DNA of 64,000 nt, taken from assembly GCF_001593005.1 (NCBI RefSeq), contig NZ_LQZQ01000052.1, positions 1 to 64,000 of the forward strand, in the 5' to 3' direction. Shown here in pieces: positions 1 through 64,000 of this stretch. The DNA is from Roseivirga ehrenbergii (lineage in GTDB: Bacteria; Bacteroidota; Bacteroidia; Cytophagales; Cyclobacteriaceae). Both the position numbers and the translations under genes were made by a program. The notes under the pieces were generated by a model. The model was given only the letters and a program-made list of their open reading frames with translations, searched no databases and was not told the DNA's origin. Each line of letters starts with the position of its first letter. The first letter of the stretch is position 1.

Positions 1-18
1 AATTTATCTTTAACTTGA

Positions 19-49
19 GGGCTCTCTATTTTTAGAGAGCCCTTTTTTT
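19..49 (+). terminator. Rho-independent terminator of a gene upstream of the window
   Basis: A perfect 10-bp stem (GGGCTCTCTA at 19-28 and TAGAGAGCCC at 33-42) with a TTTT loop is followed by seven T residues. It must end a plus-strand transcript that begins before the window. Confidence 0.85.
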
Positions 50-69
50 ACCTCCTAAATTTTAAACCC

Positions 70-477
70 ATGAAAAAATTTCAACTATTATTCTTAACCA
101 CAGCTTTCAGCTTATTACTTGTGGCTTGCAGTAGTAGCTCCGGTACTGCCAATAGACAAAAGGCCGTAAAAGATTATTCCCAATACAATAACTTAGTAGA
201 AGTACTTCAAAGTGTTCAAGGCCTAAGGGTAATGGGGAGCGGTAGTAATGCTAAAGTATTTATGAGTGGTTACAACACCACTAATGCTACTAACAGAGAG
301 CCTTTGTTTGTTGTAGACGGAATCCCAGTAGGCAGTTCCCTAATTAACCTAAACGGCATACTTACTCCCGTTATGGTCAAAAGCATTAAAACAATTAGAG
401 GTATGCAGGCCACTTCAAGATATGGCGATGAAGGCCTTTACGGTGTAGTTCAAATTACTACAATCAACGCTAAGTAA
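70..477 (+). CDS. Lipoprotein with a free-standing TonB-receptor plug domain
   Basis: 135 residues. Residues 1-20 form a lipoprotein signal peptide with lipobox LVAC and Cys20 as the lipidation site. The rest resembles only the N-terminal plug domain of SusC/RagA-type TonB-dependent receptors: an early VQGLRVMG strand, the core PLFVVDGIPVG, then VKSIKTIRGMQATSRYGDEG and a closing VVQITT strand. The roughly 700-residue barrel is absent, and the gene ends with a normal stop 7 bp before the convergent dioxygenase gene, so this is not an obvious truncation. It probably sits on a membrane as a lipoprotein. Its function is unknown; it could bind a barrel partner or another cell-envelope protein. 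The terminator just upstream suggests its own promoter, but no clear TAnnTTTG element was found. Confidence 0.75.
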   Translation: MKKFQLLFLTTAFSLLLVACSSSSGTANRQKAVKDYSQYNNLVEVLQSVQGLRVMGSGSNAKVFMSGYNTTNATNREPLFVVDGIPVGSSLINLNGILTPVMVKSIKTIRGMQATSRYGDEGLYGVVQITTINAK

Positions 478-483
478 TCCTGA

Positions 484-1074
484 TTAACGATAAGGGGGAC
501 CCGCAATCCAGCCTACAATTGATTGACGAGTTCCTTTTGTTATTGGTGTTACCCTATGCATTATGAAGGAAGGGAAGATTATTACTGTCCCTTTCTCTTT
601 AGGTGCATTAATAATTTCATCATTAATCATAAACTGAAGTTCACCTCCTTCATATTCGCTAGGATCGGAGAGCTGCACGGATATACTCAGCTTGCGATTA
701 GAAATTGGACCTACTCCAAAGTCTAAATGCCAGTTAAAAAAGTCTCCTTCTCCATATTTGGCAAGCTGTAGGTTATAATGAAAGCCTAAAATTTCAAAAC
801 CATACCTTTCTTGATTGCACTTTATGGCCAAAGAACCAAGTTTCTCATAGAGCCAGTGATTCTCCTTTTGAGGTTCGATAAAGGCCACTTTAGTTTTTCG
901 CAAAGCATCATCAAAACCCTCTTCACCACTATTCAACTTAGCCTCTACCTCTTCATTACGCTGCCACAGCCCTCTTACTATATCTATTTCTCCAGCATTC
1001 AAAAAATTATGGTAATAAATAAACTGTGAAAAATTATGGTTCTGAGGAAGACCGAATGGAAAAGTAACAGACAT
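484..1074 (-). CDS. 2OG-Fe(II) oxygenase, PKHD-type hydroxylase-like
   Basis: 196 residues. The iron ligands of the 2-oxoglutarate/Fe(II) dioxygenase fold are visible: His116 and Asp118 in NWHLDFG and His173 in FIMHRVTP, with Arg183 as the likely 2-oxoglutarate carboxylate ligand. The motifs LSISVQLSDPSEYEGGEL and GWIAGPPYR match the YbiX/PiuC prolyl-4-hydroxylase-like group. The substrate cannot be inferred. It is probably cytoplasmic because no signal peptide is seen. The gene has its own promoter-like TAGCTTTG 20 bp upstream and runs convergent to the plug lipoprotein gene. Confidence 0.85.
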   Translation of the reverse strand: MSVTFPFGLPQNHNFSQFIYYHNFLNAGEIDIVRGLWQRNEEVEAKLNSGEEGFDDALRKTKVAFIEPQKENHWLYEKLGSLAIKCNQERYGFEILGFHYNLQLAKYGEGDFFNWHLDFGVGPISNRKLSISVQLSDPSEYEGGELQFMINDEIINAPKEKGTVIIFPSFIMHRVTPITKGTRQSIVGWIAGPPYR

Positions 1075-1094
1075 AATAGAAATTTGTTTTTTGC

Positions 1095-1127
1095 CAAAGC
1101 TATTATTTTCTATCGCAATAAAACAAA
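1095..1127 (-). promoter_or_regulatory. Bacteroidota-type promoter of the dioxygenase gene
   Basis: On the minus strand, TAGCTTTG (1095-1102) fits the -7 consensus TAnnTTTG. TTTG (1124-1127) lies 21 bp upstream as a possible -33 element. The -33 element is made from the T-tract of the atpC terminator. Confidence 0.6.
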
Positions 1128-1154
1128 AAAGCCTCTCTGATTTCTCAAAGAGGC
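1121..1154 (-). terminator. Terminator of the atpDC operon
   Basis: On the minus strand the arms are GCCTCT/AGAGGC (1131-1136 with 1149-1154), followed by a TTTTTTGTTTT tract. It lies 26 bp after the atpC stop codon. Confidence 0.8.
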
Positions 1155-1179
1155 CTTTAAAATATTCTTAAAAGGTTGC

Positions 1180-1433
1180 TTAACCTTCTATAACTGATTC
1201 AGCTAGTACGATTACGTTGTTATTCAAAACCTCAACAACACCACCGTCAATGATCAAATTCTCTACTTTACCTGAGGCAGTAATGCTTACTCGACCTTTA
1301 CCTAAAGCACTGATCATAGGGGCGTGATTCGACAATACTTGGAATTCGCCTTCTGCACCAGTGAAAGTAGCAGAACTCACTTCGCCTTCAAACACTTTTT
1401 TATCTGGTGTTACGATTTCGAGTAACATAGTCA

Positions 1434-1434
<1 letters not shown>
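1180..1434 (-). CDS. atpC: ATP synthase F1 epsilon subunit, short form
   Basis: 84 residues. It contains the N-terminal beta-sandwich of the epsilon subunit (LEIVTPDKKVFEGEV, GEFQVLSNHAPMISAL, IIDGGVVEVLNNNVIVLAE) and stops where the C-terminal helical hairpin would begin. The epsilon subunit joins the gamma subunit and c-ring in the F1 central stalk. In longer homologues of about 135 residues, the missing hairpin inhibits ATP hydrolysis. Short epsilons are known from Bacteroidota and Chlorobi, so this is probably natural. The start codon overlaps the atpD stop by one base, so translation is coupled. The operon ends at the hairpin at 1131-1154. Confidence 0.92.
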
Positions 1435-2981
<1,547 letters not shown>

Positions 2982-2996
2982 TTATTTTTCTTGGCG

Positions 2997-3027
2997 CAAA
3001 GGTAGGTCTAATCTCGATTAAACCAAA
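2997..3027 (-). promoter_or_regulatory. Promoter of atpDC
   Basis: On the minus strand, TACCTTTG (2997-3004) matches the Bacteroidota -7 element TAnnTTTG exactly. TTTG (3024-3027) is the -33 element, with a 19-bp spacer. The same spacing is found at the tRNA-Lys promoter in this window. Confidence 0.8.
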
Positions 3028-3120
3028 GGCTTATAAAAAAAATGGACACCAAAATATGAGCATAAATATTACTGAAAACCAGATGGCATAATTATTAGAT
3101 AGGCCATGCAAATGGAAACG

Positions 3121-4341
3121 TCAGTTTTTGAGTGAAATTCTGAAAACTGTTCCCACATCGATATGAGATGATTTTACATAAATTTTGCCCATATGGTAAT
3201 TTTCAATTATTCGCTTCACTAAGGTTAAACCCAAGCCCCAACCTCGTTTTTTGGTGGTAAACCCTGGCTTAAACACTTCCTTTATCTTGCCTTTCGCTAT
3301 TCCTTTTCCATCATCGGCAATATCTATAAACACCATTCCTTCTGACTCTTGCCCAACGGTAATGCTTATTTTACCGATTCCACTCATGGCGTCTATTCCG
3401 TTTTTTACAATATTTTCGATGACCCACTCAAACAGAGGACGATTCATTTTGGCCTTTAAGTGTGGTGAATCGGCATCCATAACAAACAACACTTTAGAAG
3501 AAACACGTGGCTTTAAATAAGTAAGTACTCCTTCAATTACCTCAGACACTTCCTCGTCTTTCAATATTGTATTTGAACCAATGTTTGAAAAACGAGAAGT
3601 AATCATTTCGAGTCGTTGTACATCCTTATTCAGTTCAGCGATAATGTCCTGTCTATTTTCCATTTGCGGAAGCTCTCTCAAATACTCTACCCAAGCCATT
3701 AATGAAGAAAGAGGTGTGCCCAGTTGGTGTGCAGTTTCTTTGGCCAAACCTACCCAAACCCGATTTTGCTCTGCCTTTCTGGAGTAACTAAAAGCCAAAT
3801 AGGCTATAAATGCAAAAATGGCAATTACTGAAAGTTGAATGTAGGGATAGGCACTCAACTGCCGTAAAAGCCGAGAATTTCGGAAATAGACATATTGAAT
3901 ACTTACAATTTTACTTCCAGGTCTATCTCTTATTAAAATGGGTTGAGGATCGTTTTCTTCTTTCATTTGACCGAGTACCTTATTCAAATAATCATCAATT
4001 TGATCTTGATTTAAAGAACCATCGATCTCTACATTTCTTGTAGTCAAAATTTCATTGGTAGCCGAATCAAGAATTATAACTGGAAGCGAGTTATCGGGCC
4101 GAATGATATTATCAGTAATGAAATTAAGGGACGGTCCATCGGCAATTGTAGAAAACTCAACCGCTTTTGCCCAAAGTTCAATATTCTCTCTTTCCCTTTC
4201 TTTTAGAATATTCACCAGTTGGGTGGTGTAAATAATTGAACCTACTCCAATAATAGCCGCCACTACCAATACAATATATTTTATAGTGGATTGATTGGTG
4301 TAGAAGTCTATTCCTAAAGAACCCTTAAACGGATTTTGCAT
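3121..4341 (-). CDS. Membrane sensor histidine kinase
   Basis: About 406 residues from the chosen start. One membrane segment lies near the N-terminus (YIVLVVAAIIGVGSIIYTT), then a sensor region of about 120 residues outside the cytoplasm, then a second segment (LSVIAIFAFIAYLAFSY). The H-box is KETAHQLGTPLSSL, near residue 205. The ATP-binding domain shows an N-box (ENIVKNGIDAM), DDGKGI and GWGLGLTLVKRI. There is no receiver domain and no adjacent response regulator, so it is an orphan kinase whose signal is unknown. An upstream ATG at 4371 would give ten more residues. I prefer 4341 because it leads directly into the membrane anchor and because TAATTTTC, a near-match to the -7 element, lies at 4354-4361. 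Confidence 0.9.
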   Translation of the reverse strand: MQNPFKGSLGIDFYTNQSTIKYIVLVVAAIIGVGSIIYTTQLVNILKERERENIELWAKAVEFSTIADGPSLNFITDNIIRPDNSLPVIILDSATNEILTTRNVEIDGSLNQDQIDDYLNKVLGQMKEENDPQPILIRDRPGSKIVSIQYVYFRNSRLLRQLSAYPYIQLSVIAIFAFIAYLAFSYSRKAEQNRVWVGLAKETAHQLGTPLSSLMAWVEYLRELPQMENRQDIIAELNKDVQRLEMITSRFSNIGSNTILKDEEVSEVIEGVLTYLKPRVSSKVLFVMDADSPHLKAKMNRPLFEWVIENIVKNGIDAMSGIGKISITVGQESEGMVFIDIADDGKGIAKGKIKEVFKPGFTTKKRGWGLGLTLVKRIIENYHMGKIYVKSSHIDVGTVFRISLKN

Positions 4342-4410
4342 ATGGGAAGTAACGAAAATTAGATGAATCAATGTATATCCACCACCCCATTCTTTATTGA
4401 AAGCTCTCTA

Positions 4411-5649
4411 CTAAAAGGGCTTCAACTCTGCATCTAAATCACTTAAAAAGCTGTCGATCACGCCTTGCCTAACATGATCCATCACTACAATTTTCCACCA
4501 CTTTACATCCGAACCATGTGAATCGGGCACAAGCATATACTTTTTAGCTAAACTAGTAGATACATACTTACCCCGAATGGTTACAATATTCATTTTTGGA
4601 TTGCGAAAATATTCCACACCACGCTCATCAAGGTTTCCACAAAGGCGGTCGGTTTTAGAGAGCAACTGCTTAATCTTGGCTTTCCAACCATCAGAACCAT
4701 AAGTGCGCATTATCATCCAAACAGCGATGGCATTGGCGCCAGAACGACTGCCTACCAAAGTGTAATCCTTTCCCTTTACATAATTAGCCTCTTCCGTAAG
4801 TGCATAATCCATAAAACCTTTGCGGGTTAAATAAATGCCCGTACCATAAGGCGACTGAAGCATTTTATGTCCGTCTAACGTAAAGGAATTGATTTTTGGG
4901 TTTTGAAAAGTATAGTCGAGGTTTTCAGTAGCGAAAGGATAAATATAGCCACCAAAAGCACCATCAATATGTACCATATAATTGGCTCTTAAGTCATCGA
5001 GCCAGCCGGTGATTTCATTAATATTATCCACAGAACCAAACATGGTAGTGGACATATTCATAATCACAATGAAATGTTTTATTCCATCCCTTTTAGCATT
5101 TTCAACACAAGTCTCAATGCTCGATTTGGTTACCCTTCGGGTTGTGTCGTCTACTTTAGAAACGTAAGATTTTAAACTCAGCAGATTGCAAGCTTTCGGC
5201 ATTGAATAATGTGCGTCTTCGGAAAAAACAACTCCAATTTCATTGGGCTTCGCATTAAATTCCACCTCAAAATAGCGCTTCAAAATCCATATGGCTTGAA
5301 TATTGGCCTCTGTTCCGCCAGAAGCTACATAACCATCAAACTCTTCATCCCCACCTTCAAAAATTTGTTTTGCGCAGAGGTCTATCAGCTCCTTCTCAAT
5401 TTTATGAGTACCCTCAAAAGCCGCTTCAGATTCATTTAAAGTATGGCAGCCAATATGATTTGGGTTGGCAATCAGAGCAGAAAGAAAAGGAGCATCTTTC
5501 AAAAATGGAGCATCATTATAAAATACTTCGGTATCCAAATAAGAGGCAGGCAAGCCTAAAACTGGTTTTTCTCTGTAGTCTAAATTTTGCTCTAAAGCGT
5601 CAAAAACGATTTTCTTAATTTTCTGATGTGAGTAACTTTCCCAATACAT
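4411..5649 (-). CDS. PLP-dependent group II decarboxylase
   Basis: About 412 residues. This is a fold-type I pyridoxal-phosphate enzyme of the glutamate/tyrosine/aspartate decarboxylase group. The glycine-rich YVASGGTEANIQAIW binds the cofactor phosphate, HIDGAFGG carries the Asp that holds the pyridine nitrogen, and the Schiff-base lysine is in TLDGHKMLQSPYG. The substrate amino acid cannot be told from sequence; MfnA-like tyrosine or aspartate decarboxylation is possible. The reading frame extends to 5700, but ATG at 5649 gives the usual N-terminus (MYWESYSHQKI) and sits just past the stop of the upstream membrane-protein gene at 5654. The two genes are therefore probably co-transcribed. 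Confidence 0.88.
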   Translation of the reverse strand: MYWESYSHQKIKKIVFDALEQNLDYREKPVLGLPASYLDTEVFYNDAPFLKDAPFLSALIANPNHIGCHTLNESEAAFEGTHKIEKELIDLCAKQIFEGGDEEFDGYVASGGTEANIQAIWILKRYFEVEFNAKPNEIGVVFSEDAHYSMPKACNLLSLKSYVSKVDDTTRRVTKSSIETCVENAKRDGIKHFIVIMNMSTTMFGSVDNINEITGWLDDLRANYMVHIDGAFGGYIYPFATENLDYTFQNPKINSFTLDGHKMLQSPYGTGIYLTRKGFMDYALTEEANYVKGKDYTLVGSRSGANAIAVWMIMRTYGSDGWKAKIKQLLSKTDRLCGNLDERGVEYFRNPKMNIVTIRGKYVSTSLAKKYMLVPDSHGSDVKWWKIVVMDHVRQGVIDSFLSDLDAELKPF

Positions 5650-5653
5650 AAAT

Positions 5654-6715
5654 TCAATTTCTACTTTGCCCCAAAGTTCTGCCTTTTTGAACAAGGACAA
5701 ACATTGTAACTAAGAAAACTAGAATAATAAGGCCATTTATCATTCCAGCCCATTTTCTAAGAAGGGGGATCTCTTGTAAATCTGCGAAAATTCTGACGGC
5801 TACTGAAGCCTGAAAAACCACCATGCAAAGCCAAAGTATTGAATGAAAACAACGCCCCGTTTTGTTAAGTAAACTCGGAAAAATGATTGGGCCATGGGCG
5901 AAGATCATAGAAATGACGAAGCCCAAAAAATAGCTGTGTAAAAGGGCATCGAAAGCAAAAGCACCCGAATTAACGAAGATCATGCATAAACCAGAAGCAA
6001 AAAGCCAAACGTAGTCCAAAGTCAGACAAACGCCTGTATATAAGTAATGCCCTTTCTTTTTTAGAAGAATTCGAGCCAAATCAAACCGAAGCAGCCATAA
6101 GGCTAACCCCGCAATACCCGAAGCCGCTACAGTTCTACCCATACCATGATAAGGCAGCATAAACCCAATTAAAGTCACCATGAGCAATCCGACCAATAGG
6201 TATTTACTCCACTTTTTAAGAGGCAAAAAACGCGATAACTCTAACCTTTCACCCACAATGGTAAAAAGGATAAAAGCGATCCACCAAGGGAATACGGTAG
6301 GATAAAAATGAGTTTGAAACAGCAGCACATTTCCTGCAAGCCAACACATAGCTCCGATTAACATCAATAGGGTGTAATTTTCTTTGCTCCTATTGGCCAA
6401 GAATATATAGATGAATACTAAACCAATGCTTGCTACAATCTGAAGCAGATAACCTAGAGCCGCTTGATTGAATAAAAAAGCCAAAACACTTAGGCCAGAA
6501 GAAGCCGGAGCAAAAAAAGCCCAGTTCTTTTTAGTAGCCACCGCCTTTTCAAAACAAATGAGTGAACCCAAAAAACCACCTAGCATTAACACGCCATGAA
6601 AACCCGCCATACCATAAACCGGAATATCCCAACCGATCCGCAACCAACCTGACAAGAGGCCAAATACAAGTCCAATAACTGCGAAAAGAATAAAAGCGAT
6701 TCGTTTAGTCATCAT
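5654..6715 (-). CDS. Polytopic membrane protein, possibly NnrS-like
   Basis: 353 residues, almost entirely hydrophobic with about ten to twelve predicted membrane helices, so it is a cytoplasmic-membrane protein. Conserved-looking histidines lie inside helices (GMAGFHGVLMLGGFLGS near the N-terminus; LLHSYFLGFVISMIFAHGP near residues 235-255). This pattern recalls NnrS and other heme/copper-associated membrane proteins, but I cannot confirm the family. The gene is immediately upstream of the PLP decarboxylase with a 4-bp gap, which suggests co-expression. A TAGCTTTG promoter element lies 17 bp before the start codon. Confidence 0.6.
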   Translation of the reverse strand: MMTKRIAFILFAVIGLVFGLLSGWLRIGWDIPVYGMAGFHGVLMLGGFLGSLICFEKAVATKKNWAFFAPASSGLSVLAFLFNQAALGYLLQIVASIGLVFIYIFLANRSKENYTLLMLIGAMCWLAGNVLLFQTHFYPTVFPWWIAFILFTIVGERLELSRFLPLKKWSKYLLVGLLMVTLIGFMLPYHGMGRTVAASGIAGLALWLLRFDLARILLKKKGHYLYTGVCLTLDYVWLFASGLCMIFVNSGAFAFDALLHSYFLGFVISMIFAHGPIIFPSLLNKTGRCFHSILWLCMVVFQASVAVRIFADLQEIPLLRKWAGMINGLIILVFLVTMFVLVQKGRTLGQSRN

Positions 6716-6732
6716 TCATCCTGAATTACTCT

Positions 6733-6740
6733 CAAAGCTA
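6733..6740 (-). promoter_or_regulatory. -7 promoter element before the membrane-protein gene
   Basis: TAGCTTTG on the minus strand matches TAnnTTTG and lies 17 bp before the ATG. No convincing -33 TTG was found at the usual distance. Confidence 0.45.
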
Positions 6741-6840
6741 TCTTAAAACCTCATTACCATTCGTGACTTTGGTCAGCAAAATCGATGATTTGACTCATAA
6801 GTTAAAGCTGTTCTACCTTATAATAGAGGTTTGATAAAGT

Positions 6841-6861
6841 AAAAAACCACCCAAGGGGTGG
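6841..6861 (-). terminator. Terminator after the giant protein/PorP-OmpA operon
   Basis: On the minus strand, CCACCC and GGGTGG (6856-6861 and 6847-6852) form a 6-bp GC-rich stem with a 3-nt loop, followed by TTTTTT (6841-6846). It lies about 95 bp after the stop codon at 6957. Confidence 0.75.
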
Positions 6862-6956
6862 CTTTCTAAATTTGACTCTATATTACCTCAACCAATATAT
6901 AGTCAGTCATCTTCGATTTCATAACCAATGAGTCCGTAGACACAAAAGGCGTATTT

Positions 6957-8588
6957 CTATTTTACTATAGCTAATTCTACTCGTCTGTTTTTTGCCCTAC
7001 CTTCTTTAGTACTATTATCAGCTCTCGGATTGGCTATACCAAAACCTTCGGCAGAAATCCTATTTTCAGTAACTCCTTTTGAAATTAGATACTCTTTTAC
7101 TGAATCTGCTCTTTCCTTGGATAATTGAAGGTTAGAGTCCGCATTCCCGCTATTGTCAGTATATCCTCTTATCGCCAATTTAAGATTGTTGTTTTCTCTA
7201 AAAAGAGCAGCCACTTTATCTAAAGAAGTCAATGAGCTTTCAGTTAAATTGCTACTGCCACTACCAAATGATATCTCCTCTGTTGCCATAATTAAAACTT
7301 TTGCAATCTGAGCTTCAGCCTCTTTTCTCTTCGTTTCTTCTCTGGCCAATCTTTCAATTTCTTGCAATCTTAAACGCTCTATTTCAATTGCTTCCCTTTC
7401 TCTTTTCAAACGTTCTTGTTCCTGCTGTTCGGCTTGTAGTTTGGCCAACCTTTCTTTTTCTAACTTGGCCAGCTCATCGGACTTTACTTTAGCGAAAAGC
7501 GCCTGATATGCGGCTTCAGCATTTAGGTTTATTTCCTTCCGCTTGCCTTCTTCTAAGCCTCGGAAATAGCAAAGGGCCTTTTCTCGGTCTTCTAGTTTTA
7601 CCAAGTTTTCATCATAAATACCTTGGTCAATAATCGTGTTCACTACTTCTTCTCCGGCTAGAGCACAGTCTTCTTTAACTTTGGTATCCAATTTAAGGTG
7701 AAGCCCAAACTCATTGAAGCCATCGGCCAAAAATGGAGTGTCTTTCTGACCGAAGTCATAATTGTAAGTAAACAGTATTTTCGGAAAAATTTGAACCCCC
7801 AGGCCAATAGAAACTCCAAAGTTATCTCGATAACCCAAAGTGGCTCTGAACTTATCTCTAAAACTCATTTCGCCTATAATATCCAGTTCTGCACCAATTG
7901 TCTCTCTGATTCTCACTCCGCCATAAGGCGTAAAATTAATATCTGGATTGATGTCGAACAGATATCGAACTCCTCCAATAAAATCAGGGGCATTATCGTC
8001 ATTTATATGGGTATAGGCATCGTCCGACAAGCTTTCGTTGATTATGGTTGGGATAGCAACATCTACCCCAAATTTTCCTTTTCGGTAACTGGCTGACAAG
8101 TCAACGCTGAGTACAGATCCGTTTTGGCCTAAAATATCAAGCAAAACATTGTCCACTGGGTTTTCAGGATTGACCCTATCTTTATTCAAGCTAAATAGAG
8201 ATAACCCCAACTGTGCACCAATCGAAAGGCCTTCTTTTCCTTCTCCAAAAAGCTTATAGCCAATTCCTCCAGATATTTTTACCTGGCTAGTAAAGCCAAT
8301 GTCGGCTGTGGTAATATTCCCACTAAAGGCCGTTTTGTTTTTCACTGCTGTACTGTAAGCCAAAGCAAAGTTCTTAGGAGAACCCACCAGACCCCCAAAC
8401 TGGTCTCTGTAAACAAAGCTTACATAACGGTTCTCCTGAAAAACTGTGCCTGATGGATAAGCCAAGCTTCCTGAATAATAATATTGATTGAACAGCGGTA
8501 CTTGTTGTGCCTTTGCGCCTATTGCCATCAAAGCCATAGTAAAGACAAGGATGAATTTGTTTCTGAAGTTTTTCATTTGCTTATGCAT
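6957..8588 (-). CDS. PorP/SprF-type T9SS outer-membrane protein fused to an OmpA domain
   Basis: 543 residues. A signal peptide ends at GAKA (an alternative start at Met5 gives a cleaner one). Residues 28-305 are a PorP/SprF-like outer-membrane barrel, starting QQVPLFNQYYYSGSLAYPS. Residues about 325-430 are a charged coiled coil rich in Glu, Arg and Lys (LERLAREETKRKEAEAQ-like). Residues 431-543 are an OmpA peptidoglycan-binding domain with the core IRGYTDNSG, LSKERADSVKEYL and GRAKNRRVEL. PorP/SprF proteins assist T9SS export or surface docking of proteins with a type B C-terminal domain. The gene starts 11 bp after the stop of the giant type B protein, so that protein is very probably its partner. 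The OmpA tail would anchor it to the cell wall, an arrangement longer than a classical PorP of about 300 residues. Confidence 0.88.
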   Translation of the reverse strand: MHKQMKNFRNKFILVFTMALMAIGAKAQQVPLFNQYYYSGSLAYPSGTVFQENRYVSFVYRDQFGGLVGSPKNFALAYSTAVKNKTAFSGNITTADIGFTSQVKISGGIGYKLFGEGKEGLSIGAQLGLSLFSLNKDRVNPENPVDNVLLDILGQNGSVLSVDLSASYRKGKFGVDVAIPTIINESLSDDAYTHINDDNAPDFIGGVRYLFDINPDINFTPYGGVRIRETIGAELDIIGEMSFRDKFRATLGYRDNFGVSIGLGVQIFPKILFTYNYDFGQKDTPFLADGFNEFGLHLKLDTKVKEDCALAGEEVVNTIIDQGIYDENLVKLEDREKALCYFRGLEEGKRKEINLNAEAAYQALFAKVKSDELAKLEKERLAKLQAEQQEQERLKREREAIEIERLRLQEIERLAREETKRKEAEAQIAKVLIMATEEISFGSGSSNLTESSLTSLDKVAALFRENNNLKLAIRGYTDNSGNADSNLQLSKERADSVKEYLISKGVTENRISAEGFGIANPRADNSTKEGRAKNRRVELAIVK

Positions 8589-8599
8589 GACTTTGATGA

Positions 8600-8905
8600 T
8601 TATCTGTTTCTAATGATGGTCAAGAAGCCTTTAATAGTTCTGGCTGGTGTGGTGGACTGGGCATCTGCGTAGATGAGAATCTCATAGTAATAGGTTCCAT
8701 CTGGCACCGGATTCTCCTTGAATGTTCCTGCCCAATCGTTAGAGTAATTCACTTTGCTATAGATGAGCTTTCCGCCCTGAGCAAAGATTTTCACTTGGTT
8801 GAACGGGTTGTCGAGCAAGTCTTCAATTACCCAGGTTTCATTGACCCCATCACCGTTTGGCGAGAATACGTTTTTCACATCGGCACCCGGCTGGTTCTGA
8901 GTATA
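8600..8905 (-). other. Type B T9SS sorting domain (CHU_C/gliding-motility C-terminal)
   Basis: This is the last 100 residues or so of the giant protein. The diagnostic elements are FSPNGDGVNETWVIE, VKIFAQGGKLIYS, WAGTFKENPVPDGTYYYEI and a closing IKGFLTIIRNR. Type B domains direct export through the T9SS and in known systems depend on a PorP/SprF partner, which is the next gene. Confidence 0.92.
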
Positions 8906-11900
8906 CTCCCTCACCGGCTCGGCCACCACATCTTCAATGGTTATACTGAAGGTTTGCTCAAAAGTAAGCCCTCCTGCATCGGCTACCTGCACACGAATGC
9001 TTCGGCTTGCCCCATCTTCAAAATCGATGGCTCCCGCTGTGCTCAAGGTGTTGCCACTAATGGCAAACTGCGCATTGTCATCATCGCCAGCACCAGCCAC
9101 TAGACTATAGGTGAAGATGTCTCCATTGTCTGGGTCGAGCGACATAAGCAGACCTACTTCCTGAGCATCATCGGCTTCTTCAATGGTGGCATTCGTAAGG
9201 CTCAGCGTAAATGGTGCTTCGTTTACATTGGTTACCGTAATTTCAAAGGCCTTGACAAAGGTTCCACCTTCTCCATCGTTGGTTTCAATACGAACAGAGT
9301 AGCTGGCTTTATCTTCAAAGTTGAACGAAGTGTTGTTCGCCTTTAAGGTTGAACCGGCCACCGTGAAACTGGCATTGTCGGTATCTCCTGCCCCACTCAC
9401 CAATGCATAAGTGTGGGTGTTACCAGCATCGGCATCGGCCGTAGTCAGTGTTCCGATAGCTGCATTCAACGTATTGTTCTCTGCAATAGAACTTTCACTT
9501 AAAGTGATGTCGGTTGGAGCATTGTTGAAGTCATCGTTAACAATGGTTACTGTTGCCTCATCGCTTATATCTACTGCCAAAGATCTGCTCATATTGCTCA
9601 TTGAAACAGTCAATGTTTCATTGGCCTCAATAACCAGATCGTTGATTGGAGTTACGGTAAAGGTTTGTGTTTCTCCGGCTGTTCCGGCAAAGGTCAACGT
9701 TTTACCCACAACGGCTGTGTAGTCGCTATCGGCTAGTGTTGCTGTTCCATCAGCAGTATTCACTTCTACCGTAAATCCTCCCTGAACCGCATTGTCCAGA
9801 GTGGCTGTGATTGTAATCGCTCCGCCTCCTTCATTTCCGCTGGCCTCTGCAAGGGTTACAGCCGCAGCATCGTCATTCTTGATTGTCAATATGGCCTGAT
9901 CTGTGATTACAACATTGGCTGTGGTTCCGGCTAGGTTGCTCAATGAAACTGTAAAGGTCTCATCGGCCTCGAGTTTACTATCTACACCTGGAGCAATATC
10001 CAGCTTTTGAACCTCGCCATCTGTTCCGCTGAAGGTCAATGTAGCACCACTAACAGCGGTGTAGTCTCCATCGGCCACCGTAGCCGTGCCATCGGCAGTC
10101 AATAAATCAACCGTAAATCCGCCTTCAATAGTCCCTTCAAGTGTAGCTGTCACTAAGAAGGACTCTCCATCTTCAAGCTGGCTCACATCTTCAATGGTCA
10201 CCTGTGCATCGTTGTTCACAATGGTATAAGTGTACACCGTATTGGTACCCAAGCTAGCACCAGAGGCGTTGGATAGGGTAATCACTACCGTCTCATTTTC
10301 CTCAATGAGTGCATCGTCAACAATTGTCAGGTCTATCGTTTTGCTTAAGTCTCCTGCTGCAAAGCTGACCGTACCATTAGCAAGGGTGTAATCAACTCCC
10401 CCCCCTGTGGCCGTACCTGTTACTGTATAGTCAACTGTTGCCGCAGAAAGACCGGCCTGATCCAAGTTCACCACAATGCTACTGTTGGTCAGAGATTCTG
10501 CATTACTTTGGGCCGTTGTGTTGAACGAAACTACTGGCACATCATCGTTTAGGATGGTTATTGTGGCCTCATCGGTAATGGTCACTGTGTTATCAGCACC
10601 AGTTACCAGGTTGCTCATGCTTATGGTCAGTGTTTCATTGCCCTCTACATCAGAATCCGCTGTTGGGGTAATGGTGAAGGTCTGGGTTTCTCCTACTGTT
10701 CCTGCAAAAGTGATGGTTTGTGAAGTAACTGCCGTATAGTCTGTTCCTGCAATGGCTGTACCGTCAGCAGTACTTACATCCACAGTAAAGCCACCTACTA
10801 CAAAGGCATCAGAGGTAAGGGCAACAGTTATGGCACCATCATCTTCATTGGCCGATACATCGGCAATGGTTACGGTGGCGGTGCATGACTGCGAGTCGTT
10901 CTCTATTGTCCAGTTGAAGTTATCGATCAAGGACTGTCTCGCTGATGCACCTGCACAGTATTGTAAGCCTTCCACTCCGAATTCCACATCATCTTTTACC
11001 TCCTGAGCAGCCCATCCAATAAGCGTGGCATCGTAACTTGTCACCGACATGCCCGTGTTGCTAAAGATTGCGTACATCCCATCAATATTCGTCACGTCCC
11101 AGCTACTCAGGTTTTGATTGAATGCAGTAGCGTTTTCAAAAACGCTGCTCATACTGCTGAGATCGGCTGAGAATGTCCATCCACTTATATCCTGATTGAA
11201 TACTGCTGCATTCTTAAACATGCTGTTGATGCCCGTAGCGGCACTCATATCCCAGCCGCTGATGTCTTGATTGAAGGCACGCGTTCCTCTGAACATACTG
11301 CCAAAACTGGTTACTGAGCTTACATCCCAGTTCCCAATATTCTGATTAAAGGACTCGGCATTTTCGAACATGGAACTCATGTCTACAATATTGCCAGTCT
11401 CCCACGTTGAAATATCCTGATTAAAGGCCGCTGCCTCATAGAACATCTGGTTTAGCCTATCAGCATTAGGGAACCTCCATGAGCCAATATCTTGGTTAAA
11501 TGATCTGGCATCTCTGAACATGGCCGTAAGGTTTTCGGCATTGGTCGGCTGCCAGTTGCCTATGTCTCTATTGAAAGAGTGAGCATCTTCGAACATCCTT
11601 TCCAGCTTTGTGGCATTCGAGACATCCCAGTTGCTAATATATCCATTGAACGTATCGTTATTCTGGAACATGGCTTGGAAAGTCTCCACTTTACTAACAT
11701 TCCAACTATTCAAATCTTGATTGAAGCCATCCGCATCGTTAAACATGGCGTTCATCTCTGTGACATTGCTCACATCCCAACCATCAATATCTTGGTTGAA
11801 GACCTTGGCGTCATCAAACATATTGGACATGTCAGTGACGCTGCTCACATCCCAGCCAGTGATATTTCCATTGAATAGTTCTGCATTATCGAACATCTTC

Positions 11901-14900
11901 TCCATGGTAGTTACATTGCTGACATTCCATGAATTGAGATCTTGATTGAACAATGAAGCATCGGCAAACATGGACGACATAGATGTTACCGAACTTACAT
12001 CCCAAGCGTCAATTGGTTGATCAAAACTCTGAGCATAGCTGAACATATAAGACATATCCTGAACAGCGGATGTATTCCAGTTGGAGATGGATGAATTGAA
12101 TTTTTCAGCCTGAGCAAACATGTAGGACATGTCGGTTACTGCACTGACATTCCAACCACTTATGTTTCCATTGAAATCGCTCTCTTTGAACATTTCAGAC
12201 ATATCAGTGACCGTAGAAACATCCCAAGAGGTTAAATCTGGATTACCAACGAAGGTTCTCTCAAACATTCGTTTCATCGAAGTGACCTGCGTAAGGTTTG
12301 GAGCATCAGTAGCGTTGATATCGAAATCGGCAGCGATAAATGCTCCTTCCATACTCTTCCACTCAATATCACCCCATTGTTCAACAGACCTCAGTCTAGA
12401 GAAAGACAATTCAAACTGTGGAAACTGCCCGCTTACCTTAACAGTGTAAGTACCCTCTGCCACATAAGTATGTGAGGCTGCACCCGTCTGGTTTGTTTCA
12501 ACGGTGCCATCTCCCCAATCGATGTCGTAGAGATAGGTGTGATTCCCCAAAGTGTTGAAGAGTGTTCTAGAACGATTCACATCTCTGCTGGTTATCTCCC
12601 AAGTGGTAATGAATGGTTTTTGCTCTACGGCAAGGGTTCCGTTCACCAAATTGAGGTTATAGTTGGAGGCCGCTCCTCCCGACAGTGTGATGGCATAGGT
12701 ACCCACTGGGCTCGACTCATTGGCAGTTGTGGCTATGGTCGGTTCCGTGATATTGGCTTTAGAGTCTCCATTTACAAAACCAGAATAGGTAATGGTAAGC
12801 TCAGGATTGGCCTCTCTCAGGTATTTGGTCTGATCGTCTGCCGTTGCAATCAAATCGGCTTTTTCTATAGTCAGATCAGCACTCACAAAGCTTATGTTGT
12901 AGTTAGGATTGAATAAGCTACTTTCCAAGGCATAGCTACCTACATCTTCTCCATTAATTCTCGTGATTGCTCCACTGAGTTCATCTCCATTTTGCAAAGC
13001 CCCTTGCGTAAAGCTGTAATTAAAGGCTGGATCAGCATCGCCATAGGTTTTAGTTGCTGCTTGGGCTGTTATGGTCAGGCTTCTTTGTGAAATAGTGAAT
13101 ACTCCCGGAACAGCCGTTATTTCATAGTTGGTCGCATCGGCACCGTAAGTCAGGTTAATGGCATAAGTGCCCGGTGCTTCACCAGCATCTCTGCTTACGG
13201 TCACCACTTCATCACTACCTACAATAGAACCATTGGTCACTGTAAACTGTAAAGTCGGGTCTGAATCACCTACCTCTTTACTGAGATTGGTAGCGGTCAG
13301 TTCTATTGCTTTTTTACCAACTGTGATAGTGCCTTGCACTTGACGGGCAGCATATTCAGCATCTTCCGCGAGGTTGACATTTACTGTTATCTCACCAACA
13401 TTGCCCAAAGTAACGGTTGAACCATTGATGGCCGCCCCGGTCTGGTCATTGTTGAGGGTGTAGGTGATTGCTCCGGAAGAGTTGGTGGTAGCCAATAAAT
13501 CAAAGTCAGCATCTCCATAAGTCTTGGCTATAGCACTTAATGAAAGGCTTGGCCTTTTCTTGGTTATAGGCCCTACAGCCACACTTTCAATTGCGGTGCC
13601 ATTTACTTTGCCATCATTCGGTGTCACCTCAAAGCTGATATATTTGCCTGCATCGGCAGCCGTTAATACATAGTTGATTGTATTTGCTCCTGCTATTTCT
13701 GTTTTACCAGTTCCTGAATTATCGTCAGATCTATACCATTTGAAGCTGGAATTATCCGCATCCGATTCGGCATCTATAAAGTTATAGGTGGCTGTCAGAA
13801 CTTCATCGATGGTGGTTGTGCCCGAGACTTCCACTCCATTTACTGAAGGTGCTGTATTGCTTGCCAAAACAGTAATCGTAAATTCCTGATAGGTCTTATC
13901 ATCGAACTGATCTGCCAGCTCAAGTTGTACTGAATGTTCTCCCACATCTGCGGAAGAAGGGTTACCACTCAGTACAAATCCGTTTGCTGTAAGCCAAATA
14001 GGCCCAACTTCTATGGATAGAATTGGTACATCATTGTTCAGGTCTTCATAGGTGACGGTGTAAGTATACGTTTCGTTGTCCATCACAGTGGTGACGGCAT
14101 CGGAGGTAAAGGCTGGAGCAATATTGGTAAAGCCATCGTTAATTACTATTGACCCAAAGAATGTGCTTTCTTCTGCCGTTCCGGTCAATGTGCCATCGCT
14201 AGGCGTTACTTCAAAGCTTACATACTTGCCATTGTCATCATTCACAACAGTGTAGCTTTTGGTGGTTGCTCCTGCAATAGCTACTCTATTGGCACCTGCA
14301 GAATTATCGGCACGGTACCATTGGAAGGTTGTACCCGATTCAGGATCGTCATTTGCGTCTGAATACGTGTACGAACCTTCCAGTACCCCGTCAACAACCA
14401 AAGATTTCTTAATACTTACCCCCTGAGCTACAGGGGCTACATTGGCTTCTTTAACCGTGAAGTTCCAGGCGGATTGACTAGTCAATCCGGCCGAGTTGTT
14501 ACCATCTGCATCTACAAAAGCAGCAGCATCGAAGGTAACCGTGTAGAATTGTCCTTCCAGTAAATCCGTGCTTGGGTCGATGGAAACATTGGTGCCTGAA
14601 ACGGTTACTTCTGCTGAAGTCACATCGATTACAGTTGCAGTTCCCGTTACAGGTGTCAAGGTAATATTACCCGTTCCTTTGGTAACTGATTCGCTTAAAA
14701 CGAAACTGAGGTTTGCGTCTTTGGCCAAATCTATCGCCCCATCGGCTGGTACTGTACTTACAATAGTTGGCACCACAGCAGCCACTACTGGCCCTGCATA
14801 AGTGGCGAAAGCCTGTGATCCTGCGTCTGATCCATCGTTTGGCGTAACACCAAAAGTGATGAACTTCCCTACTTCAGAAGAAGTCAAAGTAAATGTGCTA

Positions 14901-17900
14901 GCCGTTGCCCCGCTGATGGCTGTTCTGTTAGCTCCAGAAGCATCATCTGCCACGAACCACTGGAGTGTTGAACCAGATTCTGCATCGGTATCTACATCTG
15001 AATAGTCGTAGTTCCCGGTCAGTTGCTGATTGGCTTCCAGGTTACCAGAGAGTGTTACGTTGGTGGCTACCGGAGCAGTGTTTGGCTGGCCAGCAGTTGT
15101 AAAGCTGATTGTGGTTGGATCAGTAACAGCTTCAGTCTTCACCCCGTTGTTGCTGATGAATGCCTCATTGTCTATCAATACATAATAAGCTGTATTGTAG
15201 GCCAGATCGCTGGTCGGGTTGATGGTCACTTTTGAACCGCTAAAGCTTAATGTATTGGCAGCAAAAGTCTCTACTATATTATCATTGGCATCATAAAGCA
15301 CCACATTGTTTGCAGCATCTCCACCTTCTCCGTACACATACGTCTGAACGTTTTCGCTGTAAGTCAATGTTATGTTGGCTGTTATGCTAACATCAGTAGC
15401 GACTGTTGCAGGGCTTGTATTTGTGAGTATAGGCGTACTTGGAAGGGACAATGTGGTAAATCGCCAGCTATTGGCATCAGATATACCCACATGATAGCGG
15501 GCCCTTTCTTCTGTCACAATAAAACCATCATCCAGTAGCACATAGTATTCTGTACCCGGTTCTAACTCGCCTTCTTCAAATTCAAAACGAATCTGTGGCT
15601 CACCATCACCATAGTCGAGATCACGATCATTCTCTCCACCAAACTCGATGGTTTTGACCAATTCATCATTCGAAGCTTTGTAGATCCTGAATGCCCCAAT
15701 GGGATCACGGCTGATACCCACGTTCTCGCTGGTGTACAGCACAAGGTCTTCTTCGGAGTCTGCCGCATAGGTATTGCTCCCTGCAGATGGGAAGAAACGG
15801 GTAATGATGTTTTCTGCAAAAGACTCTCCGGTGAAAGTAAAGGTGGTTTTATCATCAATGGCTTCTATCAGCTTAGTGCCAGCTGCGTTTTTAATAAATC
15901 CTGCTGATAGCTGCACATAGTATTCCGTGCTCGCTTCCCAGTTATTGGCAAATGTGGCTCTTACCCAAGGCGTTGTGACAGCATTGGCGATCGACATATC
16001 CTCGGCAGTTACTGAACCAAATTCGCTATCGTCAGATGCCCTATACACTGTAAGTGTACCCTCCCCTGCTACAATCTCCTCATCAAAGTAAATGAAGAGA
16101 TTATTTCTTTCAATTTCAGCATCTTCAGTAGCACTTGGTGATGTTGATGAGATATCAAGAGCAGGAAGTGGTTCTGTAACATTAAGCATGACTGTTTCAG
16201 ATCTCTCTTCGCAGTCTCCTTTGGTGACTATTACAAAGTATTCACTTTGATCTGTATCAGTAGTGATATTGTTGATGGTTAAGCTATTTGAATCTGCACC
16301 AGTCATTTGATCGTTCGCATCAGCATTAGCATTGTTTTCTATCGACTCGCTGAGTTGTATAGAACCAATACCATTTCCTGTAGCGAGATATAATACACCG
16401 TCTGAAAAAGACATTTTCTTGATTGTATTATTAGGAAGTGGGTTTTCTGAAGTACTATTGATCACTTCCCATTGCATAGCTTCAGGTCTTAAAATACCTA
16501 AACCAGCACCCCCGCCAGCATAATAAACGGTACCATTGTAAACATATAAAGCACCTTTGTTGGCATTATTGTTCGGAAAACCATTGCCATTGCTTGTATT
16601 GTGAACTTCCCAAGCGGATTCATCTGCTCTTAAGATGGCTAAACCACCAGATGTACCTGCATAAATGGTTTCTTCATCTATAAAAACAGAACTTGTTAAA
16701 TTATTTGGATAGTTATTGCCACTATCTACATTATGAACCTCCCATTCACTACTTTCAGGTCTTAAAATGGCCAAGCCTCCATGTGTCGCTACATAGATGA
16801 CTTCATCCTGAACAAAAACGTCATTGATGATATTGTTTGGAAAATTAGTAGTGGCACTACCCGACCTTGTATTGTGCTGTTCCCACTGTGAGGAACCTTC
16901 TTTTAGTATCATTAAACCATAAGAAAACGTCCCCACATACAAGTCGCCATCAACAACACTCACAAAGGTGGTAGCATTATTTGAGCCTAAATTTGGGAAG
17001 CCATTTCCGGTATATCGATCTACTATTTCCCAATCAGTGGTACCCTCTCTTAAAATGGCGACACCTCCTCGATTGGTTGCGGCATAAATGTTACCATTAT
17101 GATAAAACACATCTTCCACATCGTCATTTGGAAAGCTTTCACTTGTTGTAGTAGACACAATTTCCCACTCAGAAGCATCGGCTCTTAAAATCCCTAGACC
17201 TTCGCTGGTTCCTACCAGTAAGTTACCATCTGCAGCATAAGATGATTGTAGAAAATCTCTGGGTAAATTAGCTCCCGTACTCGTGTTTATGGCCTCAGGA
17301 TTAGCCTCATTCACAATCCTATTCCATTGATAATCAGCACCTGCAATTTCTGGTATAGAAAAAGTAACGCTTGTTCCTTCTAGACCCGCCTGATCAGTAG
17401 GCTGTGAAGTAATTAATGGCGGGCAAGTCGAAAGTGTAAGGGTAGCCAAATCCGAGATTTCCACACAATCTCCTTTAGTCACTACTACAAAGTATTCGGT
17501 TTGATCGAGGTCTTCCGTAAGGTTGCTGATGGTCAGGGAAGCGGTTGTGGCACCGGAAATGGCATTCTGTACCGTAAGATCTGAACTACCCTCCATACCA
17601 ATGCTACTCTCAATCACAGTCAGCCCTTCACTAGTAAAAGCATAGATCGTCCCATCACTTCCCACTTGAACATTTTTGACATCATTTGAGCTTAAGCCAT
17701 TAGCCGTACTGAGCAAATCATAACTTCCTTCGCTATTGGAGATTTTGAGTCCTTCTGGTGTAGCTATATACAGTTTACCATCTGGTCCGATCGATACGTT
17801 TCTAATATCGGTACTACCAAGAGTTGACTCAGAAAGGGACGTGAATGACTCTCCATTATCATAAGATAATTCTATACTATCGACAGCACTGGCACCAGTT

Positions 17901-20900
17901 CCAGAAGTAGACACTAAGAATAAAAGATTATTATATTTTATAATATTACTTACATAATCTGATGAGAGTCCATTGGCGGTCGTTTTTCTGGTAAAGGTAT
18001 CGCCACCATCTTTTGAGATATACAGGCCATTATAGGCTGTCAGGTACATCGCCCCATCGTACTCTCTAATCTGTGTTACTGCAACAGCCTGTATACCGTC
18101 AGCCGTTATCGTTTTTTTGGCAAAGCTTTCTCCTCTGTCTGTCGAAACAAAAAAGCCATCATTGTAATATGCATATACCCTGTCTTCTTTTCCAAAAACA
18201 ACTTCCCAGAGACTTCCGTTGCCTCCCTCTAAGCCGTTTTCGTCCTTTTTGATTTCTTTAAAGGTTTTGCCACCATCATAGGAAAGCGCAATTCCATCAG
18301 TTCCCCCTTGATAAACCTGATTGCCATCGGCATAGATGGAAGAACCACTTCTGTTGGTGCTAATGTCTATCCAGGTCTCACCATAGTCCGAGGTATAAAA
18401 CGATTTACTCTGATGACCTCTCATGTAATAATTACTACCCTCAGCATATCCGGAGAAAGCAATGCCGTGATCAAACCCAATATCCGCTGCGTCAATGGTA
18501 CTGTATTTATACTCTTTTTTGAACCACTGATAACTCGCTCCGGCCACCTCGGGCACTGAGAAAGTAATACTGCCCCCTGCAAATGCTGACTGGGCTTCCG
18601 GTTGGCCAAGTACCAAGTCTTCACAAATTGTATGGAAACTCCAGGTGTCTTTATCGGCATAAGCAAGGTTACCTATATTGTTGCCACCTTTTACCAAATC
18701 GGCATCAAGTGTGATATAGTATTGCGTGGCGTATTCCAGCGAAACACCTGAGGCAATAGAAACCGTGGTGCCATCAATGGTTAAATCATCGGCTGTGAAG
18801 GTTTGCACCAAGGCATCAGTAGCATAATTAATTATTTTGAGCTCTCCTGTGCCTTTGGAGACAGGCCTGCTAAACTCAATGCTCAATTCGGTATCGATAG
18901 CAATATCCGTAGTACCATCGGCTGGGGTAACGGATGTAATTCCTGGAACATCCAAGACCGTTAATAAAACATCATCCGATTGTGACTTGCAACCATCCTT
19001 TATAACCTCCACGAAATATATATTTCCGTTCTGCTCTAATGTTACGTTGCTGATGGTCAACTGGTGGGTTGTTGCCCCCTCAATAAGGTTAGTTGATCCG
19101 CCATTTTGATCTTCAAGCCTAAGATTGCTTTTGTAGATCGAAAGACCTACTAATGTACCCACCTCCAACTGTCCATTATATTCATTAAGGGACTTTACGG
19201 CTTTCGTAAATGGGTCTGAAGAAGGAAATCGACTAAATGAATCTCCTTGATCAGAAGATACAAAGAGCCCTCTGCTTGTACCTACAAAGAGTTGTCCAGC
19301 GAATTCGTAAATGGCATTCACGAGATGCCCGTTAAAACCATTGGCTTCTGTAATGGTTTTGGTAAAAGACTCACCAGCATCCGTAGAAATAGAAATAGCT
19401 CCATCTTTAAAATCCGCTGTTTGTGTACTTACATAAAGCGTATTTCCAGATTTATAAACATCTCGAATACTATTGAAGGCAAGACCATCTGTAATAGTCT
19501 TCTGAATAAAAGTAGCGCCATTATCATTTGAAATAAATAGCCCTTCACGGCTTCCTACGTAAAGAGTTCCTTCCACCTCATAGAGTACTTCAACCATTCC
19601 TGTAACATCCGAATGTTTGCTGAAATTTGCCCCCCCGTCAGTAGAAACATGTAATCCGTTTAGAGCTCCTATATAAATAGTCCCATCTTCCGCTTTCATT
19701 ACAGTCTGAGGTAGATTAGCGCTGGCATTTGGGGTAACTTGAAAAAGTGTTTGGAAACTGTTACCTCCATCTTTTGAAATACTAACAGCTTTATTTACCT
19801 GCACCGCATAGATATTATCATCAAAGATCTTTATCTCTTTAATATCATCTATAAGCAATCCATGAGCAGTGTTTCTGATAACCCAAGTATTTCCCTCATC
19901 GGTTGTATAATAAATACCTGCTGTTGAAGTAGCGCTGTAGATGGTGCCATCTGGTGACCGATATATGTCCCTTAACAACAACTCTCCAGTTATATTTACA
20001 TCGTCAAAGCCTTCCTCTCTTTTATACCATTGATAAGACGCACCGCGTATTTCTTCTACTTCTAAGGTTACATTGGTAGATGCTACAACTGTTTTTCCAA
20101 CTGGCTGCATAGGCAACAAATTGGTATAGCTAAGACTAAATTCATCTGATTTTTGGAACAGCGGTGTACCATAAGTTACAGAATAAGCTGTAACACCCTC
20201 TTCCACCGTAATGTTGCCAGTGGCATCGGTGCCAAACTCGGCTTCTCCCTTTTTCCATGAGAAGGTACTATTAGCCAGAGCGTTATAATCGGTCAGCTCC
20301 ACTTCTTCAGTAGTAATCACCATAGTCTCAGGATGAGAAATCAACCCATCGTGCCCATTACTTGTAAGGTCTCGCAACCGGTTATCGGCAATGCCCGGTA
20401 AAGTACCATAAGCTGCTACCAGGTTTGGGGAGTTATGGGCTGGTGCTGTTGCCATAATGTCGGCTATTTCTTCCTGTGTAAGTACTTTGTCCCATATGGT
20501 GATTTCGGCCAGTTTGCCATCCATCTCTTGTTCATAGCCATTATCGTTGAGTTTCGCACCAATAGTGGCAAACCAGCTGGCACTAAGGCTCAGGTCCAAA
20601 ACACCTGTACCGTCTTCAATGCCATTTACGTATACTTTTGTCTGTCCTGTGGTTTGATCGTAGGTATACCCCACAAAGTACCAGGTATCGTTAGCAAGTG
20701 CGGTAGTACCGGCCGTGAATATTGAATTATTGACACCATCCCACAAGGCCAATTGCTCACTGCTACGGATATAAAACCGGCTCATGTTACTCACATCAGC
20801 GTCTTGAAAAACCAATATTTCATCAAAATTCCCACTACCAATGCTACTTTCTTTATTAAGCCACATAAATGCCGAGTAGCTTTTTCCCTCCAGATCTTTG

Positions 20901-23413
20901 GACAAAGAATTACTGATATCCACGCGATTGAATTCGCCCTCTTCAAAATCGAGGTAGTTTACCGCACTGGTACTTACCGTTCTGGTAATTGGGTCGTCTT
21001 CACAAAGCGTTTCATCTGCAATTAGGTCTACTGTTGTCGCATTAGTGTTAGTAGTCAGTGTCCATGAATCTGAGCTTTGAATAAAGCTTCTGGTAGCTAT
21101 AAACTCATAACTTCCTGCGGCTACATCAAATGTATAAACTGGAGCAGTTGAAACTTCGGAACCGTCTTTCTTCCATGAGATATTTTCGTACCAGTCAATG
21201 GCATTAAAGCCCGGAATAGACTGCACATTTTGAAAATCAACCGTGAAGTCATTGACCATTACCCCATCATTGCCTTTGCCTGAGTGGTCTTTTAAAACAT
21301 CCGTTGCATCATCACAGTCCCCAAAAACAGAATAGTACCCTACTAAGTTGTTATACTTAGGGTGACCATTGTTGATCCTGGCTTTCATGGCTTGCCTAAT
21401 ATCAGCTCCTGTCAGCACCTCATCCCATACCGAGATTTCTGCCATCTCGCCATTATAGAGGTCACTAATACTATTGCCATCAAACTCCTGACCCAATGAA
21501 TATTGTGCGGTTACATTAGGGACAGAAGTTCTAGTAGTGAAGCGATCATTTTCAATCCCATCTACGTAAGTCACCGTTTCCCCTGAATTGTGATCGTAGG
21601 TCCAGCCCACATAGTGCCATACATTGCCTCCCATGTTGTAAGATGCAGACTCGTTGGTGCTTCCTCCTCTGTTTACTTCCAGATTGTCTGAACTAGGATC
21701 AATCCAAATGAAAGACAGGTTATCTCCATTTGCCGCATTCACGGCAAAGAGTGCCTGATTAGTAGTAGTATTATTTTCAGCCTTGACCCACATAAAGACA
21801 GAGCGGCTTTTTCCATCTAAATCATCCTGTAATGCATTTAAGTTCACCCAGAAATCCTGTGTCTTATCGAAAGAAAGTACTCCTGTAGCATTGGTATTGG
21901 CCTGGTAAGTAACGGAGCCTGATTGGGCTATGGTGGCGTTTTGGAAAACGTCTACACCTTGTTCGGTACTTTGAAAAGTAACCAGGTAGCTGACTCTTTC
22001 AGTTGGGGTTTCAAAAATATCATATCTACCATCAGTAGTAGCACTTGTGCCATTCGAGAAATCATAAGAATCTCCGCAAACCGCCACTTCCTGTGTGGTG
22101 CAGGTGACCCCGGCTGGGCAATCTGCCAGAACCCTAACCAATCCTACCCTATCCATGCCGTTGGCATCAACACCCGGAGCCCCGATGGCCAGTATCAGCC
22201 CATCACTTGATGCAGATACGGCATGCCCCAGAACGTCTCCATCCATTTGACCAGTGATCTGCAAGTCTTGCATTACCCACTCGCCTCCATTAAAATTGTA
22301 GACCTTGACAGCACCCACTTCATCTGTGGTTTCGTTTTGGTAATTAGACGCTCCAACGAACAAAGTATACCCTGCAGGGGTAAGGTCTATACTGTTTCCA
22401 AAACCTTCTCCACTTGCTCCTTCGAGTCTACTTCCCATCGCTGTCCATTCCGGATTTCCCAGAGCATCAGTTCTAAGTTTATATACATCGACTGCACCGG
22501 TTGAAGACGAAGAGTAACTTGCAATGGCCAGTATTTCGCCATTAAAGGATGTGGCGATGTCAAATCCATGAAGTCCTCCCGAACCATCTAAGAACCCCGT
22601 TCCTGACCAGGTGTCATTATCATTTTTATAGGTATATACAGTATTTGCATTCGAAACAGCATTTGCCCAATTGGAAACGAATAATCGGGAAGCATCCCCC
22701 GAAAGCTTTACCGTCATGCCAAAAGTATCTACATTCAGACCACTCAAGAGTTGACTTCCTACTTGACTCCACCCCGAATTACCCTTTTTATAGGTCTCTA
22801 CATAACCAGCCCGCGCACGGATATTGTCAGGGTCGTCAGTTTCTTCTTTTGGCCTATGAGCACCGACCACCAGATAGGTGGCATCTGCAGAAAAGTCGAT
22901 GCTTATTCCAAAATGATCATAGATGTTATTTCCTCTTAAGATATTTCCTTGTTGAACCCAGTCTCCACCAGTAAAGGCATACACCTTTACCGTACCTTCT
23001 CTTTCCTGATCTGTAGAATCATGGGCATTGCCAATAGCTATGGTCTGACCATCATCAGAGATAGCCAAAGTCACAATTTCACCATCCACATCTTCAGTGT
23101 TAATGGCCGAACCCATCAAAACCCAAGCGCCACTCTGCTGTTGATAAACACTGACAACCCCCACATCGTTGTTTTCATCTTCAATGTATTCGACCGTAAT
23201 ATAAGTAGTGCCATCTCCTGAGAATTTTACAACATCTCCCAGCTCCCCTCTTTCGCCTATCCCTATTACATCCTGACCTATTTGCTCAGTAAACTGTGCA
23301 GTTGCTGTAATAGGAAGAATGGATAAGCTTAAGAATAACAGAAGTCCAAAAAAAGAATAGATGACTCCATTATTCTTTGAACTCTTTGAAGAGGTATTAG
23401 TTGAGCGTCTCAT
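8600..23413 (-). CDS. Giant T9SS-secreted multidomain surface protein (about 4,940 residues)
   Basis: Residues below count from the upstream Met at 23473. A hydrophobic signal peptide ends at ITATAQ (residue 60). Then follow: a seven-repeat FG-GAP-like propeller (61-455); two LamG/concanavalin-like domains (about 538-728 and 844-1038); three Ig-like domains each carrying an inserted propeller (1110-1505, 1620-2012, 2020-2428) with a Big_5 domain at 1508-1618; more Big_5-like domains and three PNDG-type Ig-like repeats (2430-3300); a He_PIG-like domain (about 3122-3208); MBG-type repeats (about 3306-3620); a PKD-like WGDGT segment; sixteen BspA/DUF285 repeats (about 3730-4150); four Calx-beta domains (4195-4654); two cadherin-like domains (4655-4850); and a type B T9SS C-terminal domain (VFSPNGDGVNETW). 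It is probably exposed on the cell surface as an adhesin or motility protein like SprB. I prefer ATG 23413 because a candidate operator lies 10 bp upstream of 23473. The downstream PorP-OmpA gene is in the same operon. Confidence 0.92.
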   Translation of the reverse strand: MRRSTNTSSKSSKNNGVIYSFFGLLLFLSLSILPITATAQFTEQIGQDVIGIGERGELGDVVKFSGDGTTYITVEYIEDENNDVGVVSVYQQQSGAWVLMGSAINTEDVDGEIVTLAISDDGQTIAIGNAHDSTDQEREGTVKVYAFTGGDWVQQGNILRGNNIYDHFGISIDFSADATYLVVGAHRPKEETDDPDNIRARAGYVETYKKGNSGWSQVGSQLLSGLNVDTFGMTVKLSGDASRLFVSNWANAVSNANTVYTYKNDNDTWSGTGFLDGSGGLHGFDIATSFNGEILAIASYSSSSTGAVDVYKLRTDALGNPEWTAMGSRLEGASGEGFGNSIDLTPAGYTLFVGASNYQNETTDEVGAVKVYNFNGGEWVMQDLQITGQMDGDVLGHAVSASSDGLILAIGAPGVDANGMDRVGLVRVLADCPAGVTCTTQEVAVCGDSYDFSNGTSATTDGRYDIFETPTERVSYLVTFQSTEQGVDVFQNATIAQSGSVTYQANTNATGVLSFDKTQDFWVNLNALQDDLDGKSRSVFMWVKAENNTTTNQALFAVNAANGDNLSFIWIDPSSDNLEVNRGGSTNESASYNMGGNVWHYVGWTYDHNSGETVTYVDGIENDRFTTRTSVPNVTAQYSLGQEFDGNSISDLYNGEMAEISVWDEVLTGADIRQAMKARINNGHPKYNNLVGYYSVFGDCDDATDVLKDHSGKGNDGVMVNDFTVDFQNVQSIPGFNAIDWYENISWKKDGSEVSTAPVYTFDVAAGSYEFIATRSFIQSSDSWTLTTNTNATTVDLIADETLCEDDPITRTVSTSAVNYLDFEEGEFNRVDISNSLSKDLEGKSYSAFMWLNKESSIGSGNFDEILVFQDADVSNMSRFYIRSSEQLALWDGVNNSIFTAGTTALANDTWYFVGYTYDQTTGQTKVYVNGIEDGTGVLDLSLSASWFATIGAKLNDNGYEQEMDGKLAEITIWDKVLTQEEIADIMATAPAHNSPNLVAAYGTLPGIADNRLRDLTSNGHDGLISHPETMVITTEEVELTDYNALANSTFSWKKGEAEFGTDATGNITVEEGVTAYSVTYGTPLFQKSDEFSLSYTNLLPMQPVGKTVVASTNVTLEVEEIRGASYQWYKREEGFDDVNITGELLLRDIYRSPDGTIYSATSTAGIYYTTDEGNTWVIRNTAHGLLIDDIKEIKIFDDNIYAVQVNKAVSISKDGGNSFQTLFQVTPNASANLPQTVMKAEDGTIYIGALNGLHVSTDGGANFSKHSDVTGMVEVLYEVEGTLYVGSREGLFISNDNGATFIQKTITDGLAFNSIRDVYKSGNTLYVSTQTADFKDGAISISTDAGESFTKTITEANGFNGHLVNAIYEFAGQLFVGTSRGLFVSSDQGDSFSRFPSSDPFTKAVKSLNEYNGQLEVGTLVGLSIYKSNLRLEDQNGGSTNLIEGATTHQLTISNVTLEQNGNIYFVEVIKDGCKSQSDDVLLTVLDVPGITSVTPADGTTDIAIDTELSIEFSRPVSKGTGELKIINYATDALVQTFTADDLTIDGTTVSIASGVSLEYATQYYITLDADLVKGGNNIGNLAYADKDTWSFHTICEDLVLGQPEAQSAFAGGSITFSVPEVAGASYQWFKKEYKYSTIDAADIGFDHGIAFSGYAEGSNYYMRGHQSKSFYTSDYGETWIDISTNRSGSSIYADGNQVYQGGTDGIALSYDGGKTFKEIKKDENGLEGGNGSLWEVVFGKEDRVYAYYNDGFFVSTDRGESFAKKTITADGIQAVAVTQIREYDGAMYLTAYNGLYISKDGGDTFTRKTTANGLSSDYVSNIIKYNNLLFLVSTSGTGASAVDSIELSYDNGESFTSLSESTLGSTDIRNVSIGPDGKLYIATPEGLKISNSEGSYDLLSTANGLSSNDVKNVQVGSDGTIYAFTSEGLTVIESSIGMEGSSDLTVQNAISGATTASLTISNLTEDLDQTEYFVVVTKGDCVEISDLATLTLSTCPPLITSQPTDQAGLEGTSVTFSIPEIAGADYQWNRIVNEANPEAINTSTGANLPRDFLQSSYAADGNLLVGTSEGLGILRADASEWEIVSTTTSESFPNDDVEDVFYHNGNIYAATNRGGVAILREGTTDWEIVDRYTGNGFPNLGSNNATTFVSVVDGDLYVGTFSYGLMILKEGSSQWEQHNTRSGSATTNFPNNIINDVFVQDEVIYVATHGGLAILRPESSEWEVHNVDSGNNYPNNLTSSVFIDEETIYAGTSGGLAILRADESAWEVHNTSNGNGFPNNNANKGALYVYNGTVYYAGGGAGLGILRPEAMQWEVINSTSENPLPNNTIKKMSFSDGVLYLATGNGIGSIQLSESIENNANADANDQMTGADSNSLTINNITTDTDQSEYFVIVTKGDCEERSETVMLNVTEPLPALDISSTSPSATEDAEIERNNLFIYFDEEIVAGEGTLTVYRASDDSEFGSVTAEDMSIANAVTTPWVRATFANNWEASTEYYVQLSAGFIKNAAGTKLIEAIDDKTTFTFTGESFAENIITRFFPSAGSNTYAADSEEDLVLYTSENVGISRDPIGAFRIYKASNDELVKTIEFGGENDRDLDYGDGEPQIRFEFEEGELEPGTEYYVLLDDGFIVTEERARYHVGISDANSWRFTTLSLPSTPILTNTSPATVATDVSITANITLTYSENVQTYVYGEGGDAANNVVLYDANDNIVETFAANTLSFSGSKVTINPTSDLAYNTAYYVLIDNEAFISNNGVKTEAVTDPTTISFTTAGQPNTAPVATNVTLSGNLEANQQLTGNYDYSDVDTDAESGSTLQWFVADDASGANRTAISGATASTFTLTSSEVGKFITFGVTPNDGSDAGSQAFATYAGPVVAAVVPTIVSTVPADGAIDLAKDANLSFVLSESVTKGTGNITLTPVTGTATVIDVTSAEVTVSGTNVSIDPSTDLLEGQFYTVTFDAAAFVDADGNNSAGLTSQSAWNFTVKEANVAPVAQGVSIKKSLVVDGVLEGSYTYSDANDDPESGTTFQWYRADNSAGANRVAIAGATTKSYTVVNDDNGKYVSFEVTPSDGTLTGTAEESTFFGSIVINDGFTNIAPAFTSDAVTTVMDNETYTYTVTYEDLNNDVPILSIEVGPIWLTANGFVLSGNPSSADVGEHSVQLELADQFDDKTYQEFTITVLASNTAPSVNGVEVSGTTTIDEVLTATYNFIDAESDADNSSFKWYRSDDNSGTGKTEIAGANTINYVLTAADAGKYISFEVTPNDGKVNGTAIESVAVGPITKKRPSLSLSAIAKTYGDADFDLLATTNSSGAITYTLNNDQTGAAINGSTVTLGNVGEITVNVNLAEDAEYAARQVQGTITVGKKAIELTATNLSKEVGDSDPTLQFTVTNGSIVGSDEVVTVSRDAGEAPGTYAINLTYGADATNYEITAVPGVFTISQRSLTITAQAATKTYGDADPAFNYSFTQGALQNGDELSGAITRINGEDVGSYALESSLFNPNYNISFVSADLTIEKADLIATADDQTKYLREANPELTITYSGFVNGDSKANITEPTIATTANESSPVGTYAITLSGGAASNYNLNLVNGTLAVEQKPFITTWEITSRDVNRSRTLFNTLGNHTYLYDIDWGDGTVETNQTGAASHTYVAEGTYTVKVSGQFPQFELSFSRLRSVEQWGDIEWKSMEGAFIAADFDINATDAPNLTQVTSMKRMFERTFVGNPDLTSWDVSTVTDMSEMFKESDFNGNISGWNVSAVTDMSYMFAQAEKFNSSISNWNTSAVQDMSYMFSYAQSFDQPIDAWDVSSVTSMSSMFADASLFNQDLNSWNVSNVTTMEKMFDNAELFNGNITGWDVSSVTDMSNMFDDAKVFNQDIDGWDVSNVTEMNAMFNDADGFNQDLNSWNVSKVETFQAMFQNNDTFNGYISNWDVSNATKLERMFEDAHSFNRDIGNWQPTNAENLTAMFRDARSFNQDIGSWRFPNADRLNQMFYEAAAFNQDISTWETGNIVDMSSMFENAESFNQNIGNWDVSSVTSFGSMFRGTRAFNQDISGWDMSAATGINSMFKNAAVFNQDISGWTFSADLSSMSSVFENATAFNQNLSSWDVTNIDGMYAIFSNTGMSVTSYDATLIGWAAQEVKDDVEFGVEGLQYCAGASARQSLIDNFNWTIENDSQSCTATVTIADVSANEDDGAITVALTSDAFVVGGFTVDVSTADGTAIAGTDYTAVTSQTITFAGTVGETQTFTITPTADSDVEGNETLTISMSNLVTGADNTVTITDEATITILNDDVPVVSFNTTAQSNAESLTNSSIVVNLDQAGLSAATVDYTVTGTATGGGVDYTLANGTVSFAAGDLSKTIDLTIVDDALIEENETVVITLSNASGASLGTNTVYTYTIVNNDAQVTIEDVSQLEDGESFLVTATLEGTIEGGFTVDLLTADGTATVADGDYTAVSGATLTFSGTDGEVQKLDIAPGVDSKLEADETFTVSLSNLAGTTANVVITDQAILTIKNDDAAAVTLAEASGNEGGGAITITATLDNAVQGGFTVEVNTADGTATLADSDYTAVVGKTLTFAGTAGETQTFTVTPINDLVIEANETLTVSMSNMSRSLAVDISDEATVTIVNDDFNNAPTDITLSESSIAENNTLNAAIGTLTTADADAGNTHTYALVSGAGDTDNASFTVAGSTLKANNTSFNFEDKASYSVRIETNDGEGGTFVKAFEITVTNVNEAPFTLSLTNATIEEADDAQEVGLLMSLDPDNGDIFTYSLVAGAGDDDNAQFAISGNTLSTAGAIDFEDGASRSIRVQVADAGGLTFEQTFSITIEDVVAEPVREYTQNQPGADVKNVFSPNGDGVNETWVIEDLLDNPFNQVKIFAQGGKLIYSKVNYSNDWAGTFKENPVPDGTYYYEILIYADAQSTTPARTIKGFLTIIRNR
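11020..12245 (-). repeat. Sixteen BspA/DUF285-type 25-residue repeats (75-bp DNA period)
   Basis: Inside the giant gene, units of the form WDVSxVTxMxxMFxxAxxFNQDI repeat about sixteen times. The central units are closest to consensus; units 10-12 and the last one are degenerate (NWQPTNAENL, SWRFPNADRL). The family forms a leucine-rich-repeat-like solenoid used for binding. It is preceded by a PKD-like segment (DIDWGDGT). Confidence 0.85.
16190..17416 (-). other. Ig-like domain interrupted by a seven-bladed propeller, module 3
   Basis: Protein segment about 2020-2428. The Ig-like part begins SVTFSIPEIAGADYQW and resumes after the insert with NSLTINNITTDTDQSEYFVIV and KGDCEERSETVMLNV. Between them, seven units of about 45 residues follow the pattern IYxxTxGGLAILRxxxxxWEVxN...FPNN. 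They lack Asp boxes and look like a two-component-regulator-type propeller. The first strand (DFLQSSYAADG) may close the seventh blade. Confidence 0.7.
17438..18616 (-). other. Ig-like domain interrupted by a seven-bladed propeller, module 2
   Basis: Protein segment about 1620-2012. It begins SITFSVPEVAGASYQWFK and resumes with ISGATTASLTISNLTEDLDQ and TKGDCVEISDLATLTL. The insert of about 310 residues has seven units, most with Asp boxes (TSDYGETW, SYDGGKTF, STDRGESF, SKDGGDTF, SYDNGESF), as in sortilin/BNR propellers. Confidence 0.7.
18959..20146 (-). other. Ig-like domain interrupted by a seven-bladed propeller, module 1
   Basis: Protein segment about 1110-1505. It begins VTLEVEEIRGASYQWYK and resumes with IEGATTHQLTISNVTLEQNG and KDGCKSQSDDVLLTVL. 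The insert of about 310 residues has seven units with Asp boxes TTDEGNTW, SKDGGNSF, STDGGANF, SNDNGATF, STDAGESF and SSDQGDSF. The seventh blade (VGTLVGLSIYKSN) is without one. Confidence 0.7.
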
Positions 23414-23482
23414 AAAGTTGATGTTTCGGTATTCAATAGTTGGAAGCGAATAAACTCTGAGTTTTTCGCGCATGAAAAATTA

Positions 23483-23512
23483 TGTTCTGAACTATGGCTG
23501 GTTTGTTCTGAA
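23483..23512 (-). promoter_or_regulatory. Candidate LytTR operator, pair 1
   Basis: TGTTCTGAA at 23483-23491 and again at 23504-23512, identical 9-mers in direct orientation with a 12-bp spacer (21-bp period). LytTR regulators of the AgrA/LytR type bind pairs of 9-bp direct repeats spaced 12-13 bp. The pair lies 70 bp before the preferred start of the giant gene. Confidence 0.6.
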
Positions 23513-23657
23513 AGCGCGGATGGTTGATAAACCTCTTCCCATAGAGAGGAAGAAAGTCTTCTAAAGAAATCTATTTGATCAAAATCAGTGTTGACAGTGT
23601 TGAGGTTCCCTAATGGGAATGTGATGTTAATGAAGTGTTAGTTTAGAAACCTGAAAT

Positions 23658-23687
23658 TGTTCTGAATGGGTGTTTTTTTGTTCTAAG
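23658..23687 (-). promoter_or_regulatory. Candidate LytTR operator, pair 2
   Basis: TGTTCTGAA (23658-23666) and TGTTCTAAG (23679-23687), again with a 12-bp spacer. The second box is also half of an inverted repeat TGTTCTA-AG-TAGAACA (23679-23694). Confidence 0.55.
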
Positions 23688-23710
23688 TAGAACATCCCTA
23701 CGGGGTTTCG

Positions 23711-23927
23711 TTCATTGCGAGGAAGGCACGACCGAAGCAATCACCTAATTTGACTCAGTTCACAACAAAGCAGGAGATTGCTTCGTCACAACCTTCTGCT
23801 GCGCGAAGCTGGTTTCTCGCAATGACGGGTTCAGTGAGGTTGTTAGTTCTGTACTACACTGCTCTTAAGAGGCGGATTGCCACGTCACAAGTTTGACATG
23901 TCAAACTTTCTCCTCGCGATGACGGTA
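23711..23927. repeat. Intergenic interspersed palindromic repeats (TCATTGCGAG...GCAATC family)
   Basis: Three related units lie between the giant gene and the response-regulator gene. Unit A (23711-23742) reads TCATTGCGAGG...CGAAGCAATC. Unit B (about 23774-23829) and unit C (about 23871-23927) are inverted relative to A, with GATTGC...CGTCAC inner ends and CTCGC(A/G)ATGACGG outer ends. Unit C contains a perfect 20-bp palindrome, AAGTTTGACATGTCAAACTT (23889-23908). The units could fold in RNA and stop or slow transcription leaving the regulator gene. Such repeats are commonly scattered between genes of Bacteroidota; no coding sequence is seen here. Confidence 0.7.
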
Positions 23928-23933
23928 AAGAGC

Positions 23934-24659
23934 TTACTCCACGCGAATCTTCTTCAGGAGGTCGTCACGATAGTTTTTTCCTATAGGGATTTGTTCACCA
24001 TTCATCAATACATAGGCTGAGTTGATAGCGTCCATATGATCCACATTGATGGTAAAACTGCGATGGGTGCGGTAAAAATTATTGGGCAGTCTTTCTGAGA
24101 GGTCAGTCAAGCTACCACGAATGAGGTGTTTTTGATCTTTAATCGTATAAACCTCCACATAAACATGATCGCTCTTTAGAAAACGGATGTCTTCTAGTTT
24201 AATCTTATGAAAGAGATTTTTCTCCTTGATAAAGATGGCATCTTTGATGAGCAGTTCTTCATCTACTTTAGTCTGACTCTTTTGCTCAGCATATTTATGA
24301 AGGGCTAACTCAATGGAAGTATAAAGGTCGTCTTTCTTGAAAGGCTTAACGAGGTAAGCAGGAGGGGCAACCTTTTTTACTCGTTCAATTGTGCCTGCAT
24401 CGGCATTGGAAGTGAGGAAAATGAATGGAAAATCAAACTGTTCTTTAATGGTCCAGGCCAGATCCACTCCATCCTTCTTCCCTCCTAGTTGAATATCCAG
24501 AATGGCGATATCGGGCTTTTCAGCCTCAATGGTTTCTATTGCTTCCTCGTAGTTGATGGCTGGTTCTAAAACTTCATAACCTAGGTCTTCCAGTATTAGA
24601 CAGATGTTATCTGCTATTACAATTTCGTCTTCAACAACTAAGATTTTAACCTGACTCAT
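23934..24659 (-). CDS. LytTR-family response regulator
   Basis: 241 residues. Receiver domain at 1-122 with acidic pocket Glu10/Asp11, phospho-acceptor Asp55 (AILDIQLGG), Thr83 and Lys105 (YLVKPF). LytTR DNA-binding domain at about 140-241 (IRFLKSDHVYVEV, RGSLTDLSERLPNNFYRTHRSFTIN, IPIGKNYRDDLL). Its start codon overlaps the stop of the upstream kinase gene by one base, so the pair forms a two-component system. The next gene downstream on the same strand is the giant surface protein, with LytTR-type direct repeats before it. Its regulation of that gene is an inference from position and operator geometry. Confidence 0.95.
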   Translation of the reverse strand: MSQVKILVVEDEIVIADNICLILEDLGYEVLEPAINYEEAIETIEAEKPDIAILDIQLGGKKDGVDLAWTIKEQFDFPFIFLTSNADAGTIERVKKVAPPAYLVKPFKKDDLYTSIELALHKYAEQKSQTKVDEELLIKDAIFIKEKNLFHKIKLEDIRFLKSDHVYVEVYTIKDQKHLIRGSLTDLSERLPNNFYRTHRSFTINVDHMDAINSAYVLMNGEQIPIGKNYRDDLLKKIRVE

Positions 24660-26761
24660 TAAACCGATTTTCTCTCTAATGTATCGGTGAAAGTAATGAT
24701 AAATTTACTGCCTTGCTCGTAATAATATTCAGCCGAACCATAAAGCTGTTTGGATAGTCTCCTAACTAATCTTAGTCCCAAACTTTTAGCTTTAGTGAAG
24801 TCGAAATCTTGCGGCAGACCTAGGCCAGAGTCACTCACTGTCAACTGATGTTTCCCATTGCCCAAATCTTCAATCGAAATACTTAACTCCCCATCTCCTT
24901 CATGGAAGGCATATTTGTAGGCATTTGAAATCAGTTCATTCAAGATGAGTCCTAATGGTATAGCAGTATCTATGTCGAAATTAGCTTTCTGAGCAGATTT
25001 AACGGACCCTTTAACTTTTGCAGAGCCAGCATAAATAGATGCTAGTTCTGTCATTAGCTGCTCCGCATATTCAGCAAAATCTATTGTCGCCAAATCCTCG
25101 TTTTGATAAAGCTTTTGGTGTATAAGCGCCATGGCCTTTACTCTATTTTGTCCTTCCATAAACGTAGAAAGGGCCTTTTCATCTTCAATTCCCCTCGACT
25201 GTAAATCGAGCAAACTGGAAACTACTTGCAAGTTGTTTTTTACCCTGTGATGAATCTCTTTTAATAATAGCTCTTTTTGCTCCAACGACTTCTCTACTTG
25301 CGCATTGGCCTTTTTAAGCTTAAGTCCATTACGTTGAATAATAAGCATAATAGCAACTATCAATAACAATACTACCAGAGCACCTGCAATGAGATATCGC
25401 TGTTGCTTCAACTGAGCTGTTTGTCGTTTTTGGGTTTCCTGAAGTAAATTGTTTTGCGCTTCAATTCGCTGTGTTTCAAACTCGGCAGACATACGCGCTA
25501 TGGCATCTGTTTTGGCCTGATCGTTAATATCTTGAGATATCTCTAAGGCCAGTTTACCAAACTCAAAGGCTTTTTTGTAATCCTTCAACTTAGCATAAAG
25601 GTTTGCTTGCCCCAAGGCCAACCGATATCGTACATTACCTGCTTCTGACTGTTTGGCCAACTCCCATCCTTCTATGGCATAAGGCAAAGCCTCATTCCAT
25701 AGTTGACTTTGCTTGGCTGGATTATTGGCAAAAACAGAATCAGCCAAAACCAGCTTTTTCTCCACCAGACTGCCATAAACATCGCCTTTGGACTGAGGGG
25801 CTGTTCCTTCGGGAAGATTGGCCACAGATTTCTCTATGTAATCATGCGACTGCTGATAGTTTCCTCTATAAAATTCAATTGTGGATACATTCCTATAATA
25901 GTCTGCCGTTGGCCAACCAGAAGTATTAATTTCTTTTGAAATCTCCCATCCTTTTGTGAGCGATTCAAAGGCCCTATCCAGACTATCTTGCTTGATCAAT
26001 AACTGACCAATATTGGTATAGGCCAATGCTACTTGCCCCTTGATTCCAATTGCCTCATTAATCAATAAAGCCCTTTGCATGTACTGCTTTGCCAATTCGT
26101 ATCTGTTTTGCTCCTTCAGTACCAAACCGTAATTCATGTAAAAGGCCCTGAGGTTAACAGTATCTGGTGTTGTTTTTACATATCGAATTCCGTCCAATAA
26201 AATTCCAGAAGCTTTTTCCAGCTCTCTTAAATAGTAATAAAGCAAGCCTGTATTATTATAAGAGGCAGCCATTCTAACTTCAGTACCGTCTTCTATATTT
26301 CTGTTTATTACCGCTTCATATTGCTCAATAGCATTATCAAATTGTGATGCCCTATCATAAGCTTTTGCCAGTTCATACTGTGTCAGTGTCAGCTCTTCAT
26401 TCCACCCAAGAGACTCAAAAACGGCCATTGCTTCTAGGTAGTACTCAAAACATTCTTCGTCTCCATTGGCCAAATAGGCTGCTGCTTTTGCCCTTAATAC
26501 AAAGCCTTTGAATTGCGGAAACTCGCTAAAATGCCTTTCAGAAATCTGCAGGGCTTCATCCAAGTAACTTAAACTTGAATCTAAATCATTTCTTTCAAAG
26601 GCCTTGCCTAACTCTAAATAGGTTTGGATTTTTAAGGTATCGTGCATATCAGCACTAATCGTTGCTCTAAGAGAATCCAGGTTCTGAGAAAGGCTAGAGA
26701 AGGGTAGCAATAAAGATAAAAAGCAAAATACCCTTAAATATGTCTTCAAAGAGAAAGGCAT
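24659..26761 (-). CDS. TPR-containing sensor histidine kinase, HisKA_2 type
   Basis: 700 residues. A signal peptide or N-terminal anchor is followed by tetratricopeptide repeats to about residue 440 (for example YNNTGLLYYYLRELEKASGI and AYTNIGQLLIKQDSLDRAFE), which probably lie in the periplasm and sense by protein contact. One membrane helix is near 455-478 (LIAGALVVLLLIVAIMLII), then a coiled coil. The phosphorylated His is in KEIHHRVKNNLQVV near residue 504, typical of HisKA_2 kinases. The ATPase domain has LNELISNAYKYAF and DSGLGLPQDFD. It is translationally coupled to the LytTR regulator gene. The signal is unknown. Confidence 0.95.
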   Translation of the reverse strand: MPFSLKTYLRVFCFLSLLLPFSSLSQNLDSLRATISADMHDTLKIQTYLELGKAFERNDLDSSLSYLDEALQISERHFSEFPQFKGFVLRAKAAAYLANGDEECFEYYLEAMAVFESLGWNEELTLTQYELAKAYDRASQFDNAIEQYEAVINRNIEDGTEVRMAASYNNTGLLYYYLRELEKASGILLDGIRYVKTTPDTVNLRAFYMNYGLVLKEQNRYELAKQYMQRALLINEAIGIKGQVALAYTNIGQLLIKQDSLDRAFESLTKGWEISKEINTSGWPTADYYRNVSTIEFYRGNYQQSHDYIEKSVANLPEGTAPQSKGDVYGSLVEKKLVLADSVFANNPAKQSQLWNEALPYAIEGWELAKQSEAGNVRYRLALGQANLYAKLKDYKKAFEFGKLALEISQDINDQAKTDAIARMSAEFETQRIEAQNNLLQETQKRQTAQLKQQRYLIAGALVVLLLIVAIMLIIQRNGLKLKKANAQVEKSLEQKELLLKEIHHRVKNNLQVVSSLLDLQSRGIEDEKALSTFMEGQNRVKAMALIHQKLYQNEDLATIDFAEYAEQLMTELASIYAGSAKVKGSVKSAQKANFDIDTAIPLGLILNELISNAYKYAFHEGDGELSISIEDLGNGKHQLTVSDSGLGLPQDFDFTKAKSLGLRLVRRLSKQLYGSAEYYYEQGSKFIITFTDTLERKSV

Positions 26762-27109
26762 GGTTAGTAGTCTAGTTTGAATTCCATTTCAAGATACATT
26801 TCATTTTTGTAAATGGAAGAGCTCATTTTTTTTCGTTGCTCAACATCATAAAGGTTAGTCATTTTAAAAACGAATAAGAATTAGCATTTACACATACTTA
26901 TCTAAACTACATTACGAGACCATTATAACCTTTATAATTATTTGATCACTCACTTTGAAAATAGAAACAAGTGCTACTTAGAAATAAATTGGGAGATTGA
27001 GTTCAATCATTATTTGAAAGGAGACATCACGATGAGCCTTTACTGAAATAGTAAGTTTCATTTTTAAACTCGTAATCAAATATTAATTTCAGAACCTAAT
27101 AATAGACAC
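26762..27109. other. 348-bp intergenic region without a recognised gene
   Basis: AT-rich spacer between the divergent kinase and DUF3472 genes. It must hold both promoters, but no exact TAnnTTTG element was found in either direction. TATCTTGA on the kinase side is a near-match. No open frame worth reporting and no strong hairpin was seen. Confidence 0.5.
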
Positions 27110-28393
27110 ATGGAAAAATCAATTCTGGCATTACTACTTCTCTTCACAGTGGGATGCGCCCCAAAAGCCGAAAGATTCACGGCAGAAGAATTACCTATTG
27201 CCATACCTACTAAGGGAAATACATGGGTTGAAGGACTGGATTCTCAGCAAGATAGGACGCTAATTGATAATGGTGTGAAAGACTGGAATCCAAATGAAAG
27301 CGCAGCAAAAACCTATTTTTATACTGAGTCAATTGGTGAAATAAAAATTGGGATGAAGGCAAAGGCGGCCAACACTACTACCTTAAATGTCAGTTTCAAT
27401 TGTGAAAGGAAAACCGTAAAACTCTCCAATACTGAACTCGAACTAGTTTCAATTGCCACTTTCAATATTGAAAACCCGGGCTATCATACGCTCGAAATCA
27501 CAGGAGATGACAACGCTACACCGATAGATATTTCTGAAATACTAATTGGCGGGGCTGCTACAGAAGGAAAAGTATATTTCGTCAAAGATGATTTTTATTG
27601 GGGGCGAAGAGGCCCTTCTGTTCATCTGACATATCAGGTGCCCGAAGCGGCATCGGACGTGCTTTATTTCTACAATGAAATCAATGTACCCGAAGGCGAA
27701 GATGTATTGGGCAGTTATTTTATGGCCAATGGATTTGCAGAAGGCTATTTTGGAATACAAGTGAATGGCGCTGACGAAAGAAGGATCCTCTTCTCGGTAT
27801 GGAGTCCGTTTAAAACCGATAATCCAAAAGAAATTCCTGAAGACCAACAGATTAAAATGTTGAAAAATGGTGATGGTGTTTATACTGGCGAGTTTGGCAA
27901 TGAAGGATCAGGCGGACAGAGTTATCGCAAATACATGTGGAAGACTGGGACGAGCTATCGCTTTCTTTTAAAAGCTGAACCAGCAGAAAATAACAATACT
28001 GATTATACCGCCTATTTCTTTGCCCCTGAAATTGGAGAATGGGAATTGATTGCTTCTTTTAGAAGACCTAAAACGGATACTTATGTAAAAAGGCCACATT
28101 CATTCTTAGAGAATTTCCATACCGAAACGGGTAATCAAACAAGGAAAGGACTCTACTCAAACCAATGGGTGTATGACACTAAAGGCAACTGGCATGAAAT
28201 GACCACTGCAAAGTTTACCGCTGATGCTACGGCCAGAAAAGAATCTAGAATGGACTATACCGGTGGAGCAGAGGGCACTTCTTTCTTTATGAAGAACTGT
28301 GGCTTCTTTACTGGCTGGACAACCATTGACAGTATGATTGAACGTGAACCTTTGCGAGTGGCTCCTAAAATTGATTTTAGCTTGTTGCCTTAA
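27110..28393 (+). CDS. DUF3472 (with DUF5077-like N-terminus) lipoprotein
   Basis: 427 residues. The signal peptide has Cys16 as lipidation site (LFTVGC). Residues about 25-150 resemble the DUF5077 beta-sandwich; residues about 155-425 match the DUF3472 pattern (GGQSYRKYMWKTG, FFAPEIGEWELIASFRRP, LENFHTETGNQTRKGLY, NGQWVY-like and NCGFFTGW). Family members occur in Bacteroidota cell envelopes and are thought to act on or bind carbohydrates, but no activity is established that I can cite. It is a single-gene unit, divergent from the TPR kinase, and ends at the hairpin at 28411-28429. Confidence 0.8.
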   Translation: MEKSILALLLLFTVGCAPKAERFTAEELPIAIPTKGNTWVEGLDSQQDRTLIDNGVKDWNPNESAAKTYFYTESIGEIKIGMKAKAANTTTLNVSFNCERKTVKLSNTELELVSIATFNIENPGYHTLEITGDDNATPIDISEILIGGAATEGKVYFVKDDFYWGRRGPSVHLTYQVPEAASDVLYFYNEINVPEGEDVLGSYFMANGFAEGYFGIQVNGADERRILFSVWSPFKTDNPKEIPEDQQIKMLKNGDGVYTGEFGNEGSGGQSYRKYMWKTGTSYRFLLKAEPAENNNTDYTAYFFAPEIGEWELIASFRRPKTDTYVKRPHSFLENFHTETGNQTRKGLYSNQWVYDTKGNWHEMTTAKFTADATARKESRMDYTGGAEGTSFFMKNCGFFTGWTTIDSMIEREPLRVAPKIDFSLLP

Positions 28394-28403
28394 AAAACCG
28401 GAT

Positions 28404-28429
28404 ATAAAAAAAGGGCTTAATAAGCCCTT
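28404..28429. terminator. Terminator between convergent genes, overlapping a stop codon
   Basis: AAGGGCTT (28411-28418) pairs with AAGCCCTT (28422-28429) around a 3-nt loop. On the minus strand it runs into seven T, making it a strong terminator for the PurF-like gene, whose TAA (28417-28419) lies in the hairpin. The plus-strand tail (CCTTCTTTT) is weaker but may serve the lipoprotein gene. Confidence 0.8.
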
Positions 28430-30309
28430 CCTTCTTTTCCTTCGTAGAAATTCATAAATGATTTATTCACTACCCGATGACCACCTGAGGTTGGATAGTT
28501 ACCAGTAAAATACCAATCACCTGCATTGTTAGGGCAAGCCTTATGTAAGTTGTCAACAGTTTGATAAACCACTTCCAACTCAGCTTTCATGTCTTTAGGA
28601 CGAACAATTTCAGTAATCTTGGCCGAAATTTCATCATCACTAAACTGATCGTAAAGTCCTTTGATATAATTGACCTGCTCTTTATTGTCGATGTTTTTCG
28701 CAGCCATTTCATAGGCTTTTTCAAGCTCATTATGACCTTTACCATACTTTTCGTCTAACAACAAAAGCATTGCCCTAAAGGCTACAAACTCCTTCATTTT
28801 AGACATGTCTATTCCATAACAGTCTGGGTAGCGAATTTGAGGTGCTGAAGAAACAATCACAATCTTTTTAGGCTCGAGCAAATCGAGCATTTTCAGAATA
28901 CTTTTTTCCAAAGTAGTTCCTCGAACAATCGAGTCATCTACCACTACGATCGTATCTACTTTTTTCTTAATTACTTCGTAAGTAGTATCGTACACACTGG
29001 CTACCAGTTGGTCGCGACTTTCATCACTAGCAATAAACGTTCGCAGTTTGGCATCTTTAATTACCAGTTTTTCAACCCGAGGCTGAAAGCTTAACAGCTC
29101 CTCTAAATCATCAATATGCGGCTTGCCATCTATAATAATGTCCTTTCTTTTGCGAAGCAGGTATTCGTCTACCCCTTGCATCATACCCAAGAAAGAAATT
29201 TCTGCAGTATTGGGTATATAAGAGAAAACCGTATTCTTTAAATCGAAATTAACGGCTTTTAATATTTGAGGAATTAATAGCTTACCAAGTTCCTTCCTTT
29301 CCTGATAGATGTCTGGATCGGTACCTTTTGAAAAATATATTCTTTCAAATGAACAAGCCTTAAGTTCACGCTTCTTCATAATCGGCACTTCATCCCATTC
29401 ACCATCCTTGTGTACGATCAAGGCATGTCCTGGCTCCACTTCAGAAATGTCGGAATAGTTTACATTGAAAGCGGCCTTAATGGCCTGTTTTTCAGAGGCT
29501 ACTACGATCACTTCATCATCAATGTACTTGAAAGCTGGACGAATTCCATTTGGATCGCGCACCACAAAAGATGCCCCATGCCCTAACAAACCTACCATGG
29601 CGTAACCGCCATCAAAATCTTTGAATGAACGCTTCAGCACGCGCTGAATATTCATTTCACTTTCTATAATCTCGGTAATTTCGGTATTACTCTTTTTCTT
29701 TTTGTATTTCTCAAAAATTCGTTGGTTTTCCTCGTCCATAAAATGGCCGATCTTTTCCATTACCGTTACCGTATCGGTTTTTTCTTTAGGATGCTGTCCC
29801 AATTTTAGGAGTAGGTCGAAAAGCTCATCAACGTTAGTCATGTTGAAGTTACCCGCCATTACTAAATTTCGGCTTCTCCAGTTATTCTGTCTCAGAAATG
29901 GGTGACAATTTTCAATACTATTCTTGCCGTGTGTTCCATAACGAAGGTGACCTAACCAAACTTCACCCGTAAAACCCATATTATCCTTCAGCCATTTGGC
30001 ATCTTTAGGGTTGTAGCCTTCTTTCTTTTGGGCCTTTTCAAATTTCTTCGAAATTTTCCCAAAAATATTCGTAATCGGCTGCTGACTTATAGTTCTGTAA
30101 CGGCTAATGTATCGGGTTCCAGGGTCTACGCCAATCTTGATGTTTGCCACTCCAACCCCGTCTTGACCACGGTTGGCTTGCTTTTGCATCATAATGTAGA
30201 GTTTACTTATGGCGTAGGTGGCTGAGCCATACTTGTCGATGTAGTATTGGAGGGGTTTTCTGAGACGGATTTTAGCAATCCCGCACTCGTGTTTAATCTG
30301 TTCGCTCAT
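28417..30309 (-). CDS. Amidophosphoribosyltransferase-like protein (PurF family, long form)
   Basis: 630 residues, longer than the usual 450-510. After an eight-residue propeptide, Cys9 (HECGIAKI) is the N-terminal nucleophile of the class II glutaminase domain, which also shows NRGQDGVGV, LGHLRYGTHG and GNFNMTN. The phosphoribosyltransferase domain has the PRPP loop VVVDDSIVRGTT near residue 460. The expected reaction is PRPP plus glutamine to phosphoribosylamine, the first step of purine synthesis. Insertions account for the length (a charged segment about 190-220 and the region 370-410), so it may be a PurF paralogue with a different role. The 9-bp gap after nuoN suggests read-through from the complex I operon. 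A terminator overlaps the stop codon. Confidence 0.85.
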   Translation of the reverse strand: MSEQIKHECGIAKIRLRKPLQYYIDKYGSATYAISKLYIMMQKQANRGQDGVGVANIKIGVDPGTRYISRYRTISQQPITNIFGKISKKFEKAQKKEGYNPKDAKWLKDNMGFTGEVWLGHLRYGTHGKNSIENCHPFLRQNNWRSRNLVMAGNFNMTNVDELFDLLLKLGQHPKEKTDTVTVMEKIGHFMDEENQRIFEKYKKKKSNTEITEIIESEMNIQRVLKRSFKDFDGGYAMVGLLGHGASFVVRDPNGIRPAFKYIDDEVIVVASEKQAIKAAFNVNYSDISEVEPGHALIVHKDGEWDEVPIMKKRELKACSFERIYFSKGTDPDIYQERKELGKLLIPQILKAVNFDLKNTVFSYIPNTAEISFLGMMQGVDEYLLRKRKDIIIDGKPHIDDLEELLSFQPRVEKLVIKDAKLRTFIASDESRDQLVASVYDTTYEVIKKKVDTIVVVDDSIVRGTTLEKSILKMLDLLEPKKIVIVSSAPQIRYPDCYGIDMSKMKEFVAFRAMLLLLDEKYGKGHNELEKAYEMAAKNIDNKEQVNYIKGLYDQFSDDEISAKITEIVRPKDMKAELEVVYQTVDNLHKACPNNAGDWYFTGNYPTSGGHRVVNKSFMNFYEGKEGRAY

Positions 30310-30318
30310 TTAGTCGAT

Positions 30319-31830
30319 TCAAAGGGCAAAGTTAATACTATTCAAAACGTTCAACAACCAATCTGATTTAAAGAATAACAATAACAGGGGCGCAACCAAA
30401 ATAGTGCCCAGTATTTTATCAGTTAAGCTTCCTATTACAGGGTTCTCAACCTCTTCCCTAGTTTTAAAAAACATGTAATAAGGTATTTTTAAATAGAAAA
30501 AGAGAGAAACAACAGTATTCAACAAGCCAAAAATTAAAACCCAAATTAAAATGGAAGAGTCTACTGTTTGCCAAGATTCCCAAAGGCTTGAGAAAATATA
30601 AAGCTTGGCATTGAACCCGGCCATAGGTGGAAGGCCCGTTAGCGAAATCATTACAATAAGAAGCAACACTCCTAAATAGGGCACTTTGGAGCCCATTCCT
30701 TTAAAGACATCAAAAGAAGTTTTGCCTTCATTATTTTCGAATAACTGAACTAAGAAGAAAGCCCCAAAATTCATTAACAGATAGATACTTCCGTAGAACA
30801 AAGCAGAAGTTGATCCACTTTCAGAAAAAGCTAAAACTCCCACCAAGAGAAAACCCGCATGGGCAATGGAAGAATAGGCCAACATTCGTTTAACATCTTT
30901 TTGCCAAAGGGCTGAAAAATTACCCACCGTCATGCTGGCAATGGCAATAATGCCTAGCCATATCTGCCAATCAATTATGGTTATATCAAGATTTGCCACA
31001 AAGCGGAACAAAATGGCCAAGGCTGCCAATTTCGGTAACGAAGAGAAAATAGCCACAATTGGTGTTGGGCTGGCCTCGTACACATCGGGTGACCAAATAT
31101 GAAAAGGAAAGGCGCCTAGTTTGAAGACAAAGCCCCCAATCGTCATTATTAAAGCCAATGAAAGCGGCAATATTGCTACTTGAGAAATGCCTTCTGCAAA
31201 GGCAGTTGAAGTAAAATCTAATGTACCTGTAAAGCCATACAGCCAACTCATTCCGTAAATCATTACCGCAGAAGCAACAGCGCCAAACAGCAAATATTTC
31301 ATGGCTGCTTCAGAATTTCTTTTGCTTTTGAAAAGCCCCGTGAGCACATAAGAACAGATAGAAACCAGTTCGATGGCCACATAAACCATTAAAAAATTAA
31401 TGGACATGGTCATCAAGAAAGTGCCCAACACCAAGCCGAAGAATAGCAATAGCGTTTCGCTTGATTTAAAGAACTTCTCTTTTTGCTTACAGCGAAGCAT
31501 CATCACCAAACCGATCATTCCGCCAATACTGAAAAGTGCTCTTAAGTAGATAGCTGCTCCATCCAGACGGAGCATTCCGCCCATAAGCATTCTATCTCCT
31601 TCAACATTTCCCCAACCAGCTATAAGTAAAGCCAATGAAAAGGCCATGCCCACAAAGGCAATGGCAGCCAAACCAACAGACTTGTTTTCCTTAAAAATCA
31701 GATCGTAAATCAACAAAAGCACAGCTGTGATGACCAAAGTAATTTCTGGCGCTAACCAAGCAATATCAGCCGAAATGCCTTGAATTTGTTCCTTCAGCCC
31801 GAGTGCCATATTGGATTGCAGCAACATCAT
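30319..31830 (-). CDS. nuoN: NADH-quinone oxidoreductase subunit N
   Basis: 503 residues with about 14 membrane helices. It is one of three antiporter-like subunits that pump protons in the membrane arm of complex I. The family core is clear: AIELVSICSYVLTGLFKSK and GAFPFHIWSPDVYEASPTPIVAIFSSLPKLAAL, with the lysines and glutamate of the proton channel. Its start overlaps the end of nuoM by 4 bp (ATGA type). A start at the internal Met at 31809 is also possible. Confidence 0.96.
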   Translation of the reverse strand: MMLLQSNMALGLKEQIQGISADIAWLAPEITLVITAVLLLIYDLIFKENKSVGLAAIAFVGMAFSLALLIAGWGNVEGDRMLMGGMLRLDGAAIYLRALFSIGGMIGLVMMLRCKQKEKFFKSSETLLLFFGLVLGTFLMTMSINFLMVYVAIELVSICSYVLTGLFKSKRNSEAAMKYLLFGAVASAVMIYGMSWLYGFTGTLDFTSTAFAEGISQVAILPLSLALIMTIGGFVFKLGAFPFHIWSPDVYEASPTPIVAIFSSLPKLAALAILFRFVANLDITIIDWQIWLGIIAIASMTVGNFSALWQKDVKRMLAYSSIAHAGFLLVGVLAFSESGSTSALFYGSIYLLMNFGAFFLVQLFENNEGKTSFDVFKGMGSKVPYLGVLLLIVMISLTGLPPMAGFNAKLYIFSSLWESWQTVDSSILIWVLIFGLLNTVVSLFFYLKIPYYMFFKTREEVENPVIGSLTDKILGTILVAPLLLLFFKSDWLLNVLNSINFAL

Positions 31831-33542
31831 TCAACCGAAAGGATTAAAAGTTGCGTAAAACCCTCCACTGAGTTATTGATGAGATCGAGTAAAGTGGCAG
31901 GGTAAATACCGAACCAAATGATCAGGATTACCAATGGAACCAACATCACATACTCTCTGGCATTTAAGTCCACCAAAACCTCTCTCCAAGCCTTGTCTTT
32001 CACCCAAAACTTGCCAAAGAACATTCGCTGGAGTGTCCACAAATAATAGCCTGCGCCTAATACTAAACCCAAAGTAGCCACCACTGGCATCCAATATGGA
32101 ATGGCGCCAATTACGGTTGAAGATTTAAACGCTCCGATAAACACCATCAGTTCGGCAATAAAGCCTGAGAAGCCAGGTAGTCCAAGGGAAGCAAAGAAAG
32201 CGATGGTAATCAAAATGGTGAATTTCGGCATTTTAGAAGCCAACCCACCATAGTTTTCGATTCCACGGTCATGGGTTCTATCGTACAATACACCTACTAA
32301 AAGGAAGAGCATACTCGATATTAATCCGTGACTGAACATTTGATAAATCGCGCCAGTGACACCCTCCACTGTCATGGCGGCTAAACCTAGTAGCACAAAG
32401 CCCATATGAGAAACGGAACTGTAAGCGATCAATCGCTTTAAATCTTTTTGCGCCAAAGCGTTCATTGCGCCATACAAAATGGAGAACAAGCCAAAAAAGC
32501 CGATCAGCCACGAATAATGAAATGCACTATCAGGGAAGAAACTAAAGGCCGTCCGAATAATTCCATAACCTCCAATTTTCAAGAGGATTCCTGCCAGCAC
32601 TACCGAAACTGCGGTTGGTGCTTCTACGTGTGCATCGGGTAACCAAGTATGGAATGGGAATGCCGGAAGCTTAATCGCAAAACCGATCAACAAGGCTAAG
32701 AATGCCATCCATCGGGCGGATTGGCCGAAAATTTCACCATAACTGTTCTTACCTAAAAATGAATCAGGCAGGTAATTGGCATCATCCGCCATTGAAATCA
32801 TGTTGAATGACTTCACAATATTTTCACTTTCCATTTGCCCAGCTTGTACCGCATACTGTATACTACTGATCATGTCCGGAGAAGCCTCTAAAACATTTTC
32901 AATCACTCCTGCTTCCATACCTGTTTTTACTGGATCGTAAACCGAATTGTAAAGTCCGATCATGACAATCAGGATTAGAATAGAACCGACTAGTGTGTAA
33001 AGGAAGAATTTAATGGCAGCGTATTCTCTTTTTGGCCCGCCCCAAATTCCGATAAGGAAATACATGGGCAAAAGCATAAACTCGAAAAAGAGGTAGAAAA
33101 GGAAGAAATCTAGCGCTACAAAACAACCTAAAACAGAAGTCGAAAGTAGTAAGTACAACCCAAAATAGCCCTTCTGTTTTTGTTTGATTCCAAAGGAAGA
33201 AATGGCGCCAATAAAAAGCACAATGGCTGCCAAAAGCAATAAAGACAGGTTTAATCCATCAACCCCTACAAAATAATCGACAGAGAATTTACCGAGGGAA
33301 CCCAGTTCCACCGAAAACCATTCGGCTTTATCCACCATCTGAAGCTGATCTTCGGAATTGGTAAGTCCTTCTACCGAAGCATCAAAACTAGTAACTGCCA
33401 ATACGGATAACACAAGTGTAACACCCAATGCGCCAAGAGCAACCCATTTGAAGCTACTGGTTTTAGACTGTGGTAAAAACAAGACCACAAGCGCTCCAAG
33501 TAGCGGGGTAAATATGATATAGGTTAAAAGATTTTCTATCAT
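31827..33542 (-). CDS. nuoM: NADH-quinone oxidoreductase subunit M
   Basis: 571 residues; antiporter-like membrane subunit of complex I. The motifs FFLFYLFFEFMLLPMYFLIG, KLPAFPFHTWLPDAHVEAPTA and LKRLIAYSSVSHMGFVLLG match NuoM. It is longer than many homologues (about 500) because of a loop between 195 and 265 that carries a charged, non-membrane stretch. It lies 4 bp after nuoL. Confidence 0.96.
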   Translation of the reverse strand: MIENLLTYIIFTPLLGALVVLFLPQSKTSSFKWVALGALGVTLVLSVLAVTSFDASVEGLTNSEDQLQMVDKAEWFSVELGSLGKFSVDYFVGVDGLNLSLLLLAAIVLFIGAISSFGIKQKQKGYFGLYLLLSTSVLGCFVALDFFLFYLFFEFMLLPMYFLIGIWGGPKREYAAIKFFLYTLVGSILILIVMIGLYNSVYDPVKTGMEAGVIENVLEASPDMISSIQYAVQAGQMESENIVKSFNMISMADDANYLPDSFLGKNSYGEIFGQSARWMAFLALLIGFAIKLPAFPFHTWLPDAHVEAPTAVSVVLAGILLKIGGYGIIRTAFSFFPDSAFHYSWLIGFFGLFSILYGAMNALAQKDLKRLIAYSSVSHMGFVLLGLAAMTVEGVTGAIYQMFSHGLISSMLFLLVGVLYDRTHDRGIENYGGLASKMPKFTILITIAFFASLGLPGFSGFIAELMVFIGAFKSSTVIGAIPYWMPVVATLGLVLGAGYYLWTLQRMFFGKFWVKDKAWREVLVDLNAREYVMLVPLVILIIWFGIYPATLLDLINNSVEGFTQLLILSVE

Positions 33543-33546
33543 TTCA

Positions 33547-35685
33547 CTAAAATAGAAGCCAGATTAACATGAGTATTAAAAAGGCCAAAGCAGCCATAAT
33601 ATATACTTGTACATTACCCGACTGCACCGAACGTGTCAGTTGCCCAACCCGCCCTGTGGTATAAGTCGTCAAATGTACGAATCCATCAATGATATTCCTG
33701 TCGAACCAAGCAATGAGGTGCGCAAACACCACCTGAAACTTGGCGATAAAATTGATGAAACCGTCTAAGATCACACGGTCAAACCAAGCAATACGCTTCG
33801 CCTTCCACAATATGAATTTCAATATAACTTTTTCGTAAAGCGCATTCTGATACCAGTGGTAAAATGAAATCTGACCAACTAAACCAATTGGTTCGCGCTT
33901 TTCTGCAAAAGAAGCTGAATATTTTGCTCCTGGCTTGAATAAGAAATAGGCGATGATAATCCCCGACAATGCCAAACCAATTGAAATGGCTACCACCTGA
34001 AAATGCAAATTTTCGAACCATTCACGAGGCAAATCCATAAGGTTGAATGCCGCATAACTTTCCGGCACCAAGAAAATTGGGTCTTGAATTAGGCTATAAA
34101 ACCAAGTATTTTCGGCCATCATCGCGAAACCAAAAATTACACTCAGAGAACCAATCGCCAATAACACCATTGGCAATTTCAAGAACACATTCCCTTCCTT
34201 TAAAGGCTTTAGCGTAGCGTTCGCTGGGATAAGTTTAGGTAACCTAAAACCACCCGTAAACACTAAGAAGATCATTCTGAAAGTATAGAAAGCAGTGATC
34301 AATACCGTGGCAAAGGCAAGCACTTCAATAAAATAGAAGCCTCCTCCTTTTTCATCAACCCACACCGCAGTGTTTAGTAAAATGGCATCTTTTGAAAGGA
34401 AGCCAGAAAAACCTGGTAAACCCGCCAAGGACAATGCACAAATCAAAAAGCAAACGAAAGTGACTGGCATGTACTTCCGAAGCCCCCCCATCACACGCAT
34501 GTCTTGCGGATCGAAATTGACATCCTTGCCCTCAAGCTGATGCAGTTGGTGAATGATGGTTCCTGCACTTAAGAAAAGTCCTGCCTTAAACATGGCATGT
34601 GTTACCAAATGGAAAAGTCCAGCGGTGTAAGCACCCACGCCCATGGCCAAAACCATATAACCCAATTGTGAAATGGTGCTATAGGCCAAAACCTTTTTAA
34701 TGTCGAATTGAGAGAAAGCTGCAACAGCAGCCATAAAAGCAGTAATGGCACCTACAACGGCTACAACCTCCAATGCCTGAGCATCTAAAATCACAAAGAT
34801 TCTGGCGATCATAAACACACCTGCCGCCACCATAGTAGCCGCATGAATCAAAGCTGAAACTGGCGTTGGCCCTTCCATCGCATCGGGAAGCCAGACTTGT
34901 AATGGGAATTGAGCCGATTTACCTACGGCCCCACAAAACAGCGCAATTCCTGCTGCACTGAGCCATCGGCCATCGAGGCTGTTTCTGACTAATTCGCCAT
35001 TCTTGAAATATTCTGCCACCCAATTTCCATCTTCAATACTGCTGAGTACCGTCAATGATTTTATGCCTTCTAAATCGAAAGTTTGAAATTGCGAATAGAG
35101 AATCATCAAACCAGTGATGAAACCTAAATCACCAATGCGGTTCATAATAAAGGCCTTGTTAGCCGCTAGAGAAGCTGATTTCTTTTCGAACCAAAAACCA
35201 ATAAGCAGGAAAGACGACAAACCCACCAGTTCCCAAAAAATGAAAATGAAGAGCAAATCGTAAAACAGAATAATGCCCAACATGGAGAAGGTAAACAGGC
35301 CAAGCAAACCAAAATAACGGGACTTGTTCTCATCATGGCGCATGTATTCCATAGAAAAGAAATGCACCAATACTGAAATAAAGTTGACCACCACCAGCAT
35401 AATCAGCGCCAGTTGGTCGATGAGGAAAGAGTAAGTGAGTTGCGTATCGCCAATACTAAACCAATTGCCGCGAATTGAGACTCCAGTAGTGTCCCAATAT
35501 TGCGAAGCCAGGTAAATAGAAATCAAAAGGTTAATTCCCAATAACATCGTGCCCCAGACGGGCGCAATTTTCTTTAGGAAAGTGGTTGTGAAAAACGACA
35601 GTAACGGAATGGCCATCAAAGCGATGACCCAATAGATCAGAGGGTTAAATTCCGTGGTCGATATAATGTCGTTCAAATCAATCAT
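33547..35685 (-). CDS. nuoL: NADH-quinone oxidoreductase subunit L
   Basis: 712 residues; the distal proton-pumping subunit, whose long lateral helix runs along the membrane arm. The core has SMEYMRHDENKSRYFGLLGLF, QFPLQVWLPDAMEGPTPVSALIHAATMVAAGVF-type sequence and KVLAYSTISQLGYMVLA. The C-terminal part (about 600-712) includes an amphipathic stretch and a final anchor helix. Its start overlaps the end of nuoK by 4 bp. Confidence 0.97.
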   Translation of the reverse strand: MIDLNDIISTTEFNPLIYWVIALMAIPLLSFFTTTFLKKIAPVWGTMLLGINLLISIYLASQYWDTTGVSIRGNWFSIGDTQLTYSFLIDQLALIMLVVVNFISVLVHFFSMEYMRHDENKSRYFGLLGLFTFSMLGIILFYDLLFIFIFWELVGLSSFLLIGFWFEKKSASLAANKAFIMNRIGDLGFITGLMILYSQFQTFDLEGIKSLTVLSSIEDGNWVAEYFKNGELVRNSLDGRWLSAAGIALFCGAVGKSAQFPLQVWLPDAMEGPTPVSALIHAATMVAAGVFMIARIFVILDAQALEVVAVVGAITAFMAAVAAFSQFDIKKVLAYSTISQLGYMVLAMGVGAYTAGLFHLVTHAMFKAGLFLSAGTIIHQLHQLEGKDVNFDPQDMRVMGGLRKYMPVTFVCFLICALSLAGLPGFSGFLSKDAILLNTAVWVDEKGGGFYFIEVLAFATVLITAFYTFRMIFLVFTGGFRLPKLIPANATLKPLKEGNVFLKLPMVLLAIGSLSVIFGFAMMAENTWFYSLIQDPIFLVPESYAAFNLMDLPREWFENLHFQVVAISIGLALSGIIIAYFLFKPGAKYSASFAEKREPIGLVGQISFYHWYQNALYEKVILKFILWKAKRIAWFDRVILDGFINFIAKFQVVFAHLIAWFDRNIIDGFVHLTTYTTGRVGQLTRSVQSGNVQVYIMAALAFLILMLIWLLF

Positions 35686-35984
35686 CCTTTCAGTTCATTG
35701 ATTTTATCCAGATTGGCCGTTTGGAAATGTTGATAGACTTTGATCACGATTGCCAGTGCAACAGCGGCTTCGGCAGCGGCTACAGTAATGACGAAAAGCG
35801 CAAAGATCTGGCCTTGCAACTCTACCGCATCAAAACGGCTAAAAGCAACTAAGTTTAAGTTGGCAGCATTCAACATGAGTTCAATACCAATCAAAACGGC
35901 AATGGCATTTTTACGAGTAACCACAACGGCCAAACCGATACAGAACAAGGCAGCACCCAACAGTAAAATCGTATTAAGCGGCAT
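35682..35984 (-). CDS. nuoK: NADH-quinone oxidoreductase subunit K
   Basis: 100 residues from ATG 35984 (MPLNTILLLGAALFC), which is the usual NuoK length; the open frame extends 15 residues further but inside nuoJ. It has three membrane helices, with the buried glutamates in GIELMLNAANLNL and in VAAAEAAVALAIV that form part of the proton path. It overlaps the end of nuoJ by 11 bp. Confidence 0.96.
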   Translation of the reverse strand: MPLNTILLLGAALFCIGLAVVVTRKNAIAVLIGIELMLNAANLNLVAFSRFDAVELQGQIFALFVITVAAAEAAVALAIVIKVYQHFQTANLDKINELKG

Positions 35985-36501
35985 CGGTTCCCTCCTCTCT
36001 TGTATTTCCTGCAATGCGCACAGCGCCAATTAAAGCGAGCAAAAGTAAAATGCCTATGACTTCAAAAACCAGCACATAATCCGTCATGATTTTCATTCCT
36101 AAATCTTGTACACTAGAAGGTGCCGAAGGCGCATTTTTCATCCAACCCATATTGGCAAAATCTGCCATTTCAATGGCTTTGGCCAGAATATAAAATAGTC
36201 CGGCCGAGATTAAAATTCCAAAAAACTTATTGTACACCTCGGTCTCCACTTTGGCTTGCGATAGACGGTTGGTGAGCATAATGCCAAAAACCATCAAAAT
36301 GAGAATACCTCCCACATACACCAAAATTTGGGTAATGGCCACAAATTCAGCACCGAGCAAAACGAAAATGCCCGCCATTCCAATAAAGGTGGCGATCAGC
36401 GCAAATGCCGAATACAGAATATTCTTCGACAAGAGAATAAACAATGCCGAAAGACCCGTAAGTCCTAAAAACGCATAGAATATAATGTTCTCTATTGGCA
36501 T
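35974..36501 (-). CDS. nuoJ: NADH-quinone oxidoreductase subunit J
   Basis: 175 residues with five membrane helices. Part of the membrane arm next to NuoA, NuoH and NuoK. Conserved TQILVYVGGILILMVFGIML carries the pi-bulge helix region. It lies 3 bp after nuoI and overlaps nuoK. Confidence 0.95.
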   Translation of the reverse strand: MPIENIIFYAFLGLTGLSALFILLSKNILYSAFALIATFIGMAGIFVLLGAEFVAITQILVYVGGILILMVFGIMLTNRLSQAKVETEVYNKFFGILISAGLFYILAKAIEMADFANMGWMKNAPSAPSSVQDLGMKIMTDYVLVFEVIGILLLLALIGAVRIAGNTREEGTDAA

Positions 36502-36504
36502 CCG

Positions 36505-37536
36505 TTAATCGTTCGTCTCATTTTTATCTTCATCATCCTTTTTTTTCGGCTGGATTTTTGGCCGCATTATCAGACGAGGTTTTGGCTTGGCTTCTTCCGA
36601 AGAACCCTCCTCCTCTTTCTTCCTCACATGAATTTTAGGTCGAATCACCACACGTTGCACAGGCTTTTCTTCCGAAGCCTCAGCTTTAGGTGCCGCAGGA
36701 ATTTTGGGCTTCATCGGGATTTTCGGCCTCGCAGCTTTTGGAGCCTCACCTGCTTTAGCCTCTTCCTTTGAATCCTCTGTTTTCTTGACCTGAATTTTTG
36801 GTTTCATCACCACTTTTGGCCTTACTGGCTTAGGTGCATCATCCTTTTTTTCTTCGGTAGGAGTTGTAGCCGCCTTTGGCTTCATTGGCTTAGGCCTGAA
36901 AGCAGGCTTTACTCCTGCGGGTTTTGCAGCCGTTGCTGAAGCTGGTTTGCTTTTAGCCAAAGCTGCCATCTTCTCTTTCTCTTCTTCCTTCTTTTTGTTG
37001 AACTCTTCTAAAGCCTGCTTTTTCTCCAGAATCTCTAACGGTGTCATTTCGCCAAAAGCAAAGTTATGCTCGGCAAAATCGAAAGCACTGAAATCGTATT
37101 CCTTGGTCATGGTGAGGCATTCCGTAGGGCAAACGGTAGTGCACAAGCCACAGAAGCAGCATTTCGCCATATCGATATCGAATTTGGCGGCATGAATACG
37201 TTTTGGCGTGCCATCGGAAGTCTTCCCGATTTCTTCTACCGCCCTTACCGGCTCAATGTCAATACAGTCTACAGGACAAATTTTAGCACACTTGTCACAG
37301 ACAATGCAGTCTTCTATTTCACTGTGGAGCTTATAGCGCCCATTGTCGGGCACCGGAATAATTTCTTTAGGGTATTGTGTGGCGAAAATTCCGTTCTGTT
37401 TCTCAAAGTAATTTTCATCATCCACATACAAGATATCGCGTTGAGTAGTCGCATCCTTCATGTGCTCGAAAGTAACCTTGAGCCCCTCCTTCAAGGTTTT
37501 TGTAGCAATGGCGATATTTTTCCAGTACTTACTCAT
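36505..37536 (-). CDS. nuoI: NADH-quinone oxidoreductase subunit I with a long repetitive tail
   Basis: 343 residues, about twice the usual 160-220. Residues 1-150 are a normal NuoI with two 4Fe-4S motifs: Cys77, 80, 83, 87 (CIVCDKCAKICP) and Cys126, 129, 132, 136 (CCFCGLCTTVCP), which pass electrons towards the quinone site. From about residue 180 the protein becomes a Lys/Pro/Ala/Glu-rich tail with five degenerate repeats of the type RPKxxMKPKI (for example RPKVVMKPKIQVKK, RPKIPMKPKIP). The tail reads in frame to a normal stop. ATG 37536 is chosen because it makes a 4-bp ATGA overlap with the nuoH stop, while 37554 would overlap by 22 bp. Confidence 0.93.
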   Translation of the reverse strand: MSKYWKNIAIATKTLKEGLKVTFEHMKDATTQRDILYVDDENYFEKQNGIFATQYPKEIIPVPDNGRYKLHSEIEDCIVCDKCAKICPVDCIDIEPVRAVEEIGKTSDGTPKRIHAAKFDIDMAKCCFCGLCTTVCPTECLTMTKEYDFSAFDFAEHNFAFGEMTPLEILEKKQALEEFNKKKEEEKEKMAALAKSKPASATAAKPAGVKPAFRPKPMKPKAATTPTEEKKDDAPKPVRPKVVMKPKIQVKKTEDSKEEAKAGEAPKAARPKIPMKPKIPAAPKAEASEEKPVQRVVIRPKIHVRKKEEEGSSEEAKPKPRLIMRPKIQPKKKDDEDKNETND

Positions 37537-38630
37537 ATCATCAGCAATCTCCACAAAGCACTCACCAAAACCAAAATTATAGCGCCCGGAGTCAGGTATT
37601 TCCAGCTTAAATTCATAAGCTGATCTAGCCTTAACCTAGGGTAAGTCCAGCGGATCCAAATTTGCAAACCAACGGTAAGCAAAGCCTTGGACACCAACCA
37701 AAATGCGCCCCATAAATGTCCCGCAATCGTGCCAGGTTCGCCACTGGTCCAATCGGCCAAAGCCACAGAACCAATATTGGGCAGGGGAGTGTTCCAACCA
37801 CCCCAAAATAATATTGCGCCCAAAAATGAAATCAAGAGCATCATACCATATTCTGAAAGCATGATCATGGCCCACCTAAAGCCAGAGTATTCTACATGGA
37901 AACCAGCGACCAACTCCGATTCTGCAATTGGAATATCGAAGGGAGCACGGTTGGCTTCCGCCAAAGAGGCAATGAAAAAGATAAGGTAAGCCAAGAAGAA
38001 AAATGGAATTCTGAAAATGTTCCAAGTCAGGAAGCCGCCAATATGAGTGGTTTCAATCCCTAAAGCCTTAATGCCGAAAAGGAAGTTCTGAGCATTCGGG
38101 TCTATCGCATTGATAAATATCCCTTGCTGATAAACGATCTCTTGTAAGTTCAGCGACTGAGAAACCATGATGACGCAAACCACGGACAGCCCTAACGGAA
38201 TTTCATAAGAAATAATTTGAGCCACAGAACGCATGGCGCCCAGCAGGGCATACTTACTGTTGGAACCCCAACCTGCCATTAAAATACCAATCACATCTAG
38301 CGAAACGATGGCCAACAAGTAGAAAATTCCCGTTTCGATTTGAGAACCACCAAAATCTGATGTGAGCGGAAGCACCGCAAAACCAGCAAATACCGAAGTA
38401 AAAATGATGAGTGGAGCTACTTTGAAGATTCTTTTATCGGCTGCTAAAGGAACAATATCTTCTTTTTGGAGCAATTTGAGCAAGTCGGCAACGGTTTGGA
38501 GCAAACCATAAGGGCCCGTTTCCATTGGGCCATACCTGTCCTGAATGAATGCAGAGATTTTTCTTTCCGCATACACCGCAAAAATGGTATAGATGAGCAC
38601 AAAATTTAAAAAGAATAAAAATGCGTACAC
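37533..38630 (-). CDS. nuoH: NADH-quinone oxidoreductase subunit H
   Basis: 365 residues with about eight membrane helices. It forms much of the quinone-binding site where the hydrophilic and membrane arms meet. Conserved YAERKISAFIQDRYGPM, LAEANRAPFDIPIAESELVAGFHVEYSG and WIRWTYPRLRLDQLM are present. It is the first gene of the nuoHIJKLMN block. Upstream, TTTCTTTGCAG on the minus strand resembles a -7 element but has T in place of A. Confidence 0.97.
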   Translation of the reverse strand: MYAFLFFLNFVLIYTIFAVYAERKISAFIQDRYGPMETGPYGLLQTVADLLKLLQKEDIVPLAADKRIFKVAPLIIFTSVFAGFAVLPLTSDFGGSQIETGIFYLLAIVSLDVIGILMAGWGSNSKYALLGAMRSVAQIISYEIPLGLSVVCVIMVSQSLNLQEIVYQQGIFINAIDPNAQNFLFGIKALGIETTHIGGFLTWNIFRIPFFFLAYLIFFIASLAEANRAPFDIPIAESELVAGFHVEYSGFRWAMIMLSEYGMMLLISFLGAILFWGGWNTPLPNIGSVALADWTSGEPGTIAGHLWGAFWLVSKALLTVGLQIWIRWTYPRLRLDQLMNLSWKYLTPGAIILVLVSALWRLLMI

Positions 38631-38762
38631 GATCCGAATTTCCCTTGTTCACTGCAAAGAAAGTATATAATTCGTTAAGTCGTAAAGTAAAGTCTACAAG
38701 TGGTGTAGGATATCAGTTATTAACTCAGAACAAGCCTCACTTATGTTTCCTTTTTAACCTAA

Positions 38763-39572
38763 TTACTCCCACAAAACGTGTTTCTCCAATTTGATTTCCT
38801 CTTGAAAAAAGAGTTCGGCAGCAGCCTGAAAAGAAGGAGTAAAATCAGAAACCAAAAATCTGTTCTTTCCAGAGCGTTCATTGGCAAGTAAGTCGCTTTC
38901 TTGGAGCATATTTTGCAAAGCCTGGGCTACTATGGTGGAAGAATCAATCACTTCGATTCTATCTTGAAAAAATGCCGACACCTGCTTTTTGATCAAAGGA
39001 TAATGCGTACAACCTAAAATCAAGGCTTCAATCCCTTCAAGTTCTTCCCTTCCTAAGTACTGATTGATGATTTGCTCTGAAATATCATTTTTGTAAAAGC
39101 CCTCTTCGATCATAGGCACCAAAAGCGGTGTTGCTAAAGCTCCAAAGTTAATTTTTAGGTTTTCACTTTTTAGCTTTCGTTCATAAACACCAGAGCCCAC
39201 AGTTTGCTTTGTGCCTATCAGACCAATGTTAGCTTCGTCATTGTATTTCTCGGCCACATAAGCCACCACAGGGTCGATTACATTAAGCACTTGTGCTTTG
39301 CTACCCACATAAGCTTTAACGAGCTCATAAGCGGCCGCAGAAGCCGAGTTGCAGGCAATCAAAATCACCTTACAGCCTTGTTGCAGCAGCACATCACAAA
39401 TTTTTACCGAATAGGCCTGAATGGTAGCTGCAGACTTATCACCATAAGGTAAATGAGCACTATCACCAAAATAGATGATTTGTTCATTGGGAAGCAGGTT
39501 TTTTACCGCATGCGCCACGGTAAGACCTCCCATTCCGCTATCAAAAATTCCTATGGGTTGATTTTTTGTCAT
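38763..39572 (-). CDS. murI: Glutamate racemase
   Basis: 269 residues, normal length. Interconverts L- and D-glutamate for peptidoglycan synthesis in the cytoplasm. The two catalytic cysteines are Cys74 (ILIACNSASAAA) and Cys188 (LILGCTHYPLI), with the N-terminal GIFDSGMGGLTV motif. It lies between the two nuo blocks, with a 132-bp gap to nuoH. TACCTTAG at 39582-39589 (minus strand) is a likely -7 element 10 bp before the start. Confidence 0.96.
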   Translation of the reverse strand: MTKNQPIGIFDSGMGGLTVAHAVKNLLPNEQIIYFGDSAHLPYGDKSAATIQAYSVKICDVLLQQGCKVILIACNSASAAAYELVKAYVGSKAQVLNVIDPVVAYVAEKYNDEANIGLIGTKQTVGSGVYERKLKSENLKINFGALATPLLVPMIEEGFYKNDISEQIINQYLGREELEGIEALILGCTHYPLIKKQVSAFFQDRIEVIDSSTIVAQALQNMLQESDLLANERSGKNRFLVSDFTPSFQAAAELFFQEEIKLEKHVLWE

Positions 39573-39581
39573 GTATAACTG

Positions 39582-39589
39582 CTAAGGTA
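39582..39589 (-). promoter_or_regulatory. Possible -7 element of murI
   Basis: TACCTTAG, one base from TAnnTTTG. The same octamer stands before icd (45371-45378). No good -33 TTG was found. Confidence 0.3.
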
Positions 39590-39783
39590 TTTGTTTCGAA
39601 TAAAAACTTAACGCAGCTCCACTAAATTATTATTGGCTTTCTGAAGGAAGGGAATCCGACCGTTTATTTTTTTACCAGCCGTTAAATAATGTGAAAGGCA
39701 AGTAGACTGCCATTTGCCTTACTATCTTTAGGGATGCTAAATCATGGAAAAAACACGAGTACCAAGCAAAGAAGTAGGGGCAT

Positions 39784-39810
39784 AAAAAAAGTCTCAACTT
39801 TCGCTGAGAC
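39784..39810 (-). terminator. Terminator of tRNA-Lys
   Basis: On the minus strand GTCTCA and TGAGAC form a 6-bp stem (39805-39810 with 39791-39796) followed by seven T. It lies 9 bp beyond the tRNA 3' end. Confidence 0.85.
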
Positions 39811-39819
39811 TTTAGGAAG

Positions 39820-39892
39820 TGATCTGGCTGGGGCTCGAACCCAGGACCCTCTCCTTAAAAGGGAGATGCTCTACCAACTGAGCTACCAAATC
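39820..39892 (-). tRNA. tRNA-Lys(UUU)
   Basis: 73 nt on the minus strand. The acceptor stem GATTTGG pairs with CCAGATC (one G-U). The D arm is GCTCAGTTGGTAGAGC. The anticodon loop CTTTTAA between TCTCC and GGAGA gives anticodon UUU. The T arm includes GGTTCGAGCC. CCA is not encoded. It has its own promoter (39941-39971) and terminator (39784-39810). Confidence 0.95.
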
Positions 39893-39940
39893 AAAATGTT
39901 TTTCTTGTTGTATTAAGGTCGTTTTCCTTAATTGCGACTG

Positions 39941-39971
39941 CAAAGGTAAGAGGTAAATAATTAAATGCAAG
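39941..39971 (-). promoter_or_regulatory. Promoter of tRNA-Lys
   Basis: TACCTTTG (39941-39948) on the minus strand with CTTG (39968-39971) 19 bp upstream. The -33 element overlaps codons 2-3 of the divergent gene that starts at 39965. Confidence 0.75.
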
Positions 39972-40702
39972 AGCGAAATTTTAAAATTCTGATATTCATT
40001 TTTCTGGGACTTCTATATTTCCAAGAACCTTCTTATTCTCAAGAAGTTACAAATGATTTAAAAATTGCAGATTCTTTGTTTCAAAAGAAGCTCTATACGC
40101 AATCACTCACCATCTACGAAAAAATTGCGAGAGAAGAGCAGATTGCATCACCTGCTATGCTCCTAAAGATGGCATTTATATATGAGAGTTTAGAGGATTT
40201 AGGGAATGCTCTTTACACTTTGAACAACTATTACAAGCTCACTTCAGATAAAAAAGTGCTCACCAAAATGAATGAAATGGCGCAGCAAAATAATCTGGAA
40301 GGCTACTCTACGAACGACTTCAACCTCTTTTTAAAGTTCTTTGATGAAAACCGGAATTACTTTGTGCTGGTGTCTCTTGCATTGGGTGTTCTTATTCTAA
40401 GTATGATTTTGAAAAGGAAGAAAAAACTTGAAGAAAGATCAGCCGGGCTTACCATAGGCTTGGCTTTTACGCTTTTACTTGCCACCTATTTGCTTAACTT
40501 TTCGCAGTTGGCTACCAAAGGCATTATCACTTCGGCCAATGCTTATTTAATGAGTGGCCCTTCTGCTGGAGCCGATTTAATCGAAATTACGGGTGAAGGC
40601 CACAAAGTAGAAATTGTGGGTCAAAAGGACATTTGGGTTGAAATTAAATGGAAAAACAGCCGGGCTTATATCAGGGAAAACAACCTTAAAGAATTGCCTT
40701 AG
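39965..40702 (+). CDS. Membrane protein with TPR-like and SH3-like domains (BatE-like)
   Basis: 245 residues. A signal peptide ends near SYSQ (residue 26). A periplasmic TPR-like part at 30-105 (ADSLFQKKLYTQSLTIYEKIA, AFIYESLEDLGNALYTLNNYY) is followed by two membrane helices (about 132-148 and 160-180) and a C-terminal bacterial SH3-like domain (VEIVGQKDIWVEIKWKNSRAYIREN). This layout resembles BatE-type proteins of Bacteroidota, but no Bat neighbours are here and the role is unknown. It is the only plus-strand gene between the two nuo blocks, with a short leader. Confidence 0.75.
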   Translation: MQERNFKILIFIFLGLLYFQEPSYSQEVTNDLKIADSLFQKKLYTQSLTIYEKIAREEQIASPAMLLKMAFIYESLEDLGNALYTLNNYYKLTSDKKVLTKMNEMAQQNNLEGYSTNDFNLFLKFFDENRNYFVLVSLALGVLILSMILKRKKKLEERSAGLTIGLAFTLLLATYLLNFSQLATKGIITSANAYLMSGPSAGADLIEITGEGHKVEIVGQKDIWVEIKWKNSRAYIRENNLKELP

Positions 40703-40718
40703 GGAGTGAATCATCCTT

Positions 40719-41936
40719 TTAGCGATCTACTTCTCCCAAAACAATATCAATTGAACCAATTACCGCAATCAAATCGGAGATTAAACCTCCCTTTGAGAGC
40801 TCATTGATAATAGACAGGTTTACGAAACTTGCACCACGTGCTTTGCAACGGAATGGCACGTCAGATCTTCCATCGGCACGGAAGAAAAAGCCAGTTTCAC
40901 CTTTTGGGTTTTCGGCTCGAATGTAGAAGTCTTGGGCTTTAGGTCTAATTTTCTTAGGCGCCAATGCTCGCGGATCGAAATCACGGGTTCTCTTATGCTC
41001 GCCTGTTAGTTTTTCTAAGCATTGCTCAATAATCTTTACCGACTCGTAACACTCTTGAACACGCACCCAAGTTCTATCCCAACAATCACCTAGAGTTCCG
41101 GCTTCGCCCTTGCCTACAGGTATATCAAAATCTATTTCTGGATAAACTGAATAGCCATCTACTTTTCGTAAATCATACTTCAGGCCAGAGCCACGCAGCA
41201 TTGGACCAGTGATGCCATAATTAATCGCTAAATCGACAGGCAATACGCCCACATTGGCGGTTCTGTCAATAAATATTTTATTGTCGATGACTACTCTTTC
41301 TAGCTCCTTTATTTTAGGCTTTAAGTAAGTAGTAAACTCAAGACATCTTTCTTCAAAACCTACGGGCAAATCGTAAAACAAGCCACCCACCCAAATGTAA
41401 TTGTAAAGCATTCGCGCACCAGAGGCCCACTCCAATAAACGCACAATATGCTCTCTGTCGCGGGTCATCCAGAAAAATGCGGTAACCGCACCAATGTCCA
41501 TTCCGTAGGAACCTAGCGCAATAAAATGAGAGGCCAATCGGTTCAATTCGGCTACTAAAACGCGGATGTATTCTACCCGTTTTGGAATAATTTTATCGAT
41601 ACCCAACATGCGCTCAACGCCCATTGCGTAAGCATGTTCGGTGTTCATTGCGGCCAAATAATCCATTCGATCTACAAAAGGAATGATCTGATTATAAGGC
41701 AGTTTCTCTGCATGTTTTTCGAAGCAGCGGTGTAGGTAACCGAGATGAGGAACCACTTCAATAACTTCTTCACCTTTGGCTAAAACCTCTAAACGAAGTA
41801 CCCCGTGGGTAGAAGGGTGTTGCGGGCCAATATTGATGATCATCTCCTCTCTTTTCAAATCTTCTGACTTGAATTTTTGAGGAGCCGACTTGCGCAAATT
41901 CTCCTGATCGAAAATATATTGTACCTGATTCGCCAC
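40719..41936 (-). CDS. nuoD: NADH-quinone oxidoreductase subunit D
   Basis: 405 residues; the 49-kDa-type subunit of the hydrophilic arm that forms the quinone pocket with NuoB. The family signature [18 protein letters not shown] is present, along with [14 protein letters not shown] and DRMDYLAAM. Separate from nuoC, which ends directly before its start; in some Bacteroidota these are fused. It is the last gene of the nuoABCD block and is followed by a convergent gene 16 bp away. Confidence 0.97.
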
Positions 41937-42422
41937 TTAATATTCTACTTTAATTCCGCGATAGTACTCTTGTTCTTGGTAGTCTTTTCTAAGCGGGAAA
42001 CCCTCCCAATCGGCTGGCATTAAAATCCTTCTCAGGTCAGGATGATTGTTGATATGAATACCGTACATATCGTAGACTTCACGCTCTTGCCAATCGGCAG
42101 TTTTCCATAAACCACAAAGCGAATCGATGGCTGGTTTTTCCCTTGACAATTCTACCTTCACCATCAAATGGTGATCGAAAGGAATAGAATAGAGGTTATA
42201 AATCATCTCCATTGTATTAGCTTCTGAGCCGTTGTCTAAGCCAGTAATACAGGAAAGCGAATCGAAGTATAGTTGATTATCCTTCTGAAGAAAACCCATG
42301 ACCTCCACCAAGTTTTCAGCATGAATAATAATGGCCTTTGGCGAAGCATTTTCATCCGTAGAAAGAATGACTCCTTCTCCTAAACTGGTTTTAATATGGG
42401 TTAAGATTTGCTCGAAATTCAT
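41937..42422 (-). CDS. nuoC: NADH-quinone oxidoreductase subunit C
   Basis: 161 residues; 30-kDa-type subunit of the hydrophilic arm. The C-terminal signature [26 protein letters not shown] and GFPLRKDY is clear. It overlaps nuoB by 4 bp and abuts nuoD. Confidence 0.95.
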
Positions 42423-42946
42423 GCTACTTTGGCTTTCTTTTCCAACAACTTTTCAATGGCTTTTGGTGCCACAATGGTTTCTTGCCTTATTTTTTCTTGA
42501 AGCTTCAGCAAACCACCAATCAAAGCTTCTGGCCTTGGTGGGCAGCCCGGCACATACACATCAACAGGAATTATTCTATCTACTCCTTTTACTACATGGT
42601 AGCCATGTTCCCAATACGGGCCTCCACAATTAGAACATGAGCCCATGGACACGACATAACGTGGTTCAGCCATCTGCTCATAAAGTCTTCTTACACGGTC
42701 GGCCATTTTGAAGGTGACCGTACCCGCCACAATCATTACATCTGCTTGGCGCGGACTTGCGAAAGGCACAATACCAAACCGATCCAAATCATAGGGGGTA
42801 GATTGAGCGCCCATAAATTCTATGGCGCAACAGGCCGTTCCAAAGGCCATAGGCCACATGGAAGACAGTCGTGCCCAGTTGATGAGGTCATCCAACTTTG
42901 AAATGACAATGCCACCTTTCTGTATGTTTCGATCTAAAAGCCCCAT
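42419..42946 (-). CDS. nuoB: NADH-quinone oxidoreductase subunit B
   Basis: 175 residues; carries the terminal 4Fe-4S cluster N2, which reduces quinone. The ligand cysteines are visible in [19 protein letters not shown] and [11 protein letters not shown]. It overlaps nuoA by one base. Confidence 0.97.
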
Positions 42947-43413
42947 TAGTCTTTATACTTTTGATATGCTTCTGCAGGAATTGGCGATTTGAAATCAGAA
43001 ACTCGGTTGACTGGCTTTACCCAGTCCAAATATCCTTTTCGCCAAGCATAAGCCAAACCCAAAGCCAATATAAAGATGAAAATGAACATTTCTGTAATGG
43101 CGAACCAAGCCCAAGTATAATCAGTGCCTTGGATCAATTCCTGATCTCCAAAAATTACAGCCCAAGGAAATAGATAGATGATTTCCACTTCGAAAAGCAA
43201 GAAGATAATGGCAACAATGTAAAATTTGATATTGAACTGTCCCCAAGCCGTACCAATGGTTTCTTCACCCGACTCGTAAGTAGTCAGTTTTTCGTAATTA
43301 GGTTTTTTGGGGCGAATAATACTGGCCGCAATAAGCCCTACCGACACGAAGGTGATGGCGCCTAAAATAAAAATCAATACCGTTCCGAATTCTGTAAGGT
43401 TAGGCTCTATCAT
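42946..43413 (-). CDS. nuoA: NADH-quinone oxidoreductase subunit A
   Basis: 155 residues with three membrane helices; a small membrane-arm subunit next to Nuo[34 protein letters not shown]-type sequence is typical, with the conserved acidic FEVE. It starts 6 bp after the LON-domain gene stop, so the block may be transcribed from further upstream. Confidence 0.95.
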
Positions 43414-43419
43414 TCTAAT

Positions 43420-44049
43420 TTAAAACTTCAATGGGTCGATATGCTGGAAATGACCATTTAACTGGATGCGCTCTTTGGCGCGCTCCATTTCTTTCACAAA
43501 TGGAATAGCTAGTTCCATATGTCTGATCAAAAATTCGTATCGCTGCGACTGGTTTTCCATTTGCAACATATCGTATTCTTGTTCCAAAGATAAGCCCAAT
43601 TTATGAACCAGCTCATATTCTTCTGTCAAATCCGCAACATTGAGCTTATGATCCATCCTCAGAATCTCAACCAATTGCGCGGCCAGCTCCTTTAATCGAG
43701 ACCATTGTTCGATTTCTCCATCTTTATTGTTCTCTATAAAAGTAACTTTTCCTCCTGCATAGAGTTTTCCTGCCACCATTTCTTGAAAAGTAACTAATTC
43801 GAAAACCCGAGTACAGCGGGTCACAATATCCATTTCTCCGTTGGCGTAATTTTTAACCACCTTCTCAACAATCATTTCAGAACCAAACTCCATAATCCCT
43901 GTGTCGAATACAGGAATACCGAAGCTTTTGCCTTCGGCTATACATTCGTTAATCAGCTGCTTATAACGAGGTTCAAAAACGTGAAGGTTGAGTTTTTCGT
44001 CTGGAAAAACGACAAGCTTTAAAGGAAAAAAGGGGAGAAATTCTTCCAT
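43420..44049 (-). CDS. LON N-terminal (PUA-like) domain protein
   Basis: 209 residues consisting only of a LON substrate-binding-type domain (PFFPLKLVVFPDEKLNLHVFEPRYKQLI) with helices behind it. The ATPase and protease domains of Lon are absent. Such free domains are common, but their role is not established; binding of a protein substrate or ligand is expected. It lies 6 bp upstream of nuoA and 52 bp downstream of icd, after a terminator, with no obvious promoter of its own in that gap. Confidence 0.85.
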   Translation of the reverse strand: MEEFLPFFPLKLVVFPDEKLNLHVFEPRYKQLINECIAEGKSFGIPVFDTGIMEFGSEMIVEKVVKNYANGEMDIVTRCTRVFELVTFQEMVAGKLYAGGKVTFIENNKDGEIEQWSRLKELAAQLVEILRMDHKLNVADLTEEYELVHKLGLSLEQEYDMLQMENQSQRYEFLIRHMELAIPFVKEMERAKERIQLNGHFQHIDPLKF

Positions 44050-44069
44050 TATACAATTGGTTGGTATGA

Positions 44070-44095
44070 AAAAACAAAAGCCCCTTTCGGGGCTT
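44070..44095 (-). terminator. Terminator of icd
   Basis: AAGCCCC/GGGGCTT with a four-base loop (44078-44095), followed on the minus strand by TTGTTTTTTC. The next gene on the same strand starts only about 28 bp further, so some read-through into the LON gene and nuoABCD is likely. Confidence 0.8.
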
Positions 44096-44101
44096 ATTGT
44101 T

Positions 44102-45328
44102 TTACATATTCTTAATTATTTCATCTCCAAATTCAGAGCATTTAAGGAGTGTTGCTCCGTCCATCAGTCGCTCGAAATCATAGGTTACTCGCTTTTTCGC
44201 AATCGAAGCTTCCAAACCTTTGTAAATCAAATTAGCCGCTTCTTGCCAGCCAAAATACTCAAGCATCATAGCACCAGAAAGAATTACTGAACCTGGATTC
44301 ACTTTGTCCTGACCTGCATATTTTGGAGCCGTACCGTGGGTCGCTTCAAAAATTGCATTCCCTGTCATGTAGTTAATGTTGGCACCTGGTGCTATACCAA
44401 TACCGCCAACAATGGCAGCCAAGGCATCAGAAACATAGTCCCCGTTCAGGTTCAATGTGGCGATTACTGAGTACTCAGCCGGTCTTAAAAGGATTTGCTG
44501 AAGGAATGCATCGGCAATCACATCTTTAATGATCACTTTGTGCCCATCCTTTTCAATGATCTGCCAAGGTCCACCTTCATAATCTTTAGCTCCGTAGCTA
44601 TTTTTAGCCAATTCGTAGCCCCAAGTTTTGAAAGCACCTTCGGTAAATTTCATGATGTTACCTTTGTGTACTAGGGTAACAGAATCTCTTTTTTGTTCGA
44701 AAGCATAATCGATGGCGCTTTTCACCAAACGATGTGTTCCTTCTTCTGAAACTGGTTTTAAACCATAACCCGCAGTTTCAGGGAATCTTACTTTGTCGAA
44801 TTTTTTAGGAAAAGTTGACTTTAGAAAATCATTTAATTTCTTAGCGTCTTCAGTTCCTTTTTCAAACTCAATACCTGCATAAATGTCTTCAGTGTTTTCT
44901 CTAAAAATCACCATATCAGTAAGACCTGGCTCTTTTACTGGAGAAGGTGTTCCTTCAAACCATCTTACCGGACGAACACAAGCGTACAAATCCAATTCTT
45001 GACGAAGGGCAACATTTAATGAACGAATTCCGCCACCAACTGGAGTAGTTAATGGACCTTTAATTCCTACCAAATACTCTCTAAAAGCATCTAGCGTAGC
45101 AGCTGGCATCCATTCGCCTGTTTGGTTAAAGGCTTTTTCTCCAGCCAAAACTTCTTTCCAAGCTATGCTTTTCGCACCACTGTAAGCTTTCTCTACAGCG
45201 CTATCCAAAACCTTTTGGGCAGCTGGCCAAATATCTACACCAATGCCATCTCCTTCAATAAATGGAACTGTAGGGTTGTTGGGTACATTTAGAACCCCGT
45301 TACTAATGGTTATTTTTTGTTCGCTCAT
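44102..45328 (-). CDS. icd: NADP-dependent isocitrate dehydrogenase
   Basis: 408 residues, normal length. Oxidatively decarboxylates isocitrate to 2-oxoglutarate in the citric acid cycle. [14 protein letters not shown] is the N-terminal motif; [21 protein letters not shown] holds the phosphorylatable/substrate-binding Ser and Arg residues; [25 protein letters not shown] and [15 protein letters not shown] belong to the metal and NADP sites. A -7-like TACCTTAG lies at 45371-45378. Confidence 0.96.
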
Positions 45329-45370
45329 TTCGTTAAACGGTTATTTGATTCGTAATTTGAGTTAATCGTG

Positions 45371-45378
45371 CTAAGGTA
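45371..45378 (-). promoter_or_regulatory. Possible -7 element of icd
   Basis: TACCTTAG on the minus strand, one base off TAnnTTTG, 43 bp before the icd start. No clear -33 element. Confidence 0.3.
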
Positions 45379-45440
45379 AGAAATTATCTAGGTTGAAAGT
45401 TCCTCAATTTGGACTTTCCCTTCAATTTAAACACCTGCTT

Positions 45441-46259
45441 TTAATAGCTTTCCTTATCGTTAGGAAAGTCTTTTGCTTTTACGTCTTTCACGTAATTGGT
45501 CACCGCATCTTTAATTGTGGTACCCAAATCCGCATACTGCCTTAAAAAACGCGGTTTAAACTCGGTGGTAATGCCCAGCATATCGTGGATTACCAACACC
45601 TGACCGTCTACATGTGGACCAGCCCCTATACCAATGGTTGGGATATTAATTTCTTCAGAAACACGTTTGGCGAGTTCGGCAGGAATTTTTTCGAGCACGA
45701 TTGCATAGCAACCGCAGGCCTCTAAAAGCTTAGCATCTTCAATAAGTTTATCAGCTTCTTCTTCTTCTTTTGCCCTTACAGAATAGGTTCCGAATTTATA
45801 AATAGACTGAGGTGTTAGGCCCAAATGCCCCATTACAGGAACACCCGCACTCAAGATTCTAGTGACCGATTCCTTAATTTCGGCACCGCCTTCCATTTTC
45901 ACACTGTGTGCACCAGATTCTTTCATAATTCTGATGGCAGAACGCAAAGCTTCTGAACTGTTTCCCTGGTATGAACCAAAGGGAATATCAACTGCTACAA
46001 AAGCGCGCTTTACAGCCCTTACCACAGAACTGGCGTGGTAGATCATTTGATCAAGTGTAATTGGCAAAGTAGTTTCGTGTCCCGCCATTACATTCGAGGC
46101 GGAATCGCCTACGAGTATTATATCTATACCCGCTTCATCCACCAAAGAAGCCATTGAGTAATCGTAAGCCGTAAGCATGGAGATTTTCTCACCACGGTCT
46201 TTCATGGCTTGAAGTTGGTGCGTAGTAATTTTCTTTATTTCCGATTTGTGTATTGACAT
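45441..46259 (-). CDS. panB: 3-methyl-2-oxobutanoate hydroxymethyltransferase
   Basis: 272 residues, normal length. Transfers a hydroxymethyl group from methylene-tetrahydrofolate to ketoisovalerate in pantothenate synthesis. Motifs: [52 protein letters not shown] and [15 protein letters not shown]. The metal- and substrate-binding Asp and Glu residues are in place. The start codon is only 13 bp past a strong hairpin (46273-46300). Confidence 0.97.
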
Positions 46260-46272
46260 GTCGATAAAATTA

Positions 46273-46300
46273 AAGGGGTAAATATAAACATTTACCCCTT
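46273..46300 (-). terminator. 11-bp hairpin between the MscS gene and panB
   Basis: AAGGGGTAAAT (46273-46283) and ATTTACCCCTT (46290-46300) form a perfect stem with a 6-nt loop. On the minus strand it runs into TTTAATTTTAT. It is most simply the terminator of the MscS gene. Because panB starts 13 bp later with no room for a promoter, it may act as an attenuator. Confidence 0.7.
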
Positions 46301-46335
46301 CTTGTTTTGCAAAGTATAGCGATGGCTATCTACGG

Positions 46336-47169
46336 TTATTTTTCATTGAAGATGTGTACATCTCTTTGTGGGAAAGGAATCGAAATTCCTTCAGCATCGA
46401 ATGCTTTTTTCACCTTCTCTATCATATCCCAGTTTACATTCCAATATTCAGGAGTTTCTACCCAAGCACGCACCGTAATATCTACACTGCTGTCTCCTAG
46501 ATTTCCTACCCTAACCATTGGGGCTGGTTCTTTTAAAAAGCGACTATCACTTTCTATGATTTTCAAAATAATGGCTTTAGCTTTTTCGAAATCATCTCCA
46601 TATCCAATTCCAAAAACCTTGTCCCATCTACGATTTTCTTCCATAGAGAAGTTAACAATATTGGCGCCTGCTACTTTTCCATTAGGCAGGAAAATAGTTT
46701 TATTATCGGGTGTTTTCAGTACAGTATTCATAATAGAAACTCCATTTACTGAACCTCCTGTGCCGTCTATTTCTACATAATCACCTGCCTTAAAAGGCTT
46801 AAGTGTTAATACTAAAATTCCGCCAGCAAAATTGGCCAAACTGCCTTGAAGCGCTAAACCAATAGCTAAACCAGCCGCACCAAAAACAGCCAAGAAACTT
46901 GCGGTTTCAATTCCAATTTGATCAACAACTGCAAAAAGTAAAACCGCATATAAACCAACTTTAACTACCCCCACTAAGGTTGGGATTAATATCGGGTCAG
47001 TCTCTCTTTTAATTAGTGTTTTATGAGCAAGCTTTACAAGTCGCTTGATTATCCAAACACCAACTATTAGGGTTATTAACGCACCCAAGACCTGAAGGCC
47101 ATAGCTTACTACATAACCCACTATAAGGTCCCATACTCCTTTTACACTTTCTTGTAAATCAGATTCCAT
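46336..47169 (-). CDS. MscS-family small-conductance mechanosensitive channel
   Basis: 277 residues. Three membrane helices at the N-terminus; the pore-lining third helix is GAAGLAIGLALQGSLANFAGGILVLTLKPF-like, the classic Gly/Ala pattern. The beta domain follows (FKAGDYVEIDGTGGSVNGVSIMNTVLKTPDN) and a C-terminal alpha/beta domain. It releases solutes on hypo-osmotic shock from the cytoplasmic membrane. Confidence 0.95.
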   Translation of the reverse strand: MESDLQESVKGVWDLIVGYVVSYGLQVLGALITLIVGVWIIKRLVKLAHKTLIKRETDPILIPTLVGVVKVGLYAVLLFAVVDQIGIETASFLAVFGAAGLAIGLALQGSLANFAGGILVLTLKPFKAGDYVEIDGTGGSVNGVSIMNTVLKTPDNKTIFLPNGKVAGANIVNFSMEENRRWDKVFGIGYGDDFEKAKAIILKIIESDSRFLKEPAPMVRVGNLGDSSVDITVRAWVETPEYWNVNWDMIEKVKKAFDAEGISIPFPQRDVHIFNEK

Positions 47170-47234
47170 TTTGTTTTTTATTAGTCGTTTAAGGTTTTAC
47201 TGGTCTAACTTGAACTTAGACTGTGTATTAAAAA

Positions 47235-47738
47235 TCAATACAAATATGCGGAGAAATCAGAGTCCGTCAAATTCACTTGTATATGTTCTTGAATGGTAGT
47301 GGCCAGTTCAAGGCCTTTATAATCTACCGAAATCGGAAAACGTTTGTGACTTCTATTTACCAAAACCGCAGTTTGTATTTTTTTTGCCCCCATTTTCAAG
47401 AAGGGATCGAGGGCATAAATCATGGTTCTTCCTGAATTCATTACATCATCAACAAGAACCATAGTAAACTGATCAATTTGAGGAAAGTCAGAAAACTGCA
47501 CCTGAGGCTGTACCGGAGCATCTTTTTCCACGCTCAACCTCGCCACATGTACCGAAATTTTTGAAATCGACTCTATCTCCTTCTTTAACATTGAAGAAAT
47601 TTTGAGCCCATTTTCAGCTACTCCTACCAAAATAATCTCTTTGAGCTCATGGTTTTGCTCATAGATTTCGTAGGCCATTCGCCTGATTTTTTGTTCAATC
47701 TGGCTTTTATCTAAAATTTGCTTCTTCTCTTTTGACAT
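47235..47738 (-). CDS. PyrR-like phosphoribosyltransferase
   Basis: 167 residues. A type I phosphoribosyltransferase fold with the PRPP loop MVLVDDVMNSGRT. The tail VLVNRSHKRFPISVDYKGLELATTI resembles PyrR, which has uracil phosphoribosyltransferase activity and in some bacteria attenuates the pyrimidine operon. No pyr genes are adjacent, so a regulatory role is not supported here. Hypoxanthine phosphoribosyltransferase is the main alternative. The stop-to-start gap from the upstream Lrp gene is 10 bp. Confidence 0.8.
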   Translation of the reverse strand: MSKEKKQILDKSQIEQKIRRMAYEIYEQNHELKEIILVGVAENGLKISSMLKKEIESISKISVHVARLSVEKDAPVQPQVQFSDFPQIDQFTMVLVDDVMNSGRTMIYALDPFLKMGAKKIQTAVLVNRSHKRFPISVDYKGLELATTIQEHIQVNLTDSDFSAYLY

Positions 47739-47748
47739 AAACTTTTAC

Positions 47749-48231
47749 CTACTCCGTAGAGGATAGAGGCATTACTTTGCTATCCTTAAAAGTAGAGAGT
47801 ATGACCATAGACTGCAAGTTATCTACCACAGATATATCGCTTACTTTCTCGAGCATTAGTTTTTGATAGGCTGAAATATCAGCAGCAATCACTTTTAGAA
47901 CGAAATCGCCAGAACCTGTTACGTGATGGCATTCTATAACTTCATCTATTTTGTTAATCTCTTCTAAGAAAACATCAATATTTCCCCTGTTATGGCCCTT
48001 TAGAGTAGCATATACAAAGGTGCTCACACCAAGACCAATTTTATCGGTATCGAGTTTTGCGTGGTAACTTTTGATGATTCCCGATACCTCAAGTTTTTTT
48101 ACTCTCTCTAAGGTTGGAGCGGGAGACAATCCAATTTCTTTGGAAAGTTGTGCATTGGTAATTTTTGCATTAGACTGAAGTATCTCTAAGATCTTTCTGT
48201 CAATTTTGTCGAGTTTGATATTTTGACCCAT
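47749..48231 (-). CDS. Lrp/AsnC-family transcriptional regulator
   Basis: 160 residues. Helix-turn-helix at about 6-60 (LDKIDRKILEILQSNAKITNA, LSKEIGLSPAPTLERVKKLE) and a RAM ligand domain at about 70-150 (VIECHHVTGSGDFVLKVIA). Members bind DNA as oligomers and sense amino acids. It is probably co-transcribed with the PyrR-like gene. Targets are unknown. Confidence 0.93.
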   Translation of the reverse strand: MGQNIKLDKIDRKILEILQSNAKITNAQLSKEIGLSPAPTLERVKKLEVSGIIKSYHAKLDTDKIGLGVSTFVYATLKGHNRGNIDVFLEEINKIDEVIECHHVTGSGDFVLKVIAADISAYQKLMLEKVSDISVVDNLQSMVILSTFKDSKVMPLSSTE

Positions 48232-48317
48232 TACTAAGTGTTTTTACGAAATAATATTCGGCATACTAGTTATTTGTTAAAATAAAAGCAATATGAAATT
48301 ACACCTACGGAGTATTT

Positions 48318-49529
48318 TCAACGCTTATTCTTTTTAATTTCTTTTTCTAGCTCTCTGGCTTTTTTATTGGTGTCCTCTTTACGCTTGGTATTGTCTCTTA
48401 TTTTATCAAGCATAGGTATGGCCTCATCGTACCGCTGTTCTTGGACATAATATTCTGATAAGTGAAGTAAGGAATAGATATGATAACCAGATTCCTCAAG
48501 CTCCAACGCATTTGAATAGGCAATGGTTTGGAGATAATAAACTTCTGCTTTATCCCACTCGTTTCTCTTCCGATTAATATCTGCCAAAAAGAAGCTGGCA
48601 TACCTGCCACTCATTTCCTCATAGCCTATCCTACCATCCTTTATTCTGCTCATAATTTCGAGTGAAACTCTTTCGGCATCTTGAAATTGACCCGCTGTAT
48701 AAAGCATTTGGGCATAAAAGCGATGAAAATACGGATTGTTTGGGTATTGCTCATTCATGTATTCAGCCCATCTGAGGGCATCGAATGTTTCGTTCAACTC
48801 AAATGCCTTGATACGCATTAAAAAATAAATGGCCTCTACCCTGGTATAAAAAGCATTGGTCGCTACCGTTTTCATTTGTTCAACGCCCAACTTTTTATCG
48901 CCTTTTGGGAAGAAAAACAACACAGGCCTTAAAAGCGGATATTCTTCTCTAATCCAAACTGAATAATAGTTGAACAGGGCATCTCCAAAAAGGATTTCAG
49001 GGCTGAAACTTTCGTTGCCGTGTGTTCTTTCTAAATACTTTAGCGCAAGTCTTCCTGCGTTAGTCGCTCTTCCCCAATTCTTTTTTTCAGAATGATATCG
49101 ACCTTGAAAACCATAAGAACCCGCTAAGAAGAAATTCGCTTCTATGTTATCCTTATCAATTTCTATCATGGCTTCTGCCTTGGCTATAGCCGTATCCATA
49201 TGGGCCAAAAATTCATCTCCTAGTGGAGATTCCTTTTCCAAATTGGGCATCATTTGCCACCAAGTACTTATTCCATATAAGAAATAACCGAGGGGGTGTT
49301 CTGGGAAATTGTATTTTATCCAATTGAACTCAACTTCCGCTTTACGAAAATCGAAGTTATACATATAGTCAACTGCATCTGTAATTTCCTTCTGAAGGTT
49401 CATGTTGAGCAACAGATACTTGGCCGTATCGCCCAAAACCTTCTCCTTTTGAACCTGCGCATTTATCACATTCGGCACCGCTAAAAACAGTACGAATACA
49501 CCTATAATTACCTTCTTCAAAACCTTCAA
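48318..49529 (-). CDS. Secreted TPR protein
   Basis: 403 residues. The signal peptide ends near NVINAQ (residue 25). The rest is helical with TPR-like units (FDFRKAEVEFNWIKYNFPEHPLGYFLYG, EANFFLAGSYGFQGRYHSEKK, DKAEVYYLQTIAYSNALELEES). The C-terminus is a Lys/Glu-rich helix. The function is unknown; the protein is periplasmic or outer-membrane associated. Expression is probably from the promoter at 49554-49583, divergent to the next gene. Confidence 0.8.
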   Translation of the reverse strand: MKVLKKVIIGVFVLFLAVPNVINAQVQKEKVLGDTAKYLLLNMNLQKEITDAVDYMYNFDFRKAEVEFNWIKYNFPEHPLGYFLYGISTWWQMMPNLEKESPLGDEFLAHMDTAIAKAEAMIEIDKDNIEANFFLAGSYGFQGRYHSEKKNWGRATNAGRLALKYLERTHGNESFSPEILFGDALFNYYSVWIREEYPLLRPVLFFFPKGDKKLGVEQMKTVATNAFYTRVEAIYFLMRIKAFELNETFDALRWAEYMNEQYPNNPYFHRFYAQMLYTAGQFQDAERVSLEIMSRIKDGRIGYEEMSGRYASFFLADINRKRNEWDKAEVYYLQTIAYSNALELEESGYHIYSLLHLSEYYVQEQRYDEAIPMLDKIRDNTKRKEDTNKKARELEKEIKKNKR

Positions 49530-49553
49530 ATTGATTTATGTGCAACAGACGCG

Positions 49554-49583
49554 CAAAAGTACTGCCACACAGTCGATTCACAA
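49554..49583 (-). promoter_or_regulatory. Promoter of the secreted TPR gene
   Basis: On the minus strand, TACTTTTG (49554-49561) matches TAnnTTTG. TTG (49581-49583) lies 19 bp upstream. Confidence 0.65.
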
Positions 49584-49604
49584 TACGCTTAACTAATTTT
49601 ATTA

Positions 49605-49632
49605 TTGCTTTTAGCCATTAATCGTAGATTTG
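49605..49632 (+). promoter_or_regulatory. Promoter of the small membrane-protein gene
   Basis: TAGATTTG (49625-49632) matches TAnnTTTG. TTG (49605-49607) lies 17 bp upstream. It is back-to-back with the promoter of the divergent TPR gene. Confidence 0.55.
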
Positions 49633-49648
49633 TCGAAATTGTTTTGCC

Positions 49649-50293
49649 ATGCCAAGAGAATATACACCGTTAGAAGTAAAAATGAAGGAATACACTTCCA
49701 TCAATAAAACGATGGTGTTCATATTGATCTGTGTTATTTCTTTTCTACTTCTCTTTATTCAACAAACTTTTATTATCAGCGAAATCAATGCTTTTAAGTT
49801 TATGGACGGCATGGAGCTGCTTGTTTTTCAGGCAATTGCCGGGCTAAAATATATTGGCGTGCCCTTGGTTTACGCATGGAAGTTTACGCTCATTGGCTTC
49901 ATTTTATGGACAGGCTGCTTTTTATGGGGGTATAGAGTGAGCTACAAACAATGCTGGCAGATTGCCATGTTTGCTGAAATGATATTTTTCATACCTGAAA
50001 TACTCACTATTCTTTGGTTCTTTTTTATTGATACCGATCCTACTTATTGGGATGTAAAGGCTTTTGAACCTTTGTCTTATATGAACTTCTTTAATCATGA
50101 AGAAGTACCCGAAAAGTATTGGTATGTAAATTCGGCTCTCAATGTTTTTGAAGTGGGCTACTGGATACTGCTTACCTACGGAATTAATTTTGCTGCGCGC
50201 AAAAAGAAGTCGATTGCCAACGCCATTGTATTCACTTCTTATGTTCCGCTTTTCTTGCTTTGGCTTTGGTTTTACTTAGGCGTGTATAAATAA
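49649..50293 (+). CDS. Five-helix membrane protein of unknown function
   Basis: 214 residues with about five hydrophobic helices (ILICVISFLLLFIQQTFII, FTLIGFILWTGCFLWGY, MFAEMIFFIPEILTILWFFF and two near the C-terminus). I do not recognise a family with confidence; the topology resembles YIP1-like proteins. The loop between helices 3 and 4 carries aromatic and acidic residues. It is a single gene with a 195-bp gap to the next. Confidence 0.7.
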   Translation: MPREYTPLEVKMKEYTSINKTMVFILICVISFLLLFIQQTFIISEINAFKFMDGMELLVFQAIAGLKYIGVPLVYAWKFTLIGFILWTGCFLWGYRVSYKQCWQIAMFAEMIFFIPEILTILWFFFIDTDPTYWDVKAFEPLSYMNFFNHEEVPEKYWYVNSALNVFEVGYWILLTYGINFAARKKKSIANAIVFTSYVPLFLLWLWFYLGVYK

Positions 50294-50488
50294 AATGGAC
50301 TGCGAAACTCGATCGGTTTTCAGCCCCAAGTTCACATTGCAACTTGCCATTCACCGTATTAATAAAATTTAACCCTTCTACAATCTAAATTTTACTAATT
50401 TCACGCCCTGCTAATAGGTTTATAATTGCGCATGGCGCTTGGTTCATTCTGGTTTTTATGAAATGAACTCGCCATTAAAAATACTGAA

Positions 50489-53458
50489 ATGACAGACTTT
50501 AAGAAATTCAATAATCTCACTGGGTGGGCGGTTTTTATAGCTTCGTTGATCGTTTATATTTTGACTCTCGAAGAAACCGCGAGCTTTTGGGATTCAGGAG
50601 AGTTTATTGCCATTGCCTATAAACTAGAGGTTTCTCACCCTCCAGGCGCGCCACTTTATATGCTTATTGGGCGAATGTTCTCATTTTTTGCTTTTGGCGA
50701 TGTAACTCAAGTAGCTTATTGGATCAACATGGTAAGTGCTGTTTCTAGTGCTTTTGCGGTGCTTTTCCTGTATTGGACCATCGTGATGTTGGGCAGAAAA
50801 TTGATCAATGCTGAGTTGGGCAACGAAACCAATGTTCAGAAAATATTACTTGCTGGAGCAGGCGTAGTTGGCGCCATGAGCTTTGCCTTTACTGATTCAT
50901 TCTGGTTTTCGGCAGTAGAAGGCGAAGTATATGGAATGTCTTCATTCTTTACCGCTTTTGTGTTTTGGGCCATGCTTAAATGGGAAATTGTAGATGATGA
51001 AAGTGGAAGAAATAAATGGATTGTCTTGATCTTTTATATGCTTGGGCTTTCTACAGGTGCGCACCTTTTAGGCTTGGTTACTTTACCTGCTTTAGGCTTA
51101 ATCTATTATTTCAAAAAATACGAAAACCCAACTTGGAAAGGTGCTTTCGCGGCAATGGGCATTTCATTGTTTTTGGTAATGCTCATCAACTCCTTTATCA
51201 TTCCTGGACTTCCAACACTAGCCGGAAAGTTTGAGATTACCTTCGTAAATACCTTTGGCTTGCCATTTGGTTCGGGCGCATTATTTATGATTGCCCTACT
51301 CATTGCCGCCATTGTGTTTGGATTGAAATGGACCAGAAGAAAAGAATACGTTACCCTAAACACCTTGATCTTAGGAATCACTTTTGTGTTGATAGGTTAT
51401 TCTTGTTATGCGGTAATCCTTATTCGTTCTAAAGACAACCCTGCGATTGACCAAAACAATCCTGAAAATGTAATGACTTTCATCTCTTATCTTAAGAGAG
51501 AACAGTATGGTAGCAGACCTCTCCTTTACGGTCAATATTACAATGCACCACAACCACAAACAAAGCAAGGTGCTCCTATATATTATAAAGATAATGACGA
51601 GTACAAAATCTCTGATTATAAAGTAGAAACCACCTATGACGATGCTTGGTCAACGTTTCTACCAAGAATGTACAGTTCTTCCCCTGCCCATATTCAAAAA
51701 TATATGGCCATTACTGGCTTGAGAGAAGGTGAAAAACCAACTTTCTTAGACAACTTGGCTTTCATGTTCTCGCATCAGATTGGGCACATGTATGTGCGCT
51801 ATTTTATGTTCAATTTTTCTGGAAGGGAAAGCGACATTCAAGATGCAGATTACTTAACCGCTTTTGATGGCAATAAAGATGTTCCTGATTTTATTAAGAA
51901 TAATAAATCGAGGAATCAGTATTATATGATTCCGTTGATTCTCGGCCTCATAGGTTTCTTCTTTCAATTTAACCGAGACCCAAAACGCTTTTCGGCTACG
52001 CTGATGTTCTTTATTCTTACGGGATTGGCCCTAGTAATCTACCTGAACTCGCCACCAATAGAACCAAGAGAACGAGATTATATTTACACGGGTTCGTACT
52101 ACGCCTTTGCTATTTGGATTGGTTTTGCGGTATTGGCCATTGGTAGTGCTGCAATGAAACGCGGCAAGGCTCTAGCTTATGGTGCGCTGGCGCTATGCCT
52201 AGTTTCGCCAATTATTTTAGCCGCTGAAAACTGGGATGACCATGACAGAACTGGAAGGTTCTTCTCTGTAGATTCGGCAAGAAACTTCTTGGCTTCATGT
52301 GCTCCAAATGCCATACTATTTACTGGAGGTGATAATGACACTTTTCCGCTTTGGTATGTACAAGAAGTAGAAGGCTTTAGAACTGATGTGCGTGTAATTG
52401 TACTGAGTTACTATAACACCGATTGGTATGTAGACCAAACCAAGGTGAAAATGAACGACTCTGAGGCTTTCCCTTATTCTTTAGATATTGAAAGCTACCG
52501 TCAAGGCACAAACGACTATTTATATGTAGACGAACGCCCTCAATACAAAGGCAAAGCGATTGACCTAAAGGATTATATTTCCTTAGTACAGCGCAAGAGC
52601 CCAGTGATTCAAAGGCAGCTTGGCTCAGGCACAGTAATCAATACAGTTCCAGCCCGTTCACTCTTCCTTAATGTAGATTCCACACAAGTAGAAAAACTTG
52701 GAGTTATCCCGAACAGTCTTAAGAAATATCAGACGGATAGAATGACGTTTACTTTTAAGCAAGGCGAGAACTTCTTAGAGAAAGCGCACCTGATGATGCT
52801 TGATTTGATTGCAACCAATAACTGGGAAAGACCAATCTACTTCAATTACACTTCGGTAAGCTCGGTTCCATTCGATTTGGATGACTACTTAGTGCAAGAA
52901 GGTATGGCCTATCGACTTCTTCCTGTCCAAAAACCAGGAAGCATGAGAGAAATTGTGAATACAGATTTGATGTATGATAATGTGATGAACAAGTTCCAGT
53001 TTAGGGGATTAGACGACCCAAGTACGAACCTGAACGGAGACTACAGAGGTTTTGCTCAAAACCACAGGTCTATGTTTACCACCTTAGCGGATGCATTAAT
53101 TACTGAGGGGGATACTACCAGAGCAAAAACTGTTTTGGACTATGGTATGGAAGTAATGCCTAAAGAGTCGCTTCCTTACGATATTGCTTCTGTAAGTTTT
53201 GTTCAAGCTTATTTAAATATTGGCGAAGAAGAAAAAGCACTTGCCATGGGGATGGAAATAGCCGAAATGTTTAACGAAATGGCTACTTATCATCAAAAGA
53301 AGATGCGCTATGATTACGAGTTCAGAAAGTACTTAAATGGACTTCAGTACTTACAATCCATCTTTAGCCAATATGGCTACCCAGAACAAGCCGCACGATT
53401 AAGAGAGATGCTCGATGGACAAAACACTATGCTGTCCATGGATAGAAGTAACTTCTAA
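50489..53458 (+). CDS. DUF2723 membrane protein, GT-C-type glycosyltransferase-like
   Basis: 989 residues. Residues 1-560 contain about twelve membrane helices with the family motif FWDSGEFIAIAYKLEVSHPPGAPLY (Asp35, Glu38), placed like the acidic catalytic residues of GT-C glycosyltransferases that use lipid-linked sugars. GDNDTFPLWYVQEVEGFRTDVRV belongs to the large extracytoplasmic domain, and the C-terminus looks TPR-like. In Bacteroidota such proteins are candidates for envelope or protein O-glycosylation. The acceptor is not known here; T9SS cargo such as the giant protein is one possibility by inference only. Confidence 0.85.
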   Translation: MTDFKKFNNLTGWAVFIASLIVYILTLEETASFWDSGEFIAIAYKLEVSHPPGAPLYMLIGRMFSFFAFGDVTQVAYWINMVSAVSSAFAVLFLYWTIVMLGRKLINAELGNETNVQKILLAGAGVVGAMSFAFTDSFWFSAVEGEVYGMSSFFTAFVFWAMLKWEIVDDESGRNKWIVLIFYMLGLSTGAHLLGLVTLPALGLIYYFKKYENPTWKGAFAAMGISLFLVMLINSFIIPGLPTLAGKFEITFVNTFGLPFGSGALFMIALLIAAIVFGLKWTRRKEYVTLNTLILGITFVLIGYSCYAVILIRSKDNPAIDQNNPENVMTFISYLKREQYGSRPLLYGQYYNAPQPQTKQGAPIYYKDNDEYKISDYKVETTYDDAWSTFLPRMYSSSPAHIQKYMAITGLREGEKPTFLDNLAFMFSHQIGHMYVRYFMFNFSGRESDIQDADYLTAFDGNKDVPDFIKNNKSRNQYYMIPLILGLIGFFFQFNRDPKRFSATLMFFILTGLALVIYLNSPPIEPRERDYIYTGSYYAFAIWIGFAVLAIGSAAMKRGKALAYGALALCLVSPIILAAENWDDHDRTGRFFSVDSARNFLASCAPNAILFTGGDNDTFPLWYVQEVEGFRTDVRVIVLSYYNTDWYVDQTKVKMNDSEAFPYSLDIESYRQGTNDYLYVDERPQYKGKAIDLKDYISLVQRKSPVIQRQLGSGTVINTVPARSLFLNVDSTQVEKLGVIPNSLKKYQTDRMTFTFKQGENFLEKAHLMMLDLIATNNWERPIYFNYTSVSSVPFDLDDYLVQEGMAYRLLPVQKPGSMREIVNTDLMYDNVMNKFQFRGLDDPSTNLNGDYRGFAQNHRSMFTTLADALITEGDTTRAKTVLDYGMEVMPKESLPYDIASVSFVQAYLNIGEEEKALAMGMEIAEMFNEMATYHQKKMRYDYEFRKYLNGLQYLQSIFSQYGYPEQAARLREMLDGQNTMLSMDRSNF

Positions 53459-53469
53459 ATAAAGAATTG

Positions 53470-53493
53470 AAATAGCCGAGAAATCGGTTATTT
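53470..53493. terminator. Terminator between convergent genes, overlapping a stop codon
   Basis: AAATAGCCGA (53470-53479) pairs with TCGGTTATTT (53484-53493) around a GAAA tetraloop, with one G-U pair. It lies 12 bp after the DUF2723 stop and contains the TAA of the methyltransferase gene (53488-53490). The flanks are T-rich on the minus strand. Confidence 0.65.
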
Positions 53494-54261
53494 CTCTAAA
53501 ATCAAAAATAAATCTAATGCAGTATCTGCATCATCAGTCAGGGGATAATCTTCCTGACTGATTTCGTTTACAAGCTTTGTGTTTCCGTTATTGAGCTTGT
53601 TTCTGTTCAGTCTGTTTAAAATATCGTAAGGAATTCTAAGTAAAGGCGCTGGCAAATTGTATTGCAAATTGAAAATATCGAAGCGGGTAATTCGTTGTAC
53701 CGCTCGTTTATTTTCTTCGTAATAAGCCATTACTTTTTCATTGCCCGTTACCCCTTTCATTTCCACTTTAGTAAAAATTTCAGAAGCCAAATCCGTTAAC
53801 TGTTGAGCAGTGTATTCGCGCACATGCCAAGGATTTCTGGTCAGGGTTTTCTTAATATTTGGGGTAGTCAAAACGGCTTTACCACCTGGTTTTAACACAC
53901 GGTAGATTTCTTTCAAAAACTCCTTATCCTTCTTTACGTGTTCAATCACTTGAAACGAAACTATAGAATCGAAACTATTATCGGCTAAATCAGAAAAAGG
54001 TGGAAACACTGCCTGACGAAAATCTAGCTTAGGATATTTACCCTTCAGTTCGTCAATTACAGATTGAATTTTATCTAAAGCCACGTAGCTATCTCCCAAA
54101 GGCGCTAGCAGTTCTACACCACGTCCTTCGCCACAACCTAACTCCAATAAATCTCCCTTTATATAAGGTACAGCCAAATAATAGGCCCTTAATAATCTTT
54201 GATGTATAGGGTTATCAGATGCAATTTTGTCTGAAGCGATTTCAGTTGTGTAGGTAGCCAT
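53488..54261 (-). CDS. Class I SAM-dependent methyltransferase
   Basis: 257 residues. Motif I is DLLELGCGEGRGVEL; then DKIQSVIDEL (motif II acidic residue) and the post-II segment SIVSFQVIEHVKKDKEFLKEIYRVLKPGG are typical of Methyltransf_11. The substrate is not predictable. Probably cytoplasmic. It has a promoter element 15 bp upstream and is divergent to the GWxTD gene. Confidence 0.9.
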   Translation of the reverse strand: MATYTTEIASDKIASDNPIHQRLLRAYYLAVPYIKGDLLELGCGEGRGVELLAPLGDSYVALDKIQSVIDELKGKYPKLDFRQAVFPPFSDLADNSFDSIVSFQVIEHVKKDKEFLKEIYRVLKPGGKAVLTTPNIKKTLTRNPWHVREYTAQQLTDLASEIFTKVEMKGVTGNEKVMAYYEENKRAVQRITRFDIFNLQYNLPAPLLRIPYDILNRLNRNKLNNGNTKLVNEISQEDYPLTDDADTALDLFLILEK

Positions 54262-54275
54262 GCTTAACTTTTGCC

Positions 54276-54283
54276 CAAAAATA
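54276..54283 (-). promoter_or_regulatory. -7 element of the methyltransferase gene
   Basis: TATTTTTG on the minus strand matches TAnnTTTG and lies 15 bp before the ATG. The nearest TTG is only 14 bp upstream, so the -33 element is uncertain. Confidence 0.4.
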
Positions 54284-54335
54284 AACCATTTAGCTTACAA
54301 TGAGCTAATCAAGTCAGCATTCCCTACAATTTGAT

Positions 54336-54343
54336 TACATTTG
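54336..54343 (+). promoter_or_regulatory. -7 element of the GWxTD gene
   Basis: TACATTTG matches TAnnTTTG and lies 18 bp before ATG 54362. It overlaps the upstream TTG at 54341, which argues against that TTG as the start codon. Confidence 0.5.
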
Positions 54344-54361
54344 TCGTCAGTTTTACACCGC

Positions 54362-55582
54362 ATGAAAAGGCTCGTATTCACTTTAATTTTTACAATCTGC
54401 GTTCAGTGGCTATATTCTCAAAGCCGAATGAGTTCAGCAGACGTTAGTTTTCTGTACAACCCAGATCATGAATTTTTAATTGACCACAGACTCGCCCAAA
54501 ACGGCAATAAAGTAAAAGTATATGTTCGCTTTATTCTGAATAGCGGGGTGGTTAAAATTAGTGATTACGAAATTCAATACGATGTTCGTGATAGCTACAT
54601 TGATGAAAAGCACGTAAACTCTACCACCAGATTAGATTCTGCTACATTAGTAGCCACAGGCTTCCGCGAGTTTATTTATTCATTTGAATTTGAAAAAACA
54701 GCTGACCAAAACCTCATTATATTAGAAGTCAACAATATTTTACGAGGCAGAAAATTTTTGATCGACATACCGATTGAAAGGAGCAGAAGCACTCAAAATC
54801 AACCCTTCCTTATTTTTGAGGCACAAAGAAATGTACCCTATTTCTCTCGTTTCATTAACCTAGATCAGTCGGTAAGGCTGGTGAATGTTTTCGGAAATGA
54901 AGGAAAATATCAAATAGAAGGCGTGATCAATAATCAAGCGGTTGCCATTCCTCCTTTTGATGAAGGGCGAATACAAGTTCCTTCTAAAATAGAGATTGAT
55001 ACCTTGTATGGCGCAGTTGAAAATGAAGTTCTGAAATTTTCAACCCCTGGATATTACATCATAAATGAAGCTACGGATCCATCAAATACCCTAGGAGTTC
55101 TGGTAACTGATCCTTTTTTTCCGTACTTCGGTCAGTTTGAAAGGTTGGTGGAGCCTTTGATTTTTATTACTACCAACGATGAATATAAAACCTTGAGGAC
55201 TGCCAGAGATACACGGTCGGCTTTCGAAAATTTTGTTACCACTCGAATTTCAAATGGAGGAAGAATAGCCCAAGATTTTGTGAAATACTATTACAGGAGA
55301 CTTCGAAAATCGGCCCATTTATTCACTTCTAATAAAGAAGGTTGGAAAACCGATCGAGGAATGGTATACCAGATTTACGGAAACCCATTGCAAGTATTCC
55401 GTAATGAAGAACAAGAATTATGGGTATATGCTGCTCCAAATGGAGGCCGAATACGCTTTAATTTCGAAATCGTTTCAGAAGAAAATAACCTTTTGACTTA
55501 CCGTTTAATTAGAGAAAGTAAGTTTAAAGAATCGTGGGTAGATGCTGTGACCAGCTGGCGTAGCGGAAAAGTAATTGAATGA
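54362..55582 (+). CDS. GWxTD domain-containing protein
   Basis: 406 residues from ATG 54362 (the frame opens seven codons earlier at a TTG inside the promoter). A signal peptide ends near LYSQ. The body is beta-rich, and the name-giving motif is at EGWKTDRGMVYQIYGNP, followed by ELWVYAAPNGGRIRFNF. GWxTD proteins are widespread in Bacteroidota and some other phyla; their role is unknown and they are probably periplasmic. It overlaps rlmB by 4 bp (ATGA), so the two are co-translated. Confidence 0.88.
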   Translation: MKRLVFTLIFTICVQWLYSQSRMSSADVSFLYNPDHEFLIDHRLAQNGNKVKVYVRFILNSGVVKISDYEIQYDVRDSYIDEKHVNSTTRLDSATLVATGFREFIYSFEFEKTADQNLIILEVNNILRGRKFLIDIPIERSRSTQNQPFLIFEAQRNVPYFSRFINLDQSVRLVNVFGNEGKYQIEGVINNQAVAIPPFDEGRIQVPSKIEIDTLYGAVENEVLKFSTPGYYIINEATDPSNTLGVLVTDPFFPYFGQFERLVEPLIFITTNDEYKTLRTARDTRSAFENFVTTRISNGGRIAQDFVKYYYRRLRKSAHLFTSNKEGWKTDRGMVYQIYGNPLQVFRNEEQELWVYAAPNGGRIRFNFEIVSEENNLLTYRLIRESKFKESWVDAVTSWRSGKVIE

Positions 55583-56325
55583 TGATAGACCAACCTAAAG
55601 ATGACTTCATTTACGGAAGTCGGGCAATAATCGAAGCCATAAACGCTGGTAAAGAAATAGATAAGCTACTTCTACAAAAAGACGTTAAAAACGAACTTAC
55701 CACCGAATTGTTAATCGCTGCGCGCGACTTCAATATTCCGGTTCAGAAAGTACCCATTGAAAAACTGAACCGCATTACGCGAAAAAACCATCAGGGAGCA
55801 GTTGCCTTTGTTTCATCAGTAGTATATGCATCATTAGATAATATTATTTCTGAAGCTTACAGCAAAGGTGAGGTGCCTCTTTTGATTGTATTAGACCGTA
55901 TTACCGATGTCAGAAATTTTGGAGCCATTGCCCGAACAGCAGAATGTGTAGGCGCCCATGGAATTGTAATTCCATCGAGAGGAAATGCACAAGTGGGTAG
56001 CGATGCCATGAAAACTTCTGCAGGTGCTTTAAACTTTATTCCAGTTTGCCGAGCCGATAATTTAAAAACCACCCTTAGAGAAATTCGTGATAACGGAATC
56101 ACCGTTTTAGCCTGTACCGAAAAAGCCTCTGATTTGGTTTACCAACATGACCTTACCGTTCCTATTGCTTTGTTAATGGGCTCTGAAGAAGACGGCATTT
56201 CGCCTGAGTATCTAAAGCTTGCCGATCAGCTTTGTAAACTTCCTATTAAAGGAAATATAGAGTCGCTGAATGTGTCGGTAGCAACATCCGTAGTTTTATA
56301 CGAAGTAGTGAGACAGCGCGGTTAA
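55579..56325 (+). CDS. rlmB: TrmH/SpoU-family rRNA 2'-O-methyltransferase (RlmB-like)
   Basis: 248 residues. N-terminal SpoU substrate-binding domain (FIYGSRAIIEAINAGKEIDKL) and a C-terminal knotted SPOUT domain with ITDVRNFGAIARTAECVGAHG, ALLMGSEEDGIS and IKGNIESLNVSVATSVVLYE. In E. coli, RlmB methylates G2251 of 23S rRNA; the exact position is inferred here. The overlap with the GWxTD gene gives tight coupling. A bidirectional terminator follows. Confidence 0.93.
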   Translation: MMIDQPKDDFIYGSRAIIEAINAGKEIDKLLLQKDVKNELTTELLIAARDFNIPVQKVPIEKLNRITRKNHQGAVAFVSSVVYASLDNIISEAYSKGEVPLLIVLDRITDVRNFGAIARTAECVGAHGIVIPSRGNAQVGSDAMKTSAGALNFIPVCRADNLKTTLREIRDNGITVLACTEKASDLVYQHDLTVPIALLMGSEEDGISPEYLKLADQLCKLPIKGNIESLNVSVATSVVLYEVVRQRG

Positions 56326-56344
56326 GCGCTCGTTTTATAAAAAC

Positions 56345-56379
56345 AAAAATGGCTACCCTGATATAGAGTAGCCATTTTT
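56345..56379. terminator. Bidirectional terminator between rlmB and manC
   Basis: AAAAATGGCTAC (56345-56356) pairs perfectly with GTAGCCATTTTT (56368-56379). Poly-T lies on both strands, serving the convergent genes. Confidence 0.88.
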
Positions 56380-56400
56380 GTTTGACCTAAGTACTTAACT

Positions 56401-57471
56401 CTAGCTAAACTCTTCGCCTTTGGCTTTAGCATCGTGTAGAAATTCTCGGAATTTTTTCTCGGCATCCTTCTTACAAATGAGCACTACATTATCACTTTGC
56501 GTAATAAGGTAGCCATCTAAATCTTGCGCAACAATTAAGGTATCGGTTGGGCCTTTTACATAGCAATTTTTAGAGTTGTATAAAAGCGCCTTTGCATCTA
56601 CTACATTACCGTTGTCATCCTTGGCTTTAATTTCATGCAAGGAATCCCAACTCCCCAAGTCTGACCAATCAAAAGTGCCTTTCACCATAAAAACATTACT
56701 GGCCTTTTCCATAATACCGTAATCAATGGAAATACTCTTACATTGAGCATAAGCACTATTGATAAATTTTTGCTCTTCTGGGGTATAGTAAGCATCATTA
56801 CCTTCCTCAAAAATCATTGCTAAGTCAGTGAGGTGTTCATGTAAAGCCGCAATTATAGTTTCTACAGACCATATAAAAATTCCTGCGTTCCATACAAAAT
56901 CACCACTCTCCACAAATTTTTGAGCCAATTCAAGCTCTGGCTTTTCAGTAAATGTTTTTACTTTTTTCACCTTTTTCAAAGGGCTAGAATGGTACTGAAT
57001 ATAGCCATAGCCCGTTTCAGGCCTAGTGGGAACTATGCCCAGTGTAATCAATTTATCAGATCCACTTGCCGCTTTTATTGCCGTGCTTAAGTTTTTATTA
57101 AACAGGTTTTCCTTAAAAACCACATGGTCTGAAGGCGCCACAATCATTATTCCCTTTGGATCTTTTTTCTTGATTTTAAAAGCCGGATAGGCCACAGCTA
57201 CAGCGGTATTTCTTCCAATTGGCTCTAAAAGAATTTGGTCTTCAGAAAGCAGGGGAAGCTGCTCTTTTACTAAATCGTGGTAACGCTTGTTGGTAACTAT
57301 GTAGAAATTCTCTTCAGGACATACGGCCAAAAATCGGTCGTAAGTCATTTGAAGCAAAGTACGACCTGTGCCCAAAACATCTAAAAATTGTTTGGGTTTG
57401 TTCGCACGACTGTACGGCCAGAAGCGACTTCCAATGCCACCAGCCATAATCACTACATAATTGTGTTCCAT
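56401..57471 (-). CDS. manC: Mannose-1-phosphate guanylyltransferase
   Basis: 356 residues; the nucleotidyltransferase part without the C-terminal isomerase domain of bifunctional ManC/AlgA. Makes GDP-mannose from GTP and mannose-1-phosphate. The signature GGIGSRFWPYSRANKPKQF binds GTP; IVAPSDHVVF and FTEKPELELAQKF are also typical. One base separates its start from the stop of the kdsD gene. GDP-mannose and KDO-type sugars point to cell-surface polysaccharide synthesis. Confidence 0.94.
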   Translation of the reverse strand: MEHNYVVIMAGGIGSRFWPYSRANKPKQFLDVLGTGRTLLQMTYDRFLAVCPEENFYIVTNKRYHDLVKEQLPLLSEDQILLEPIGRNTAVAVAYPAFKIKKKDPKGIMIVAPSDHVVFKENLFNKNLSTAIKAASGSDKLITLGIVPTRPETGYGYIQYHSSPLKKVKKVKTFTEKPELELAQKFVESGDFVWNAGIFIWSVETIIAALHEHLTDLAMIFEEGNDAYYTPEEQKFINSAYAQCKSISIDYGIMEKASNVFMVKGTFDWSDLGSWDSLHEIKAKDDNGNVVDAKALLYNSKNCYVKGPTDTLIVAQDLDGYLITQSDNVVLICKKDAEKKFREFLHDAKAKGEEFS

Positions 57472-57472
57472 G

Positions 57473-58444
57473 CTATACTATTCCTTCGTTTATCAAATCC
57501 TGAATATGGATAAACCCAACGATACTTTCAGCATCATCTAAAACTACCAAATGGTTGATTGAATGTTCTCTCATTTGGTTCATGGCTCGCAAAGCAAATT
57601 CTCCTTTTACTATCGTTTTAGGGTTTTTAGTCATTACCTCGGCCACAGTCCTGTGCTCAAAACTCATGTCTTTCTCGATCATTCGCCTGATATCTCCATC
57701 AGTAAAAATCCCCGTCAGTTTTCCATTATTATCCACAACGGCTGTTGCCCCTAAACGTTTCTTAGAAATCTCAAGAATGCTCTCTTTTACCAAATCTGTT
57801 TCTTTCACAATTGGTAAACCATTTTTAGGATAAATGTCCTCTACTTTCAAGTAGAGCTGTTTTCCCAATGACCCTCCGGGGTGGTATTTTGCAAAATCTT
57901 CGCTGGTAAACCCTCGACACTCTAATAAACAAACAGCTAGGGCATCGCCCAAAGCCATATGCGCAGTAGTACTGGTGGTGGGGGCCAAATTATTTGGATC
58001 AGCTTCCTTATCAATTGTGGCATTCAATACGTGGTCTGCTTGTTTAGCTAAGTCAGAATCCAGATTGCTCACCAAGGCAATAAGTTTTGCTCCCGTTCTT
58101 TTTATTAGCGGAACCAGCACTTTTATTTCTGGTGTGTTACCACTCTTGGAAATGCAAATTACAGCATCATTTGGTTGTACCATTCCCAAATCACCATGAA
58201 TGGCGTCTGCGGCATGCATAAAAAGAGAAGGCGTTCCTGTGGAATTTAAGGTCGCTACAATCTTATTTGCAACAATAGCGCTCTTTCCTACCCCCGTTAT
58301 AACCACCCTTCCTTCTAATTTTAGAATCAATGAAACGATGGCTTCAAAACCCTCGTCAATGAATTCAGAAATTTGTCTAATAGCGTCCGCTTCTTTGAGA
58401 AGAGTATTTTTGGCTGTAGTTTGAATATTTTTTGCTAATTTCAA
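57473..58444 (-). CDS. kdsD: Arabinose-5-phosphate isomerase (KpsF/GutQ family)
   Basis: 323 residues. SIS domain at about 35-170 (ITGVGKSAIVANKIVATLNSTGTPS, CISKSGNTPEI) and two CBS domains (about 206-323). Converts ribulose-5-phosphate to arabinose-5-phosphate for KDO in lipopolysaccharide. Translation appears to start at TTG 58444, since no in-frame ATG is available upstream. A TATCTTTG promoter element lies 26 bp before it. It is divergent to recQ and co-transcribed with manC. Confidence 0.93.
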   Translation of the reverse strand: MKLAKNIQTTAKNTLLKEADAIRQISEFIDEGFEAIVSLILKLEGRVVITGVGKSAIVANKIVATLNSTGTPSLFMHAADAIHGDLGMVQPNDAVICISKSGNTPEIKVLVPLIKRTGAKLIALVSNLDSDLAKQADHVLNATIDKEADPNNLAPTTSTTAHMALGDALAVCLLECRGFTSEDFAKYHPGGSLGKQLYLKVEDIYPKNGLPIVKETDLVKESILEISKKRLGATAVVDNNGKLTGIFTDGDIRRMIEKDMSFEHRTVAEVMTKNPKTIVKGEFALRAMNQMREHSINHLVVLDDAESIVGFIHIQDLINEGIV

Positions 58445-58470
58445 CTTAATGGCGTTTGAAACATACGCGA

Positions 58471-58478
58471 CAAAGATA
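58471..58478 (-). promoter_or_regulatory. -7 element of kdsD-manC
   Basis: TATCTTTG on the minus strand matches TAnnTTTG. No -33 TTG was found at 17-21 bp. Confidence 0.45.
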
Positions 58479-58525
58479 AGGATTCGCTCAAACGTTTTTT
58501 AAAACTGGATATATTTATAGGAAGT

Positions 58526-60715
58526 GTGGAGGAATTAAGAAAAAAATTAAAAGAAGTATTCGGTTACGATACCTTTAGAGGCAACCAAGAACCAGTCATA
58601 AAAAATATTCTCGCAGGTAAAAATACCTTCGTGATTATGCCCACTGGAGCGGGTAAATCAATGTGTTATCAGTTACCAGCGATTGTTAGGCCTGGAACGG
58701 CCATTGTAATATCGCCTTTGATTGCCCTGATGAAAAATCAGGTAGATCAAATGAATGCTGTGGGAATCAATGCCCGTTTCTTGAATTCGACTTTAACAAA
58801 AAGTCAGATCAACAAACTCAAAAAAGCAGTTCTCGCTGGAGAAGTAAAATTGCTTTATGTAGCACCAGAGTCGCTTACTAAAGAAGAAAACGTAGAGTTT
58901 CTTAAGCAAGCGGACATTTCTTTTGCGGCCATTGATGAAGCCCACTGTATTTCTGAATGGGGACATGACTTTAGACCAGAATACCGCAGAATTAAAAGTA
59001 TAATCGATCAGTTAGGAGATTTACCCATTATTGCGCTTACCGCTACAGCTACTCCAAAAGTACAGCTAGACATTCAGCGTAACCTGCAAATGGAAGAGGC
59101 CGACCTTTTCAAGTCGTCATTCAACCGCGAAAACCTTTATTACGAAGTTAGACCCAAGAAATCGATCAAAAAACAACTGATCAAGTTCATGAGGGAAAAC
59201 AAAGGCAAATCGGGAATTATCTATTGCCTTAGTCGTAAAAAAGTAGAAGAAATTGCAAACTTTCTTCAAGTAAACGGCTTTAACGCCAGACCTTATCATG
59301 CAGGCTTCGATCCTGAGGTTCGAATAAAAAACCAAGATGATTTTCTTAATGAAGAAGTAGATGTAATTGTAGCTACCATTGCTTTTGGAATGGGAATTGA
59401 CAAACCCGATGTTAGGTTTGTTATCCACTACGATGTACCAAAATCACTTGAAGGCTATTACCAAGAAACTGGTCGTGCGGGTAGAGATGGCCTCGAAGGT
59501 CAGTGCATAATGTTCTACAGCTATTCAGACATTATGAAGCTGGAGAAATTCAACAAAGACAAGCCAGTTACTGAGAAAGAAAACTCCAAAATTCTGCTCG
59601 ATGAAATGAGTTATTACTCGGAATCGACAGTGTGTAGGAGAAAACAATTGCTCCACTATTTTGGCGAAGAATACGATGACACCCAATGTCGTGAAAGCGG
59701 CATGTGCGACAACTGTAAATATGAGCGCGAAGAATACGAAGCGCAAGATTATATCAAAACAGCCATTCAGGCTGTAACCGAAACGGACGAAAGGTTTGGC
59801 TTAGGACACATTGTAAATGTAATTCGAGGCTCTCAGAATCAGTATATTAAAAGCTATAAGCACAACAAGCTTCCGGTTTTTGGAGCCGGAAAAACCCAAG
59901 AGGAAAGTTTCTGGAAATCTGTTGTACGCCAAACCTTACTTTATGAATTCTTGGCCAAAGACATTGAAAATGTTGGAGTTTTAAAGCTTACGCAAAAAGG
60001 AAAAGACTTCTTAAAAAACCCATATTCATTTAAGCTCACTAAAGATCACGATTTTAGTGATGTAGACTTGGGCGAAGATGATGGCAATGAAGTGACCCAC
60101 CAAACCACTACTGGTCAGTCGTACGATAAAGTACTCTTTGATTTGCTAAAAGCAGAACAACGAAAAGTAGCCAAAGAACATGATTTACCGCCATACGCCA
60201 TTGTTCAAGAGCCATCTTTACAAGAAATGGCTACCACTTATCCCACTACGGAAGAAGCACTGAGCAATGTAAATGGCATTGGAATGGGTAAAGTGAAAAA
60301 ATTTGGCGCGCCATTCCTTAAAATCATCAATAAGTACGTTGAAGACAACGACATTGATACGGAAGATGTGGTTGTGATCAAATCGTCTGGTTCTAAATCC
60401 AAAAACAAAATCTATATCATTCAGCAGATCGATAGAAAAATTGATCTGGAAGAAGTAGCTGATATGAAAGGCTGGACCATGGAGACTTTGTTGGACGAAA
60501 TGGAAATTATTTGTTTTTCAGGCACCAAGCTTAACCTTGATTACTATTTGGAAGAAATCATGGATGAAGATCGTGAAGAAGACATTCTCGATTACTTCTT
60601 AAATGCTGAAAGTGATGATATTCAGTTGGCGCTTGAGGAATTCGCAGATGAAGACGTTTCTGAAGAAGACCTTCGTTTGGTGAGAATAAAATTCCATTCA
60701 GAATACGCAAATTAA
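58526..60715 (+). CDS. recQ: RecQ ATP-dependent DNA helicase
   Basis: 729 residues. SF2 helicase: Walker A PTGAGKS (39-45), DEAH box AIDEAHCISEWGHDFRPEY near 137, motif V/VI around VATIAFGMGIDKPDVRFVIH and YYQETGRAGRDG. The zinc-binding cysteines are in VCRRKQLLHYFGEEYDDTQC and GMCDNC, then a winged-helix region and an HRDC domain (about 525-600). A C-terminal acidic extension follows. Unwinds DNA with 3'-5' polarity in recombination repair. Translation starts at GTG 58526. It leads the plus-strand run recQ-purD-PSP1-gldH. Confidence 0.96.
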   Translation: MEELRKKLKEVFGYDTFRGNQEPVIKNILAGKNTFVIMPTGAGKSMCYQLPAIVRPGTAIVISPLIALMKNQVDQMNAVGINARFLNSTLTKSQINKLKKAVLAGEVKLLYVAPESLTKEENVEFLKQADISFAAIDEAHCISEWGHDFRPEYRRIKSIIDQLGDLPIIALTATATPKVQLDIQRNLQMEEADLFKSSFNRENLYYEVRPKKSIKKQLIKFMRENKGKSGIIYCLSRKKVEEIANFLQVNGFNARPYHAGFDPEVRIKNQDDFLNEEVDVIVATIAFGMGIDKPDVRFVIHYDVPKSLEGYYQETGRAGRDGLEGQCIMFYSYSDIMKLEKFNKDKPVTEKENSKILLDEMSYYSESTVCRRKQLLHYFGEEYDDTQCRESGMCDNCKYEREEYEAQDYIKTAIQAVTETDERFGLGHIVNVIRGSQNQYIKSYKHNKLPVFGAGKTQEESFWKSVVRQTLLYEFLAKDIENVGVLKLTQKGKDFLKNPYSFKLTKDHDFSDVDLGEDDGNEVTHQTTTGQSYDKVLFDLLKAEQRKVAKEHDLPPYAIVQEPSLQEMATTYPTTEEALSNVNGIGMGKVKKFGAPFLKIINKYVEDNDIDTEDVVVIKSSGSKSKNKIYIIQQIDRKIDLEEVADMKGWTMETLLDEMEIICFSGTKLNLDYYLEEIMDEDREEDILDYFLNAESDDIQLALEEFADEDVSEEDLRLVRIKFHSEYAN

Positions 60716-60747
60716 TTACCTTTACCGCTTCAAAAACTTCAAATTTC

Positions 60748-62037
60748 ATGAACATTCTTGTGTTGGGCAGTGGCGGACGCGAACATGCTTTTGCTTGGAA
60801 AATCTCGCAAAGCCCACGTTGTAATAAACTGTTTGTTGCCCCTGGAAATGCAGGTACAGCAAGCATTGCCGAAAACGTAAATATTAAAGTAACCGATTTT
60901 AAAACCATCGGTGAATTTGTAATAGAAAACCAGATTGACTTAGTAGTTGTTGGGCCAGAAGACCCTTTGGTAAATGGCATTCGTGATTATTTTGAAAAAG
61001 ACAGTCAGCTTAAGAATGTGCTATTGGTTGGGCCAGGAGCCGCTGGTGCTCAATTGGAAGGCAGTAAAGACTTCTCGAAAGACTTCATGAATCGCCATGG
61101 GGTTCCAACTGCAAAGTCTAAAACCTTTACTATTGACACCCTGGAAGAAGGACTCAATTACGTTTCGAGTCACCCAACACCTATCGTGTTAAAAGCTGAT
61201 GGTTTGGCTGCAGGTAAGGGAGTAATTATTTCCGAAACCGCAGAACACGCTCGTGAAACGCTAAAAGAAATGCTGGTAGATGCCAAGTTTGGTGAAGCAT
61301 CAAGTCGCGTAGTAGTTGAGCAGTTTTTACACGGAATCGAGCTGTCAGTTTTCGTATTGAGCGATGGCTCTAACTATAAAATTCTTCCCGAGGCCAAAGA
61401 TTATAAACGCATTGGAGAGAAAGATACGGGTTTAAATACTGGAGGAATGGGTGCCATTTCACCTGTCCCTTTCGCTACCAAAGAGTTTTTAACTAAGGTA
61501 GAAGAGAGAGTGATTAAGCCAACCATCAATGGTTTGAAACAAGAAGGCATCGACTACAAAGGCTTCCTTTTCATCGGTTTAATGAATATGGAAGGTGAGC
61601 CTTACGTAATTGAATATAACGTTCGAATGGGCGACCCCGAAACGCAGTCCGTATTGTCTAGAATCGACTCTGATCTATTAGAGATTTTAGAAGGTTCAGC
61701 CAATGGAACTCTCCATAAAAAGAGCTTCAGTGTTAGCCCTCAAACGGCTACTACTGTGGTAATGGTGGCAGGCGGTTATCCTGAAGCTTATGAAAAAGGC
61801 AAAGAAATTTCAGGAATTGAAATGGTAAATGAGGCCACTGTTTTTCATGCAGGAACTCAACTGAACGCTTCTAACCAAGTATTGACCAATGGCGGTAGAG
61901 TATTGGCGGTTACAGGCATGGGCGCATCGGTAGAAAAAGCCCTTGAAAATGCGTATAATGGGGTGAACAAAATTTCTTGGCAAGACGAATATCACAGAAC
62001 CGATATTGGCCAAGACATTTTGAAATTATTAAAATAA
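60748..62037 (+). CDS. purD: Phosphoribosylamine-glycine ligase
   Basis: 429 residues, normal length. ATP-grasp enzyme joining glycine to phosphoribosylamine in purine synthesis. N-terminal VLGSGGREHAFAWKI, ATP-binding PIVLKADGLAAGKGVII, and NVRMGDPETQSVL are diagnostic. It lies 32 bp after recQ and 34 bp before the PSP1 gene. Confidence 0.97.
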   Translation: MNILVLGSGGREHAFAWKISQSPRCNKLFVAPGNAGTASIAENVNIKVTDFKTIGEFVIENQIDLVVVGPEDPLVNGIRDYFEKDSQLKNVLLVGPGAAGAQLEGSKDFSKDFMNRHGVPTAKSKTFTIDTLEEGLNYVSSHPTPIVLKADGLAAGKGVIISETAEHARETLKEMLVDAKFGEASSRVVVEQFLHGIELSVFVLSDGSNYKILPEAKDYKRIGEKDTGLNTGGMGAISPVPFATKEFLTKVEERVIKPTINGLKQEGIDYKGFLFIGLMNMEGEPYVIEYNVRMGDPETQSVLSRIDSDLLEILEGSANGTLHKKSFSVSPQTATTVVMVAGGYPEAYEKGKEISGIEMVNEATVFHAGTQLNASNQVLTNGGRVLAVTGMGASVEKALENAYNGVNKISWQDEYHRTDIGQDILKLLK

Positions 62038-62071
62038 CGATTTAACGGCCGAAAGGTCTTAAATATAATAT

Positions 62072-63262
62072 ATGAGCTGTAGTTGTGGAGTAAGTACCGA
62101 AGGGGAAGTCTCTGGCTGCAACAATAACGGAGGCTGTTCAACCGGGGGTTGTAACAAAATGAATGTCTTCGACTGGCTGTCCAATATGGACATGCCCGCT
62201 GTAGACACTTTCGATATTGTAGAGGTTAGATTCAAAAACGGCAGAAAGGAATTCTTCCGTAATACAGATAACATAGATTTTGTTACTGGCGATGCCGTTA
62301 TTGTAGATGTACCAAGTGGCCACCATTTGGGTTATGTTTCTATGCAGGGCGAACTGGTAAGGCTCCAAATGCAAAAGAAAAAAGTAGCCAACAACGATGA
62401 AATCAAGAAGATTTATCGAAAAGCTACGCTCAAAGACCTTGAAAAATATGACAGCGTAAGAAAGCGCGACATGCCTACCATGTTCCGTACTCGTCAAATT
62501 ATTCAAGACCAGAAACTGAACATGAAACTCACCGATGTTGAGTTTCAGGCAGACAATACAAAAGCTACTTTTTACTATTCAGCAGAAGATCGCGTTGACT
62601 TTAGAGAACTGATCAAAGTTTTGGCCAGTGAATTCAAAATCCGTGTCGAAATGAAACAAATCAGCCTTAGGCAAGAGGCGGGTCGTTTGGGCGGAATAGG
62701 CTCTTGCGGAAGAGAATTGTGCTGCTCTACCTGGCTGAACGAATTTAAAAGTGTGAGCACCAGTGCTGCTCGTTACCAAAACCTAAGCTTAAACCCGGGC
62801 AAACTTTCTGGGCAGTGTGGCCGACTAAAGTGTTGCCTCAACTACGAGCTTGAAACTTATATGGAAGCTTTGGAAGATATTCCAGAAGTGACCAAGCTAA
62901 AAACTAAGGTAGGAGATGCCAAGCTTCAAAAAACAGACATTTTCAGAAAAATCATGTGGTTTGGCTACGATGGCGAAAACACTTGGCACCCTATTGATGC
63001 CCATAGAGTGGCTGAGATAAAAGAAATGAATGAAAAAGGGGTGATTCCTGAAACCCTGACCTTAGACGAACTTGAGATTAAAGATTTGAGCGATGTGGGC
63101 ATTAACCGCGACCTTGAAAAAATGGACAAAAAGTTCAAGCAAAAAGACAAGGGAACAAATAATCCAGGAGGTAAAAAGAGAAACCTTAACTCCAAAAACA
63201 GAAATAGGAGTAACAAGAATAGAAGCCGAAATAAGAACAAAAATAACAGGCCAGAAAAATGA
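62072..63262 (+). CDS. PSP1/RicT-like protein with Cys-rich head and basic tail
   Basis: 396 residues. The PSP1 domain (about 50-310) contains FDIVEVRFKNGRKEFF, ISLRQEAGRLGGIGSCGRELCC and SGQCGRLKCCLNYE, as in B. subtilis RicT (YaaT), which works with other Ric proteins and iron-sulfur clusters in mRNA processing. The N-terminus adds cysteines 3, 5, 16, 22 and 27 among Gly/Ser/Asn, a possible metal site. The last 40 or so residues are almost only Lys, Arg and Asn, suggesting RNA contact. The stop overlaps the gldH start by 4 bp, so the two are coupled. Confidence 0.88.
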   Translation: MSCSCGVSTEGEVSGCNNNGGCSTGGCNKMNVFDWLSNMDMPAVDTFDIVEVRFKNGRKEFFRNTDNIDFVTGDAVIVDVPSGHHLGYVSMQGELVRLQMQKKKVANNDEIKKIYRKATLKDLEKYDSVRKRDMPTMFRTRQIIQDQKLNMKLTDVEFQADNTKATFYYSAEDRVDFRELIKVLASEFKIRVEMKQISLRQEAGRLGGIGSCGRELCCSTWLNEFKSVSTSAARYQNLSLNPGKLSGQCGRLKCCLNYELETYMEALEDIPEVTKLKTKVGDAKLQKTDIFRKIMWFGYDGENTWHPIDAHRVAEIKEMNEKGVIPETLTLDELEIKDLSDVGINRDLEKMDKKFKQKDKGTNNPGGKKRNLNSKNRNRSNKNRSRNKNKNNRPEK

Positions 63263-63729
63263 GACGAGTACAATGGCTTTGCCTGTTAACTTTGGTGGCC
63301 GCATTAAGCGCCTGCGATCGGTACAAAATTTACGAAGAGGTGTATGATTTTGAGGCTGCCGTCTGGAATATGGATACCATACCTGAATTCGAGTTTAAAA
63401 TTGAAGACAGCCAACCCAAAAGAATACTGTTGAACGTTCGTAATTCAATTGATTTTAAATCTCAAAACCTCTACCTCACTTATTACTTGCTGAACGAACA
63501 AGGCACAGAAATCAAGTCTGAGTTAATCAATATTCAATTGTTTGACCCCATTACAGGAAAGCCATCTGGCAAAGGCAATAGCATTTTTCAACACGAAATA
63601 GAGATTCTTCCTGCCTACACCTTTCCCAAAACAGGGGCCTACAAAATAAAAGTAGCCCAATATATGCGCGAAGCTAACTTGCAGGAAATTCCATCTGTGG
63701 GGGTTCGGGTGGAGGAAGCTGCGAATTAG
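63259..63729 (+). CDS. gldH: Gliding motility lipoprotein GldH
   Basis: 156 residues. Lipoprotein signal with Cys19 (VAALSAC). The body matches GldH: VYDFEAAVWNMDTIPEFEFKI, NLYLTYYLLNEQG and HEIEILPAYTFPKTGAYKIKVAQYMR. GldH is needed for gliding in Flavobacterium and accompanies the GldKLMN/T9SS machinery in the envelope, which fits the T9SS cargo found at 8.6-23.4 kb. It is translationally coupled to the PSP1 gene and overlaps the end of the convergent gene by 4 bp. Confidence 0.92.
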   Translation: MRRVQWLCLLTLVAALSACDRYKIYEEVYDFEAAVWNMDTIPEFEFKIEDSQPKRILLNVRNSIDFKSQNLYLTYYLLNEQGTEIKSELINIQLFDPITGKPSGKGNSIFQHEIEILPAYTFPKTGAYKIKVAQYMREANLQEIPSVGVRVEEAAN

Positions 63730-64000
63730 TTTGATTCTTGAACCGCCTCCACCAAACGGCCTATATTCTCTTTTACGACTTGAGGGTTCTGCCAAAAATT
63801 TCGGCTATGCACAAACCTGTATTTCCATTCTTTCGACTCTAATAGAAATGGCTTGTAAACAAAACTGTCCTTAACCGTAGCGCTTTCATAAAATACGTTA
63901 TCGTCTGTCATTAAAACACCTTTGTATTTCCCCCTCCACTTTAAAGAAAGGTCGGCAAAAGGAAGTTCCTCGGTGAATTTTATGGGGAAGTCTTTCTCCC
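63726..64000 (-). CDS. C-terminal part of a protein cut by the window end
   Basis: The frame is open from the window edge to the stop at 63726, so the start lies beyond 64000; an internal Met at 63911 is not a likely start. The visible 91 residues include FADLSLKWRGKYKGVLM, DNVFYESATVKDSFVYKPFLL and EWKYRFVHSRNFWQNPQVV. The last part resembles the C-terminal nuclease-like (Vsr/DUF559-type) end found on some SF1 helicases, but the assignment is weak. Confidence 0.55.
   Translation of the reverse strand, partial: EKDFPIKFTEELPFADLSLKWRGKYKGVLMTDDNVFYESATVKDSFVYKPFLLESKEWKYRFVHSRNFWQNPQVVKENIGRLVEAVQESN

Follow-up and report, generated by a model that had tools for sequence, protein, structure and literature searches.

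Three Ig-like domains split by predicted seven-unit propellers in a giant type IX-sorted protein of Roseivirga ehrenbergii

In a giant protein of Roseivirga ehrenbergii, three Ig-like modules (aa 1118-1510, 1619-2016 and 2019-2434) are each interrupted after strand C by inserts of 310, 317 and 335 residues, respectively, each consisting of seven blade-like units. Nested insertion of seven-unit guests, three times at one site, is supported by profiles of the two host halves, by the halves joined, by a naturally uninterrupted copy and by structure prediction. We consider it likely that the protein is exported to the cell surface by the type IX secretion system (T9SS), most probably as an adhesin, and that its split Ig_7 domains project rebuilt propellers sideways.

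The gene is located in a window of 64,000 nucleotides, this being the whole stretch of DNA analysed, and translation probably begins at the second Met (aa 21), immediately ahead of the signal peptide. The source bacterium is a marine Roseivirga. The features of the window are as follows.

6957-8588, minus strand: PorP_SprF-OmpA fusion downstream of the giant gene (Pfam)
8600-23473, minus strand: giant ORF, 4957 aa (ORF call and Pfam domain scan)
8615-8881, minus strand: CHU_C / T9SS type B C-terminal sorting domain (Pfam CHU_C; TIGR04131)
16172-16312, minus strand: Ig module 3 C-half, aa 2388-2434 (half HMM, 83.8 bits)
16313-17317, minus strand: propeller insert 3 (335 residues, aa 2053-2387) with seven units and without Asp boxes
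17318-17419, minus strand: Ig module 3 N-half, aa 2019-2052 (half HMM, 57.5 bits)
17426-17566, minus strand: Ig module 2 C-half, aa 1970-2016 (half HMM, 85.0 bits)
17567-18517, minus strand: propeller insert 2 (317 residues, aa 1653-1969) with seven units and five strict Asp boxes
18518-18619, minus strand: Ig module 2 N-half, aa 1619-1652 (half HMM, 59.5 bits)
18629-18946, minus strand: Big_5 domain, located between modules 1 and 2, aa 1510-1615 (Pfam)
18944-19090, minus strand: Ig module 1 C-half, aa 1462-1510 (half HMM, 85.9 bits)
19091-20020, minus strand: propeller insert 1 (310 residues, aa 1152-1461) with seven units and six Asp boxes
20021-20122, minus strand: Ig module 1 N-half, aa 1118-1151 (half HMM, 55.1 bits)
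22109-23293, minus strand: N-terminal FG-GAP-like propeller region, aa 61-455, borders set by eye
23934-24659, minus strand: LytTR response regulator upstream, synteny marker (Pfam)

Besides the three Ig modules, the protein contained an FG-GAP-like N-terminal region, LamG-like domains, Big_5, MBG, DUF285/PARCEL and Calx-beta domains, and the CHU_C sorting domain; no RTX family was present among its 14 Pfam matches at E 0.01. The N-terminal region matched Pfam FG-GAP_2 with 38.3 bits (cut-off, 23), in agreement with the FG-GAP-like propeller originally predicted there, for which the seven units were counted by eye only. The C-terminus scored 52.4 bits against TIGR04131 (cut-off, 35), a T9SS type B sorting signal instead of RTX repeats with a type I signal. 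The marks of a T9SS type B cargo were found together, namely the CHU_C domain, an SprA gene in the same genome (SprA_N, 538.4 bits) and a PorP_SprF neighbour. The product of this neighbouring gene (PorP_SprF, 125 bits; OmpA, 84.6 bits) is likely the surface-attachment partner of the giant protein. Its homologue directly followed the giant gene in four of the six relatives whose stretch includes the gene end, was located ahead of the giant gene in relative G007, and was not found within the stretch of G009. A LytTR homologue preceded the giant gene in six of the seven relatives, one copy being truncated where its stretch ends; the G007 stretch had none.

Separate HMMs were used for the N-half and the C-half of the host domain; the window's own halves were included in the training sets, and one unrelated G010 domain (near aa 3258) had entered the N-half set because of its motif. 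In the window, three N/C pairs scored 55.1-59.5 bits (N) and 83.8-85.9 bits (C), bearing out the prediction of three split Ig-like domains, the span of which is corrected from bp 16190-20146 to bp 16172-20122. Across eight same-genus giants, 19 such pairs were detected, 18 of which enclosed 300-337 aa, N-half matches lacking a C-half partner (e.g., window aa 3024-3055, 22 bits) not being counted as modules. Joined with the insert left out, the search proposed in the original prediction, the halves matched Pfam Ig_7 in 18 of 18 members at E 0.1 or better; at the same threshold, only 7 of the 18 intact modules did. The first joined member gave 33.3 bits (cut-off, 27.3) over positions 2-82 of 84, and intact module 1 covered positions 2-42 only. 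The host of the window modules is Ig_7 (PF19081, Ig-like domain CHU_C associated), members of which are contiguous elsewhere, the longest of those measured having 94 aa, whereas 18 of our 19 pairs are interrupted. The remaining pair, the third Ig of R. spongicola, is naturally uninterrupted; it was recognized as one domain (62.9 bits) only in the whole-protein search and as two stretches (43.1 and 32.1 bits) when searched alone, and in the Pfam scan it had no Ig_7 match, the best being K319L-like_PKD (E 0.052). A tree of 105 Ig domains had too few columns to place this copy or to date the insertion.

A blade HMM revealed seven units in each window insert, as had been predicted, some of them partial. 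Among the inserts of the relatives and the window, seven units were found in 17 of 18, and six in G007_1; several units scored below 0 bits in G006_1, G016_1 and G016_2, and small matches outside the seven units (e.g., WIN_1 363-369 and G006_2 40-46) were not counted as blades. In 16 of the 18 inserts the last unit ended no later than HMM column 26, before reaching the outer strand, and an outer-strand piece at the insert start was recognized, weakly, in two (5.1 and 4.5 bits). Strict Asp boxes (SxDxGxxW) numbered six, five and none in inserts 1, 2 and 3, respectively, and were also absent from two G010 inserts. An HMM trained on the other 15 inserts, leaving out these three, with unit borders taken from the first HMM, still gave seven units in all three (3.0-21.0 bits in insert 3). 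As controls, none of 15 shuffled copies was matched, nor was any part of the stalk or of the FG-GAP and LamG regions, and weak matches (0.7-2.8 bits), one and two in number, arose in two sensor kinases that carry regulator propellers. Judged by sequence, the blades of insert 3 are of the same family as those of inserts 1 and 2, minus the Asp box. The original view of insert 3 as a propeller of a different type is not supported.

In the AlphaFold2 model of module 3 (pLDDT 87.2, pTM 0.84), structure prediction having been suggested originally as a check, 28 blade strands separated Ig strand C from the remainder of the Ig domain. The strand order was three Ig strands (13-16, 21-24 and 32-38), one blade strand, six sets of four, three, and the remaining Ig strands (374-376, 382-386, 395-403, 406-409 and 413-418). 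Seven four-stranded blades are thereby obtained as 1 + 6 x 4 + 3 strands, so that the first strand of the insert would complete blade 7. Modules 1 and 2 were predicted to be similar at lower confidence; domain placement in model 2 is unreliable because of its pTM of 0.41 and stretches with pLDDT below 50. The best-ranked Foldseek match had a TM-score over the query of 0.60. Strand order, pTM and Foldseek matches are consistent with a closed ring in the predicted module 3, and it is from these that ring closure and sideways projection may be deduced. The closest solved propellers were those of the HTCS sensors BT4663, BT3049 and BT4673 (PDB 4a2l, 3v9f and 3ott), with 4a2l the best PDB match in both fold (E 2.3e-14) and profile (3.6e-34). 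These are domains of two-component sensors, whereas the window propellers are nested in Ig domains; no best stretch among 45 matched PDB sequences covered both Ig halves.

According to the model, the chain would leave the Ig domain after strand C, supply the outer strand of blade 7, form six complete blades, close the ring in velcro fashion with strands A-C of blade 7, and return from the propeller to complete the Ig domain. With exit and re-entry at this point, the propeller would hang sideways from an unbroken stalk. From antiparallel blade topology the join would be at the C-D loop of blade 7; the D-A and B-C loops would then face away from it and be available to a putative ligand. Within a single, fixed site of the host, the guests may have been remodelled as blades were amplified and diverged, and we propose that binding could thereby change while the stalk is kept.

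Host and guest differed in conservation. Mean identity among the 18 modules was 52% in the Ig halves and 25% in the inserts, the Ig value being the higher in 150 of 153 module pairs, and all 12 invariant columns of the alignment fell within the Ig halves. Inserts at the same position differed widely among orthologues. Blades within an insert resembled each other more (difference of 10.1 points; maximum of 2.4 in 1000 shuffles), with no such likeness in five of 18 inserts, including window inserts 1 and 2. DNA arrays of 135 bp were present in two inserts of one relative, and some guests of relatives were nearly symmetric, with 70.5% mean identity between blades; these are recent tandem blade amplifications. 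Insert 1, with 79-93% identity and dN/dS of 0.16-0.28 across three species, is under purifying selection. The D-A/B-C loop columns were more variable than the A-B/C-D columns in six of six inserts tested, a contrast that is weak per insert (permutation p 0.0145-0.199, below 0.05 in three of six) and for which the loop classes were defined with the alignments already in view. Loop variation on one face is common in propellers generally.

Several other explanations were weighed. It is very improbable that the flanks are separate small domains beside a free-standing propeller: the partial or missing Ig_7 matches of intact modules (module 1 and the count of 7 of 18, above) would fit this, but the joined halves matched in every case, an insert-free copy occurs naturally, the predicted module 3 strands complete one Ig domain, and in the class search (29 best loci) 86 of 99 matches were near-complete contiguous Ig domains and none was half-like. 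It is improbable as well that the propellers come from different families, each captured separately at this one position of the host, as originally proposed. The three inserts without Asp box favor it, as does the Pfam result that insert 3 and G010_2 matched Reg_prop (insert 3 also PorZ and KIB1-4) and not the Sortilin profiles, insert 1 scoring 48.5 bits with Sortilin-Vps10; yet the leave-out HMM found seven units in each of these inserts, they share the insertion site, and in 16 of 18 inserts the last unit is truncated at one common position.

We also doubt that the inserts are displayed enzymes resembling Asp-box sialidases or xyloglucanases. Several glycosidase families typically have Asp-box propellers, as the title of PMC2716378 indicates, and there were profile matches to xyloglucanase-type PDB chains (down to 6.1e-20; sialidase chains weaker) and to the NCBIfam 'F510_1955 family glycosylhydrolase' (105.4 bits, below the cut-off of 175); however, the sensor propellers of BT4663 were the best PDB matches by fold and profile, and near-symmetric guests would leave little room for a unique active site. 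A somewhat more credible alternative, still unlikely in our judgment, accepts the nested architecture as real and takes the propellers as structural or protective appendages, i.e., spacers or protease-resistant bulk, with no specific binding. In favor of it, no glycosidase or lectin family name appears among the 25 Pfam families listed, of 41 in all, for the 18 intact modules, and same-position inserts of orthologues differ widely; against this stand the constraint on insert 1 and the greater variation of the D-A/B-C loops. The adhesin with sideways-projected propellers remains our preferred reading.

The module was present in only 8 of 19 Roseivirga genomes, and a search of genome contigs returned four loci, all from Roseivirga; viral contigs yielded no confirmed relative. 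Absences in the order and phylum searches are weak, since at most four candidate places per genome were scored (up to 14 in the class search) and, for the phylum, they apply to the matches listed. A second case of a split Ig domain was tentatively recognized in another Cytophagales family. Matches G020 and G043 were dropped as modules, as their sequences look like two-component sensors with regulator propellers, and a G002 giant with one uninterrupted Ig_7-like match is an unrelated gene.

For RTX adhesins, PMC12077191 and PMC10865825 describe Ig-like split domains from which a nested domain that binds a ligand is projected. Like AhLap, FrhA and MpIBP as described there, the window modules combine an Ig-like stalk domain with a nested domain having both ends together, in very large surface proteins of tandem beta-sandwich extenders. 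The RTX guest is said there to point away from the stalk, its binding site being the part most distant from the join, and by analogy the same may apply here. The design is thus less unusual than had been thought, but its setting differs: the RTX secretion signal is type I and the window's type IX, and the RTX guests are carbohydrate-binding, peptide-binding, PA14, RTX or vWFA domains, whereas here the guest is a propeller, a word absent from the main text of the two papers. No Ig domain split by a propeller was described in open-licence PMC titles and abstract openings, among the matches listed. Highly repetitive propellers are amplified from single blades according to PMC9218822, as in the guests of relatives, except that here the amplified propeller is inside a fixed host domain. 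GhpA, the grappling hook protein of Aureispira (PDB 9flp; 5898 residues, many Ig domains), matched the joined-half profile with 189.6 bits in total (six stretches passing); its better matches are contiguous, about 60-75 aa, among those listed, whereas the window Ig domains are interrupted.

It is conceivable, and we suggest it only tentatively, that the site is a dedicated, evolvable display slot, where propellers are lost and re-formed time and again through amplification of blades, the varying face being held opposite the join, and which arose independently in RTX adhesins, type IX adhesins and a second Cytophagales family. The same-host, unlike-guest orthologues and the one uninterrupted host provide a comparison set for propeller gain, rebuilding and loss. 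The split-domain principle of RTX adhesins would be carried to type IX secretion, with a guest fold new to it, and looking for Ig_7 domains interrupted after strand C may serve as a simple rule for locating the likely ligand-binding parts of giant Bacteroidota surface proteins, which are otherwise hard to read.

The giant gene that carries the split domains, and the features of its locus, are as follows.
8600-23473, minus strand: giant ORF, 4957 residues
22109-23293: FG-GAP-like N-terminal region of the giant
about 11000-12400 (residues 3690-4150; borders judged by eye): the stalk's long array of DUF285/PARCEL (BspA-like) repeats, with seven Pfam stretches
6957-8588: gene for a protein that joins PorP_SprF to an OmpA domain, next downstream of the giant

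HMMs of the two Ig halves, trained on the window and motif-selected relatives, were used to search 10 proteins (the giants of the window and of seven same-genus genomes, plus two module-free sensor kinases). They located 19 N/C half pairs across the eight giants: 3 each in the window, R. spongicola, an uncultured Roseivirga (G010) and G006, whose giant gene is truncated by a contig end; 2 each in R. seohaensis, R. thermotolerans and G009; and 1 in G007. The gap between the halves was 300-337 residues in 18 of the 19 pairs. The third R. spongicola pair has 17 residues between matched columns and is a natural uninterrupted Ig copy (L037:8725-9009), which the joined-half HMM recognized as one domain (62.9 bits) within the whole protein and, in a search of the copy by itself, as two stretches (43.1 and 32.1 bits); no Pfam Ig_7 match to this copy was reported. 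After removal of the inserts and joining of the halves, all 18 modules matched Ig_7, versus 7/18 when intact. The joined-half profile, derived solely from interrupted domains, matched 109 of 395 class genomes at 1e-6, including the window's genome and R. thermotolerans. In 29 of the best class loci (two from one genome), near-complete contiguous domains of up to 94 residues made up 86 of the 99 hits, and none of the 99 was half-like. When the 18 modules are aligned, 12 columns are invariant, and all of them fall in the Ig halves.

A blade HMM found seven units in 17 of the 18 inserts and six in the G007 insert, with several units below zero bits in the first G006 insert and both R. thermotolerans inserts. 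The final unit ended at or before HMM column 26, short of the outer strand, in 16/18 inserts, and in two inserts the start just after the Ig half resembled the outer-strand part, weakly (5.1 and 4.5 bits); a match at this place is a requirement of velcro closure. The AlphaFold2 model of module 3 (13 alignment rows; pLDDT 87.2, pTM 0.84) predicted three Ig strands, one short strand, six sets of four strands, three strands and then the remaining Ig strands, so that the insert strands are nested between those of the Ig domain, as had been proposed. Modules 1 and 2, modelled jointly from six rows, gave a similar strand order (pLDDT 73.6, pTM 0.41), with the lowest quality at the start of insert 2. 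The best Foldseek matches were Bacteroides sensor propellers, which are seven-bladed. The nested Ig/propeller architecture is real and well supported.

Insert 3 lacks the Asp box and had been regarded as a different propeller type. This view was not sustained, because a blade HMM trained on 15 inserts, with the three lacking Asp boxes excluded, found seven units in insert 3, as it did in each of two similar G010 inserts. As controls, 15 shuffled copies and the FG-GAP, LamG and stalk regions gave no hits, and of two sensor kinases one gave a single weak hit and the other two weak hits. All guests form a single family, not different propeller types.

Over 153 module pairs, mean identity was 52% for Ig halves versus 25% for inserts, the halves being more similar in 150 pairs; between the second modules of the window and R. 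seohaensis the halves were 79% and the inserts 24% identical. Insert 1 shared 79-93% identity among the window, R. spongicola and R. seohaensis (dN/dS 0.16-0.28). We infer that inserts have not all changed at one fast, even rate, some guests having been replaced or rebuilt. Blades were more alike within than between inserts by 10.1 points, a difference that never exceeded 2.4 points in 1000 shuffles, as seen in 13/18 inserts, with window inserts 1 and 2 among the five exceptions. Within-insert identity was highest in G010 inserts 2 (70.5%) and 1 (58.9%), in whose DNA 135-bp tandem arrays persist (L032, the G010 stretch).
L032:12010-12774: 5.7 copies, 76% matches
L032:13495-14242: 5.6 copies, 74% matches
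Tandem Repeats Finder reported no repeats in the window's modules. Propeller amplification out of single blades has already been described (passages of PMC9218822).

Of the two faces of an antiparallel blade, one carries the A-B and C-D loops and the opposite one the D-A and B-C loops; in blade 7, the C-D position is where the Ig domain attaches. In six inserts, picked for similar blades and not independent, D-A/B-C loop columns were more variable than A-B/C-D loop columns in 6/6 (permutation p = 0.0145, 0.0165, 0.041, 0.071, 0.115 and 0.199), with the loop classes taken from the module 3 model and fixed only after the alignments had been seen, and with some of insert 3's D-A columns coming from the unit's opposite end. 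The dN/dS of D-A/B-C loop columns was likewise higher in 6/6 (0.44-1.56 versus 0.19-0.41 for other columns). Asp boxes constrain the C-D loop for structural reasons, so the contrast between loop faces may partly reflect this. These data support, but do not prove, a putative binding face directed away from the stalk.

Modules were present in 8 of 19 Roseivirga genomes. In wider searches, with at most four places scored per genome, the matches listed for the order (390 genomes) included seven spanning columns 1-396/397, in Roseivirga only, and two near-full ones, both in one genus of another family; among those listed for the phylum, five were full-length, all from Roseivirga. In 2 of 13 genomes of that genus, which belongs to another Cytophagales family (stretches L107 and L108), an Ig-like domain is apparently split at the corresponding place by an Asp-box propeller; the inserts are 291 and 295 residues long, and the blade HMM hits each of them six times. 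A scan of the complete L108 protein showed other Ig_7 domains and, as T9SS sorting tail, a Por_Secre_tail domain. With the Roseivirga profile, the joined halves reached 18.7 and 14.4 bits, compared with 14.6 and 11.7 for swapped halves, a small margin; they matched no Pfam family above its cut-off, and fell on a long separate branch in a tree of Ig domains. This genus provides a tentative second, possibly independent, case of an Ig domain split by a propeller.

Pfam domains of the giant include LamG-like, Big_5, MBG, DUF285, Calx-beta and CHU_C, and a T9SS type B sorting domain scored 52.4 bits (NCBIfam cut-off, 35); SprA is encoded in the same genome. PorP_SprF-OmpA homologues (63-91% identical) occur in the stretches of five of seven relatives, immediately 3′ of the giant gene in four of the six whose gene end was covered and before it in G007; none was found within the G009 stretch. 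A LytTR regulator precedes the giant gene in 6/7 relatives, and the locus is largely syntenic. A Big_5 domain separates window modules 1 and 2. Modules 2 and 3 directly adjoin (window 17420-17425), and adjacent modules elsewhere lie about 110 residues apart.

By eye, the giant N-termini (window, L032, L033, L034, L035, L037) were of three unlike kinds: one, FG-GAP-like, is shared by the window and R. spongicola, another by G010 and R. thermotolerans, and the last by R. seohaensis and G006. Of five scanned, only the window's had a Pfam match above cut-off. Since orthologues have N-termini of unlike kinds, the giant's tip seems to have been exchanged as well.

In the open-licence PMC literature, we found no paper combining a split domain, a propeller and an adhesin. 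According to portions of PMC12077191 and PMC10865825, RTX adhesins use Ig-like split domains to hold carbohydrate-, peptide- and other ligand-binding domains out from the stalk, with the binding site at the point farthest from the join. The Roseivirga giant differs in being T9SS cargo, not an RTX adhesin; on paper, its modules would work alike, and we infer that the giant functions as an adhesin.
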